The position numbers were made by a program, and so were the translations under genes. A DNA stretch of 64,000 nucleotides from assembly GCA_021234155.1 (NCBI GenBank), contig JAJEKV010000065.1, forward strand, positions 5,288,807-5,352,806, given 5' to 3'. The notes under the pieces are model-generated. The model worked only from the letters and a program-made list of their open reading frames with translations. It did no database searches and was not told the origin of the DNA. Position 1 is the stretch's first letter. Every line of letters begins with the position of its first letter. The stretch is from Isoetes taiwanensis (taxonomy: Eukaryota; Streptophyta; Lycopodiopsida; Isoetales; Isoetaceae). Positions 1 through 64,000 of this stretch are shown here, piece after piece.

Positions 1-414
1 AAGTAGTGTACATTTTGGATCAAGTCAGTCTTTGGAAGGAAATGCTACCTTGAGACTTGCGGTGCAAGGTACGGCGAGATATCCCACCCGATCATCATCG
101 TGGTAAGTAGGAAAATAAATGTTAATTTTCATTAGCACCCACGTTATATCTTGATATGGCGGGTCACTAGGACCGACCCCGAACTCCAAAGGCACAACTG
201 CGGACCCGGAGATACGAGCCCATCAATGGCACCAAGAATTCAGCAATCATTCGCATTCCTTCCAGGCGAAAAGGGCTTTTTGCACAATTGGGTTTCTAGA
301 TTTGATTCTGGCCTTACCTTGACACCTTTGCTTCAGGTAGCTTAATTTACATCGGATGATATTATTGTTTTAAGTAGATGTTTTATTTGAGGCGATTAGT
401 GATGATTTTTTCTT

Positions 415-1000
415 TGCGGGGACGTGAAGAAGGCACTATTGGAAGTGCTTGGAGGAAGGCCATACCGATTATTGGCAATTACTGATGATGGCAATATTGT
501 TGCCTCTATTTTAGCACATCAACTTGGTGTTACTCGGGTTACTCGTTTTCCTAAAATTTTGGAACTTTACAACATAATCAATGAGGTTTAACATGATGAA
601 ATTTGTAAACTCCATAAGACACTCAAGAAAAGTGCATACTAAGTTTCTTGAAATCTGGCCTTTACTAAGCAAAAGGAGGTCAATCGTGAGCGAGGAGCAT
701 ATGAGAAGAAGCGTAGGGAGGATTTCATTACAGCAAGACACAAGTGACACAGGCTTATCATTCAACTCCGCGAGAAATTGTATAAACACATTGCCACAAG
801 TGCCATAACCCGTAAAGCTTTTAAATGGTAAGCAAGAGTTAGAAAGACATTCACATTGACTAGCAAGAAAAGATCACAATATCGTCTTTGGAATTGAGGC
901 ACTAATGGACAATGCAAAAGGAGCCCCCAAACTTTGAAGGAAGTAGATTTTGAAGTCCACTTTTTAGGTTTCTATTGTGGTATTCGAGGAAGAGTTTCTT
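415..1000 (+). pseudogene. Decayed coding stretch, unrecognised
   Basis: From about 415 to 591 one frame is open without an ATG and reads like real protein (contains RPYRLLAITDDGNIVASILA and ends KILELYNIINEV before a stop). The same frame then resumes with charged, helix-like sequence (HDEICKLHKTLKK; later, in shifted frames, LIIQLREKLYKHIATS), broken by stops and frameshifts. I do not recognise the family. It could be the tail of a host gene starting left of the window, or an old transposon-borne gene. What is seen is only coding-like composition; no domain is assigned. Confidence 0.25.
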
Positions 1001-1266
1001 AATCTGATTTGTAACTTCGGGTGGTCCCTTATACATAACATGGGTAATTTATTTCAAGTGCCTTAAGAATATGCTACTTGTTTGGCGTCTTTTGCGTGTT
1101 AATAGGACAGAATCGATGTCTAAAGTGATGAATCTCGGTGCTCTTTGTTAAGACTAGGGTCGCATGCGGCCCGATTGATTATGCATGCACACAGTTGGAT
1201 TTCGGTTTCCGAGGAGTGTTGGAGTATCGTGCTCATTACATAATCTTTACGACATGTCATCGGTTT

Positions 1267-1755
1267 GCTAAGTAGATGGCTACAAAATTTACATGTCAAG
1301 TTCCAATCCACACAAAGTTTACCGAATTTGCGGGTTAATCCGGAATTTGCATTGCGTGTCATGGGGTTTTGTGGAATTATTTAGCGTAAACTAGCTTTGC
1401 ATTTCGAGGAGGTAAGATAGGGGGTGAGGGCGGTTGAGGACATGAAATAACTTCTTTATGTCATAAAACTCCCAAGTATGTTTTGATGTGTTTGTGCATA
1501 TACGTTTTATTTCATGGGGCAACCTAAGATGCTAAGTAGATGGTTACAAATTTACATGTCAAGTTCCAATCGGCACAAAGTAAGTTAACCGAATTTTGCG
1601 GGTTAATTGAAATTTACATTTTTGAGGTCGGGAGGTTTTGTGGAATTATTTAAGGGAAGCTTTGCAAGAGGAGATAAGATAGGGGTGAGGGCAGGTTGAG
1701 GACATGAAATAACTTCTTTATGTTGTAACATTCCCAAGTATGTCTTGATATGTTT
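1267..1755. repeat. Tandem duplication, period about 264 bp
   Basis: Two diverged copies lie at 1,267-1,494 and 1,531-1,755. Both start with gctaagtagatgg and end with a shared cccaagtatg segment. Between them they share runs such as acatgtcaagttccaatc and gacatgaaataacttcttta, with small indels elsewhere. No coding potential was recognised. Confidence 0.75.
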
Positions 1756-3882
1756 ATTGATCCGGTTCCTAAGTGCAACTTAGAATAGTTGATAACATAT
1801 CCCTGTCAACTAAACAGGACACAACTATTTCTAACGAGGCCTTCCTAGAGTCTAAATAGCGGGTGGTTATGAAGATATAGCGAGAGGTTGAATTAAGTGA
1901 TAACTCGAAGAGTTTGCCCACTTTAATGCATGCTTGTTACTTTGACAAAGCGTCTTCTTGGTACTTTCACATTTCATTATCATAGAACAAACAACATCGA
2001 GTATCGTGGCATGATATGTGGCCTCACCAAACAGGGGATAAGCGGCTTGGATCCCATTGTAGTTTTCGCCATGATTGCTATAGGAAAAGAGTTGAGCCAT
2101 GGGCTACTACCACAAGTTGACATCAAAATTGTTGTTGCGGTTTGAGCTTCTTATGCAGTTTAATACATTTTCTATAGATTGGTCTAGGTGGCACTTCATT
2201 GACATAACAACATCTTAAATATGTCCCATTTGCTACATGTTTAAGTTCATTATGGCTACATCCTATAGGCAGAGTCTGCCAAAGTATAGTTCTGAGGTTA
2301 TTTGAAGACCCCCAAATTATGTAAGCCCTCGCTTGAGGAGCCTGTCGAGTTTTTTGTAGGACCGGCTCAAAGATTCACGCTTGTTCAAAGTAATTCAATT
2401 GGAGACTACTGACGATATCTTTACTTGTGGAAAATGTATAAGGTCCTATAATGCAGATGCTAATAAAGTGCAAACTGAAAGATCAATAACCTTTACCTTT
2501 ACATCAAGTTCGTTGTAGTTTGCCAAGGTTCATTCTTGGTCCATTTGAGCAAATATTTGAATAATGTGTACATAACATTCTATAAGCTAGTGTGGTGTGT
2601 AAAATAATGGTTGAACGTGTAGAGAATTTTCAAATTAATATCAAATATTATCGAATTTGCAAAAAGGAGATACATAGGGGCCTACAACTCAGTAAGGCAA
2701 TGACTTTGAAAATGCAATGAGTTTAAAAAGAGAAAGTTTTCGCGTGTCTAGATGTAATGCCTTTATGCATCATCATCCTAAGATAATTAAAACAATAAAA
2801 TAGTGATATTCGGGAGAATGAATAAATACAAGTCGAAGGCGAGATGCTAGAACATGTTGTGTATGCAAAAAGTTTTATTAGTTTATTGCTATCATATTTT
2901 TCATGTTTTGGTAGTTGATTGCCACTTGTATTGTTCAAGTGATGAACTTGAGGCTCTGATGCAAGCACAAGTGCAGGGCTTAAAAATACATGGGTTCTAA
3001 AAAAATTCTAGGGAATTTATAAAATGATACAAATGTATCACCTATGTCGCCTACACGCCTTCGCTCACTACAACTTAGGAACCATATTGCTAGACGAGAT
3101 GAGACGAGAATGCATGGATGGTCTATAAAAGTATGCTCATCTATATGCACATTGCAGAAGGCATAGAATGTTATGATGCAAAATATGCAATGATGGCCTT
3201 TTGTAAGCACTCCGCAAAAAGAATAATAAGCATCTCATGTCAGGGATCTCAAGTCATAAGCACCATGCTAGAAATAGCCTTGGTCCATGTACAATTCATA
3301 AACAAAAGAAAATAAAACAACACAAAACAAAACCCCCCGTTCAAACCATTAATAAGCCCCGACAAATCAAATGAACAAGAACCATGAAAATGAAACGACA
3401 ACAAGAAACATGAAAACACTCTCTCGGGCCATCGGAGGGCAACCCTCCGTGCGCAGCACCTTGTTTTTTTTTTGTCTGTATGAAATTTTTTTATATTATT
3501 TGATAATAAAAGATACAATGTTTCAGTGCAAGTAGAGAATTACTATAGGAGTAATCTCTACATCTACATCCTCTACTTACAGAAACTTATTGAGATCTCT
3601 AAACGCAAATATTCAGACTGTCATAACCAATCTGAAGCATATGAAGCACATAAAATCCTTTCACCTGGTAACTAGAGAATATGTGATGACTTAAAGAACA
3701 AGCCAAATAGGCTTTCGAATGATACAACCAGTCCAGATGAACCATTAAAACTTCATGCAATTTAGAAATCCTATCCTACTTGAAGCAAGACTTAGCACCA
3801 TTTCTGTATGAGGTACCAGACAAGAATTAGAATCAGGCATATCAATATCTGAAGAAAGCTCTCACTAAAACGTAAAGATTTT
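1756..3882. other. Noncoding stretch, nothing recognised
   Basis: AT-rich sequence with only short open frames that look like chance. I saw no protein motif, tRNA, repeat array or promoter that I could defend. Confidence 0.5.
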
Positions 3883-4068
3883 AGCACAACCATAAAGCAT
3901 ATTAGTACTTGCATGATTATGAGGTTCTTGGCATAAAGTACCAAAGAACCGAAAGTGCTTAAAATCCATCATTTGAACACAACCACACAAGCATATCGGT
4001 ACTTGCATGATTATGGAGGTTCTTGGCATAGCATGCCAAAGAACCGAGAGCTAGGATAATCCATCTAT
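3883..4068. repeat. Tandem duplication, period about 94 bp
   Basis: Copies at 3,883-3,975 and 3,976-4,068 share gtacttgcatgattatg, gaggttcttggcata and ccaaagaaccga. The sharing is clear by eye, with several substitutions and small indels between the copies. There is no coding potential. Confidence 0.7.
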
Positions 4069-4925
4069 CCGCATCATACAACCTTGTTTGCTTTCGCATT
4101 TTCAATTCCGGTTTCCAAAAATCTGCACTAATTCATATAATCCACTATCCCGGATGTATCTTTTCGATCATCCAAAGCACATTATTCTAGACCTTTTGCT
4201 AAAAGGAAAAGGCGGAAGAAAGAAGAAACTTAGCAAGTAAAAAGACCCGGATAAAATAAATGCATTGCCAAAACACGAAATTGCATCATAAACTAGATTT
4301 TCACACCAAACTGTTCCATCTTATAGGCATCTGCGCCTTTTCAATGTGTCTTTGATCAAAAGAAATAAGAAAGTAAGTATCAAGAATGCCCGGTCTCACC
4401 TCTTGAAGCAAAGACATATTGCTTTTAGAGCAAAAGAACAGGATTGCCACATTCTAGAATGGGACTCGCATGAAACCAACAAACCTTGGTTAGACTTGCT
4501 TCTCATTCATCTCAGCAGATTTTTCTACAATGGTGGATAGTGAGTAGCCGCACACACCACGAACTACCCACAAAAATAAAGGGAAAATCCAATTATATCA
4601 TTTGGACCCCAACAAATTACAATGCTAATAGAGATTGGGCTGGTGTACCGGCCAAAGCTTATCAAGGGATTAAAAAACCCGCCCTTTCGGTTTTCGAGGA
4701 AAAACCCTAGTGATAAGCCTTGACAGGAAGGGGCTGGACAAACGCAAGGCATAAAAACGCCCCAAAACCCACGAATGGAAAAGTCGAAGCGGGCGCGCCT
4801 CACGCTTTTGTGCACATCACCAACAAAACAACAAGACAAAACAAACCTCCCGAGTGGAGGGGATTCTGATTGGCGTGCCCGCGATAAAATATAAAAACAA
4901 AGAGGGGGGGAGGGTGGGTTCCACA

Positions 4926-5456
4926 GAGAATAAGGTGGCGAGAGAGAAGAGGAAAGCGCCGATGAGATGTTGCCGAGAATCGCGCCTAAAATAGCGAACT
5001 CCCAACCAGAATGGGCATGCGCCGCCATGCATGCAAAACATCATGCTTTCGTCCCATTCTAGAATGGCGATCCGATGTCTCGGATCGATGGGATTCTAGA
5101 ATGGGACTCGCGATGAAAACCAACAAACGCTTGAGAATACCAAAGGACTTCCTTACAAACTAGGATCGGGGGCGAAGGTCACGGGCCGAAGGCTAAAGGC
5201 GAAAAAGGACAAGCAAGAAAAAAGCGTAAAATTGGCCAAACCAAGCGGAGAAGCCCCTCCCTGCACGGGAAACAAATCCGCGAGAATAAGGTACTGAGAG
5301 AAGAGGAAGCGCCGATGAGATGTTGTCGCAGAATCGGCGCCTAAAATAGTTTAACTCCCCAACCGAGAATGGGCATGCGCCGCCGCATGCATGCAAAACA
5401 TGCATGCTCGTCCCATTCTAGAATGGCGATCCGATGTCTCCCGGATCGATGGGATT
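4926..5456. repeat. Duplicated GC-rich segment with small hairpins
   Basis: A segment at 4,926-5,094 recurs at 5,282-5,456. Both copies start with gagaataagg, share gcgccgatgagatgttg and gaatgggcatgcgccgcc, and finish with a block containing the palindrome ttctagaa and an inverted repeat (cgatccga...tcggatcg, a perfect 8-bp stem with a 4-base loop in the first copy). A further partial copy of the end block (ttctagaatgggactcgc) is near 4,452. Function is unknown. It could be a MITE-like unit or a duplicated promoter segment. Confidence 0.65.
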
Positions 5457-5860
5457 AGTGGCTTACAGGAAAATCGAAAAACCGCCACGATTTTGCTTCC
5501 AAGGTTTGGCTTCCACAATCCCCGATTTTTTCAAATGCCTCTGTAGAATTCCTTGCTAGCACCAAGGCTGGTTCACTTTCTTCAAGATATGGCAACAATT
5601 TTCGTGGAGTGGAGGGGTAGACCACGCCTCGGCCATCGTCTTGGCCGCTTTTAGGCCATCGTGGAGCCAAGAAACCTCACCTTCTTTACAAAATGCATGT
5701 TGCTTGCATAGGCAACAAATAGAATAGAACAAACTTGAATTGGCGATATCTGATTAATTTCTATAAGTTTCAATTTGAAGATTCTTCAACCTCCGAGGCA
5801 TCATTATTGAGCATTGATATAAACATTGAAAAATTTAGAGGCATTAATGACATAAGTTAA

Positions 5861-6005
5861 TAGAATAGAATAGAATAGAATAGAATAGAATAGAATAGAA
5901 TAGAATAGAATAGAATAGAATAGAATAGAATAGAATAGAATAGAATAGAATGGAATGGAACGAAACAGAATGCAATGGAATTGAATTAAATAGAATAGAA
6001 TAGAA
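5861..6005. repeat. (TAGAA)n pentanucleotide microsatellite
   Basis: Positions 5,861-5,950 are 18 perfect TAGAA units, followed by degenerate copies (tggaa, cgaaa, ttgaa) to about 6,005. The apparent minus-strand ORF rich in FYSIL across it is only the translated repeat. A very short related run occurs near 18,108-18,124. Confidence 0.95.
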
Positions 6006-6592
6006 TTGGCATTTTTTTATCCGCAGAGGATAGAGAGGCCTCTTGGACCCAAACAAACAACACAATAGATCTACTATTGTCTAGGATTAAAAACCCTGAC
6101 CTCAAAGGGTTTTCGGGGAGAAACCTTTAGTAGTAATAGGCTGGCGATAAAATGTATTATGAAGGATACAATTGAGTTGGCATCTCCATTACATCCTTTA
6201 GATGTGATGCCAAAACTTCCATTGAATCTGTCTCCAATGTCATATGCAGTAGTTGGTTAGGTTGTAACCAACCAGCATAATGTGCCCTGATAGACCCAAA
6301 TGCTAGGCAATTCTAAAGAGTGTGGCACTCATCTTCAATAACTCTCGGTTGGCGACCTTGGCAAAAAACTATCTATCGTTCTCCACGTGCCCATCCCTCT
6401 TGCCTTAATCTTGAGGTGGTGTGTTCTTTTGCAAATGGATACAACATCCTGCACTTCTTTATGGAAAAAAGGGCCACCAGGTACCACTATGGACCCCTGA
6501 AAAGCATGGTATTGATCTGGGTATCATAGTGTGCTATCTTTACCAGTTCTAAAGTCTTAGCATTCTAAAGCTTACTTAACGCATGCCTCTAG

Positions 6593-7406
6593 ATGCTCAA
6601 AGTAATCGTGGTCCTCATTGTTGTTTACCTATATGTACTATTTTTGCACATTCCATTTGGAGAATCAAATGACTCATTTCTCTGTTCAGCATGCTTCAAG
6701 ACGTTATACACTCGTGGCCACAGGAAGAAGGCACTAGAACATCCACTCAACTATATATTGGTTGTCATTGATGGAATGGACCAGAAGAAGACAACTCTAC
6801 CACACTATGTCAATGTGCTTAAGGATGCTCCTGAAGAAGATTTTATACACTTGCATCTTGTTGGTGCTATGGTTTTTAATGGGAAACTCTCTTGTAAGAC
6901 ATTTTTGAACTATCCAAGCATTCATGCCGATCCTAATCTTATTATCACAATATTGCATAAGATTCTTTCTAGTCTGGAGTACATACCTCCAATACTATAC
7001 CTTCAACTAGACAATACAACGAGAGAAAATAAGAATCAAGCATTGTTTAGTTATTGTGCTATGCTAGTTAAGAAAGAAATCTTCAAGAAGGTGAAGATTG
7101 GTTTCATCCTTGTTGGGCATATACACGACCAAATTGATCAGATATTCAGTAGATTCTCTAAATGTTGCTCGAAAAAAAGCTCTCAACCTACTAGCAATGA
7201 TTGAGGTTATCCAAGACTCCTACAATCCACGCCCAGAAATTGAGATGTTGGATGAGACTTATGATTTCAAGGAAATGATTTTTTGGAAAGATCAATTGAG
7301 TCACTATGCAATTGAGCCTTTAAGATCACATTTCAGCATCAGATCAAAATCTCACTTAAAGGTGGCAGCCACCTTGCAAGGCAAGAAATATGCCACATCC
7401 TTGTAG
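6593..7406 (+). pseudogene. DUF7869-like domain remnant
   Basis: The translation of 6,593-7,204 carries VVIDGMDQ (residues about 57-64), LQLDN with a following REN (about 137-146) and LVGHIHDQIDQIFSRFS (about 173-189). From memory this is the motif order of DUF7869 proteins, which are often found next to or inside transposable elements. The recognisable part begins near HRKKALEHP at about 6,710. The frame shifts near 7,150, and the continuation (NLLAMIEVIQDSY, EIEMLDETYDFKEMIFWKDQ) is read in another frame to 7,406. The N-terminus and any partner domain are missing. I read it as a broken copy of a transposon-related gene; the enzymatic role of the family is not established. Confidence 0.6.
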
Positions 7407-9500
7407 TGGCAACTGGCAGATGGTATTCAATTCATTCGCACCATCCGCGGCACTACTTCCATGCTCTCCATAGAGCAAATGCCTCTAAAAATTTGAAAGA
7501 AATCACAAAGAGTAAAAATAACGGAAGAGCACTTCAATAAGTCACTGGATTGCTCGAAAAACAATATTTGAAACACTCCAGAGACTCCATTGAATGAATC
7601 CGGTAAAGTTTTCGTTGTTATCTGATTTGGAAAAATGTAACATAGATCTATTCTAAATTTGTAGTTGAAAATCATTTATCTCAAATCCTTCACGTAATCT
7701 TTTCGATCTTATATAAGCCATTTATTTAGGATTCACACTGGGCGATGATTTGCACCTTTCTTAAATAAAGTATGTGCTTTTACCTTTTCTTTCTCCTTCC
7801 TTGAAAGGCTTTTATGTGCAGATGTTAAGAGTAGGAGGGCTCTGCATTTCTAAACAGCTACTTAGTCAGCCAGCGATGTAATTTGAATCCAAGGACAACA
7901 ATACTTCGAGGACAAAGAATATTCTGGTAATATGTGCTTTACAATTTCTGATTTGCATTTGGAAGGAAATGAACTCAAAAAGCAATTGAAGTTCTTTCCT
8001 ATTCTGTTTGCATAGATCTAAGAATTGTGTTTGATGCTACTAGGTCTTTTGTTTCTCAAAATAATAAACCAGTGAGGAATCCTTGATAGGAAGCTACACC
8101 TTCATAGTTGAAGAATCGGGGGGCTCTAAATGGTAATATACTCTCTATAAGCTGAAGTTTAAACAGTATGAAACATGATTGAGTTCAACCTGCAGGACAC
8201 ATTTTGATGCTTCTCTTGCGGTATTAATATTTATTGGGAACAAAGTGGACTTTTCATCTTTGTACTTGGATGTTGTAGGTGCTTTTAGACCCCTCGTACC
8301 ATTGATCTAGAATTGAACAGTTTAATTAACCAATAGATGAAAGATACACTTGGATAGTCATATTGGTATCTGAGTGTCATGAGATATCACATAAACTTTT
8401 TTTGAGTTTTGAAATGTCCCACATTTTATGTAAGGCATGATGTCTCACCCCATCTTTATGTTATCCTTGTTGGAATCAAGATTTGCAATATTCATCCCCC
8501 ATTTTTCGATCCACATCCCAACATCGCGATACCATCCCTTATCATGAATATCTGCAAAGAGCCTTGCGGGGCAAACTACCTTGTGATGCATGAATGATTA
8601 TCTTACAGCATATATATATGAAGTTTATACAACGCTTCTAGCTCCACGGTAGCATGCCAAGTTCAACTTTCATATCATAAGATGCCTGCATGTTAGCCCC
8701 TCAATTCTATATGGTAATAATTTTTTTGCACCTTACTTATCCTTTTCCAACGTCCGGTGAGATCCCGACCCATCCTTCACAACCATAAAAGTATTATTGC
8801 ACTAAATAAAATATGCAATGTTTCGCAAGCTGAAATCCCACCATTGGTTTTACGCTCAACTACGGATTCTAGCTATTTCAATGGCATTTTTGCTAATGTC
8901 ATGCAAAATATCCATGTCGCTCTTTCTTTTTCTTTTTATTTCAAATAAATTGTTGATTCAATCCATTGAGTTTAAAGACTTTGTGTCACATGCAAATATC
9001 TTGCTAATTACATGCCAATATCTTTGAAGAATGCTTGAGATCTATGAAGGAATTATAGATCACCCTTCTTTTGCTTGAGATTTGGTAATGGATGAATCTA
9101 GGAAGAATTGGCTATTACTCGAGTTGCTTTTTGAGTTACTCTAGTGAGGAGCTAGGAAGTATTAAATTGGCTTCCTCTAATAGTTAAGTGTTAAAAAGTA
9201 ATTTATATATTCATTTGCCTTAAGAATAGACGATGGGGGTACGTGAGGTGTCATAACATACTCAACAATAATGCTCCTAAAATGATAAAGGTAAGGTTAT
9301 CAATCTACAATTAGGAGAAAGGCTTACCTTATCAATCTGGTCGGGGCAGGTGCCACTTGGCCTAAAAGGTTGGGTTGAGGCCTTACGTGCCCACGAGGGC
9401 ATACAACCAGAGGCCGCATAATTTTGGTTATCGGCCCGGTGCAAAGCAGATAACTATCTTATTGGGCTTATATAGGTGAATAGTCTTGATAACCAATCTT
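7407..9500. other. Noncoding stretch, nothing recognised
   Basis: AT-rich with scattered short open frames that show no family motif. A TATA-like ttatatagg lies near 9,470, just upstream of the duplication at 9,501. That could hint at a short LTR-like element, but no ends were found. Confidence 0.4.
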
Positions 9501-9742
9501 GATAGCTAATTATCAATAACCAATCTTGATAACTAGTAACCCGATTACTAGTGATAATAAAAAAACAAGGACTCTACTTTAACACAAGAGTCAGATAAAG
9601 TATTCGCCGCCATGTATTCAATCGCGATAGCTAATTATCAACCAATGCGATAACTAGTAAAGCAAGTACTAGTGATAATAAAAACAAAGGACTCTACTTT
9701 TAACACACAAGAGTCCAGATAAGGTATTTAAGCCGCCATGTA
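9501..9742. repeat. Tandem duplication, period about 125 bp
   Basis: Copies at 9,501-9,616 and 9,626-9,742 share gatagctaattatcaa, tactagtgataataaaa, aggactctactttt-like and gccgccatgta segments in the same order. No coding potential is visible. It lies about 400 bases beyond the 3' end of the NAF1 coding region. Confidence 0.75.
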
Positions 9743-10124
9743 AAACCTACATATCAAAACATCTAGGGTCAATTTGTTTTCAATCATTTTAACATTCGGA
9801 ACGCTATTAAGGAATGACATAAAATACCACCATCAAGCTCAACTTAATTTATTGAATTAGAAATAAATCGTTCAGAGTTATTTCATTTAAGAAAAGAAAA
9901 AATAAAACGCGTCCGCATCAATATGATTCATCTCAATAACTGTGCAGAAACCCGAAAGAGACAAATATGTACAGCAACATCAGTTAATACCCTCCTATCA
10001 ACCAACAAATGTTACAGACTCAGAGCCTTCGTATTCTGTAAAAAGGCTGAGGCACAAATGTCGGGCTCAAAATTGGAGGATTGCTTCCAGAGTCAAACTC
10101 CTAAAACCAAACTGTATATAGATG

Positions 10125-13100
10125 TCACTGATGCCATTGTCCAGTGCCACCAGCAGACCACCATCCTTGAGAACCATAAGGCTGAGCTGATGTATAATTA
10201 GCTGGCTGAGGTCCATAAAAGACCCCTTGTTGAGAGAACTGGCATGCCGAATACCCTTCTTGTTTGAGCATGCTGTCCTACATACTGTGGCAGGTAACCT
10301 GGAGGATAATGTTCAGCGATATTGTGGTCCCTGAGGAAATGCAGGGTTGGCTTGATAACATGACACAGGAGCAGGAATTCCCATATAAGGAGCCATTTGA
10401 AACTGACCATCTGGTGATGAATAATGCACATCATCTGTCCTGGCATTCCACTCTGCAACAATGGTTGTGACTGCATGGGATATGCATAAGCTTGTTGTCC
10501 TTGTGCATACTGAACTTGCTGTGGACAAATCTGTGGCTGTGGTGCCATTTGCGGAAACTGGTGTACTTGTTGCGTTGGATGATACATTTGTGTCACAGAA
10601 TTATGCATCTGATATTGCACCTGCTGTTGTTGCATAACGTTCGTATGTGTTGATATTGCTGCATAGGAATTGGCCAATGCTGAGGCTGCTGCATTGGCGC
10701 TTGCTGCATTGGCACCTGCTGTTGTTGTCCTTGATGCATTGCATGACTCTGTTGAGTGGATGCCACCTGTATTTCCCTGGAAAGGATGTTGCCTACATCA
10801 TTAGCAAAGTAATAGGGGACAAACAAGAAAATAGATATCTTACGAGCCTCCTGCAATCCTGAGTGAGTGGGGTTGCCTGGAGGTTGCAAATCTGCACAGG
10901 GAGCTGTACTTTGCACTTGTTGTAGGATTGGGGATGTGTTGCATATGTTGTGAATATTGCATCTGTTGTGGTTGTGGATGCTGCAAAAGCTTGGGAATGT
11001 TGGATTTGCTGTTGTGGAGTAACATGAGAATACTTCTTGTTGCACTCCTGATCTGGATGAGGGGATCATGTTGACGTTGAAAATCACTTGAGCTTGATAT
11101 TCCAGGAGTGGGTGTCCTAGATTGAGGGAAATTGCCCAACTGATGATACCCATCCATCCACTTTGGTGGGAATGTTTGAAGTGGAGACATCTTTGGAGCT
11201 CGACATGGCAGAGTTCTGAAGAGAATTGGGTTGACAAGCCTGCCCCCTTCAACCCATTAGAGCCAAGGAAGGAAACTAAATGTTTCCATTGTTAGCGCCT
11301 CTGAAAGTGTACATACAAAAAATTAGCAAGAAGCCAATTATGATGTAGAAGTCTGATCAAGCCTCTCATGAGAGACAAATTTCCATCTTTTCTTGCTTTG
11401 TAACATGTATTCTACATGATTATATTCAAAACCATTGAAAAAACCATCTGATCACTATAATGTTGGCTAGATAACATTTGCCGTCAGCCTGCATGCATGA
11501 TTTTTTCAATCTCATTCTTTCACACGATTATAACTCAGAAATCTGAAAACACACATGATGAACTTAATTTGAGCACTATATGGACACCACAGCAATCCAA
11601 ACCAGGTCAATTCACACTATAAATTCTTCACGAGGATCTCAAAATGGAAAACACTCCCTCGCGACTCCTGGTTTCTGATTATGTTCTTGCACAAAACGTT
11701 GGTTATAACCTGCACAACATTACATAAAAAATATGGCTAGGCCGACTAGCTTGTCTTGGCATCAAATCTATGGACATCTGGCAATGTTTCCAACAATAGG
11801 GACATTCCTGGTGACACACCTAGTCCTAGGGGGTAATTATAAAGGGTTATAATATAGTAGATGTCAGATCTGTCTAGATCCTCATATTTTCATGAGATAT
11901 GAACTGCGTCAATAATAGCTGATTTATCATAAAGTATACCATGGATCTTGGGAGATAAAGCAAAGGTCCTATTAGAAGCACAGATTGATATAATATAAGG
12001 TCCAATATTTCCATAAGAAGACAAAAGAAAAAAAATAACCTTCAAGCATTTAAAACAGGATTGCCTAAAAATAAATACAGAAGGAGACTGGACAGACAAC
12101 TTCATCAAATAATGGAATGGACAATATTACCAGCACAATTCTTTCACCACTTCCGGCAGATGGGGTCCCAGACCAGCTCCTCTTCTTGGAAGAAGATTAA
12201 CGCGGTGATCTGCTTCCCTTATAGGGGATCCCAAGTCACTTGAAGGGCTGCGCGTTGGACTCTTCTTTTGGAGAGTGCCATAGCCACAAAAGGTGAACAA
12301 AAATGCAGTCTTGTAAATGCCAACTACATCACCAAAAAAAATGTTGATTTTAAAATTACATGCAAATACAGGCGAGAATCTTTACCTTGTTTTCCCAGAC
12401 CACTTTTCCAGTGTGCACATGCCCCTGCCCCTTCCACCATTAGCCTTGGGTCCACTTGGACTGGTACACTGCCATTCATGTTGCATTTTCCTCTACATCT
12501 CCGTTATGACGTATATGATTCGCCACTATGTTTGCTTAATTTCATGCGTTTGTACTCTGCTTCTTTTCGTCATCAGAAAAATAAGCTTCATCAGAAAGCT
12601 CTTCATCATGCACCTGATGCATCATAGCCTTTCTGATACAAGTCTGGATTATTAAAGGCTAATTTAGCAAACTCCGGTGCATATCCTACTTTAAACCCCA
12701 CCTTAGCATCCTCTGGAATTTCACTCACGTCATTGAATCTGACAATGTAGAATGGCTTCTTTACTGGCCCAAACACCTCATCAACAAAACCAAGAGGTGC
12801 ACGAACTTCTAATAGCCAGAGGATGGAACCATCATCCAAGGCATGCTTATTTTCGGCACCCTCAACTATGACAGTTACTCCTAGCACCTGATTGATGGAA
12901 CAAAACACAAACAATGTCAGACATACAAAGAAAACTGAAGGCCTGTGACCTATACTATTGCTAAAAGCCAATGGCTTGGTATAATAAAATGCCAGACACT
13001 TGCTCAAGAAGCAGTACCGATGATATTATCCCTGCGGCAACAACATTGGCTGGGATCCAACGTCACTTCAACTTTTGGTACTAAAGGGAGATCCTACATG

Positions 13101-14759
13101 CAATAAGAGTGTCAGCCAAAGCTTCACCGAGAATCAGAGGCATCAATAGCAGAACAAACTAATCCTTTAATCACATCCAGAAGTCCCAACCCATACTTCA
13201 ATCAAAATGAAGCACCTCCAATACAATGAGAAATTAACGGACCACAATCTCGTTCTTGGACCTTGGAGGTTCAACTGCATTCTCCTCATAAGCTGCCATC
13301 TATAAAAATTGACCATCCAAGCCTGCTGGTGTGGCTGTGCAGTTATCTCTTTTGCTTGATGGGTAACCTTTGAAAATGACCAATCATCTTCTTCTGAATC
13401 ATCAGAAAGTTCAGATTCAGAATCATCAGTTTCACTTGATGACTCCACGGAGTCCTCATCTTGAATAATTGGATCATCTTCTAGCAATGCCTCTAAGTTG
13501 TCATCTAAGTCATCCTCTTCATGATTGCTGCTTTCGACTCTTTTAGTCCTATTGTATCTTCTTGTTTCCCCTCCAATGTCGGTGTCGCCATGCTGGCATC
13601 GTAATTAACATCAGGCTCTGCCTCTGAATCATTTATTAGTTCACCATCTTCAACAGGAGATCGAATAGACCCCTTCTGCACACCATCCCCATTTTCTGCA
13701 TTTATGGATTCACTACTTTCATCTAATGCTTCTAGAGGTTCACATTCATGTATGTCACACGGATCTAATTTACATGGTTCATTAACAGCAACATCTGATG
13801 TCTTTATTGCATCTGATGTTGCTTCTTTTGCATTTCCCTATCCACAGGTATGCTTGTAATTTCCATGGCTGCTGGTTCAATTCTTAATAGTGACTCATTA
13901 TTCCCAGGCCTTTCCTCCTCCTTTACCACATTCTTCATCCCATCTGTGCCTTCCCCAAAATTATTCCTCAAATCCTCCTCATCCTGTCTCTCAACAATCC
14001 CATCATCCTCTATTCTTTCGTTATTTCCTGGATGCTCAAAAACGAGAACCCCTGTAGCCTGATCATCCATTTTCAAGCCTCTCATATCTACGTCCACACC
14101 TTTAGCAAACTCGGGTTGCAAGTCATTGGACTGCTGTTGTTGCAATACAACATCACCCCGCTTCAACAAATCGCCCTTAAAATCCACTTTTACGTCAGAA
14201 TCTTGGTCCATATCTTCAGCATCCGTCCCGACTCCAACATCACACCATCCTTAAACTCCTTTTCAGACTCCAATACCACATCTTCCTTAGAATCTTGCCG
14301 CGACATCCGAGCATGAGCATCTTTTCGTTCCCCATTTTTCTAAAAGCATCTGCACTCTCACTCCAATCTCCGAACTTATTTGCACAGGTCTAGATTCATC
14401 ATCCATTTCGGCCGGAGAAAAACCACATGCACTCATTTTTGAACAAAATTTCCAACTAATCTTTCACAAGATGATCCAATCTCAACTGGGCTACTTTTTA
14501 TATCTGCTCGGGCATGATCCAGCTCCTTTTCATCATTCCATTCATCATTTTCTATGGCTAAAAATTCTTTCCAAGCTTCAGCACTTTCCTTACCAGGATC
14601 ATCGCCCCAGAAATCAGCATCTACACAAGACCCAGAAGAAACTGTGGCATAAATGGGAACTATAGAAGCAGCAGCGAGCGCCTCCTGCTCTTGCTCCTCC
14701 CTTTCACGTCCTCTCAAAACAAACCAGGCCATCGTCTTGCGTTTCCCTTCACCCCTCAT
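10125..14759 (-). CDS. NAF1: NAF1-like H/ACA snoRNP assembly factor (multi-exon, frameshifted)
   Basis: NAF1 binds dyskerin in place of GAR1 during assembly of H/ACA snoRNPs in the nucleus. The diagnostic Gar1/Naf1 core lies in exons at 13,018-13,093 (LPLVPKVEVTLDP, then AAGIISS after a frame slip) and 12,632-12,887 (VIVEGAEN, SILWLLEV, APLGFVDEVFGPVKKPFYIV, LYQKGYDASG). The splice sites between them are clear: TCATCG|GTACTG and AATCAG|GTGCTA. Upstream is a long acidic region (ELSDDSEEDD, PPRSKNEI) beginning at the ATG at 14,759. Downstream the charged segment AEYKRMKLSK is followed by a Q/P/M-rich tail ending SAGGTGQWHQ with a stop at 10,125. Frame breaks occur near 14,430, 13,545, 13,050, 12,630 and 12,560. 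Some may be assembly indels, so it may be functional. Exon ends outside the core are uncertain. Confidence 0.8.
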
Positions 14760-14819
14760 TAATTAAAATATAAATAAAATAAAAAGCAATTTCTTTATTG
14801 ATATTTATATTTCTGCCTT

Positions 14820-14870
14820 AAACCCTAGTGCGCCATTCCTCAACCCTAAACTTTTGGGCGTAAACCCTAC
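14820..14870 (-). promoter_or_regulatory. Three telo-box motifs upstream of NAF1
   Basis: AAACCCTA-type motifs occur at 14,820-14,828, 14,842-14,850 and 14,862-14,870, only 60-110 bases upstream of the NAF1 start codon. A TGGGCC 'site II'-type motif is at 15,173-15,178. In plants, telo-boxes and site II motifs are known to co-occur in promoters of ribosomal-protein and ribosome-biogenesis genes, which fits NAF1. No TATA box was assigned. Confidence 0.55.
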
Positions 14871-14872
14871 CA

Positions 14873-16020
14873 CCTGCATGGTCTATAAGCTATTTTTGGA
14901 CGCATCCACATGCATGCGACGGATGGAATGGATCTGTATGTATTCTTGGTTTATTTATACTGAATGTCTTGGGTGAGCGCCTTCTAGCCTTTTTGAGAAG
15001 CAGATTATTTATGCAAGATTCTATTGTAGAAAAAAAATTAATGTAAAATGGAAATTCATCTCAACAAGAACAACCTTGTGACAGAGGAGTTTATCTGCTG
15101 CAATAAGTTAATCATTTGCTAAGAATATTTATCTTAAATCGCATTTAATTAAAAAAGGGTCATATTGGCGTTTGGGCCTCATCGCGGTAAAATGAGACTC
15201 GTATGGAAAGCTTTTTCTAAAGGAGGCACATGTTGAGGAGGGGGCCAAAAGGGCACATGTTGAGGAGAGGAAAGGGGTAGAGAGGGAGAAGAAGGAGGGC
15301 CAGCAGGGGAGGGGGAAGGAAAGGTACATGGAGATGGAAGGGCAAGGAAGGAGGGGGAAGGGGAGGGGAGGGAAGGGACGTGGAGAAGGGAAGGAGGGGA
15401 TGGAATGGCGAAGGGGCATGGGAATATAAATACTAAAAATACTAAAATAATAAAATTAACTAATCTACTTATTTAAAATGTTTTGAATCGTTGGCCTCAC
15501 GCGCTTAGCGCTTTCAGACCATGTAGCGCTTTTCGGCAAATATATCAGAACTTCCAATTTCGGCCACAATTTCCCCCTCCCCCCTTTTTTTGGCGGTGCA
15601 TGCGTTTTTTACCGGGCGTGGCGATGGATGCGTTCTGGGGATGTGGCGGTAGATTAAATACGGCCCATTATGCTCTACGCAATGTTGAAGGTGCATTTGT
15701 TGAAGGTCGCGAAGGCTCTTTGCTAAAAGAGATAAAGCTTGACATTTTGTCGGTTTGATCTGAGGTTTTTCAAATCTAGGGCTTTATATGTTTCTAAGAG
15801 TTTTTCAAAATTTTCTTATCTTCTCATTGAGAGGTTTTTTTCATCAGGTTATTATGGCATCTGCAAAATAGCTCTTTTCAGTATGCTCTGTCCCAGCATT
15901 TTTGTAAGATGTTTAACCCAATGCTTTACTTTAGGTTTAAGATCTAATTCTTTTAGCTATGCAGTTGTTGACTTGCTAAGTTAGCATTTGCTTCCCATAA
16001 TCGAGACTCTTTTTTCAATT
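14873..16020. other. Intergenic, includes a GA-rich tract
   Basis: Upstream region of NAF1. A strongly purine-biased tract (GGGGA/AGG repeats) spans about 15,234-15,420. Open frames at 15,483-15,758 and 15,739-15,984 show no recognisable motif and I do not call them genes. Confidence 0.45.
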
Positions 16021-16463
16021 TAACAATTTGAGCAATTGAAGCAGAAGCTTAATTGGTTTATTTGGCACAGTTCGGAGGCATATAATTAGGTTGGTTCTTA
16101 CTTCAGGTTCTGGTTTCACAAAATACTTGAAGATTACATGATAACCATGTGATCTATTGATCAGAGCCTATGGACAGGGTTTATTATGTGTTTTATGGTG
16201 TCAAGTAAATGCACGTTACTTTTTCTGTTAATGATTCATTTAATCCCATGGTCTTGTTGTCTATAACATATTGTTTTACTTTCAGTCAACAATTGGAGCA
16301 CTTGAAGCAGAGCCTTGGCTGGTCTCTTTGGCACGCTGTTCAGAGACATTTCACATAATCAGATGTGGTTCTTAGCTTTTTAAGTTCCAGTATTGTAGAA
16401 GTAGTTGAAGATTACATTCTAACCATTTGATCTGCTGGTCAGAGCCTATGACAGGGTCTAACA
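16021..16463. repeat. Direct duplication of about 170 bp, spaced 266 bp
   Basis: Segments 16,021-16,183 and 16,287-16,463 are diverged copies. Each opens with a caatt-gagca-ttgaagcag block, continues with tttggcac, ttgaagattacat and ends with cagagcctatg-acagggt. No protein motif is seen. The region could be part of a noncoding transcript or an old transposon. Confidence 0.65.
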
Positions 16464-16803
16464 TTTTATCTGCTACTGGATGGCATGAAAGTGGGCATTT
16501 TTTTTAAACCCGATTTCCACTTCTATGATTTTTCATTTACAACAAAGCATCTAGACAGTCTGGGGAGCTTTTCTATTCGGAGGAGAAAACCAAGTAAATG
16601 TTTATGCCTTCTATTTCACATTATGTTTATACCCTTTATGTCACGCTTACGAATCCTTGAGTTTTTTTGCTGGCATGTCTTATGGTCCATGCATTGTTTT
16701 TTATATGCCGCGTAGAAGTGGCATGTATTGAATAACTCACAGCCCCACATAAGAGTATTATTTCCATGCCATTGATGAAAAGATTGTTTCTTTTTTTAAA
16801 AAA

Positions 16804-16941
16804 AAATCTTTGTGTAGCATATATTGATCATAGTTCTGGAACTAAAGCACAGGTGGGAACATTGAGTCCGTTTATTTTTTAAATCTTTGTGTAGCATATA
16901 TTGATCATAGTTCTGGAACTAAAGCACAAGTGGGAACATTG
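16804..16941. repeat. Tandem duplication, period 77 bp
   Basis: Two nearly identical blocks start at 16,804 and 16,881 (aaatctttgtgtagcat...gtgggaacattga) and differ by very few bases, so the duplication is recent compared with the other repeats nearby. Confidence 0.85.
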
Positions 16942-19680
16942 AACACTGCTTTGAAGCTATCTTTCTCCTTCATTGATTTGGATGCTCTCTAACTATTCCT
17001 TAACTATTTTTATCTAAGTGCTCTTGGTGAAGATGCGGATGCAAGAAGTAATATAGAGTGCATCTGTTGGATGCATGGTTGCAAAGTTTTGTGCTTCACA
17101 AGTTCTTTTTACTACATGAAAAATTAGTTCAAACCTTTGCTTATGTAATATGTTCTGTTAGAGGATAAAATCTAAAGCAAAGATTGGGTGCAATAGGTTT
17201 AAATCTGGTTCACATAACTATTGTTGGAAAGTCAGTAAGTCATTAACAATTTTGTCTTTGAAATTTTAAAAGGGAAGCAGCCATTGCTATGTGTTGAACA
17301 GAAGATCACAAATATGCCTGTATCCGTGTTTTTCTTTGTCAGGCCTTTTGTTTGATTGTGACCATTGGAATTCTTTATACATTGAGAAAAGTAGAATTCG
17401 AACCTGTAAGATGAATGCCTTTTTATGTAATGCAATTAAAGATGCGGATGTTGGCATGTGGACTCTTTTGGCATAGCAAGCTAATCATGCAAACATCTTC
17501 TTTGGTGCAACCTGATGGAATCTAATCATGCAAGCGGTCTTGTTGGTGCATCACAATATCTTTGAATGGACTTTGAAATGAATGTTTTCTGGCAGAATAC
17601 ATCGGAAGAAATCCAATGGTGGAAGCATATTGTTGATTAGGTTAATACAACTATGGAATTTCTGTGATATTCTAGCATGGCAGTAATTTCTACACCTTGG
17701 TTGTAATTCGGGTTGAAATTTTGGGAGCACAAGGATCTATGTGTGAAAAAGCACTTCGAGATCATGTTATGTCAAAGTTTTGCATTGTAGCTAAAAAGCA
17801 GCATATCGTTCAAATTCAAATGCAAACATTGTGTTTTGGTAGCATTTATGCGTTTCAAATTTAGCTCAAAGTAAATTCACCATCTATAGGTTGTTTATGG
17901 GCAAAATTTAATGCTCCAAAATCATAAACATATGTCTAACAAAATATAGAAGCATTTTGTTGGACATCTTCTAATTTTGTACATCATTTCTTTCTTCCCC
18001 TAATTTTCTGCTTAGAAACAAAAATTAATATTTGGTGTTTCTTTTTTGTTCTATTAAGCGGGGTTTCTATTCAAGGCAGGGCTATGAATCATTCAGTTAC
18101 TAAGAATATAATAGAATAGAATAGATTGCTAAGGTATCTGCGTATTGAGATTTGGGTAGAGCGAGGGGAAGAGAACATTTTGAGCTATATTGTAGGTTGT
18201 TTAGAGATTGTATGACAAAGGTATGCACGAGATATCATTTTGTGTTTTTCTTACTGTTTCAATTGAAATTTGGATCTTGAGATGATAGAGGCATTTTTAG
18301 ATGGAGTTACATTTTTAATTCACTTCTATTTTTCCTATGATAAATCTACATATGTTTTTAATTTCTATATGCAAGGTAATAGGTGTATATCTTTGAAAAC
18401 CAGACATCACATCCATATCAGGGTTCAATTATTTTGAAAAAAATAGTTTTTTTTTCATGGGACCCATACAATGGGCTAGTACACATAGCAGGTCTGTAAT
18501 GCAAGTCGTTGATATATTTAACAGCCAATGTTTTAGCTTGCTATCATTGTGACCATGTCCATGAGGCCAGTGCTATATGGATATATCTTGCTATCAATTG
18601 GTATATCTTGACATATGTAGAAATAATTTTGGAGATATGTATTAGAAGTCTATATCTCTAGAAATTAGACATCAAGATTCTTCCATATTGAAGATCTAAA
18701 ATTTAAAATTCAGCTTTATATTGATCAACATTTTGTACATTTGATCTTTTGTTCTATGCTCTGTTATTCTTCAAGGAAAGAGAGATGGTGTAGGTTTTCC
18801 CTCAGTTTATAGGGAAGGGTTTTAGACATTATTTTATTTTTTGGAAATGTTTAAATTTGGTTATTACAAGGGTAATTGATCTGCTGCTCCTATGCCTACC
18901 CTTTATGCCAATGAAGGAAAATTCTCTTCCACATCTTTGCCGATCTGCCCTTGACAAAGGCTTCATGCATGTAAGTTCTACTTCTCCACCACAATGAATT
19001 GAAATTAGATGCATTTTTTCATAATTTGCTCTTTAAATGAATTTGTTTTTGCGAAACATGTAACAATCATAATTATTTGTAATTACAGGGGTATGAAGCT
19101 GGAAACAATATTTGCATATGATATTTCAATAATGAGGTCCAATCTTAAGTTCAAGATTCAATTTCAACAAAATGATAGGACAGATTGGCAATGATAGCAT
19201 CAACTTATTTTCATTGATTTGGTCCCACAACATTTTCTGTGCAGGGCATTAACAGTTCAATCATAATTTTTTCTGATCTTATTAAGACAAGTTTTCGTGT
19301 GAGATACTATTAAGGCAACACACATCACATTTGGTAAAACTTTTATGTACAACAATACCATACACGCCCTCATAACAAGTTATCAATACCAGCATGTGAA
19401 CCGTCCATGCAAAATGTAGGTTGGGAGCAACCAATTTGTCACTAAGTAAAGCGTCTCTGAACTCAACAATGATAGATATATAACAAGGAAAGAGTAAGCA
19501 GAAAAAGATGAGGATACCTGGCACAAGGCCCCGTTTAGTTTGCAAGAGCTCTGCATGTTCTCGAAAATCTAATACACAACCAAACAATCTAATAACATGA
19601 ATAAAAACTTGTTGAGCTCCTAATAAGTGCAAAGCTAAAGAACTGAAAAAACATGCAGCTTCAATTGCTTGTTACATCAC
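16942..19680. other. Noncoding stretch, nothing firm
   Basis: AT-rich sequence with short chance ORFs. The minus-strand frame 19,282-19,632 is open for 116 codons and lies downstream of the interrupted METTL23-like gene. It could contain its 3' part, but I recognise no methyltransferase motif there, so it stays unassigned. Confidence 0.35.
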
Positions 19681-19732
19681 TTGATGTGTTAAAACAAATT
19701 TACATTCTTTGAAGTACTCCCAAGTAAAGTCT

Positions 19733-21334
19733 TGTGACGTTCCAAGTATTTATACGGTATATATATAAATACATTGACACGTCACCCAGTATAGATACGC
19801 CACCATGGGGTATGGTAACCTAGGGGGTTGACCTAAAAGGGATTTAATTAGCTATGTTAATTAAAACATTAAGGATAATAACCTATGATTTAGGAAATTA
19901 ATAATAATTAAGATAATTATGGTTTGGGAAGGCACCACCTGGCCAAACTCGATTGGCCAGCATGGGGATTGCTAATTGGATCCAATAAGGTGGATCACCA
20001 CCCCCTTATCAGCCAGTAACCAACCAGTTGAGCGCCCAAGGAGTAGGCTGGCGCCCCAAATTTTGAGACTTCACCAAATTCACTAAATCACCGCTAGTTG
20101 TTGCTGCCACCCTACTTGCAGCATCATGGAGTCCCCTCTCGATAATGGTTCCAGCCGAAACACGGGTTAGTAGTAGTTTAGCTTGTGTTTTGTAAGATAG
20201 TACTGTAGTACTCTTTGCTGATTGCCTTTGTTGAAATTAACCCTTCTATGGTAAGTAGGATTACAATTTAATTATGAATGGTACTTTGTTAAGGATAATT
20301 GATGTATCTATGAAGCAATTGGGTAACTTCCATTAAACAGGGGTTTAAAGGGGGGTAGAGACCTCTGAGCTCACATATGGTAGTATGCTCCTAGATAGAG
20401 CCCTGTAATATTCCCATTTGATGCGGCATGTGTACAAGAGACCACCAAGATTGCGTGTAGATGCTATGGTGCGGCTTAGCACCGGATAAAGGGACCAGTG
20501 GTGGTGAAGTGGGGTGGGGTCTTACCACGAACATAAAGGCTCGAGACTCCTCTGGTGGGCTAGGGCGATGGCCGAGCCCACGTGGGGGGCGGGTATGGGT
20601 CCCGACACTCCACAGGTGTAGAGGTGTGATCCGGTATGGAGCATCTTGCACTTTGAGTAGAATTAGGGTGAGTAAGTTGGGTGCGGATCGCGGGGGTCGG
20701 TGATGCGCACGTATTCTCTAGCTCACCCATGGAACCCTTTGTGATCACGGAAGGGGCGCTTCACGGCCCGGCCTCATCGGACCCGGGGTGTCATGAACCA
20801 CAGGTAGACTCAAGCGGGTGATACCTTGAGTTTGCGTCTCAGGAAGCCTATAGCGAAGCCATAAGCGTGAATCGACCCATCTGCAAAGTGTGCCTGGGAG
20901 GGGCGGATGGAGTGGACAACCCTAGCCGATGTTCTATGCCCGATAGCGCCATGCCAAGACTTCGGTCGCTGATCTCTTGAGGCTTAGCCGTCGGTCGATC
21001 CTCTCGGGTGGAGCGGGGGGTAGAACCTAAGGTTTGGGGTGTTTTCTTAGTTTTAGATGCATATTCTTTGCGTTGTTATTGGGATGGATCGCCACCCTTC
21101 GTGGTGGTTATTTATATATGATTTATGTTGTGTGCTAACCCTTGTATACATGCTTCCATGACGTAGGAGCCCCCCATGGCGTGGGCGAATGACACCTCCG
21201 TGTCCTTCGAAACATCTCTATTAGATGGATGGCCCGGGACGGAGGGCCCACGCTCATGGCAAGTTGGTTGCCATGGGAGGAAAGAATCCCGTATGTATAC
21301 GGTAGGGGTCGTATATATTCGGGGGGCGTCCGCG
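19733..21334 (+). repeat. 5' LTR of the chromovirus
   Basis: Matches the 3' LTR at 31,196-32,797 over its length. It starts TGTGACGTTCC at 19,733. Its 3' end is blurred (ggcgtccgcg, where the 3' LTR has ggcgtcaca). AT-rich blocks are identical between the LTRs (for example 19,862-20,010 against 31,321-31,469), while GC-rich blocks carry many indels. A TATA-like run (tatatatataaata) lies only about 25 bases into the LTR, so the real promoter position is uncertain. Confidence 0.93.
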
Positions 21335-21335
21335 G

Positions 21336-21347
21336 TGGTATCGAGCC
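21336..21347 (+). other. Primer binding site, initiator-Met tRNA type
   Basis: Directly after the 5' LTR the sequence reads TGGTATCGAGCC. The usual plant site complementary to the tRNA-iMet 3' end is TGGTATCAGAGCC, so this copy lacks one base. This is the expected place and type for a plant Ty3/gypsy element. Confidence 0.8.
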
Positions 21348-22118
21348 GTGATTTCGGTTGCTCAAAATCATAGCGACCAAACACTAACTTCGTTAGTTTG
21401 GTAGTTAGGAGGAGGCTAAGTTAGTGTCTTTGTTAGTCCTCTTTGATGTTTGGTTTTGTGCTAGGTTAAAGTAAAATTGTAGCTTTAAAAAGTTAGAGGC
21501 ATTTGGAGGCCCCATGTTTGGAAAGAGTTATACATTTTTATAGGTAGTTAAATGGAGGAGAAAGTGGTTCCATTGGATCGAGCGTACCCCAAATACCCTA
21601 GGACAGTCGTCGCTGGCGAAGAAATGGCCAAAGGATGGCCCGAAAGTCAACTCGGACGCCGCTTGAATTTTACCGCCTTGCAGTCGAGGTGGGAGAGCCA
21701 AATATCGGTCGGAAGCCTAATGCCGACTACCCGTCATGAATCAGCGGGCCCGAAAAGTCAACTGGAAGCCGCTTGCTTTTCGTCGACCCCGGTCGTGATG
21801 GGGCCGGCGTAGAATGCGGCCGGCGGCAGCCCAGGTATGTTTCGCGTATTTCCGCCGTATAAAAACTTTTTATAGAAAAAAATAAAAAATAAAAAGTTAA
21901 TAACGAAAATTTTAAAATTTCAAAAGTTAACGGGCCGTTATAGTTTTTCATTTCCGCTTTGCCTTGACGCCAGCCCGGCCGGAACCGGCCCGCCATCGCC
22001 GCCATGATTTGACCACGCCCGTGCCCGCCCTTGTGCCTCGCCAACCCTAAGCGCCTTCACTCGTCTTCCTACCCGGCCAAAGCCCTACGCTGCACTTCTA
22101 GACTTTAGTGCCATAGCC

Positions 22119-22651
22119 ATGGCCAATACCAAGAGTGCTCAGGACCCTCTACCCTCACCATGGCCGAGATCTATGCCTTGATGCGTAGGCATATAGTTCT
22201 TGACCGACTTTCATCGACATACTCTTGGGCGAGTTGGTGAGCCGGTTCGAGAACAATGATAGAATCCCATACCCCATCTACCACTTCTCAGGAGCGTTTT
22301 CGATCCGATTGAACTGCGCCCGGCTCCCTTACACCATGGTAGAACAGCGACTTGGTCATGATGTTAAATAAGTTCTATCCTCCCAGAATGTGAAGGTCAC
22401 ACCAGGAGGAGGACATAAATAAGGAGGCCGACCGTATGAGGAACTTGGCCAGGGAGGATGATAAATGGGAGATGGGGCGGGCGATCACGGCTGACTCGAG
22501 GAAGAACACCGGTACCTTGGGGATGGAGTCGTCGTTATTGATGGCCGGGCTATTGAACTTCCCCATACCGGTGGCATGAAGCCTCCCATAGCTTCATGTG
22601 GGGAGCCCCGATTCGATATCGGTCTGGATTACTTAGCGGCGATCAGTTGAC
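22119..22651 (+). pseudogene. First pre-gag ORF, N-terminal part, unrecognised
   Basis: The first good ATG after the leader is at 22,119 (context gccATGGCC). Protein-like segments follow in alternating frames: MAEIYALMRRHIVLDR, then FIDILLGELVSRFENNDRIP, PYPIYHFSGAFSIRL and later MRNLAREDDKWEMGRAIT. Frequent single-base slips prevent one continuous frame. These lead directly into the H3-like frame, so both may belong to one protein of about 400 residues with a C-terminal histone fold. I do not recognise the N-terminal family. Confidence 0.4.
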
Positions 22652-23356
22652 ATGGCCCGGCCCATTGTCGGTATTGTTGAACTTCTTCGCCGTGTAGCGG
22701 TGTATGGTATTATGCTCATGTTGAAGAAGACCTTAGGAGAGCCCGGGAGTTCGGGAAGAAGCGAGGGCGAGGATCGAGAGGAAGCGGGAGAAGGGCTCCC
22801 CGAAACAGCAGGACCCAGCAGGGCGAGGAGCATCGGGAGGTGGGGCCGCCCAATCCAAACAGGCAAGTATGGCGGAAGTAATCGGAGGAAAGCCGTAGCC
22901 GAAAGTCCGCGTCAATACAAGGAAAAAACTAAAAGATCGAGGGCTTTTGGGAAGAAGCGCAGCCCTCTCGGTAGGAGAAAGTGGGTGGATCGTCCCGCCA
23001 TTTGTTGGGGCCAAGGCGTGCACGCATCCGGGGGCCACCTCGAACCTGCTCCCACGAGGAAGCCCCATCGGTACCGGCCAGTCATTGCCGCTTTCTGGGA
23101 GATCCAAGTAAGTTTTGAAGTCGACCCAACCCGTCTGAGCCTCCTTCCAGAGAGGTTGGTCAGGGAGATGCCGCAGGGGAGTTCAAGACCGACCTCGCTT
23201 CCGGACTTTGCCATTTTGGCACTCCAAAAGGCTGCGGAGGCTTATTTAGTGGCACTTTTGGTGGCCGCCAAACCTTTCGCGATCCACGCCAAGAGGGTCA
23301 CTATCATGCCTAAGGATTTGCTTTTCGCCCACAGGATTCGGGGGGAGCATCCTTAG
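22652..23356 (+). CDS. Histone H3-like protein inside the retrotransposon
   Basis: The 234-residue frame ends in a histone H3 fold: KPHRYRP (137-143), an EI pair (150-151), LPERLVRE (165-172; H3 has LPFQRLVRE), FAILALQKAAEAYLV (186-200), AIHAKRVTIMPKD (210-222) and RIRGE (228-232), with the stop two residues later, where H3 normally ends. Two more H3 landmarks sit in neighbouring frames: LKST at 23,115-23,126 and GEFKTDL at 23,176-23,196. Short compensating indels therefore interrupt an otherwise conserved H3. The canonical tail (ARTKQTARKS) is absent; instead residues 70-112 are Lys/Arg-rich. Retention of HAKRVTIMPKD argues for canonical H3 over centromeric CenH3. It lies in sense orientation between primer site and gag. 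It could be a captured host gene with a chromatin-targeting role (inference) or a passenger pseudogene. Confidence 0.85.
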   Translation: MARPIVGIVELLRRVAVYGIMLMLKKTLGEPGSSGRSEGEDREEAGEGLPETAGPSRARSIGRWGRPIQTGKYGGSNRRKAVAESPRQYKEKTKRSRAFGKKRSPLGRRKWVDRPAICWGQGVHASGGHLEPAPTRKPHRYRPVIAAFWEIQVSFEVDPTRLSLLPERLVREMPQGSSRPTSLPDFAILALQKAAEAYLVALLVAAKPFAIHAKRVTIMPKDLLFAHRIRGEHP

Positions 23357-23379
23357 CATATTTTGTTGAATCTCCACAC

Positions 23380-23560
23380 TGTAAATATTTTTTTGGGATG
23401 TAATAAAAACTTTTTGTTTGTATTAAGATTTTTTTTTTTTTTTTTATATTTTGTGTTAAATCTGAAATTAGCGTCGGCATAATAAAAAGGGTTCAAAAGG
23501 ATTTTCAAAGTTCATTTCAATTGTTCTCTCTATTTTTTCTTGCTTCCTCCTCCTTCTAGC
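23380..23560 (+). promoter_or_regulatory. AT-rich spacer after the H3-like ORF
   Basis: Just after the H3-like stop come a possible polyadenylation signal (aataaaa near 23,402), a T18 run (about 23,428-23,446) and a pyrimidine-rich stretch ending ccttctag, then ATGG at 23,564. The arrangement suggests either a 3' end followed by a new promoter or an intron with a 3' splice site at 23,559. The sequence does not decide between them. Confidence 0.35.
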
Positions 23561-23563
23561 ACC

Positions 23564-24290
23564 ATGGCACAGACCTTCTCGCATGGTATCAAGACGGAGA
23601 GCATTGGGATCCGCAAGTGCCATTCGGCCTGTTGCGGCCCTTGCTATGCCAGCGCCTAGACCTCATCACCAATATGCAGCGGCACCCGGATTATGCCGGG
23701 TTCTTAGACTTTTAATGGAGGAGATGCTTCCTTTGTGTGTCCCTCTTGGGGATCCTCCCCAGTTGTATCTCGAGCGGGAGGTAGTCCGGGAGATGTTAGG
23801 GGGCGACACCCATGCGTATGATGTCTTTGAAGGAAGGCTTCGGATGGGGCAAACACCTGCCCGTTATGCGACATCGGGGCGGCAATATCTTGAGGTTGCC
23901 TTAAGCCTAGCCATCCTCATGGACCAATACGTTGAGGATGAAACTTTGCACTGTAGAAAGGCAAACTCCACGAATCTTCGAGGAGGAGATGATGAGCATA
24001 TAGGTATGGGCGACCGCGGTTGGAAAGCGATTAGCGGAGGAGATGCCACCACCACAGGGAACAAAGGCTGCGGCTTGTGGGGCTAGATGCCCTTCGGTTA
24101 TTTATCACCAAGAGGCGGGGAATATCTTCTTTTGGATGATATCATGCGGACTTATCACATGGTGGCGGATTTAAGCTTAGGCGTAAGGACCATGTGCTTT
24201 ACGAGGTTAGCGAAGTATTGCATGGATGATTTCATCGACTTGGCTCCTATTGAGCTTCCCGGAGGTGCGGCGGCTACTCGGTTCCGCTAG
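23564..24290 (+). pseudogene. Second pre-gag ORF, unrecognised
   Basis: Starts at ATGG (23,564) after a splice-acceptor-like pyrimidine tract. The main frame (from 23,583) runs 167 codons with protein-like content, including PPQLYLEREVVREMLGGDT and GRQYLEVALSLAILMDQYVE, and slips to another frame near 24,087 (LGVRTMCFTRLAKYCMDDFI). No domain is recognised. It is in sense with gag-pol and downstream of the H3-like ORF, so it belongs to the same cargo region. Confidence 0.4.
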
Positions 24291-25867
24291 GAGACCTTGC
24301 TACGGCCGGGGGGCGGTGATGCGAGGAAGGCCTCTCAACCCTCACCGGATGCCTTTACGGCTATGGGACCTCATGTTCCAAACATTAACATGGTTGAGGT
24401 TCCTTAGATTCGGATGAGGAGGGGGAGGACCTATACCATAATCTGCTCATTTGAAGGAAGAGCGCGAGGAACTTAAGGAGGAAGAAGTCCCTATGGACTT
24501 AGATAAGGAGGTGGCCCGCGTCGGGAGACCCGCAAAGGGAGGGTTTTGGGAAACCACCTCACTCGCTTCTTCTTATCGGCTTTTTTCGACGGGGGCAAGT
24601 TCTTTTTATAGCGAGATTTAGGGGGGAGGCTGAAGCTTCATGGTGGACCCGTCGTGCTATGTCCACATTAGCCGGGCACAAGAAGCTTCCCTATCGTACG
24701 TTTACTTATGTACACAAAATGAGCGGGATCTTTACGGCGGCCTTGGGGCAAGACATTGCGCCCTGGATGAGCATGAAGCTCCTTACGGCAGCCCCCTTGG
24801 CCGTTGCTTATCCGCCAGAGGTTGCTTCCATTGCGGCTGCCACCGTGGACCCAGGGGTGACTCTGCTATGACACCGACCGCCGCCACCACCTCCTCGGTC
24901 TACAAATGAAGAGGGAGGACCCAGTTCCTAAATAACTGTATCACGCATATTGTATTGCATATACATGTAGAATTTTGGTTTGGCAGTTTCTAGCCATTCT
25001 ATAGTTATGATATACCATCTCTTTATCAATTGTGATAATTGTTTCAATGAATACAATTGCAATTGTTCTCTTCCATGATGCGTTTTTCTATATGTTAGAG
25101 CTTAGGGCATAACGAAATTGTTCAATGTTCTATATTCATTTCTATCGTCTTACAGAAGAAACACTCGAGGAATATGAGGAGAGGATTACAGACCTGATAA
25201 GGAGGGATGATCGGGCGCTGACGGGACTATGGCCAAAGGTATGGGGAGTACAGGAATGGGGCCGAAGGTTACGAGATGGAACCCGCGCCACCAGGGGAGC
25301 CCTATGATGCAGCCAAAGGGATGGAGATAGTTAATATTCTCAGGGAACGAGCCTACGAGGACATGAAGCAAACTCTTCGCCGCACATGGGACTATTGGGA
25401 TATGTCCAGGCACGAAGCTTTCGAGGACGCCAATGACCACCTGTGGCAAATCTTCTATGCGTTAAGGAGGCTTTTCAATCTCATTATTAGCCCAATGCTA
25501 GATTGCCAATCTGTAATAGTCCAGGCCTGGGCACGATACAAGCTCGTTAGGGTTGTACGTGAAAGTGTTTGCTACTCGATCTTGTATCCATTTGCGAACC
25601 CCTAGGCCCGGTCTCTTCAGTTTTGTTGTTTTTGTATGCTGTATGTGAGTTAAACTTTAAGTCTCCGTGTATCAGGAATATCCTTGTATCATACTCTTGT
25701 ATCAACTTTTGCAAGTACTAAGGTGTGAAACTTTAATGAAACAACAGTTTTCTCTTGTAATAAGAATCTGGGCCATCATACTTTTTCTTGTATTCTTTCT
25801 CTAGCTGATCCAAAAATGACATGGTTGGGATACCTTATGTCACCATAAGTCGACTTATACCTTTTGA
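24291..25867 (+). other. Remainder of pre-gag region with short unknown ORFs
   Basis: Frames at 24,640-24,909 and 25,125-25,605 look protein-like in part (EETLEEYEERITDLIRRDD; RAYEDMKQTLRRTWDYWDMS; ANDHLWQIFYALRRLFNLI) but match nothing I know. 25,610-25,867 is AT-rich, 3'-UTR-like sequence before the gag start. This region accounts for much of the element's unusual length. Confidence 0.35.
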
Positions 25868-27230
25868 ATGCTGGATATAGACGGTGCACGCAACGCCGCT
25901 TGGCAGACGCCCTCAAATTCCAGTAGGCTAACACCTGAACAGGAACTTATGCTAATGAAAAGGCAACTAGGCGAGTTGCAAGCGTATGTGTTACATGCTA
26001 ATCCATTCCAGCATCCCCAAGAAGACAGACCGGAGTTACCTCCGCTCTGTAGAAGTCCACCTACACGTGACCATCTCCACACAGCCCGACTGTATACGCA
26101 CGGAGGGACCTCGTTCTAAACGTCGACGGAGTTCCTCTAAGGATAGCGCCACCTCCTCACCATCAGCCACTTCTGCGTCTTCTGAGTCGTCGGTATCAGC
26201 TGGTGACCATGCAAAGCGTCGGGATAAGGAATACCGCAAAACAGTTGATACCGCCATAACTAGTATATGGAAGAATAGGAAGCGCACGGTTGGCAGGGGA
26301 AATCTAAGGCGGACTGAATGCGAGTCTTGGTTGGACGAAATGAAAAGAGTTTGAGAAGTCCTATGGCATGGTGAAAAGGATCTGAGGAAAGGTTGCCACC
26401 ACGAACCTTGAGGAGGCTGCCCGTATTTGGTGGAAGGGCTATGCTAGAAGCCAAACATCACGGATAGAAGCGGATGCAAGTTTAAGAAAGTTTGCTAAAG
26501 CTTTCAAATTCGCACTATGTGCCCGTGCACACAAATGCCGACAAATTCGGACTTTCTATAGGTTAGAAGCAGAAGGGTATGTCGGTTCGGGCTTACAGCG
26601 ATGAATTTATGCGCTGAGTTTGTATGTACAGGTATGAATGAAAAAAGAGGCGGTGGAGGGCTACATTGAAGGGTTAGCCTGACAATCAAGCGAATGGTTA
26701 AAGGCCATATACCGAAATCGATTCGCGGTGAGGCTAAGGCATTGAGCCTCGAGGAGGACACCCAAAAAGAACCGATATCAGCGTCACGCCCCATACTTCA
26801 GCGACCCGGCCATCCACACCTTACAAACCCCTTTCGCCAAGTCGGGGCCCTCTCGTGAGAACTCTTATGGCCGTCGGGGGAAAAGTCACCTTCCGGACGG
26901 TAGACCGTCGCGGTTAATGCGGTAAGGAAGTTCGGAACCTCTTACTGATCTATTCCTAAAGAGGCGGGGAACAGCTCCGTAGAGATAAGGCATGCTCACA
27001 GTGCATGCGACACAGGCACTTTATGCGAAATTGTCCTTATGTCACGCGGACGCCCGGTGGCTATGGCCGACCTCATTTGGGGCGATCTTGGTCAACACAA
27101 CACTTTTGTCGGGGAGGAGGCCCAGAGCTACATTCGCAGTGCGTCTCATATCCTTGCGGCTATAGAAGCCGGCAATCTTTGAAAGTCGGCCTCTTTGTCA
27201 TTTCCACCATAGGTCGAGTACCACGGTAAG
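25868..27230 (+). pseudogene. gag: gag of the chromovirus
   Basis: An ATG at 25,868 opens a frame with a helical N-terminus (LTPEQELMLMKRQLGELQAY) and a Ser-rich, basic middle (KRRRSSSKDSATSSPSATSA). A CCHC zinc knuckle of the form C-X2-C-X4-H-X4-C (CSQCMRHRHFMRNC) is at 26,993-27,034, followed by a Gly/Arg-rich tail (TPGGYGRPHLGRSW). Between them the frame is lost repeatedly (26,350-26,990). The knuckle and its position before protease identify it as gag. In this family Gag forms the virus-like particle and binds RNA. Confidence 0.7.
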
Positions 27231-27234
27231 CCTT

Positions 27235-27540
27235 TTGTAATTCTTATGGATCACAGTACACATAATTTTGCTTCTCCTAGAATGGCCCAAGTCTTACGAC
27301 TTGAGACATTAAAGGTCCGAAGCCAGGGCACTGTCACCCTAGCCGATTGGTAAGGTCGGACACGCGCATGGCCCGTCGCATCAATCTCAAGATCACGGTT
27401 GCCGGGAGCACCGGTTGCTTTGGGTGCGAGTTGATGGATATCGGCAAATCGACCTCATTGTTGGTATGGAATTCTTGGCATCTGCAAAAGCCAACATAGG
27501 CTGCGAAGCGGGAAGTTACCTTCAAGCGCGACTAATGGAG
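27235..27540 (+). pseudogene. Degenerate aspartic protease
   Basis: The segment ILMDHSTHNFASPRMAQVLR (about 27,240-27,300) aligns with the retropepsin active-site region normally written D-S-G-x-T-H-N-F. The Ser-Gly after the catalytic Asp is disrupted here. The following CFGCELMDIG and NSWHLQK stretches are consistent with the rest of the domain in shifted frames. It sits between gag and reverse transcriptase, as expected. Confidence 0.5.
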
Positions 27541-27676
27541 CCAGCGTGACTATAAAGGTGCACCATTCAACCCTATCATGCAGTCTATGTCCATCGGGCG
27601 GTTAGATAAAGCTATCATGAAAGCTCCCCTGCGTGATTAGGCTTGCCTCCCTTGAGTCGGATGCTAAGCGAAGCAA

Positions 27677-29080
27677 GTGTCGATACCTTGCGGAGGGATT
27701 GCTCATCTTCTCCGAGAATTTGGTGATCTTTTCCCAGATGAGATCCAGAAACTTCCTCCTTTTGGAGGGGTAGAATGTGAAATAGCTTTAGAACCAGGTA
27801 CTAAGCCTACCAGCAAGGCCCCGTATGGTATGAGTCCTCGAGTTGGCGAGAACTCAGAAGCAACCGGGGAGTTACTAAACCTAGGTTTCATTCGACCTAG
27901 TGTTTTCGCCTTTTGGCACTCCTATTCTTTTGTTAAGAAAAGGGCCGGTTCGTTGAGGATGTGTATTGATTATCGGCAACTCAACAAGCATACCATCAAG
28001 AATCGCTATGCTTTTCCTAGAGCAGATGATCTAATGGATCAGTTGCAAGGGGCTAAGTATTTTTCAAAAATTGATCTACGCTCCGGCTACCATCAGATAC
28101 GGATTAAAAAGGAGGACATCCATAAATCTGCTTTTCGCACTAGATATGGGCATTATGAGTTCTGAGTTATGCCTTTTGGATTAACTAATGCCCTGACCAC
28201 TTTCATGCGGCCCGATGAATGATATCTTAGAGCAATACTTGGATGATTTTGTTGTTATTTTCTTGGCGACATTCTCATCTATAGTAAGACCCTAGGGGAG
28301 CATGAGAAACATCTTAGATTGGCTCTGCAAAAGCTAAGACGTCATCAGCTCTTTGCCAAGTTCTCCAAATGCAAGTTTGCCACTCCGAAGGTCGATTATT
28401 TGGGCCATGTCATTTCAGCAGAGGGAATTGCTACGGATCCGGCAAAGATAGAATTTTGTGAGGGAATGGCCTATTCGAATAATATTTAGAGGTCAGAAGT
28501 TTCTTGGGCCTAGTAGGGTATTATCGAAAATTTGTAAAGGATTTTTGCAAAGATTGCAGCCCCTCTTACAAATCTTACAAAGCATGAGAAAGTGAAAGAT
28601 TGGATGGAGCCTTTGGAAGACAAAAGTTCGAGGAGAGTTTCCGGTGACTTAAAGATGCCTTAACATCGCACCGGTTCTCACATTGCCCGATCTGGCGGGA
28701 TAAACTAGTGGCGATGGATGCGATAAAGATTGCCCGGTGGAGTCCCTAATGCGGGGAGGGAGGGTTATTGCCTATGATTCAAAGAAAATGAAGCGAGGCG
28801 AGCGATATCTTACCCATGATCGGGAATTGTTAGCCATTGTGCGGGTGCCTTGCGAATATGGAGACACTACCTTCTTGGTAGAAGATTCGATTGGATACGG
28901 ATCATCAAAGTCTTCGTTACTTATCCACCTAGCCGAATCTCAACCTCCATCAGAGAAGATGGATGGAATTTCTGGAGGAATATGATTTTGAGATTATGTA
29001 TAAGCCTGGCAAGCACAATGTGGTTGCGGATGCATTGTCACGCCATCCCTTGGTGACCCGAGTTCTACACTCACCAGTGA
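27677..29080 (+). pseudogene. pol: Reverse transcriptase and RNase H of the chromovirus
   Basis: 27,677-28,165 is one open frame with clear RT motifs: [21 protein letters not shown] and [16 protein letters not shown]. After a stop at 28,163 the next motif reads MPFGLTNA. The catalytic box is FLGD where FLDD is expected (near 28,258-28,270), followed by ILIYSKTLGEHEKHLRLALQ, KFSKCKFATPKVDYLGHVIS. RNase H follows in pieces (VIAYDSKKMKRGERYLTHDR, ELLAIV at 28,737-28,860). Altered active site plus frameshifts make this copy catalytically dead as sequenced. Confidence 0.85.
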
Positions 29081-29269
29081 GTTTGGAAAACAGATAGAGC
29101 AGACCTTGGCCCCGAATCACGGAGTTACGTGACATTTGGGATAGTTTGGCTAAGGAAGCTTACGCGGATAGGCCTTGAAGCCTTTCGATGCGTATAAGAA
29201 AAGGGCAACTTATTATATCACAAGGATAAGTTGTGTGTACACGAGACTTGAGTCGTAAGCTAATCCTCC

Positions 29270-30150
29270 CGACACACACAATGACCCTATATTTGGACAT
29301 GCGGGGTTTATGAAAACCTACTTTAAGATTCGCTCCGGCTATTTACGGCCTTCCATGAAAAAGGACATTGGCGGTACATTAAGCGATTGTCGGTGTGTCG
29401 ACAAACCAAAGGCTGGCGATTAAGGATTCCAGGCGAGTTGCAACCTACGGATGTGCCCAATGCCAAATGGGAAGTGATAACCATGGATTTCATCGTGGGC
29501 CTTCCGCGTACTCTCGTGGATATGATGCCTTAATGGTAGTGGTCGACAAATTGTCAAAAATGGCTCATTTCTTGCCATAATCGTACCACGGATCTGACCT
29601 TTGATCTTTGCTACGCTATTTGCCAAGGAGATCTTTGATTGCGCGGAATGCCACGAGTTATTATATCGGCGGGGATCCCAAATTTGTAAGTGCGATGCGG
29701 AAGGATTTCTTTGCCACCATCAAACCAAGCTTGCTATGAGTGCGGCCTATCATCCTCAAGCGGATGGTCGGACAAAGCGTACCAATCGCATTATAGAGGA
29801 TATCTTTGAGAAGTTATGTGTGGAGTAAGCAATCACAATGGGCGGACTACATTTATCTAGTCGAGTTAAGCCTATACTTGACATGAAGCGGGGAGTCTTC
29901 GAATGTCTCCCTTCATGATAAATTATGGTTATCAATGTCTTATTCGGACACATGGCATAACCCGTCTCTAAAGTAGAGGTTTAATGACAACTCCTCTTGG
30001 AGATGCAAGCTCACAGTCGAAGAAGTTAAGTGGCTACTTACTAGGCTGCGATCGTCGGAAGAGTGTAGCCGATAAGCCTGAGAACACCGCGCGCTTTCGG
30101 ATGGGTGAGTCGGTTTGGCTCAAGATTAAGGTAAAAGCAAGCCAAGCTTA
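29270..30150 (+). pseudogene. Integrase of the chromovirus
   Basis: The HHCC zinc domain is visible in pieces (GHAGFMKTYFKIR at about 29,298; LSVCRQTKG at about 29,386). The core has WEVITMDFIVGLP and ALMVVVDKLSKMAHFLP (first Asp), DPKFVSAMRKDFFATIK in a shifted frame near 29,673, and AMSAAYHPQADGRTKRTNRI. In the last motif the family has TERTNR, so the catalytic Glu appears to be Lys here. The second Asp motif is also damaged. In this family integrase inserts the cDNA; this copy would not. Confidence 0.8.
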
Positions 30151-30159
30151 AGATTGGCA

Positions 30160-30606
30160 AGCGCAAAAAGTTGCCCCTAGATGGGCTGGACCGTTCAAAA
30201 TTATTGGCGTGTTGGAAGCGGGCATATCGGCTTGGATTTGCCGCCCGCTTGAAGATCCACAAGGTCTTTCACGTGAGTCTTACGAAACAACACACCCACG
30301 ATCGGAGGAGGTTTTGGATACCCCAACCCTCCTCGAAATGGCGGAAGGAGCATTTGGAGATAGTACACGAAGCTCTTCTTGATCGAGCTTATAAACAAAC
30401 GAAGGACTCAAATGTTGCAATATTTGGTTAAGTGGAAGCACTTACCAGTTGAGGACGCTACTTGGGTAATGAAGATAGACCTTGACAAGCATTATCCGGA
30501 CTTCATGCGGGAATCTCAAGGCCGCACCATCAACGATGCTATCAACCCCGCAGCCGGCGGTAAGCTTGGAAGCTTGATTGCCAAGGGTAGCGCCTTAGAG
30601 GGGTAG
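30160..30606 (+). pseudogene. Integrase C-terminus with chromodomain-like tail
   Basis: After LKIHKVFHVS (near 30,250) the sequence reads EALLDRAYKQTKDSN and, in another frame, YLVKWKHLPVEDATWV (near 30,417-30,466), then HYPDF. This is the tail found in chromoviruses, related to chromodomains, which is thought to guide integration to particular chromatin. Its presence in an element that also carries an H3-like ORF is noteworthy. Confidence 0.75.
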
Positions 30607-31182
30607 ATGCATCCTAAATAATAGTTACCGATGATGAGATCACCTTGTGTTCTCTAGGGCGTGGTGTCTTGTCAATGTTGACTGACCCGGCTTGCTTGGA
30701 AGCATATAGTAATAGGGCGTTCATCTCGGCTATAATGGGAACTTCACCATTCCCTACGCTGCAATGAATTGCAAACCATAGACATGATAGGTTCCCTGCT
30801 AGATAGACTTTTCTTTTATTTAATTTAAGGGGGTGGTCCCTTCAACCACAATCTAATTATATATCACGTCTTGATATCTTGACATGTGCGGGCCGATTGG
30901 TGATGCGTGACCTACCCATGTTAGAGGGTTGATGATGGCCCGCTTCCTTCAGTTCTATTTTGTCTACACATCATGTTTTGTTGTTACTCTCATCTTGGTA
31001 TTGGACTTAGGTCCTTGAATTTTTGGTTATGATAATCATGTGAAATGCACCTTGGTGCTTAAAAGCATTTCAACTTCAAAGTTTTAATACATATTACCTT
31101 CGGAAATATGGGATTACCTTCCTTCATAATGTCATATCCTATAAATGTATCTAACCCTAATGCTGAGGACAACATTAATTCT
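30607..31182 (+). other. 3' untranslated region of the chromovirus
   Basis: Between the chromodomain-like tail and the polypurine tract I see no further coding region. The sequence is AT-rich with no recognisable motif. Confidence 0.5.
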
Positions 31183-31195
31183 AAGGAGGGGAGAA
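31183..31195 (+). other. Polypurine tract
   Basis: AAGGAGGGGAGAA immediately precedes the 3' LTR start (TGTGACG at 31,196), which is the normal primer site for plus-strand synthesis. Confidence 0.9.
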
Positions 31196-32797
31196 TGTGA
31201 CGTTCCAAGTATTTATACGGTATATGTATAAATACATTGACCGTCACCGATATAGATCGCCACCATGGGGTATGGTAACCTAGGGGTTGACCTAAAAGGG
31301 ATTTAATTAGATATGTTAATTAAAACATTAAGGATAATAACCTATGATTTAGGAAATTAATAATAATTAAGATAATTATGGTTTGGGAAGGCACCACCTG
31401 GCCAAACTCGATTGGCCAGCATGGGGATTGCTAATTGGATCCAATAAGGTGGATCACCACCCCCTTATCGACCCGATAACCAACCGGTTGGCCCCAAAGG
31501 GTAGTTGGCGCCCAAGGACTATTTGAGACTTCACCAAATTCACTAAATCACAGCTAGGCATTTTTTGCCACCCTACTTGCGGCATCATGGAAGCCCCTCT
31601 CGATACTTGGTTCCAGCCCGAAAACACGGGTTAGTAGTAGTTTAGCTTGTGTTTTGTAAGATAATCTTTGTAGTACTCTTCTTTGATTGCCTTTGTTGAA
31701 ATTAACCCTTCTATGGTAAGTAGGATTACAATTTAATTATGAATGGTACTTTGTTAAGGATAATTGATGTATCTATGAAGCAATTGGGTAACTTCCATTA
31801 AGCAGGGGTTTAAAGGGGGGGTAGAGACCTCTGAGCTCACATATGGTAGTATGCTCCTAGATAGAGCCCTGTAATATTCCCATTTGATGCGGCTGTGTAC
31901 AAGAGACCAGAATTCGTAGATGCTATAGTGCAGCAGCACCGGATAAGGGACCGAGTGGTGAAGTGGGGGTGGGGTCTTGCACGAACATAAAAGGCTCACG
32001 AGACTCCTATGGGCTGGGCTAGGCGATGGCCAGGCCACGTAGAGGGGCCGGGTATGGGTGCGACACTCCACAGGTGTAGAGGTGTGATCCGTATGGAGCA
32101 TCTTGCACTTTGAGTAGAATTAGGGTGAGTAAGTTGGAGTGCGGATGCGGGGGTGTGATGCGGCACGTATTCTCTAGCTCACCCATGGAACCCTTGTGAT
32201 CACGGAAGGGGCGCTTCCACGGCCCGGCCTCATCGGACGGGGTGTCATGAACCACTGGGTAGACTCAAGCGGGTGATACCTTGAGTTTGCGTCTCGGGGA
32301 AGGCTATAAGCGAAAACCATAAGCGTGAATCGACCCATCGCAAAGTGTGCAGGGAGGCGGATGGAGTGGACAACCCTAGCCCGATGTTCTATGCCCGATA
32401 GCGCCATGCCAAGACTTCGGTCTGCGCTGATCTCTTGAGGCTTAGCCAGTCGGTCGATCCTCAGCGGAGTGCGGTAGGGGTAGAACCTAAGGTTTGGGGT
32501 GTTTTCTTAGTTTTAGATGCATATTCTTTGCCGTTGTTATTGGGATGGATCGCCACCCTTCCGTGGTGGTTATTTATATATGATTTATCTTTGTGTGCTA
32601 ACCCTTGTATACATGCTTCAGCGGCGTAGGAGCCCATCGGCGTGGGCGAATGACACCTCAGGTGTCCTTCACCAGAAGCATCTCTCGTAGATGGCTCGGA
32701 GACGGAGGGCCACTGCTCATGGCAAGTTGGTTTGCCATGGGGGAAAGAATCCCCGTATGTATACGGTAGAGTCGATATATATTCGGGGGGCGTCACA
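31196..32797 (+). repeat. 3' LTR of the chromovirus
   Basis: 1,602 bp, beginning TGTGACGTTCC and ending CGTCACA (short inverted ends), followed by the target duplication AGTCT. It matches 19,733-21,334, with differences concentrated in GC-rich segments. Confidence 0.95.
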
Positions 32798-33365
32798 AGT
32801 CTCGGTGTAGATTGCCTTACATTCGTAAAGTACATTTCACCTGAGAGGGGCTATCTTCATCATTAATGCCACGATAGTGTATTATATTAGATATTCATTT
32901 GGTGCAAAGCAACACTCCTGGTTTGGATTTTGTGTCTAACAGATAAATCAAACATTGCATTATTTCACTTACTTTTGAATAACTCTTACAATCTGTCAAG
33001 GTCACTGTTGCTCCTAGTTTTGCAGCAAGTATTCTGGCGGGTGTTGTTCTACACCAAAGTGACATAGCGGTTATCGGTTTATAGATAAAATGATTCTTCG
33101 TCCAACAGTTATCTGAGCAGTATCACCTCGATGACCCACAGGCCATGAAATCGTAGCCTTTGTTGCCAAATATATTCTGCAAGTGCAATACTGCAAGGCC
33201 AAACATGCAGTCCATGTTCCTCTTCAATCACCTGCTCGACAAAACCACCGTAAGCAAGGAAGAAGACGTTGACGGAAAACCCAGTAGCTATACCTCGCTT
33301 ATTGACAGCGTTAGATGCGCCCCATCGTTCTGGTCTTCAAAAACATGCCTGGAAACTGTGATCAT
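32798..33365 (-). pseudogene. METTL23-like methyltransferase gene, interrupted by the retrotransposon
   Basis: Exons on the minus strand: 33,294-33,365 from the ATG (TVSRHVFEDQNDGAHLTLSI; donor GCGAG|GTATAG); 33,127-33,231 (VIEEEHGLHVWPCSIALAEY, then IWQQRLRF; donor TCGAG|GTGATA); and 32,973 to about 33,055 (ILAAKLGATVTLTD, the SAM-binding part, with one frame slip; donor AAAA|GTAAGT). This order is characteristic of METTL23-type protein methyltransferases. A fourth exon seems to start after CTCTCAG near 32,840. It runs into the AGTCT target site and, on the far side of the retrotransposon, continues as TWEYFKE at about 19,710-19,726, where the family has GLTWG. The insertion therefore probably split a coding exon. 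The C-terminal half was not found. Confidence 0.7.
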
Positions 33366-34159
33366 CCTACCTCACTTCTCTGTTGTGATGCATTTTATGC
33401 AAAACTTCAGCTAAGATATCATACAGGAAACATCTCTGATGCCGGATATTATGAGCAAAATTATTTATAAGTATGGATTCGAGGAGCACCAGGCAGCCGT
33501 AGCCATAGCCATAGCCGAAGCCGAAGGCTGACCGCCAGTCTCAGCAACAGCCAGTTTGGAGCAGTCATCAGCATATCCGAGGCATATGCCGGCATATACT
33601 TGGATATGCCATAAACCCACATAAACAAGGGTTTGCCCCCTTAGGGGCAACCCAAAAACTGATGTGTCTATTTTCTCATTACTACATATCGTATTGGAGA
33701 AAACAACATTTGAAACAACAATTATTTTTTAAACAATACATGGGATTTCTTGAAAATTACATATCCTTTTTTGGAAAAACAATGTCAACTTAAAAAAACT
33801 AAAAATAGAGGGGAAAAACAACACGCGTAGAAAGGGGAAAAAGAATTGTCTTTTTTAGTTTTCTATGTGTACTAATACTCAAGCCTACATGTGTTATTAT
33901 AAACAATGCGTGGTTCCTTTAAAAGCAACAGCCAAGAAAAAATCACGTGTTGACAAAAATTCACTAAAAACAACAGTGAAAAAAAAAACACGTTGACAAA
34001 AAAAAGGGTACCAAAAAACCATTGTCGAATCTTTCTGCCAAAACTCAACTATGTCTTCTAGCAAATTCGAATAAAATGACCACGTGGACTTTCAATTTCA
34101 TTTTGGTGTTGTTTTTGGCATAAAACAACACTTCCATACAAGTTAAAAACAACAATGGA
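33366..34159. other. Upstream of the METTL23-like gene; A-rich
   Basis: Contains a short hexamer-like run of gccata/gccgaa units (33,497-33,530) and long A-rich stretches with many aaacaaca motifs (33,690-34,160). No coding region was recognised. Confidence 0.45.
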
Positions 34160-34208
34160 CCAAAAGCTTGAGATGTATTTTCAAGTACATGCACTTAGCA
34201 TTATAGGC

Positions 34209-34281
34209 GACTTCACTAGGAGGTTAAACTTGAAACCTCTAGTTTCATAGACCGACACCTTATCTAGTGGGCCATGAAGTC
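34209..34281 (-). pseudogene. tRNA-Arg-like unit
   Basis: Minus-strand unit opening GACTTCATGGCCC and closing TGAAGTC. The seven acceptor pairs are complementary. The anticodon loop reads CTATGAA and the B-box-like segment is degenerate (AGTTTAACC), so it is unlikely to be transcribed as a functional tRNA. Confidence 0.5.
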
Positions 34282-34555
34282 AAAGACTCATAGTAGTTCA
34301 GGAAGAACGACACTCTATCCAAAAGACCATGGTGGCGACTTCATCACGGTTGAATCTGGATCTAGTTCCAAAGACCTGCGTCTTATCCATTGGATCACAA
34401 AGTAAAAGGATCATAGTGTCTTATCCATTGGATCACGAAGTAAAAGGATCATAGTAGTTCAAAGGGTCATGGCTAAGATGAACACATCCATTTGGACGAT
34501 GAAGTCCAAATCAAATACTAGAGACATTGAAATGCATGTGCTTGGCATTGTAGGT

Positions 34556-34627
34556 GACCTCACCAGGGGTTGAACCTAGAATCGCCGGTTTGATAGATTG
34601 GTGCCTTATCCATTGGGCTATGAAGTC
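34556..34627 (-). pseudogene. tRNA-Arg-like unit, best-preserved arms
   Basis: 72 nt on the minus strand. The acceptor arms GACTTCA/TGAGGTC pair throughout (one G-T). The T-arm CTAGG-TTCAACC-CCTGG pairs fully, allowing one G-T. A-box TAGCCCAATGG and B-box GGTTCAACCCC are present. The anticodon stem has mismatches and the loop reads CTATCAA where the parent tRNA-Arg has CTACGAA-like sequence. Confidence 0.5.
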
Positions 34628-34958
34628 GAAGGCTCATAGTAGTTCATGAAGATAAACGCTTTATCCACTGGGCCATGAAGTTGACTTCATCAGGGAATCT
34701 GGTTCTAAAGATCGGCGCCTTATCCATTGGATCATGAGTAAATATGTCTCAAGCAACTATTATTTGACTTTGACTTTGTCATCTAATGGATAATGTGTTC
34801 ATCTTAGCCATGACCTTTTATGATCTGATCCTTTTATTTCATGATACAATGGATAAAGTGTCAGTCTTTAGAACTGGATCCAGATTCAACCCCTAATGAA
34901 TTCGGCACCATGATCCAATGGCTAATGAGTTAGTCTTCCTGAACTACTATAAGCCTTT

Positions 34959-35030
34959 GACTTCATGGCCCAATGGATATGGCAGTGGTCTACGAAATTG
35001 AAGATTCCAGGTTCAACCTTTAGTGAAGTC
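34959..35030 (+). pseudogene. tRNA-Arg(ACG)-like unit
   Basis: 72 nt. The acceptor arms GACTTCA and TGAAGTC are perfectly complementary. The anticodon loop CTACGAA keeps ACG. The A-box-like TGGCCCAATGG and GGTTCAACC are present, but the anticodon stem and T-stem are weak (mostly wobble pairs or mismatches). Confidence 0.5.
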
Positions 35031-35286
35031 ACCTATAATGCTAAGCGCATGCATTTCAAAATATATGTCAAACAACTACTATTTGACTTGGATTTCATCG
35101 TCCAATGGATAAAGTGTTCATTTTATCCATGAGCCTTTAAACTGTTATGATCCTTTTACTCCATGATCCAATAGATAAGGCACCGGTGACGGTCTTTGGA
35201 ATCGGATCCAGGTCAAACCCCTGATGAAGTCAACTTCATGGCCCCATGGATAAAGCGCCAGTCTTCCTGAACTACTACGAGCCTTC

Positions 35287-35358
35287 AACTCCATGGCCCA
35301 ATGGATAAGGCGTCAGTCTAGAAAACTAGAGATTCCAAGTTCAACCTCTGGTGAAGTT
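35287..35358 (+). pseudogene. tRNA-Arg-like unit
   Basis: 72 nt with acceptor arms AACTCCA/TGAAGTT (one mismatch), TGGCCCAATGGATAAGG and the segment ACTAGAGATTCC typical of tRNA-Arg(ACG). The anticodon position reads AGA instead of ACG. Confidence 0.45.
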
Positions 35359-35534
35359 GCCTACAATGCTAAGCGCATGCATTTGAAAATACATCTCAAG
35401 CAGCTAATATTTGACTTGGACTTCATTGTCCAATGCATAAGGTGTTCATCTTAGCCATGAGCCTTAGAACTACTATGATCTTTTTACTCCATAGTCCAAT
35501 GGATAAATATCTTCCTCAACTACTATAAGCCTTC

Positions 35535-35606
35535 GACTTCATGGCCCAACTGATAAGGCACTAGTCTACAAAACCGAAGATTCTAGGTTCAACCCTTTGT
35601 GAAGTT
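35535..35606 (+). pseudogene. tRNA-Arg-like unit
   Basis: 72 nt with GACTTCA/TGAAGTT arms, TGGCCCAACTGATAAGG and GGTTCAACCC. The anticodon loop reads CTACAAA, so the ACG anticodon is mutated. Confidence 0.45.
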
Positions 35607-35789
35607 GCCTACAATGCTAAGCGCCGCGTATTTTTAAAATCGTCTTGTGCAACTATTATTTGACTTGGGCTTCATCATCTAATGGATAAGGTGTTCATCT
35701 TGGCCAAGCCTTTGAACTAATATGAACTTTTACTTCACGATCCAATGGATAAGGCGCCCGACCTTTGAAAAACAATCAAATTAGGGCAT

Positions 35790-36185
35790 CGGCTCTACCA
35801 TATTGAAGTCCCCTAACAACGACAACCACCTTGACACGCAACCCACCAAGGGCTGCAACTTATTAGGATTGTGGCCCATAAAGCACCCCCGAGAATGCTA
35901 ATTAGGGGCATAAACATTAACAATCCCCACTCTTGCCCTCCCTCCACCCCTTAATTATTGCCCACCAGAACCAAACCATGCTGCTGCAGAGTATGTGACT
36001 GTATATCCATCCTCCAAGCAATAAGAGTACCCCACTAGTCCCGGAAGAAGAAGCAATAGAGACAAAGCGCCTACCAACCATATTCATGAGCACGGACATA
36101 GCACCTGTGACACTTATGCTCCTTAATGCAAACAATATCGGGGCCTTAGCGCGCCGAAGTGCCAAAGAAACACGGGCCCTCTTAC
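35790..36185 (-). pseudogene. LINE endonuclease fragment
   Basis: Minus-strand frames carry GPDIVCIKEHKCHRCY (about 36,090-36,150), GTLIAWRMDIQSHTLQQHG (about 35,970-36,025) and GDFNMVE (35,793-35,813). These are in the order of the apurinic-like endonuclease domain of plant LINE ORF2. Stops and slips break it. No reverse transcriptase follows on its 3' side, where the tRNA-like array lies, so it is a truncated fragment. Confidence 0.65.
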
Positions 36186-36339
36186 TACTAGAGGACCGCA
36201 CCCCCCGCACACTAACAAAAAATCTTGTACAAGGGATGCAAAATTTTCGACAACAAGAGTCCTTATGGGAGGGGGTTTTCTACAAGAAAAAGTGTATACA
36301 TGGGGTGTTTCTTCTGACCATATGCACGTAGATGACATA

Positions 36340-37868
36340 TCCTATATAGCTTAAGCGCATCCCCTGGGCTTTGACCCTTGCCCTAATTTACCAGAATCTC
36401 TGATTTACAGAAGGACTATTAAATTTCTTAGGCACGAGATTGACGCATGACCAATGGACAAAAAAATTGAGATGCTAAAATCAAGGAGAGATTGATGGTC
36501 GATGATACAAGTCTAGGTGAAGCATATGTCCAAGTCAACTTGTTATATGTAGTTGTTCTATTTGCAGTCTCCATCATTTGTGTTTTGGGAGCATTCGCAG
36601 CAATAGCCTCTGCAGTCTTATTTTCATCTCTCAAATATAGAGGTAATATATTTGGCACAACCTTACATTATTTCTAACTCTATATTCAATGAACTTTGGT
36701 AAAAGGTTGCATGCATATACGAATTTGAATTCTTTCAACAAAAATAGCACCATTCCTACAAATTCGTAATCCTCAATATAAAGGGCTAACATTCTCAAAT
36801 TACAGTCCCTAAGTGATGTATTTCAATGCAGGAAACAATTTTCATTACTATGGTTCTTTAAAAAAAAAAAAAAAAAAATATTGGAGGTAAGAGGTGTTTT
36901 TTCCATTAATTAATAAAAGTCATACATAGATATTCTTGATGAGATTGTAATTCTCAAAGTCCCATCCTAACAATGAGAGAAAAAAAATATATAATAAAAT
37001 AGCGGTATGTAGTTATTTGAATAGAGCAAACAAAATATTTCCCGGTGAGAGATAATAAATGTCCCACACCCTATTAATGCGGGAGGTAATGTAATGTGGC
37101 GGATAAGCGACATGTCATTATCGGCGGTGAATCACCAAGGAAAACGCAAGGACAAAATTCTTTCAAGTACTTGAGCAAAATGTCGGACAGGAGGAGGATT
37201 AACTATTGAGCAATTGCAAATGTGAAATGGGAGTACAATTAAAAGCAAGGCTAATGAAAAGTGGTAGAAGATGGCGGTGAGAGGATGAGGAATGCATGAT
37301 TTGGTTGAATATGGCATTGTAGACCCAATAAAAGCCCTTATGGTTTCAAAATTTGTTGAACTTCGATCCATTTTCTATGGCGGTGGTGGATATCTTCCTT
37401 ACTCATCAAAAGCATTAGTGTACCATATAGGTGCACTTGACATCTTGTGTGAGTAGTACAATTCCCTGTACCTACTCAGCTGCCTATCTGTCAATGAGTA
37501 ATGGTACATGAACAGAAAATTGTACAAACAGTAGACCTGTACTACCTCCCTGCAGTAAATTCTGGCCCATGATGACTCATTACTATTTTTCCTCACATTG
37601 TAGAGCATAATCTCATCGGATGTTGCATTTGGCCACGGTGGTGAAGATCAGTACACACAGTGGGTGGTAATATAACAAAGCTTCTTCATATGTGAGCATA
37701 GTATCAAACTTGCTTTTGCCTTCCCCTTTCAGAAACTCCAGATACTCTAGTAGAATCCATCAGAAAATGGAACATTAGAATTAATGACATGGAGATTGGA
37801 AGTGAAGAAATTGAGAAAACCAGAAAAGTTACCAATAGAGTCCCATTTCTGTCATAATTGTCTCCATT
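36340..37868. other. Noncoding stretch with an A19 run
   Basis: Contains an A19 homopolymer at 36,860-36,878, possibly the tail of a plus-strand retroposed sequence. A short open frame at 36,492-36,677 includes one hydrophobic segment (YVVVLFAVSIICVLGAFAA), but I recognise no family. The part next to 37,868 is probably the 3' end of the L1 element that follows. Confidence 0.4.
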
Positions 37869-40800
37869 TTATTTTTGCTTGATCACATAACTTTCCAAAT
37901 CTAGCTGAAAGTTCATTTTAATCCAGAAGACAGAAACATTTTTCTTGCCATGTACTATCCTATTCCTAGCCTTCCAGATACTCCAGAGGGCCGTGAAGAC
38001 AATTGTATTAAGAAAAGCATCATTGTTTTGAATTTGCTTGAGCAGTTGACCATGATGTCTGTCAGGGAAATGATCACTAAATTTACAATAAAACCAGGAC
38101 CAGAAATTTGCAATCTTAGGACACTGAAAGATATGTTGCAATGATTCATTATAAGAGCAATTTGAATGGCAAGATGGATTCACAGTAGGAATTCTCTGAG
38201 AAATGGAGACCAGGTTAGGCAGGCTTTTCTGTGCAATCAACCAAATAAAGTAATTCACCTTAGGGGGACAGTAAGAGCACCAGATATTTCTATAAAGAGT
38301 TTTGCAATCATCATCTGAAATGGACCACTTGATCTTAGCCTTGGCAGAATTTTCTCTGTAGTTAAGGATAGCATAAACGACATTGACTTTATATTTATTC
38401 TGGCCATTAATTTTAAGAATAGCTCGACACTCATTACTAGTCAGGTTGTTGGCATGAGATAAAATATTTTTGAAGAATAGGTACAATGCCTTGTCACTGG
38501 AGGTACCATTAATAATCCTTCTAAGAGTGGTCCAGGAGATAATATGATCATTTCTATACAAATCCTTAATATGCCACTTTCTGTAGATCTTAGGGTGTTT
38601 CAAAGCAGGAGGATTTTCAGCACAGTCTTTGAAAGGGGGAGACCAGAATAGGGAGGAGTTCATATGCAGATCATTGATGTCAGATATGTCCAAACAACCC
38701 TGCACCATATTCCAAGCCTTGATCATGTTATGCATTAGGGGAGGTGTGTTTACGGGATGCGAGAGAATTGATGGCTGATTCGGGTAAACAATGCTTCTGA
38801 GATGGATGACCATCTAGATAAGACCTTTCAATCCAATATTTAATAAAATTAGATGCCATTGAGTTGCGGGACGAGGAGTTCTCCATATAAATTTACACCC
38901 GGGGCACAAGCTTGCGGATAGAGATTTTACTGACCCTAAACCACCATTTGACTTGGACCTAGTGGCGGATATCGGTTAATGAGTGAGAACCTCCCCAAAT
39001 GAAGTTTGGGATAGTTTTCTCCAACTCATTGTAAATTGTTTTAGGGGCAACAAGAGATGAGGAGAAGTAAATGTGAGATGCACCTAGGACCGAGTTTGCT
39101 ATTAGGTTCTCGACCCATAGATAATGAATTTACGAAAAGAATTTAGCTTTCTCTTGATCTTTTGAATAATTGGATCCCAAAGCCCCTTAATGTTAGGATA
39201 TAGGGATAAGGGCATCCCAAGCAGCTTAGAAGCTTGTAAAATATTTAAGACCTTGATGCCACAGATGGAAGTCTCAGAAGAGTCCCCTACAATAACACTT
39301 TTTTCTATATTTAAATAAATACGAAGCGGTGAAAAAAGATCAATAATATTTAAGAACTTGGCAATATTATGAGGATTGGAGTCGAGGAAAAGCGGAGGTG
39401 TCATCGCATCTTGAGATAAAATAAAGAGAACCTTTATTATCGGGGAAGATTTAAGCCTTGCAAGTTGCCATTATTTTGATGAAAATCCACAGCCTTGGTG
39501 AGCATTTCAGCAACAACCAGGAAAAGGTATGGGGCTAGAGGACATCCCTGTCTAACCCCTCGAGCCAATTGGAAAAAATTGGAAGGAGAGCCATTTACCA
39601 AGACAGCAGAATTTGCCATTGAGTTTAAGCCAAGAATCAAGGAAATAATCTTGGAGTTGAAGCCAATTTTCTCTAAAGCTGACAGAATCAAAGGCTCTTT
39701 TAAAGTCTAGCTTTAAGAGCACACAATTTTGAGCAGAATACCTATTCCAATGCAACCCCTCCATGGCTACAATGTAATTATCCAAAATAAATCTGTTGGG
39801 CAAGAAAGCAGACTGCTTGATATTGATTTGTTCCTGAAGAAAATGCTTGATCCTGTTGGCAATTAGCTTGGCACAAATCTTATAAGAGGAATTGGTCAGA
39901 GAGATTGGCCTCCAATCAGGAAAAGTTAAAGGCCTATCTACCTTAGGAATAAGGGTAATGAAACCTGCAGAGATAGAGGAGTGAAGATGCTCAGATCTCC
40001 AAAAGCCATGAACCATCTTAGTGATATCATCTTTGAGAATATCCCAGAATTGCAAATAGAATTCTGGAGGTATCCCATCTAGTCCAGGTGATTTCCCTTT
40101 GCTGAAACTCATGATTACCTTGTAGATTTCTTGCTCAGAGGGGACTGAGGCAATCGAGTCATCCATCAGGCTAACAGAATTTGGATTGATTTGGTCTATC
40201 AGGGAAATAAAATCATCTCTTTTTGAGGTCGAGTTAATCATGTTATTAGCACAATTACTAAAAAGAGAAGCATATTTCTCCTGGAAAAAGAACTTGATGT
40301 CTTTGGGGCTATCAATAGTAGAGCCATTATCAGAAGAAACATGAATGATGGAATTATTGAGAAGCCTATTTCTAGCAGCTCTGTAGAAAAATTTTGAGCT
40401 TCCCAGATCCATTTCTTTATTGAATTTGATTTTACATTTAATTGCATAGCTCTTGGCCTCCATTTCCTCAATTGATTTAATTTTCTTTTCCAGAACTTCT
40501 TCCCCAATTTGAAGGTTAATGTCATAGGGATGGGAGTGCAAGAGAGCTCTGATATTTCTCATTTATTCAAGATAGCAATCTTTCTGCCTGTGTTTCTCTT
40601 TGAATATTGCTTGAGACCAGTTTTTGATCCATGATTTGACCTGCTTAATCTTGGAGTAGAATACTTTCATAGATTGGTGACCATTGGGATAAATATTTGC
40701 ATTCAACTGCCTTTTGAGAAAGGTAGAAAATTTTGAACTCTTGACAGAACTTTTCATTTTGCAGGAGGGAGCAGTTAAACTTGAAGGGAATATTACCCTC

Positions 40801-41530
40801 TCTTGGAAGATTCAGAAGATGCTTAGTATGGAGGAATTGAGGCTGATGGTCAGAGATAGATATGGATTCATCACTGACCACATAACAATTATCCCAGAAA
40901 GAGTTGGATGAATTGGAGACATAGAACCTGTCAAGGGCACAGAAGACTCTACTTGAGTTTTTTTGCTTATTTGACCAAGTGTAGATAGCAGTCGAGGAGG
41001 GAACATGAATCAGATTAGAGTCAGAGACCATGGAATCCCAGTTTGCTCTCTCAGTGACAGTCATATTTATTCTGTTGCCCAGCTTCATATCCCAATTAGG
41101 GGTATTATTAAAATCCCCAGCTACAATCCAATCAATAGCAGGTTGGGAAGAAATCCAATGATTAATTTCTGGCCATAATAATTCTCTCTCCTTGGGACAT
41201 GTTGGAGCATAAATATTGAGAACACCAAAGCTGGAGTTGTTAATAGTAAAAACTACAGCCTGCCAACATTTACTAGGGCTGTTATAGAAAGAGGCTTGAG
41301 ACAAGGACTTCCAAATCATAATAATCCCCCCACACGTGCCAGTGGACTCAATCCAAATAGATGAGGAACCTGGAAAGATCCAATCAGCCAAACTAGAGCT
41401 CTCAAATTTAGGGAGCTTGGTTTCTTGAAGAAGGATAAGGTCGACCTTATCTTTGTCTAAGCTGAGAGATCACTCTTCTTCTCTTGATGGGGCCTTTAAT
41501 CCCCCTGACATTCCATGTTATTATCTTCAT
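37869..41530 (-). pseudogene. L1 ORF2: endonuclease, reverse transcriptase, zf-RVT-like domain
   Basis: Starts at the ATG at 41,530 with MKIITWNVRGIKGPI. Endonuclease motifs follow: LQETKL, VAGDFNNTPNWDM, ALDRFYVS, SDHQPQ (to 40,645). The RT has SPGLDGIPPEFY, LTNSSYKICAKLIANRI, QSAFLPNRFILDN, LKLDFKRAFDSVS and GVRQGCPLAPYLF (40,562-39,437). The A-D-D catalytic box near 39,405-39,420 is out of frame by one base. The C-terminal part (38,813-37,869) has the zf-RVT pattern: NIWCSYCPPKVNYFIWLIA, CSYNESLQHIFQCP and LWSIWKARNRIVHGKK. Total span 3.66 kb, normal for a plant L1 ORF2. Confidence 0.88.
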
Positions 41531-41599
41531 GAGAATGAGAAGACAGAAACAATGGATGAGGAAGTTATCTATTTCTCTTATTCTTTTTACTCCTAGTGT

Positions 41600-43935
41600 T
41601 GCCGGTGAGGAGTTTTATGAATATAGGAGGAAATATCGGACTTGGCATGGTTCCTTTTCATTTTGACTTGGATTTATTTTTAGCACTTTTAGTCGGGGAA
41701 TTATCACGCTAAGAAGGATTCCCTTACCGATTTTCTTTATCAACATCCAAGTTCATTATCGAGAACAACCACCGGTATGAATTCAAATAGGTATGAAGGT
41801 TTATCATTAATAACATCAAATTAGAGCTATCGAGGAGAGAGGAACTTGCCTTTTGCTTATATCTTCATTGTTGCGGTTTGATGGAGTACTCAAGACTTGG
41901 GGCCATATCCACACTGCTGCGATTATCTTGTTCAGCCCACGACAACAAATCCGCTCTGGAGTCTCGACCACAACATGTATCTCATTGTCTTTGTCATTAG
42001 TCTCAGACTTGCCAAGTGCTCGGTATGTGTTGGACCAGCTACCAAATCGGCTTGCGGGGAGGCGGTTGCTTTCGGCAATTTCCTTGGAGGCCGGGAAGCC
42101 CGACTATTGGGATTTGTGGTCAAGGTATTCAAGTCAATTAAAGGATCATGATTGTTTGGATGGAGAGGTGAGAAATTACGTGGGAGTGGAGGGGATGTCT
42201 ATGGTGTGAAGGCTTGAGTTATTGCTCATCGATAGAAATCCAACTCTTGATCTACATTTAAACTAGCAAGTACACGAAATTGGTTGGGCAAATCGATTTT
42301 GTCCATCATTTTGTCAATGTTGTCAATAGCATCCTCTTGAACACGATTTGTTGGGAGAGTTAATGAATCCAATTCATTAGCATTCTCTTCTTGATTTGCC
42401 GATGTAGAAGGAGTGAATTGAAAGGCACGAAGATGTCATTTGGATTGTTTGTGGGAGCTGTATCCATGGTATTAGAATGTTTTTTAGAAAGCTTTCCCAA
42501 ATGAGGATTATTTGTTGAAGTAGATAGCTTTGGCTCAAAATGTTTGCCATTTCGAATTTTACGCAAGATTACTTTATCACAAATTTTCAAGCCCTTTAAG
42601 ATGGCTGAATCTTTGAGAGGTATGACTTTTAATAGTTAATGGAACACTCTTATCTTTTGAGTGACCAAATTGGTCGGGTTGATCTCACATTCTTTGGAGC
42701 ATGGAGTTCTCTTTGGTTCGACCATGACTTGATTTAACAAGACATGGAGTTTCTCTGTTTGCACATCATTTTGTTGAAGTGGTGCTTTACCCTTGTCTTT
42801 ATCCTTATATGCGGCATTTTCATGATTCAAAAGGACTCTCACCCACGAATCCACGAGTTCCTTTGGAAAATTGAAGACCCTTCTTGGTGTTAAATAGGTG
42901 ATGGGGGTCTTCTCATTTGTTGATGTTTTATTCTCTTGATGCGCCATTTTACCTGTTCCCTTTGAAATTTTTGACTTTGGTCTTTATCTTGATAAGTCAA
43001 ACAAGAGTTTATGCCACGTGGCCGAGCTTCTACGGATCATGTTTTTCATTAACCCTTGGTTCATGACCATTGTTGAAAGTAGGAGCACAAAAAGTTGATC
43101 TTGCACTACTACGCCCCAAAATCTGCTTCCTTTTGTTGGTGATGTCAGTACCAATAATGCCTCTTCAAACAAATTGCAGCGGTGAGGAGGTAATCGACCA
43201 TCTCAAAGGAGAGAGGTGGATTGGCCAAAGGCATCGAATAAGGAATGGATGTAGGGATGGCCTTGGAAAGGTCTAATTGGATAAATGATCTTGGGGATCT
43301 TGAGGGAGAAAATTCAGTACAAATATAGTGACCAATAGAATTAAATAGGAGTTTGAGGCACTCATCAGTCCAATAAATTGGATTTAAGCCTTGCGAGTTG
43401 TGGAGGCTACACACTGATTATCTATACCCTCGGAATTGAGTTTAGGATCCCATTTAAGAAAGGAGAGTTGATATGAATCATAACTCACGGGAACCAAGCT
43501 TGAGGAGATAATTTGCTTGGTCCTCACGGTTGCCACATTCTACCATGATATAGGGATAAGAAAGCCAGTACAGAATGACCAGAGTTTGTCTAACTGAATG
43601 CCAGACCTAGAAACCTTGATAAGAATAGCAGTGTCTCTGAGGGAAGCAATTTTAGAATGACAGAAGGTAGATCAAGAGAAATACCATGGTAGATCTTTTG
43701 CTTGCTCCCTTCAATTGGACGAAGTTCCTTCAAAGGCAGCATCATAGTGGTGCCCCAGCAAGATCTCAGCATTAGGTTTCGGGACCCCATAAGGTAAAGG
43801 AACTTGGGTATCTGGATCAAGAGCAGGAACTCGGCCCCACATATCAGGATCTTTTGAGAAATTATCCCAGACAGGGGTTTTGAAAGTTTTAGGATCCATA
43901 ACGATTATGATGCGCAAGGTTAGCGAAATTACCAA
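41600..43935 (-). pseudogene. L1 ORF1, fragmented
   Basis: Minus-strand pieces include DPDTQVPLPYGVPKPNAE (43,711-43,935), FLKWDPKLNSEGIDNQCVAS, LNPIYW-ECLKLLFNSIGHY (43,145-43,450) and FNFPKELVDSWVRVLLNHEN (42,636-42,947). The W-x-L-x-I-G-like segment resembles the DUF4283 region of plant L1 ORF1 proteins. A second copy of this block lies at 53,045-53,440. No zinc knuckle could be confirmed. Confidence 0.6.
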
Positions 43936-43940
43936 AGAGA

Positions 43941-44716
43941 ATAATGTCTTCTGGATTTTTATGGAAGGAGCTTAACTTTTTGAGAACCACAGTTCGATCT
44001 CCAGGCGACAAAGCAGAGAACGAGTGAACCAAAGGCAGAAATTTAGGGCCCAATTTCACACTACCTATCTACACTGAAGAAATTGCCGACTCTGTTTGTT
44101 GAAAATGCAACATATATTGAAATTATTATGCGTTAAAATCTATAAATGATAATTTTTGCCGGATGGGCAAGCAATTCTCAAAGACTTCAGATCGCCTTTT
44201 TTGATCCATCCATCCCCATGATGTACATTAAAACTATAAAAAACCTCATGGTGGCTGTCATATCAGTTTGATGTGATCTAGACCGTTGGATCTATTTGGT
44301 CCATAACCGAAGCAGCTTCGATTTACACAGATTCTAGACATCATCAAGTTCCATCTTGAGCGAACTTACAATCTTATTGAGAGACACACATATTCTAGAA
44401 ACTAACCAACCCTAAACTATAGGGGGCAAATGCAGGTTGGGATATCTAGGCTTCCAGGTTTTGTTAGCAGAATCGACATCATTTAGTTTAAATTTGGGCA
44501 TAATGTAGAAACCTGTACATCTCATTCCAACACAATCATTACCGCTGGAGTTACTCTCTCGCCTAACCATAACCTAATTGAAAACTCTTAACCTGGGCCC
44601 TCCAATATGGAGGAGCGATCTAGACCGTCAAATTGACATTTAGACACATGACGTACACTAAAACTTTAAAATGTAAGAAGGTGAACATTTGGCATATTTT
44701 TGGACATGATGTTATG
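43941..44716. other. Noncoding stretch, nothing recognised
   Basis: No motif or repeat was recognised between the L1 element and the hairpin at 44,717. Confidence 0.4.
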
Positions 44717-44795
44717 TGGAATGGGATGGGGAGGGGCATTCTTGCCCAGCCCGTGACCTAAAGGGCAGCAAGAATGCCCTCCCCTTCCCATTCCA
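44717..44795. other. Near-perfect 79-nt hairpin, possible small-RNA precursor
   Basis: The arms 44,717-44,745 (begins TGGAATGGGA, ends CATTCTTGC) and 44,768-44,795 (begins GCAAGAATGCC, ends CCCATTCCA) are complementary with one mismatch and one extra G. They enclose a 22-base loop. The layout (5' arm starting GGAATGGG, 3' arm ending CCCATTCC) recalls plant miR482/2118 precursors, but the central bases of the 3' arm differ considerably from that family. It could equally be a small inverted repeat of another origin. Confidence 0.45.
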
Positions 44796-45751
44796 CTCAT
44801 CAAGGTAAGTTTTCCCTTATTCTATAGATTTTTGGCGGCTGAAGCAGAGACCCTCTTGGAGTTTGCACGAGCGAGCCCGTCTTACCTTGACGTGATGTGT
44901 TGGTTGCGGTGGTGATGCATTTCCTTGTATTGTTGATTGGGTATGAAGGTGATGAATGTTGCCAAATATACGACACAATATAGAAATGCTTATTTTACTT
45001 CGTCAAAAATCCCAAGTAAATGTTATTTTTTTAAAGAAAAAAAAAAATTAAGAACCACTCATGCAATTTGTTTTTTTTGTTTTTAGAGGACAAGTCACAA
45101 GAGGAATATCAAGGGCCAAGATTAGCATGCGAATTTGTTTTTCTTAACCTGTAATCCAAATTTGCCCTGGTTTAAATGGAAAGAGACAGAAGAAGATCGA
45201 GAATATGATAAAAAAATTTTGTTATAAATGTTCTGGATATGAATTCGTTTGGCAATAAATACACCTCACACCGAAAGGTCTTTAAAGAGCGCCGACCAAA
45301 TCGTAACCGTCCACAAAACAACACGTCTGCAATCTTAACCGTCCATTTCCCGCGTGAAAAGTAAGGCGGCGCCGTCACTGGATGGCTAATTCAGGAAACA
45401 GATGGCGGCGATTGAGATTTCGGATTTTTTTTTTTTTTTTTTTTAATTTATAATTTCATTATTTGTTTTGATTATTTTCTATTATATTTTTTTTTGGTTA
45501 TTACCTTTTGGTTTAGGAGGGAAGGATTGGCTATGGCCTTTTCTCTGCTCAAGATTCTCGTGAAACCGTTTTTGGATGATCAAAAGTCGGCCCTCCTTTC
45601 TTAGGCCTTCCAGATGTCTGATCTAATCATCCTTTTGCAGACTCTTTTAGACTGCCTCTTCGAAAGCCCGATTTACGTTTTGCCCCGTCTTTCAATCTCT
45701 TGTCCGCCGGACTTATCTTTGTTGTTGGGTTCCCCTTTTTCTTCGCTAAAA
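44796..45751. other. Upstream region of the ACR-type gene
   Basis: Contains short runs of A (about 45,034-45,049) and a T20 run (about 45,426-45,445). The sequence from about 45,370 to 45,751 is probably promoter and 5' leader of the ACT-repeat gene. No TATA box was assigned. Confidence 0.4.
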
Positions 45752-47695
45752 ATGTCGTGTCGCGGTTGTCCATATTTTGATCGAGTATGAGACTTTGAGT
45801 TCTAGGCTTAATGCGCCCAGGTTTGTTATTTGAAGAAGAAACTCTGCCAATCTCTAATTCTGTATATTTGATCTAACATTTTTTACCTTGATTTTTCTGG
45901 GCAGTGTTGTAATTGACAATGTGAGCTATGAGGATACCACGCTCGTGAAGGTGCTCCTTTTATTCAAATTACATGTTTTCTTCATATACAATTTCTACGT
46001 TTAATAATGAGGTCTCCCATTCGATATATGCAGGTTGATAGTGTCAATAAACACGGGATACTTCTGGAGGTCATTCAAGTGCTTACAGATCTAGATCTTG
46101 TTATTTCGAAAGCATACATTTCTTCAGATGGTGGCTGGTTTATGGACGGTAAAGCATTGTCGCAAACATTGGGTTTCTAGTTAAATGTTTTCGTTGTTTC
46201 TTAATTTTTTCTCCTGGATGTGCAGTGTTTCATGTTACTGATCGGCTAGGGCAGAAGCTCACAAACGAGAAAATTATAGGCTATATTAGAAAGGTAAACC
46301 TAGTAATCTTGTTTTATGGTGTGGTTTAGGGGATTCTTTGTATTTGTTGTGCAAAGTTTTGTTCTGGGATGCCTTTCTTTCCACAGGCCTTAGGAGCATA
46401 ACGTGAAGTTGAAAGGGTACAAACAATTTTACAAGTAGAAATGTGTTTAAGCAAAGTTGAAAATATGTAGTCTACAGACGAACATACAGTTCTAGAATTG
46501 ACAGGAGGAGACCGTCCAGGTCTTCTTTCTGAGATTACTGGAGTTCTTAAAGACTTGAATGCAATGTATCATCTGCTGAGGTTTGGACACATAACCGAAG
46601 AATGGGTCTTATTTATATCACAGATGGAAACAATGGTGGCCCTGTTAAAGATGTGAAAAAGCTTCAGAGGATGATGGAACAGCTTACATTGGTCTTGAAT
46701 GTAGTAGGTGATAGCAGAGCTTCTCTTTCCAGTGGCTCGATTTATACAGAACGAAGACTTCATCAAATGATGCTTGCTGATGGAGATTACGTGCCTTCCA
46801 CATCAGGCTCAACAGAAGTAGAAAGACCATCAATTCTTGTTGAACAATGTCCAGAAAGACGATATACAGTTGTCACCCTCAAGTGCAAAGATCGGCCTAA
46901 ACTTTTATTTGACACCATTTGCACATTGACAGACTTGCAATATGTAATCTTCCATGCGGCGGTGTACTCACATGCTTCTGTTGCATTTCAGGTACATTTT
47001 TGTTTTCTTTGCATGTAAATGTTACCATCCCTTTTAGTTAGTTAGTTAGTTAGTAATTTTAACATCATACCACAGAGGTATAGTAGTTTTGCTTTTGACA
47101 TTTGGTGATACATTTTTTTTTTTGTTTATGTTGATTTGTGCTTACTGTTGTCAGGAATACTATATACGGGACAAGAAGGATTTGGTATTAAGTGCAGAAG
47201 CAGAGGAGCACGTTATCCGGTGTTTAGAGGCAGCAATTGAACGGCGTGTTTCACCAGTAAGTAGTGCATGCCATCAACTCAGACTTGCTCCTTGTGTTTT
47301 CTGAACTTGATCAGGTTAAATATGCTGTATCTTATGGCAAATAGGGCTTCAGGCTTGAGATATGTACCAATGATAGAATTGGATTGCTGTCTGATGTTAC
47401 TCGAGTTTTTCGGGAAAGAGGCCTCTCTATAACGAGAGCAGATGTGGCCACACATGGTAACAAAGCAATGAATGTGTTTTACGTGACTGATGTTTCTGGT
47501 AAACCAGTTGGGATGCATGTGATAGACGCCATTCGACAAGAGTTGGAACAAGCAAGGCTTGAATTAAAAAGCATACCTGAACAACCTACTAAGCCGCCAA
47601 CTCCAGAGATAACTTTACCAAAATATTGGCTTGGGAGTTTTTTTACACAATCTGGCTGGTTGCTCTCTAATCTGGGCTTGATTAGATCTTCATAG
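45752..47695 (+). pseudogene. ACR-type protein with four ACT domains (possibly inactive)
   Basis: Start ATG at 45,752 (MSCRGCPYFD). Exons by GT-AG sites: 45,752-45,820; 45,905-45,950; 46,033-46,148; 46,226-46,293; 46,387-46,991; 47,155-47,256; 47,345-47,695. ACT repeats: [19 protein letters not shown] (exon 3), VLELTGGDRPGLLSEITGVL (about 46,490), VVTLKCKDRPKLLFDTICTL (about 46,872) and LEICTNDRIGLLSDVTRVF (about 47,354). The tail NLGLIRSS fits the ACR4/ACR8-like group. ACR proteins are thought to sense amino acids in plants. Defects: a 2-base loss near 45,781, in-frame TAA at 46,399 and TAG at 46,468, and a frameshift near 46,566. These suggest a pseudogene unless they are sequence errors; splice sites and the other exons are intact. 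Confidence 0.85.
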
Positions 47696-47699
47696 GTTG

Positions 47700-48344
47700 A
47701 CTACACAGCCATAACCACGTTTTACTGCAGCAGGTATTTCATTTTAGTCCTGCAGTGTTCTATTGTATATATGGGGATTGGTGAGGGAATTTTTTTGTAT
47801 ATAAACCAACATTTAGTGTCTCATCGTCTCTTTCTTAACTCTCCTAAATGACCTTGCATGTTTGCAAAATGAGACAAGCTAATTCGCAAAGGAAATGACC
47901 ACAATCCTGCAAATTCCAGAAATTTCAAGATTACGTCCTTTTACAATATTGCAAATAGTAAACTGCAATCTGTGCTTGTAAATGCATGAATAAAAAACAA
48001 ATGTGGGCAAGAATAACAGGCATCTACCAAATCAGCTAAATAGATAAAACAATGAAGCACCACCATCATTGGCAAAGTATGACATTGGCAAAGTACGACA
48101 AGCTTGATAACTAGAGGCCCAATATGTAGGATTACCATGGAGAATAGAATAGAATATGGAAATGTTGGCATATGAATCCCATCCTTTGGGAGATCTATAT
48201 CCTGCCATAGAACAAATAGTTTTGTGCTCAAACCTTTTAACTTGAATGATTTTAAAATATGAATTAGTGCACATCGTATATCAAGCAGAGGCCCTTCTAT
48301 GTAAAATTGCTCTTTCTTCTTGTCAATGCTTGAATTCCATTAGT
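47700..48344. other. 3' flank of the ACR-type gene, nothing else recognised
   Basis: Probably 3' UTR followed by intergenic sequence up to the CT tract. The short ORFs here look like chance. Confidence 0.4.
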
Positions 48345-48382
48345 CTTTCTCTCTCTCTCTCCCTCTCCCTCTCCCTCTCTCT
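48345..48382. repeat. CT-rich tract at the LINE 5' junction
   Basis: A run of ctctct interspersed with ccctct immediately precedes LINE coding sequence. Together with the (CT)45 tract at the other end it frames the element. Confidence 0.85.
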
Positions 48383-48383
48383 G

Positions 48384-48826
48384 GACTAAGAACCCAAGCT
48401 GAAGCCGTAGCATCTGCATCTCTACATGAACATGTAGATGTTGATGAATCCGACATCTCTGATTTACGAAACACTCTGGAACAGTTTATGGAATCACAAG
48501 AAAGGAAAAGTCGGGCTCTGAATCTTCGGATTGTGGGCTTACCAGAAACACCAGAGGAGAAAACAAAAGCTCATATTGAACAATTCTTCCAGGGCATCCA
48601 GAATGTTTCTGATGCATTTCATGGTAGTAAATTTGCAAATAGAGAATCACGCATGGCTATTCTGAAAAATACACATACTTTGAAGGGGAAGTTTACATGG
48701 GTTAATGAAGATTTGACCAAAGAGCAGCTAGTTGAGAAGAAAATCGAGATTGCTAAATACAAGGAAGCTCGACAAAACAATAAAAAGGCGAGATGGGTCA
48801 AGGGCAAGGTTGTAGTTGAGGAATAG
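48384..48826 (+). pseudogene. LINE ORF1, 5'-truncated
   Basis: An open frame runs from the CT junction through the first Met at 48,488 to 48,826. It contains SDISDLRNTLEQFMESQERK, SRALNLRIVGLPETPEE, HIEQFFQGIQN and TLKGKFTWVNEDLTKEQL. The R-x-L-N-L-R-I-x-G-x-P-E pattern is the start of the RNA-recognition-like domain of L1-type ORF1 proteins. The upstream coiled-coil portion is mostly missing. Confidence 0.7.
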
Positions 48827-48850
48827 GAAAAATGGGAGGCACTCAGGATA

Positions 48851-51800
48851 ATGGTCTGGAATATTAATAAACTGACTGAGACTAAGATCCTGAGTATGCA
48901 AGAGGAGCTGGATAATATTCATATGATATGTTTTCTGGAAACTAAAGAACATGACCTGTATGCCTTACCTGACATTGCAGGATTTTCACTTGTAACATCT
49001 GTCAGAAATAAAAGATACACAGACGCTGACATTGGGAATGGAGGAGTGGCATGTTACATCAGAGATCAATATCTGGATTTAGTAACGGCCAGCAAGAGAG
49101 ATGTAAATAATCAATATGTGTGGATTCAAATCAAACACCCAACTGGCATAATATATGTAGCAGCATGCTACTTTGCACCGCGGCATAAAAAAGTCTACAC
49201 AGATGGAGCCACAGGGGAAGACATGTTCTTTGAATTAGAACAAGATATTCTGGCATACCAAATGCAGGGGACTGTTGTCTTGACAGGTGACTTCAATGGA
49301 AGGATAGGAAATGCACAAGCAACTATTCATACATGGGAAGATAACCCTCTATGGTTCAAAACAATGGAGGAAGAGGAGATTACTAAACACGGATGGGATA
49401 GAGTTTCTGCTGATCTGGCCACCACAAGATCTGGCCGTCAATTGCTGAACTTGTGCACTAATGCAGACCTCCTGATATGCAATGGAATAGACAGATTTCC
49501 TAACTCTAAAGCATGTACATGCAGGTCTAAAAGCGTGGTAGACTACCTAATAATATCAAGAGACTCATTAGACATGATAAAGGACTTTGAGATAAGAGCA
49601 GAATGCTTGGAATCTGACCATGCACCACTTGCATTCTCAATCCGTGTGAGCCGAATTGTACACCTTGAAATGAAGACTGGTAATCAGAACTGTGTGATCA
49701 GACCTGCTATGGCAGATGCTTACAAAGCATATGTGGAAGAGAAAATTGAGCAACACAAGTGGAATGATAATGCCATTGATATGAGCAGCCGATTATTAAA
49801 GATAATCGAAGAGGCCATAGATCGTTGCAAACCAGCACGGATGAAAAAAGGCTCCCCTGTAAGTCATAGTATGGTCCAGAATGCCGCGCAGCTAAGCAAA
49901 GATGGAAGGAGAGTCATGGAGAGAATAGAACACATATGAGAAAAGAATACCAGCGGATTGTTAGACAAAACAAACGGCAATTTATACTGAAGAAATAGGA
50001 AGTCTTGATCCGACAATATGAGGCTGATCCAAAGACATACTGGAAGAGACTAAGGGATACTCGACATCAAGCCATCCCGCTATCTGCAGTAGATCTGTGG
50101 GGACAAGTTAAAAAGATATATCATGATGTAAATGCTGAAGCCACACCAAGGGTGTTCTCTAATATGATCATTACAGAAGAGGAAGTAGCGGATGGCATTA
50201 ATAGACTAGCAAATGGAAAAGCAAAAGACCAGAACACTTGAAATGGGCAGGAAAAAGCATACATGCTGTAATAGCAAACATGTTCAACATGGCAATGCAA
50301 CAGGATTTCCCCAAGACTGGCAACAAAATTGTTCCAATACATTAGAGTGGATCCATGCTAGATGGAAATAATTATCGGACTCTCATGGTGAGCAATTTAT
50401 TCTCCAAGCTTTTTGCTAACATTTTAGAGAAGCAAATTAGCAGCTGGGCTGAACACAATGATAAGAGAGCTAAGGCACAAGCGGGCTTCAGGGTACATAT
50501 GTCTACACTAGACCATTTGCTTACGCTGAAATGCATCTTTGATACAGTTAAGGGCACCAAGAAGCCAATGTATGTTACATTCATAGATTTTCGAAAAGCT
50601 TTCGATAAGGTTCCCAGGAATAAATTATGGGAGAGAATGGAATACTTGCAGGTCCCAAAACATCTGAGGGATGCAGTACAGATGCTTTATGAAAAAGTGC
50701 TAGTGCAGCTATCTATGCCATTTAAAGAGGACATACCAGACATAACTGAAAGCAATGTTGGCGTGAAACAGGGGTGTCCCTTATCTCCTACGATTTTTGG
50801 TCTCTTTATTGATAGCCTTGAAGAATGGATGCAGGATAACTGTGATGGAAAAACTGAGCTATATGGATATGTTGTCCAGTTACTCCTGTATGCAGACGAT
50901 GTCGTGCTTTTTGCACGTTCGCCAGCGCATATGCAGCAGATGTTGGATCATTTGGCCACTTTCTGTGATAGAACGGGAATGCAGATCAACCTAGAAAAAA
51001 CTAGGATCATGACAGTTGGGGCTCTCAAGCAGGAATCCGGATTTAAGTATAAGGAGGATAAAGTGGAGACATGTGAAACATACAAATATCTGGGACTCAT
51101 CATAAGCAGGAATCACAAGTGGCACCCGTGTATTACACAAAGGATTGAGAGTGGACAAAATGCATTGTATTATATGCAAAGCATGTGTAGGAAATCACAT
51201 ATATGGGCGTGGCCACTAAAGATTAAACTATATGAGGCACTTGTCCAAAGTACAATACTCTATGGAGCAGAAATATGGGGGCCCGGACTGCCACAATGCT
51301 CGTGGGAGGATATTGAGCAAGTACATAAGAAATTCCTAAAATTGGAACTCGGAGTAAAGGCGCAGACATCTTACCCAATGATGCTGGCTGAATGTGGCAT
51401 TATGCCTCTTGAAGGGGAAGCTTTGTTAAAGTGTATCAAATACCTGGCTAAAGTCAAAGAGATGGATACCACCCGCATCCCCCACCATGCTATGATGAGT
51501 ACCGAAAACAAAGGATGGTTTGTTGAAGTCCACAAATGGCTTGCAAGATGGGATATTACATGGGGAGAGATACCTCTAACCGATAACCTTAGAGCATGGG
51601 TGTATGCGAAGGTTAAGAGAAGAACCTGGATGAATCCAAAGACAAAAATGATACTGTATAAAATGCATATGAATCCTTCATTAGAGGCTGCAACACAGCT
51701 AGGGGAGAACATCTCAATAAATAAGAGACATAATATAAGCAAAATCCGGCTCAGTTCCCATCATCTTGGTGTGGAGGTTGGTCGATGGGGAGCTATTCCT

Positions 51801-52100
51801 AGATATATGAGATGCTGTAAAGTCTGTGGGAAGGATGACATAGAAGACGAAGACATCATACTTAAATGCCCAGCATATAGTATGATAAGAGACGGATATG
51901 ACACCAATGCGACAGACTTGCAAACTTTCTTTAGACTTGATAGTAACAAAATTGGATCCTTTCTGATTGAGACTTTACAACATAGAGAGAGTTGTATAAA
52001 AAGTGTGAATATATTACTAAATGAAGATGAAATTTTGAGTGAGAGTGAGGAGTTAGATGAGGAAATGGAGACTCATCTAATGTTTTATGATGTAATGTAA
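48851..52100 (+). pseudogene. LINE ORF2: endonuclease and reverse transcriptase
   Basis: 48,851-49,939 encodes an apurinic-like endonuclease: MVWNINKLTETK, ICFLETKEHD, VVLTGDFNGRIGN and ESDHAPLAFSI are the catalytic landmarks and all look intact. 50,355-52,100 (581 codons) encodes RT: AKAQAGFR, YVTFIDFRKAFDKVPR, GVKQGCPLSPTIFGLFID, LLLYADDVVLFA and MQINLEKTRIMTVG. Near the end is a C-x2-C...C pattern (CKVCGKDDIEDEDIILKCPA); the His usual in this zinc-finger-like motif is not present. Between 49,937 and 50,355 stops and two frame changes split the ORF. Confidence 0.88.
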
Positions 52101-52163
52101 TTATGTCGTCTTATAGGCCTGAAAGGCCTCCCAAAAAGACGTAATACTATTCACTTCACTTCA

Positions 52164-52168
<5 letters not shown>

Positions 52169-52258
<90 letters not shown>
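52169..52258. repeat. (CT)45 microsatellite
   Basis: A perfect CT dinucleotide run of 90 bases immediately after the LINE 3' end. The minus-strand RERERE frame across it is only the translated repeat. Confidence 0.97.
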
Positions 52259-52259
<1 letters not shown>

Positions 52260-52493
52260 GAGATGGACATGCTCCAAGAGATAAAAATTATACCGAGATA
52301 TCCATGTTGAGGAGATGGACGAGAGACAAATGTCTCTCGTCCTCTAACTGGCCCGTTAGAAGGGAGATCCACCGGAAAGGGAGGGAATCCACCGGGATTT
52401 TTCTTCCCGCCTCTTCCTTGGCGCCAGTTCAAGCTCGAATTATCCCATAGTCAAGATTTCGCCTCCTGGTGAGTACCGAAATATCCCATATCC

Positions 52494-53045
52494 TTGTTTT
52501 CCAGTTTCTATTGTCCCATATTTTGTGTTCAGCAGCCATTTCCATTCAATCCCAGCTCTACAATCAGATTTCTCGGCCCGTATTTGCATTATTTGATGGA
52601 TCCGGTCATTTTGGGCATGATTGCCATGCTTTTGAGGGCTATTCAACTCGGCTTGGCTTTCCAAAGCTACTGTCTACATTTGATACAGGAGAATGAACGA
52701 GAAGGGTCAATAGATATTTTAGAGCAGAATGCAGAGGTAGAAGATAATATTAATTACATGTGTGCAGCATCTACACTCTTCTTAGCAGCTTCTTCGAGAT
52801 TAAGGAGGCCTTCCCAGAGATTTTGGGCATGTCCAAGGCAGACAACACAGTGGGATAGCATTGATAATCACGTTTGGAATTGCCTCCCCTCTTTTGAGGA
52901 TGATATGTGGCACCAGTTCTATCGGATGAAGAGGGCTGCATTTGAGAAATTGGTTGGTCTTATTGTGCCTTACTTAATCAGACCTGGAATGAAGGTCAGA
53001 CCGCCTGTTGATCCCAGGAAAGCAGTGGCTATGGTGCTTTTTGAA
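52494..53045 (+). pseudogene. PIF/Harbinger (HARBI1-like) transposase N-terminal fragment
   Basis: The plus frame reads FWACPRQTTQWDSIDNHVWN, then MWHQFYRMKRAAFEKLVGLI, VPYLIRPGMKVRPPVDPRKA and VAMVLFEE. This is the characteristic N-terminal region of plant HARBI1-like nucleases, before the catalytic DDE domain. Homology stops at about 53,045, where minus-strand LINE ORF1 sequence begins, so the catalytic part is missing. Confidence 0.75.
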
Positions 53046-53440
53046 GAGGAATATCTTTGGAGATGTCAATCTGGACAATGGATCGAGGCGGCCTATATGG
53101 GAAATATTCCGTACAGATGTAAGATCCAATTGAGTCAAAGAGCAATTTAAGACAATCCTCATTCCAGTAAATTGGGTTCAGGCCATGAAGAGTGGTAGAG
53201 GCCACACAGAGATTGTCCAAATTTGCTACTTCGAATTTAGGGTCCCATTTGAGGAAGGTAAGCTGAAAGGATTCAAAAGTCAGGGGTCCTGATTGAGCAA
53301 AAAAATGGCAGTTTTTGTGCTTCCACATTCAATCATAATATAAGGTGACTGTAGCCAATAGACCGCATTAATCATAATTCCTTTGTGAAGGTTCAAACAA
53401 AAGGACCAGAGTTTATCTAGTTTGATTCCAATCATGGGAA
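53045..53440 (-). pseudogene. L1 ORF1 fragment, related to the copy at 43.1-43.6 kb
   Basis: On the minus strand FQLTFLKWDPKFEVANLDN, LNPIYWNEDCLKLLFDSIGS and the PPRSIVQIDISKDIP block repeat the sequence of the ORF1 copy near 43,260-43,450 with moderate divergence. DNA similarity also extends over gaccagagttt (53,404 against 43,577). It joins the Harbinger fragment without a clear target duplication. Confidence 0.7.
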
Positions 53441-53444
53441 TTGC

Positions 53445-53982
53445 AAGCCCCTACAAGGCTGGCAGGCTTGATCCTTTAGATTGCCTCAGAACCTTTCTAA
53501 ATTCGCATAACAGATCAAGAAATTGGTTTGATTCAGAAAGGACAAGGAATTCAAGAAAAAAGGCGCTCATAGCTGACGTGTCCAGCCTTTGTCTATGGGC
53601 CTTGTTGTATCCTCTTCATCCATATCCAAATGCTTCCCCATTCTTTAAAGGTCTGCTTGCTTCCCGGGATGCGGTTAGATCTTTATTCCATGTTAATCCC
53701 CAAGCTTGTGCTTCATTGTCAATGTCATGCTGGTGGCTTCGCTTGCAAGGTACGCATGATCAACAACCTTTATGTGCACTTGTATATCCAAAGACCCAAC
53801 GACATTGGCGGCTAGCTGGGGTTTTAACGATTGCAGCTTGGTATGATTCTGGTCATCTTTTGTCATGGGAGGCTTTTCAGACGAGATTTCTGTTATACAG
53901 ATGGGATCAGCAAATCTGGGTGGGGGTGGCTGATTTTTTGCCATCCATTGTGCAGCAACCATCGACTGATGTGCCTATTTAG
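53445..53982 (+). pseudogene. Possible LINE ORF2 C-terminal fragment, uncertain
   Basis: An open plus-strand frame contains GLLASRDAVRSLFHVNPQA and HWRLAGVLTIAAWYDSGHLL followed by SWEAFQTRFLLY. The W-(D/N)-x-G-x-x-L-S-W-E-x-F pattern is seen in the region after the RT of many LINE ORF2 proteins. Nothing else in it is diagnostic. Confidence 0.3.
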
Positions 53983-54033
53983 ATATGTGATTGTTTGGGG
54001 TCTGGGTTCGGGAACTCTTGCAAGACAGCCCTC

Positions 54034-54579
54034 TGTGAGGACCCTTGGATCTAACAGGAGAATCCAGGAGCTATGTCACGCGGGATTTGCAAGAAAAACA
54101 AGGAAAAGGGAAAAGAAAACAAAAGAGAACAATGAGATCACAATAATGAACTTCCTTGATGTCAATGAAGATACATGAGCTCTCGCAATCGAGAGAAAAC
54201 TGAAATGAGACAAGACTCAAAACTCATCTAAAAACTCATGTGCTAGCTCTACTCATATATATAGTACAATGGCCTTTGGCCCAATATAGACACTCTGACT
54301 GATTTCGGTGCCGACTCCTGGAAGGAGACCTGATTTGTAGGAATGCTGGCGGTGCCTCTTGAGATGCCTGGAATCACGCTGACGCTGACGCAGGCGGTGA
54401 CGGGCCGTCAATTGTCTGAGCGCCTCCTCTTGACGGCAGGCGTGGTCTTTGTCTGCGTGGTCTGCTTGGTCTTCTGCTGAGCCTTTGACGACTGACCTGT
54501 GCCTGACTGTAGATCCTTGGCCTTGACTTGGTCCGTCGTGTGCATGAATAGTCCTGTACTAGGAGGCACAGGACTAACA
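54034..54579 (-). repeat. 3' LTR of the second Ty3 element (outer end tentative)
   Basis: On the minus strand the LTR starts TGTTAGTCCTGTG directly after the polypurine tract and seems to end ...GGTCCTCACA at 54,034. A TATA-like run (ctatatatatgag on the minus strand, about 54,254-54,266) is a candidate promoter. With the 5' LTR outside the window, neither length nor target duplication can be verified. Confidence 0.6.
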
Positions 54580-57500
54580 CTCCCCCCCACCAAACGACAC
54601 TCAGGGTGAAGAAAAGGAGGAAGCATCTCCGAAGGCGGGAAGCCAGCAGTTTGAAAGTGATCCTCACGGGAATGAGGACGGGCGCCATTATGGTAATTGC
54701 CAATGAGATCCTGACGTCTTTGAAGAGCGTCAGGAGTGTTGAGCCCAAGCGCAGGATCTGCATCAATGAGGAATTTGGAACGCACCATATCTTCAAGGGC
54801 AGCATGCGCTTCAGAAGGAACAAACTGGCACTCCATGAGAAGGCAGGTCTGAAGGCCAAAAGCACTGACGCTGGCATTCGGATTGCAATAAAAGATGGGA
54901 CGCTGTCGATTTAATGAGCTGATCAAAATGCTCTTGAGAGCAGCACAGAAACCAGCTTGACGGTGAACTGAAGGGTCCGGTGAGGTGGCGGCATTCTGCA
55001 AGAAGGTATCTAGGCCATGAACAGCATCAGCAGGCTTTTGCCAACCACGCTCATTGGCAATATAGATCCAAGTTTGAGTGTGTTCCAAGGTAGCACCATC
55101 TTCCCAATTAGAGCGTCTGACAAAACGTGGATCCCACCATAGATCTGTCGAGATCTGAGGAGGAGTCCACCCAGCGTGGCCGTCCAGGACCTTCGTCCAA
55201 AAGGGAAGACGCCAGTCGGAGGTCAAAAATCTGGGGCATGGAGGAACACCCAAGGAAGCATATGGAGAGGGAGCCCTGCCCGTGGGCGTAGGCTGCTGAG
55301 CCTGCTCACTGAATTCACGTACAAGGTCGGGATCAAGCGCTTTACACCACCGGTCCCAGTCAGAAGCAGAGAGCTGAGTATAGACAGGAGGACTATCCCA
55401 ACCTGTTGGTATTATCTTGCTATCCAAAAGGGCACGCAGTTGATTGTAGCCGGCTAAGTGCTGCATATAAACTTGGGCAAACGGAAGATCCTCAGGATGC
55501 CCAAGATTCTTTCGCACCTGTTCCAGCGTTTCAGCTTGCCATAGAGGTAAATGATGAGCAAGCTCTGGCATGTACTCCTGATGAAGAGTGTGAGTCCGAT
55601 CATGATCTTTGAGATACGGGTTGTTATCCAATAACAACCAGTGAGCCTGTGAGTCGCCCTGAAAGTTTTGATGTGGCCCATCACGGAATTTGTCTTGTGT
55701 ATCAGCCAGATAGAAGTCATGGAAGATGCACGCCATCGGGGTGAACAACTCAAGGTGATCAAACCGGGTCTTCACAAGTGAAGGAGGTCAAGATTAAAAG
55801 GGCACGAGTAAACCTTTGTCTTCAACCGAGAGGTCTGACCAAATCCGGGAGAAAATCCTCATCGCGCATGTGGGCATCAACCCCGACCATCCGGCGTGGT
55901 ACCACTTAAAAGAAAGAGGTGGCGGGCAACAACCACATAATCTAGGTAACTGGAAGGAATAGCGAAATCCCACGTACATGTGGAGAGCTATATTAATGTA
56001 GCCCTCTTGTTTAGTTTGGGCCTCTTCGGCAGATTGGACAGCTTGTTGGAGCTGATGTTCAAGGTCGCGGATCCGGTTTTCCTTTTCTAACAAAAGACGT
56101 GATTGATCACAGACCCGTTTCTGAGGAAGCGTGGCATGTGAAGAGGATTGCCCCGGAGTATGGAGTCGAAGTGTGGCAATCTCTGCATCATCAAGTATCT
56201 TTTGCTTCTTGGCCTCCGTGAGTTGATTTTGGAGAGGCGTGGAGTCGACCGGGTCACCGCGTGGAAAGCCGAAGCTTCTAAAGAGGCTATTTGAGCGTCA
56301 CGCGCTGTAAGGTCATGGGCTTGAGTGGTATAATTCCGAGAAATCTGTATACAGCGTGTCAAGCTTAGCAATGTCTTTATCCTTGTCAACCAAGAGAGTC
56401 TCCCTTGCCTTGACCTGCTCCAACAATTCCTGAATGGTGGTTTGCAATTGAGCCTGCTGATCAGCAAGCAGACTGTTCTGATCGTGGGCATTCTTTAGAT
56501 CCTCACGGGCCTGTAAAAGAGCCTCGTGCTTTTCTTGAAGCTTGTCCTCCAGAGTGCGAACTTGCATGTTAGCAGCTTGAAGGTCTCTGTGAACCACGTC
56601 CGAGGTCTCCAGGGACGCTTGAACCCCATGCATGAGAAGTTCCTGGGATTCTTGCAACTTGAGAGCGCTTTTTGAACATCCCGGCCGGTATTGATACGTA
56701 AGCCGGCGAGGATTTGAGGTGCAGAGCCCCGCTGCTGCCGCGGTTTGTGACGCTTTGAGAGACATGATGAGAATCGGAGGGCATGGATTCCGTGGAAGGA
56801 AGAAGAGATCAGGATACGCGTGGCATTTCGTTGAACATGACCAGAAGAGGAAGGGCGTGAAGGTGCAGCCTGTTGGTTTTGAGGAAGGGAATGAAAGGAC
56901 TGCTGAGTGGTGGCGTGAGAAGCAGAAGGTGTCCCCAAGAGAGGAAGGTAATGATGGATGATGGCTTGAAGATGAGCGCCCACCGAGGAATCAAAGCCAG
57001 AGGAAGGGGCAGCTCGAATACGATCTACTTCTTGAAGAAGTCGAAAAGAACGCCAGCTTGGGGCCAATCCGCATGGTGAGTGGAGTGGAGTGGCCGTGAT
57101 GACAATATTGTAGAACGGTTTGTTGATATGGGTGTTTTTGATGGAGTACCCAAGCAATTTGCGCCAGAGAAACTTGACAAAAGTATCATGGGGCTTGGCA
57201 ATGTTGGTGAGACGATGCATGTTAGCTTGATAAGGAACAGCGCCAAACTGAGTGACATCGATGTCCTGTAAGGTAGCCCAAGATAAAGAAGGTTTTTGCA
57301 AAGGAATATGGAATACCTCAGAAATAAGGGGCTGAGTAAGCAAAATTGTGGTGCCATCGACCATGGTAGCATAGCCTTCCGGGCTGTTGATGATATGAGC
57401 AACAAACTGCTGCAATTGCACTGGATTTGGTGCAGGAAGGTCCATTTGTGAGAATTCGTAGAGCTCCTGGCGTTCCGCGACTTCACGACTCGGGCCGACA

Positions 57501-57604
57501 AGGGCGTCGCGAAAGGTGGGTGTCGAGAAGGTCACAGACTCAAAAAGAGCTGGATCCCTTGGAGCAGAAGCCTGGAGGTGAGGAAATTTAGGTGCAGTAG
57601 CCAT
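54408..57604 (-). pseudogene. Extra ORF after pol: globular, coiled-coil and Trp-rich parts
   Basis: ATG at 57,604. Part 1 (to about 56,770): APNPVQLQQFVAHIINSPEG, LLTQPLISEVFHIPLQKPS, PHDTFVKFLWRKLLGYSI. Part 2 (56,765 to about 56,000, with frame slips): a long coiled coil (LEDKLQEKHEALLQAREDLK, QLQTTIQELLEQVKARETLL, ENRIRDLEHQLQQAVQSAEE). Part 3 (55,775-54,408, 455 residues): SDWDRWCKALDPDLVREFSE, DLWWDPRFVRRSNW, TWIYIANERGWQKPADAVHG. It ends in a basic stretch, VKRRRSDN, after reading through the polypurine tract and about 57 codons of LTR. Total about 1,060 residues if joined across three or more frame slips. Position matches extra ORFs reported in plant Ty3/gypsy elements. No signal peptide or clear membrane segment is seen, so I do not call it envelope. 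Function unknown. Confidence 0.7.
54580..54590 (-). other. Polypurine tract
   Basis: GTGGGGGGGAG on the minus strand directly before the LTR start TGTTAG. It lies inside the reading frame of the extra ORF. Confidence 0.8.
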
Positions 57605-58143
57605 GGCAAAGAGCGTCGGAACAGGAAGAAGTGTCTTGAGAAGGCGGAGAGCGGAGAGCAGAAGACGAAAACGCAGATAGGCGAAAAGGTTTTAGGGCGC
57701 ACAAGTGTTGGCGAAGGGGCATGATGAGGATAAACCGGCAACCGTTGATGAGGCCAGGTGGCGACAGATGCGAAGGAGGCGATTGAGACTCAAAATTTTG
57801 GCTAAGTCCCCAAACGGTAAAGGGAGAAGCAGTGAACGGCGGCGATGAGACGTAAGGGAATGATCTGATGTGACAGCTGGCGAAAGGACACCCATTAATG
57901 TTCGACGGGCATGAAAAGAAGGAATGTCATTTAATGCTGGCAACTCGAAGTGGGATATCATTAAAACGAAGGTGTCAGAAGGTACCATGGCTAGATATGC
58001 GGCGGGAGAAAAGATTCCCCCTTTAGAAACAGCCTTGCATTGCAACCACGTCGACAAGTTTTCTGATTGGACCACGTCGACAAGAGTCCCGTCGGTTGGA
58101 CTATAAAAGACGAGCAGTGGGCAGAGCAGAGACACCCTTGGCG
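57605..58143. other. Spacer between the extra ORF and the antisense ORF
   Basis: About 540 bases. A CTATAAAAG TATA-like box on the plus strand at 58,101-58,109 precedes the antisense ORF. A minus-strand frame (58,135-57,692) is open but has no recognisable motif. It may serve as leader for the extra ORF. Confidence 0.4.
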
Positions 58144-58440
58144 ATGATGAGTATGGCAGCAGCCGGATTGAACGAAGATTGCACTATGCCAACGAACTGC
58201 CAGGAGTGGATTACGTGCAAAATGAACTGCTTGGACCTTTGGAAATGCCACAACCGTGGCATTGCAATGGATGGGTGGTGCAAGGGGATGGCTGAACATC
58301 CCGACCCCATGACCAACGCCATGGAGGTGGTGGTTCATCCGCAAGGCTGGGATCCCGAGCGTAACTATTACCACATCCTCCGCGATCACCTCGCCCCAAC
58401 CCGGAGTAGAGGGTTTTTAATCTTAGGATTTTGTAAATAG
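58144..58440 (+). CDS. Antisense Cys-rich small ORF inside the Ty3 element
   Basis: Runs opposite to gag-pol, 98 codons from ATG at 58,144 (MMSMAAAGLNEDC). A TATA-like CTATAAAAG lies 35-43 bases upstream. The first half is cysteine-rich with the pattern C-x5-C-x5-C-x3-C-x5-C, then a WC pair; the second half has HPQGWDPERNYYHILRDHLA. The frame is also open 16 codons upstream. No family is recognised. The element's other genes are shifted by indels, but this short frame is clean. Antisense extra ORFs are known in some plant Ty3/gypsy lineages, which makes a real gene plausible. Confidence 0.45.
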   Translation: MMSMAAAGLNEDCTMPTNCQEWITCKMNCLDLWKCHNRGIAMDGWCKGMAEHPDPMTNAMEVVVHPQGWDPERNYYHILRDHLAPTRSRGFLILGFCK

Positions 58441-58530
58441 GGCACGCCCATAGAGCTCGGGCCATAGCGGAAGTAAGTGGGCAATGCTCACATTTTGTAA
58501 TTTGCCTCTAGTAATATAAATATGCCGCGT

Positions 58531-59650
58531 TTAGTCACTATCTGTGGTGTCAGAACTTTGTGGTGCATCTTGTGTAGAACTTTCTGTAGCTGTTGTATGA
58601 AATTGCTTAAGGCGAAAGCCATTAACCAGAGTAGGTAATGGAGTGCCATCTAATTCTGCCAGCTTGAAAACGCTGGGTTGTACCACTTGAACAATTTGAT
58701 AAGGACCAAGCCATCTGAACTTTAACTTGCCCGGAAAATTTTTGTAACGAGAATCATAAAGAAGAACCAAATCACCTTCTTTGAATGTTTTTGTCTTAAG
58801 ACGTTTGTCATGCAATGATTTCTGCACTGTTGTCCATGAAGAATACTTAATGTAAGCATCTCACCGGGTTCATCCAACTGCTCCAATTGATAAACCCTTT
58901 CCTTGAGTGCAGCAGGTGGATTATGTGCTGTAGCAAGTTGGAAACGGAGAGTCGGAAAAATATATTCAAAGGGCATCAAAGCTTCTTGACCATAAACCAG
59001 TTTGAAGGGAGTGTGGCCAGTAGCAATTTTGAAACTGGTGTTGTAAGCCCAAAGAACAGTAGGCAACTTGTCTTGCCAATCTGTGCGAGAAGCGTCACAA
59101 ATTTTCTTGAGAATAGTGATGAGAGTTTTGTTGGTACTTTCAGCCAATCTATTTCCTTGAGGATAATAAGGTGTACTCTTCCGGTGTTGGATGTGAAGAT
59201 AGTCCGTCAGCTCCTTAATGGTATGATTGACAAAATGCACGCCACGATCACTAACAAGTTCCGTGGGACAACCAAAACGCGTGATGATGTGCGTGTAGAG
59301 AACCTTGGTCGTGGCCGGCAAAGCAGATGTTGTCCGGAAGTGCACAAGCTTCCGCCCATTTGCAGCATAATCCGTGATGACCCAGAATATAGCGGGCACG
59401 GGGTGCCGCCACGGTGGGTCCATGGGCCCCACAAAATCCATTCCCCATTTGCTGAAGGGATGTGGCGCGGGCGACCCGTCGCCAAGGGAAGAGCCGCCAC
59501 GGGCGTGGGCTTTTCCCACACGCTGACAGGCGCCACACGCGGCGCAGCATAAGCGTGGGCATCTTTGAAGAGCGTGGGCCAGAAATATCCCGCCAAAAGA
59601 ATTTTGCGTGCCGTGGCGTCACCACTAAAATGACCACCACCAAGCCCATC
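58531..59650 (-). pseudogene. Integrase of the second Ty3 element
   Basis: The His pair HDGLGGGH (about 59,620-59,660) is in the pol frame, but the Cys pair (CGACQRVGK, about 59,520) is one frame away, so an indel separates them. The core (59,519-58,722) has DFVGPMDPPWRH, FWVITDY (Asp), FGCPTELVSDRGVHFVN (Asp) and STPYYPQGNRLAESTNKTL (Glu), so the DDE triad is complete. The C-terminal part (58,827-58,531, after another slip) shows FKEGDLVLLYDSRYKNFPGK and FRWLGPYQIV, a GPY-type end, and no chromodomain. Confidence 0.85.
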
Positions 59651-61202
59651 GTGGGCTTGTCGAACAATATCGGGCACCTCATGAGGGAGGACACATCTAC
59701 GGAGGACCATGTCTTTGCCTCGTTTGTACAAATGGCCTGCAACCATGGTATAGTCACGGACCTCTCTAAGAAACTGACGGTGGGTATGGAGCGAAGCTTG
59801 TCCGCGAGAGCGCCGGATCAGCGGGAGGAAGAGCACCAAAGTGAGAAGATATTGCTGAAAGTTGTGAAACCAATGGGGCGCGGGCCGTGACTGTGAACAA
59901 TTGAGCGCCCGAAAGGCGCCGTAAACACCGTGGGACGGATCATCCGTGTGGATGCGTAAAAGATAATCAGGCACCACATGAGACTTGCTGGCTTTATGAA
60001 CAATTTCGAAGGGAGCGAATTCTTGCAGAAGAAGGACCCATCGAGCAATTCTTCCCGTGGGCGTGGCTTTGTTGATCAAATAAAGAAGAGCTTGATGATC
60101 AACAAAGAACTTGATCTGGCTTCCCAACAAATAATGTCGGAAACGTTGGACACAGAAAACTAAGCCCAAAGCTTCCCGTTCCGTGGCAGAATAGTTGTGC
60201 TCAGCAGGATTGAGTTTCCGGCTGGCATAGCGGATTGGTTTATCCGTGGTTTCATCATAGGCCTGAGAGATAACAGCACCAATGGCAAAAGCAGAGACGT
60301 CAACATGAACGTGGAAAGGCTTGTCCCATTGAGGAGGAACAAGGACCGGGGCCTGAGTAAGTAACAGCTTCAACTTTTGAAAAGCAGCTTCCGCTTGGGG
60401 ATTCCAAGCCCAAGTGGATTCATCACCCGTAAGTTTATGAATGGGGTCAGCTATAGCTGCAAGTCCAGGAATGAAGGTGGAATAATAATTAACCTTACCC
60501 AGGAAAGAGCGTGTCTCTTTGATATTAGATGGTGCTTGAGCCTTCAGTACACAACTGATTTTAGCGGGATCCATGGTGATGCCTTCTTGACTGACCACAT
60601 GACCCAACAGAACGCCTGAGGTGACACAGAAAGTGCACTTCTCAGGATTGAGACTGATGCCAGATTCATCACATTTTTGAAAAACAAGCTCCAACTTTTC
60701 CAAGTGATCATCCATGGAGTTGTAGGCCGAAAAATCATCTTGAAAGATCTGAAGAAAAGGTCTATCCTTCATAAAGTCATGAAAGACGGAAAGCATGATG
60801 CACTGAAAGGTTGAAGGAGAGTTGGACAAACCAAAAGGGACCACCTTGTAAGCAAAAGTGCCCCACGGGGTGGTGAAGGTAGTTTTGAGTTGATCTTCTT
60901 GCTTGATAGAAATTTGATTGTACCCAGAGAATCCGTCCATGAAAGAGTACATCTCATGACCAGCAACTTCTTCAAGAACCTGATCAGTGAAGGGAAGCGG
61001 AAAGTGATTCACGCTCCGTGGCTTGATTGAGTTTTCGGTAGTCCATGCAAACGCGGATCTTACCATTGTGTTTGAGAGCAATGACAATGGGGCTCACCCA
61101 TTCAGAATGTTTGACCTCATAAATCAGGCCAGCTGCCAAGAGTTTGTCAATTTCAGCCTTGACGCGGTCACGGTAATTTGGGTTGAGCCTATACTGTCGT
61201 TG
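59640..61202 (-). pseudogene. pol: Reverse transcriptase and RNase H of the second Ty3 element
   Basis: Begins QRQYRLNPNYRDRVKAEIDK directly after an in-frame TAG, then VSPIVIALKHNGKIRVCMDY. A slip near 61,010 moves to the frame 61,087-59,207: FPLPFTDQVLEEVAGHEMYS, FMDGFSGYNQISIKQEDQ, VPFGLSNSPSTFQ. The catalytic box reads FQDD (60,749-60,760), where plant elements usually have FMDD, YVDD or similar. The connection and RNase H follow: VLLGHVVSQEGITMDPAKI, FLGKVNYY, HVDVSAFAIGAVISQ, YSATEREALGLVF and FFVDHQALLYLINK. RNase H acidic residues appear intact. Confidence 0.87.
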
Positions 61203-62773
61203 CTAGATGGGGCGTGCATCAGATTTGGTAGGAATGGTGAGTTCCCCCAACTCTTTTTTGATACCTCGAAGGTCTTTGTAGCTCCAAGCAAAAATATGTC
61301 TGAACTTCTTGAACAACGTCACAGCGCGTGCTTTATAGGGAGGCGGAAGGTCAGCAGCTAAGCGGACTGGTTGATTGTTACCAATGTCCACGATTTCTAC
61401 TTCTGGAGTTTGAATATGGGGAACAACCTCCGTGTCGTGAACCTGATGAGCTGGAGGTTGAAGCATGACAGGAGGAGCAGCATTTTGAGTGGTGAAGAAA
61501 AGAGGCTGCTGAGCGTCATCAAGCAAAGGTTGCTGCATGACGGCATGAACATCGACAGTCTCTGAAGAAGTGATGGTGTCAGAAAAATGATCAAGACGTT
61601 GAATGCGATTGCAGGAAGCCAGGTAAGGGTCCAAGAGAGCGGCCACTGCCTGGTCCTGATCCAGCGTCATCTCACACCAAGGATCAGCATACTCAGGGTA
61701 GGATGAGAGAGGCAGTCCCGCTGGAGGAGCTTGAACATGATAAATATTTTGGGCTTCTTCAGAGTCAGTGTCGGAGATGGAAGGTTCAGCATTCTCGACA
61801 GAGATCAATTGGCCAGTTTCCAGATCCATTGTGGCGTTGAGATGGCCATCAGTGATAACAAGTTGGTCCGTGGCCCAGTAATGAATACTCTTTGCCTGTC
61901 GGAGAAAAGGTCTGCCAACCAGCATTTCATAGTCACCAGGATCTTCTCCCGCTTTCCAAACACCAAATTCCAAGGGGAATTTGAGATCACCAATGCTGAT
62001 ATGGAGAAGAGGAGTGACACCTTGAGGACGCGTGATATGGCCATTTGCCAACTTGATGTCATAAGGGGCACGGTATAATTGTTTGATGCCAGTTTATCAG
62101 TAATGAGATTGACGGCACTACCACCATCAATTTGGACATGATTGATGTGCTGATTGCCCACCGTGGCATGCACCGTGGGTGTTGAAGTTGCAACAGCTCC
62201 AACCAGAACCGTGGGAAGAGGTAACTGATCTTTGAGAGCCGGACAGAGTTTCAAAATAGTGGCCAGGCTCAAGGGAATCTTGATCTTGGCGAGTTCTTCC
62301 TGAAGTTCCAAAGGAACATGTGAAAAAGGGTCCGCAGGGTCCAGTGGAGCCGGAGTCTGTGGTAAGGAAGCGGAGACTTCTTTGAGAAGCTCTACCTCAG
62401 CAGCAATATTGGGATACGGCTGAGAGCGGGCACTAGTGGATGATGACGGCGCGGCCTGACGCTGCTGAGCTCTAGTAGTGGCATGAACATTTGCCAAGGT
62501 GCGACCTTCCGCAGCCTGCATGAGTTTCAGAATACTTTGTCTCACTTTAGGCATGACGTGAGGCATGAGTTTGTCAAGATCAGGTGCGAAGTGAACTTTT
62601 TTATCATCTTCATGAGGGACTGTTTCCATAGCAAAAGTAGGTTGCGTGTCATGAGGAATGATGGTCAAAGGGCGTGAAGCCTGTGTGTGACGTGAGACTA
62701 GACCAACCCAATTTGACTGCTGGACTGGAGGGTTGAGAGCCTGATAAATCTCTTCTTGAGATTGTTGATCCAT
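61203..62773 (-). pseudogene. Protease-containing frame of the second Ty3 element
   Basis: Two overlapping frames. 62,773 to about 62,080 has a helical linker and the protease active-site segment VQIDGGSAVNLITDKL (about 62,105). DGGSAVN combines features of the Tat-type (DGGSS) and Athila-type (GASVN) motifs. After a slip, 62,051-61,203 continues PLLHISIGDLKFPLEFGVW and YEMLVGRPFLRQAK, the flap and closing part of a retropepsin, then FAWSYKDLRGIKKELGEL just before RT. It ends at TAG (61,203-61,205), followed in frame by RT sequence. Confidence 0.75.
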
Positions 62774-62835
62774 AGGATTGGAGGTAGATGCAACTTGCTG
62801 AGGGCGCTATTGTTGAGGCGGCCGTGGTGGCTTCC

Positions 62836-64000
62836 TCAGAACAGGACGGGGGCCTTGTTTACCATTGGCCACCCACAGTTGATAAGCCGTGAGGCGTACA
62901 GAGGCAGGCTGAGCGGAACCTGGAAGTTGGACTTGAACTTGAGGAAGTTGAGGACACGCCGTGGTGGTGTGACCCCATTCATGACAATGATAACACTGGG
63001 CCTTTGAAGGATCAAAGGGAGGACGATTGCCTTGTCCTCGTGGCTACTGCTGCGTTTGTTGATACTGCTGAGGTTGTTGAGTTTGATATTGCTGAGGCTG
63101 ATATGACGGTTGTTGTTGAGGCGTGGTCTGGACTTGAAAGACCATTTTATTACGAAAGGTGTAGGATGAGAACGAGTGCATTCTTCCGTGGCGTGATTGC
63201 ACATATTGCATCTTTTACAATGAGGAGGTCCATTGGAGGAGTTGCATTCATTTGCCAGATGACCTTGATATTTACAAATAGTACACCAGATGTGAGCGCG
63301 TTGTGGATTTGCTTGCTGAGGCTGAACAGAGTTCTGGGGAACCATGATGGGGGGGATGAAAGGGAGTTCCTGGAGAGCAACACTCCGAGAAGAAACATTG
63401 ACTGAGTGATTGACCAATTCAATGGCCTGCTCCAGAGACTTGGGACGTAGGTATTCTGTCATGAGTCGAATGGCAGGAGGAAGGCCCTGCAGAAACCAGA
63501 CGAGGATCTGGCTTTGCGTGGGGTACTCCTGGAGTTTACTGACGAGAATGTGAAGACGGTCCGCAAAATCCCTGGCTGACTCCGTGGGCTCTTGCTGAAG
63601 GTCATTGAGTTGTTTGAGAAGAAGTTGATCATCATCGGTAGTGCCATAATGAGAAAGGAATGCTGTTTTCATCTCATGCCAACTTTGTTTCCAGTGACTT
63701 TTGTTGGCCATCAACCACTGATGAGGGGCGCCTCTGAGCATGGTCGAAAAGATATGAAATTTGAGTTGTGGCTGCGCATGACCGTTTAGAATGGCCAAGG
63801 CTTCAAATTCCTCCATGTGGGCTTGAGCACTCTGATCCAGAGGTTTGCCTTTAGTGTTGCCAAAAGTGGGATAAGTCAGCTTCAAATTATGAGTGGGAGA
63901 GGAAGGCGGAACTTGAGCATAGACAGGTGGATTTGATGGAGGATATGTAGAAGCATAGAGAGGTGGAACCGCCTGGGACTGAGAGCAAGGAGGTGGGACT
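62836..64000 (-). pseudogene. gag: gag of the second Ty3 element (start lies beyond the window)
   Basis: Open from the right edge with a Pro-rich leader (PPLYASTYPPSNPPVYAQVP), then the gag core: KFHIFSTMLRGAPHQWLMAN, SHYGTTDDDQLLLKQLNDLQ and SARDFADRLHILVSKLQEY. Two CCHC knuckles are in frame: CTICKYQGHLANEC and CKRCNMCNHATEEC. A third, CYHCHEWGHTTTAC (about 62,960-63,000), lies in a shifted frame after a Gln-rich repeat stretch. Three knuckles are more than the one or two usual in Ty3/gypsy Gag. Confidence 0.85.

Follow-up and report, generated by a model that had tools for sequence, protein, structure and literature searches.

An old chromovirus gene of Isoetes taiwanensis encodes a histone H3 core fused to an orphan domain

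Does a retrotransposon of a lycophyte own a histone gene, or does the H3-like frame found inside one copy only record a stray insertion? The question was raised by a 64,000-nucleotide stretch of the Isoetes taiwanensis genome (the window), in which the initial annotation had placed an H3-like protein at 22119-23356, in sense between the primer site and gag of a chromodomain LTR retrotransposon. The H3-like frame is real. The interval 22637-23356 matched PDB chains with a phmmer E of 4.8e-20 and the Pfam Histone family at 3.7e-14, far beyond chance; the frame contains the landmarks KPHRYRP, LPERLVRE, FAILALQKAAEAYLV, AIHAKRVTIMPKD and RIRGE and terminates at H3's own stop. Two further landmarks reported in shifted frames were also recovered, LKST at 23115 and GEFKTDL in the frame 23119-23313. 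The location was likewise borne out, with LTRs, primer binding site, gag, chromodomain and target-site duplication all found, as listed here for the window copy.

19728..19732, no strand: 5' target-site duplication, AGTCT; an identical AGTCT lies directly after the 3' LTR
19733..~21332, +: 5' LTR, beginning TGTGACG; its 3' edge is placed here only to within a few bases
21336..21347, +: primer binding site of tRNA-Met type, one base short in this copy
22119..23356, +: ORF1, encoding an orphan N-terminal domain followed by a basic linker and the H3 core; disrupted here, 420 open codons in other copies
22637..23356, +: open frame of 239 aa with the H3 remnant; Pfam Histone 3.7e-14
23060..23353, +: H3 core, finishing at the H3 stop; phmmer E 4.8e-20, 52% identity to host H3
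23564..24930, +: ORF2 remnant without Pfam match; 466 aa in open copies such as L018:4077-5474
25150..25605, +: ORF3 remnant; open copies, e.g. L013:5664-6158, have about 147-165 aa
25868..27667, +: gag region, broken in this copy; in L018 Pfam recognises Ty3_capsid and Retrotrans_gag
27668..28489, +: reverse transcriptase in two pieces in different frames; Pfam RVT_1 1e-10 and 2e-8
29327..30520, +: integrase region with C-terminal chromodomain (~30330-30520); Pfam Chromo 7.7e-8, open version in L071
31196..32797, +: 3' LTR, pairing with the 5' LTR
32798..32802, no strand: 3' target-site duplication, AGTCT

The element spans 19733-32797 with the 5-bp AGTCT duplication on both flanks, and its LTRs are 91% identical, their alignment of 1641 columns containing 67 mismatches and 85 positions with gaps. 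The LTR of the sister copy L009 closes with ...GCGTCACA, one base ahead of the primer site; the primer site TGGTATCAGAGC was found exactly in 14 of 20 other loci and with no more than two errors in 16 of them. Paired LTRs, target-site duplication and primer binding site identify an LTR retrotransposon. Its gag and reverse transcriptase were identified by Pfam, and its integrase and RNase H by eye from the L071 frames, unscored. A chromodomain at the integrase C terminus, seen both by Pfam Chromo and in the open L071 frame, makes it a chromovirus of the Ty3/gypsy group. When this chromodomain (EIVPEALLDR...LVKWKHLPVEDATW in L071) was aligned by eye to HP1, the first and last aromatic cage residues were found to be replaced by I and L. 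The tRNA-Met-type primer site and the missing cage residues, the latter judged by eye, do not fit clade Tcn1; according to the consulted part of a chromovirus survey, the tRNA primer site is mostly absent from Tcn1 and the cage is present in 95% (PMC6317226). A guess at Tekay was dropped because the same part of the survey gives Tekay, like Reina and CRM, from seed plants only, and it describes Galadriel as widely reported in Tracheophyta (PMC6317226).

Ahead of gag the element has three extra genes, ORF1 and the conserved orphans ORF2 (~466 aa) and ORF3. Both orphans lie between ORF1 and gag, and neither gave a Pfam match above cut-off. Elsewhere in the window, by eye, a LINE-like element whose open frames resemble an endonuclease (370 aa) and an RT (584 aa) was noted at 48344-52100 (+), LINE-like fragments with RT-like and endonuclease-like frames at 37869-41469 (-), and a second Ty3/gypsy-like element with long RT/integrase-like frames, of 628 aa and others, at 54400-62806 (-). 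A cluster of imperfect repeats, both direct and inverted, with a unit of 328 bp lies at 34166-35755.

The main alternative considered at the outset was a one-off passenger, that is, an H3 pseudogene that the window copy had transduced or received as an insertion, as its broken frame and the low identity of its H3 part to host H3 (only 52%) would suggest. The assembly searched has 1,658,258,908 bases in 1,110 contigs. With the DNA of 22119-23356 as query, 1,173 candidates gave 40 scored matches, one of them the window; 37 of these matches were full length and, the window itself excepted, they showed 72-84% identity. In other copies this stretch forms a single open frame of about 420 codons, and the boundaries 22119 and 23356 proved to be exactly those of ORF1 in the family. 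When an ORF1 protein, P0001, was used as query, scoring of the best 100 out of 12,240 candidates yielded 101 matches with identities of 78-100% (the final two rows being one copy in two frames); by our count, 63 of the 101 rows lacked an internal stop. Such top-scoring copies make the family as a whole look more open than it is; a strict openness test was passed by 10 of 39 loci, window included.

The rest of the element accompanies ORF1. At 20 other loci, which include L009, the 5' LTR was present within 7.6 kb in 16, the leader in 17, the ORF2 region in all 20 and gag in 13, and the third region was at least partly present in 17. This fixed order of LTR, primer site, ORF1, ORF2 and gag, behind different 5' flanks, refutes the reading that ORF1 belongs to a host gene family or owes its placement to coincidental annotation, with elements only in the vicinity. 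No supporting point was found for that reading, the host H3 genes being separate from the element and 96-98% canonical, and we give it next to no probability. ORF1 is a genuine, old gene of this large chromovirus family, an element abundant in the genome; it has a 420-aa product and is strongly supported as a real gene.

The low identity of the window copy can be traced through its sister. Over 97 residues the window H3 part is 52% identical to host H3; its identity to the H3 part of L009, on contig C941, is 59%. Ahead of the 5' LTR of L009, 216 bases match the window at 208 of 217 columns, so both contigs show one and the same insertion event, either as two alleles or as duplicated copies; unlike in the window, ORF1 of L009 is open. 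Identity between the two is 97% in the third region (GC 0.43) and 84% in ORF1 (GC 0.56). Over 19733-26000 the words CTG, CAG and CCG were disturbed in 57-66% of cases, CG-containing words in ~35-49% and many AT-rich words in 3-10%, whereas in the control pair, L013 versus L009, CAG, CTG and CCG stood at 37-38% with no such gradient toward AT-rich words. The differences probably reflect basecalling error at CHG-methylated repeat sites or mutation there, and error is favoured: the damage is probably largely sequence error, because L009 is open and the differences concentrate at CHG sites. Damage concentrated at CTG, CAG and CCG also speaks against a passenger. The assembly paper, in the part consulted, gives 1,658.30 Mb in 204 scaffolds and 909 contigs, Nanopore v9.4.1 reads, and processing by racon, pilon and LR_Gapcloser (PMC8566536). 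Methylation-linked Nanopore errors are suggested in repeats, and apparent decay elsewhere in the assembly may be inflated. For ORF1 itself the window copy is a bad witness; other copies are open, with a nearly canonical H3 part.

The ORF1 product consists of an orphan N-terminal domain of ~235 aa, a variable basic linker and an H3 core. The initial annotation had described a canonical H3, which holds for the core but not for the protein. From KPHR to RIRGE the core can be aligned to H3 without gaps, and residues 307-419 of P0001 align gap-free to H3.3 (best PDB chain 7ux9_E, E 2e-52). The canonical H3 tail with its K4, K9, K27 and K36 contexts is absent, and ~320 other residues, unlike the H3 tail, stand in its place. 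Stop-free cores were obtained from 32 of 46 loci; 31 show 84-89% identity to host H3, and one, frame-shifted, 68%. Relative to host H3, at least 80% of the 32 share Y54F, E59Q (or D), S86T, S87F, V89I, G102A, E105G, T107A, I124L and Q125A, as well as altered residues at R134. The host residue is retained in at least 90% of the 31 distinct cores at 84 of the 98 positions of the core. In 39 of 40 matches K36 is replaced by R (6 of the 46 loci gave no match).

Residues for DNA contact and the H3-H3 interface were presumed rather than computed. Those we take to contact DNA are host-like in 28-31 of the 31 distinct cores, except for Y41, which is kept in 23, the others having F as in the seed-plant H3.1 compared. 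Positions presumed to form the H3-H3 interface are host-like in 29-31 of 31. An origin from CENH3, whose hallmarks are a longer loop 1 and a divergent alpha-2, was rejected, since the element core has the same length as H3, the canonical FKTDLRFQ loop and an otherwise ordinary H3 sequence. The main family carries an ARKS-like motif, VARKSG, which we take to resemble the K9/K27 context; the motif reads VAHKS or VAHKA in L064, L066 and L068 and is absent in L065. Because it differs or is missing in these subfamilies, a histone-tail mimic is not general, and ARKS mimicry as a general mechanism is weakened.

The N-terminal domain resembles nothing found in these searches. Its ~235 residues belong to no Pfam family, its profile reached a best E of 0.24 against PDB chains, no protein matched the N-terminal part of ORF1 at E <= 0.001 among 3,818 candidates, and one scan of viral contigs yielded no relatives. 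Gag similarly had no protein match at E <= 0.001 among 4,881 candidates. With full-length ORF1, 5,203 matches were obtained outside the host genome (7,928 candidates scored, the best 120 listed). None of these 120 covers more than 63% of the query, and the nine that were read all contain at least two H3 units and lack the ORF1 N-terminal domain.

A dN/dS comparison across copies, proposed with the initial annotation, gave a clear answer: ORF1 is under purifying selection and does not evolve neutrally. For this purpose 16 of 39 loci were picked by hand for a colinear ORF1, and the ends were found by script in 14 (L015 and L024 were dropped); 4 of the 14 contain stops, which were treated as missing, and L025 contributes a short frame-shifted stretch that inflates dN. 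Mean dN/dS over the 91 pairs was 0.115 for the whole of ORF1, and 0.072, 0.098 and 0.216 for the H3 core, the N-terminal part and the linker. In every part dN was lower than dS in 91 of 91 pairs, with mean dS of 0.41-0.56. The comparison values were 0.103 for gag (5 of 20 loci open), 0.098 for ORF2 (3 of 20) and 0.077 for ORF3 (11 of 20), so that selection on ORF1 is as strong as on gag. Mean DNA identity between copies barely differs, at 87.2% in ORF1 versus 84.6% in the non-coding leader, and the case for constraint therefore rests on the codon pattern. Selection on this scale means that the ORF1 protein matters, although the mechanism is not thereby given.

Whether every copy carries the H3 frame was also asked, and the answer is family-wide presence with some exceptions. 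Among 101 gag matches, at least 36 have a listed ORF1/H3 match 1.5-9 kb upstream on the same strand, a lower bound set by the ORF1 matches listed. From the other 65, 24 were drawn at random and the first 10 read at the expected place: eight contain H3 and two, L080 and L081, have none in the 451 bases there. At L080 (C908:5553901-5554351) the place of ORF1 is taken by LTR-like sequence, suggestive of a deletion, of a nested insertion or of a subfamily that lacks ORF1; in the 451 bases read at L081 nothing was recognised. With no H3 seen there in two of ten copies, a subfamily without ORF1 may exist.

How old the association is can be judged from a second family on contig C1014, in which the order ORF1-ORF2-gag-RT is kept. 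Amino acid identity to the main family is 36-44% for ORF1, 39% for ORF2, 44-48% for gag and 74-75% for RT; ORF1 is spread over two frames there, and its H3 part is open. The C1014 core differs from those of the main families by a pN of about 0.10 and a pS of 0.79-0.96, synonymous sites being saturated. Also on C1014 (L069, 349500-352899, minus strand), a chromovirus-like element adjoins the divergent H3 element, with 46% identity to the main family in gag and 65% in RT. Taken together, the 40 DNA matches, the 63 of 101 open rows, a dN/dS of 0.07 in the H3 core and the second family refute the passenger pseudogene, which is left as very improbable.

The H3 phylogeny that had been called for gave a divided result. 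An unrooted tree sets the main element cores apart from host and seed-plant H3, but places the C1014 core with the host and seed-plant H3s and not with the remaining elements, at a support of 90; the grouping of host with seed-plant H3s itself has 97. Because of this grouping, the tree alone would permit a separate capture. The N-terminal domain, ORF2, T107A and I124L are common to C1014 and the main family, and for that reason argue for a single old acquisition of H3 by the element lineage. The host core has Y41/E77/S87/L90 in 6 of 6 host loci examined (L055-L060, out of 15 intronless host genes listed). The two H3.1 sequences of seed plants used for comparison have F41/D77/S87/A90, unlike Isoetes host H3. 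E77 occurs in 27 of 32 element cores and is absent from the three seed-plant H3s compared; being common to the host and most element cores, it fits a capture within the lycophyte host's lineage.

What such a protein might do was considered from its sequence. The initial annotation had suggested that it could modify or mark chromatin, for integration or for escape from silencing. The reading we favour, at somewhat better than an even chance, takes ORF1 as a genuine old gene under purifying selection whose product is a chromatin-incorporated H3 fusion with the N-terminal domain as a platform. The protein would enter the nucleus, its intact H3 fold would pair with host H4, and it would be incorporated into nucleosomes or bound to chromatin as an H3-H4 dimer. 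The histone part would then be the anchor and the fused domain the payload, hanging off the nucleosome as the element's own platform. That platform could tether Gag or integrase complexes to chromatin, and element DNA could, in addition or instead, receive nucleosomes with a tail not normally markable, given K36R and the replaced H3 tail. It would be the viral-histone strategy employed by a retrotransposon. This is the simplest reading because the core keeps the presumed contact and interface residues and the N-terminal domain is conserved and unrelated to H3; either tethering or shielding would produce the observed selection.

A more specific version is possible but doubtful. Here ORF1 would provide a private mark: a long-owned H3 variant in host or element nucleosomes, whose orphan domain or H3 would be the landing mark for the cage-less integrase chromodomain. 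A retroelement would in that case write the chromatin that its own chromodomain reads, and the link between ORF1 and the chromodomain is only an idea.

Two other functions would leave the protein outside nucleosomes. ORF1 could be a structural or condensing particle protein, its H3 core coating RNA or cDNA in virus-like particles. Histones condense DNA generally, the linker is basic, and ORF1 is co-retained with gag and two more orphan ORFs, all of which would suit such a role; packaging, however, needs no H3-H3 interface, yet the positions presumed to form it are kept in 29-31 of 31 cores, and we consider this function rather unlikely. ORF1 could also be an undeposited decoy that starves silencing by binding ASF1, CAF-1, HIRA, DDM1 or H3K9 methyltransferases. 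The resemblance of the main-family VARKSG to the K9/K27 context would fit, but other subfamilies have not kept this motif, and a decoy has no need of the DNA-contact arginines (positions again presumed), yet they are kept. The core changes G102A, E105G, T107A, I124L and Q125A are in its favour, as are the changed residues 86-89, which fall in a region tied to the assembly pathway in the consulted part of a viral-histone review (PMC9145170). On balance a decoy also seems improbable to us.

DNA-virus histones, a fungal transposon H3 and extra 5' ORFs of chromoviruses are already known. The closest transposon case is H3L of a hAT DNA transposon in Pyrenophora tritici-repentis, as described in the part of the report consulted (PMC3538342), in which an H3-like ORF was likewise multiplied by an element, ESTs were found and chromatin effects were considered; an H3 carried by a transposon is therefore not in itself new. 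The carrier of H3L, unlike that of ORF1, is a DNA transposon with inverted repeats in 26 very similar, apparently recent copies, and H3L is described as a transduplication and a separate ORF (PMC3538342), whereas the H3 of ORF1 is fused to an orphan domain. The ORF1 copies, by contrast, are deeply diverged, under purifying selection and in an LTR retrotransposon.

In position, ORF1 resembles the additional 5' ORFs (aORF/eORF) of Tekay group 2 in sunflower and of RIRE3, RIRE8 and Retrosat-2 (PMC11728184, in the sections consulted). The sunflower aORF is in sense, ~400 aa long, located between the 5' LTR and gag, conserved in hundreds of copies and predicted to be nuclear. It has no known domain, as is the case for most such ORFs in those sections (PMC11728184), whereas ORF1 ends in a near-canonical H3, and two more ORFs follow ORF1 before gag. 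Acquisition and retention of a host-type domain is paralleled by the 2-ODD (m6A demethylase-like) additional ORF of a Gypsy family in Phalaenopsis, although 2-ODD is an RNA-acting enzyme and not a chromatin protein (PMC9289625). The same study screened 121 angiosperm genomes, with lycophytes outside its range, and found 15 extra domains in LTR retrotransposons; its section 12 does not name a histone among them (PMC9289625). The word histone does not occur in a review of additional ORFs (PMC7264820) or in the main text of the Isoetes taiwanensis assembly paper (PMC8566536), the word retrotransposon is absent from the main text of the viral-histone review (PMC9145170), and no retrotransposon-encoded histone appeared in the titles or abstract openings of the matches listed from open-licence PubMed Central.

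Viral histones are the other comparison. They include the bracovirus H4 proteins CvBV-H4 and CpBV-H4, the single H3 of xenomavirus, and those of Marseillevirus and medusavirus, and some have a longer N-terminal part (PMC9145170, in the part consulted); bracovirus H4 joins host nucleosomes (PMC9145170; PMC5423620, each as consulted). All of these belong to DNA viruses, whereas ORF1 is carried by an LTR retrotransposon and fused to an orphan domain of ~235 aa. The integrase chromodomain of chromoviruses, also present in the ORF1 element, reads chromatin, whereas ORF1 would supply it. For cage-less chromodomains the partner is given as unknown in the consulted part of the survey (PMC6317226), and ORF1 offers a handle on what those of plant chromoviruses bind, as well as on the role of the 5' additional ORFs. 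It is a naturally occurring fusion, maintained by selection, between a core histone and a foreign domain, and if the favoured reading is true, a genome parasite may make its own chromatin building block. As a strongly selected, retrotransposon-encoded core histone with a novel domain, ORF1 joins both the 5' additional ORFs of chromoviruses and, alongside viral histones and H3L, the histones encoded by parasites and transposons, as their retrotransposon case.
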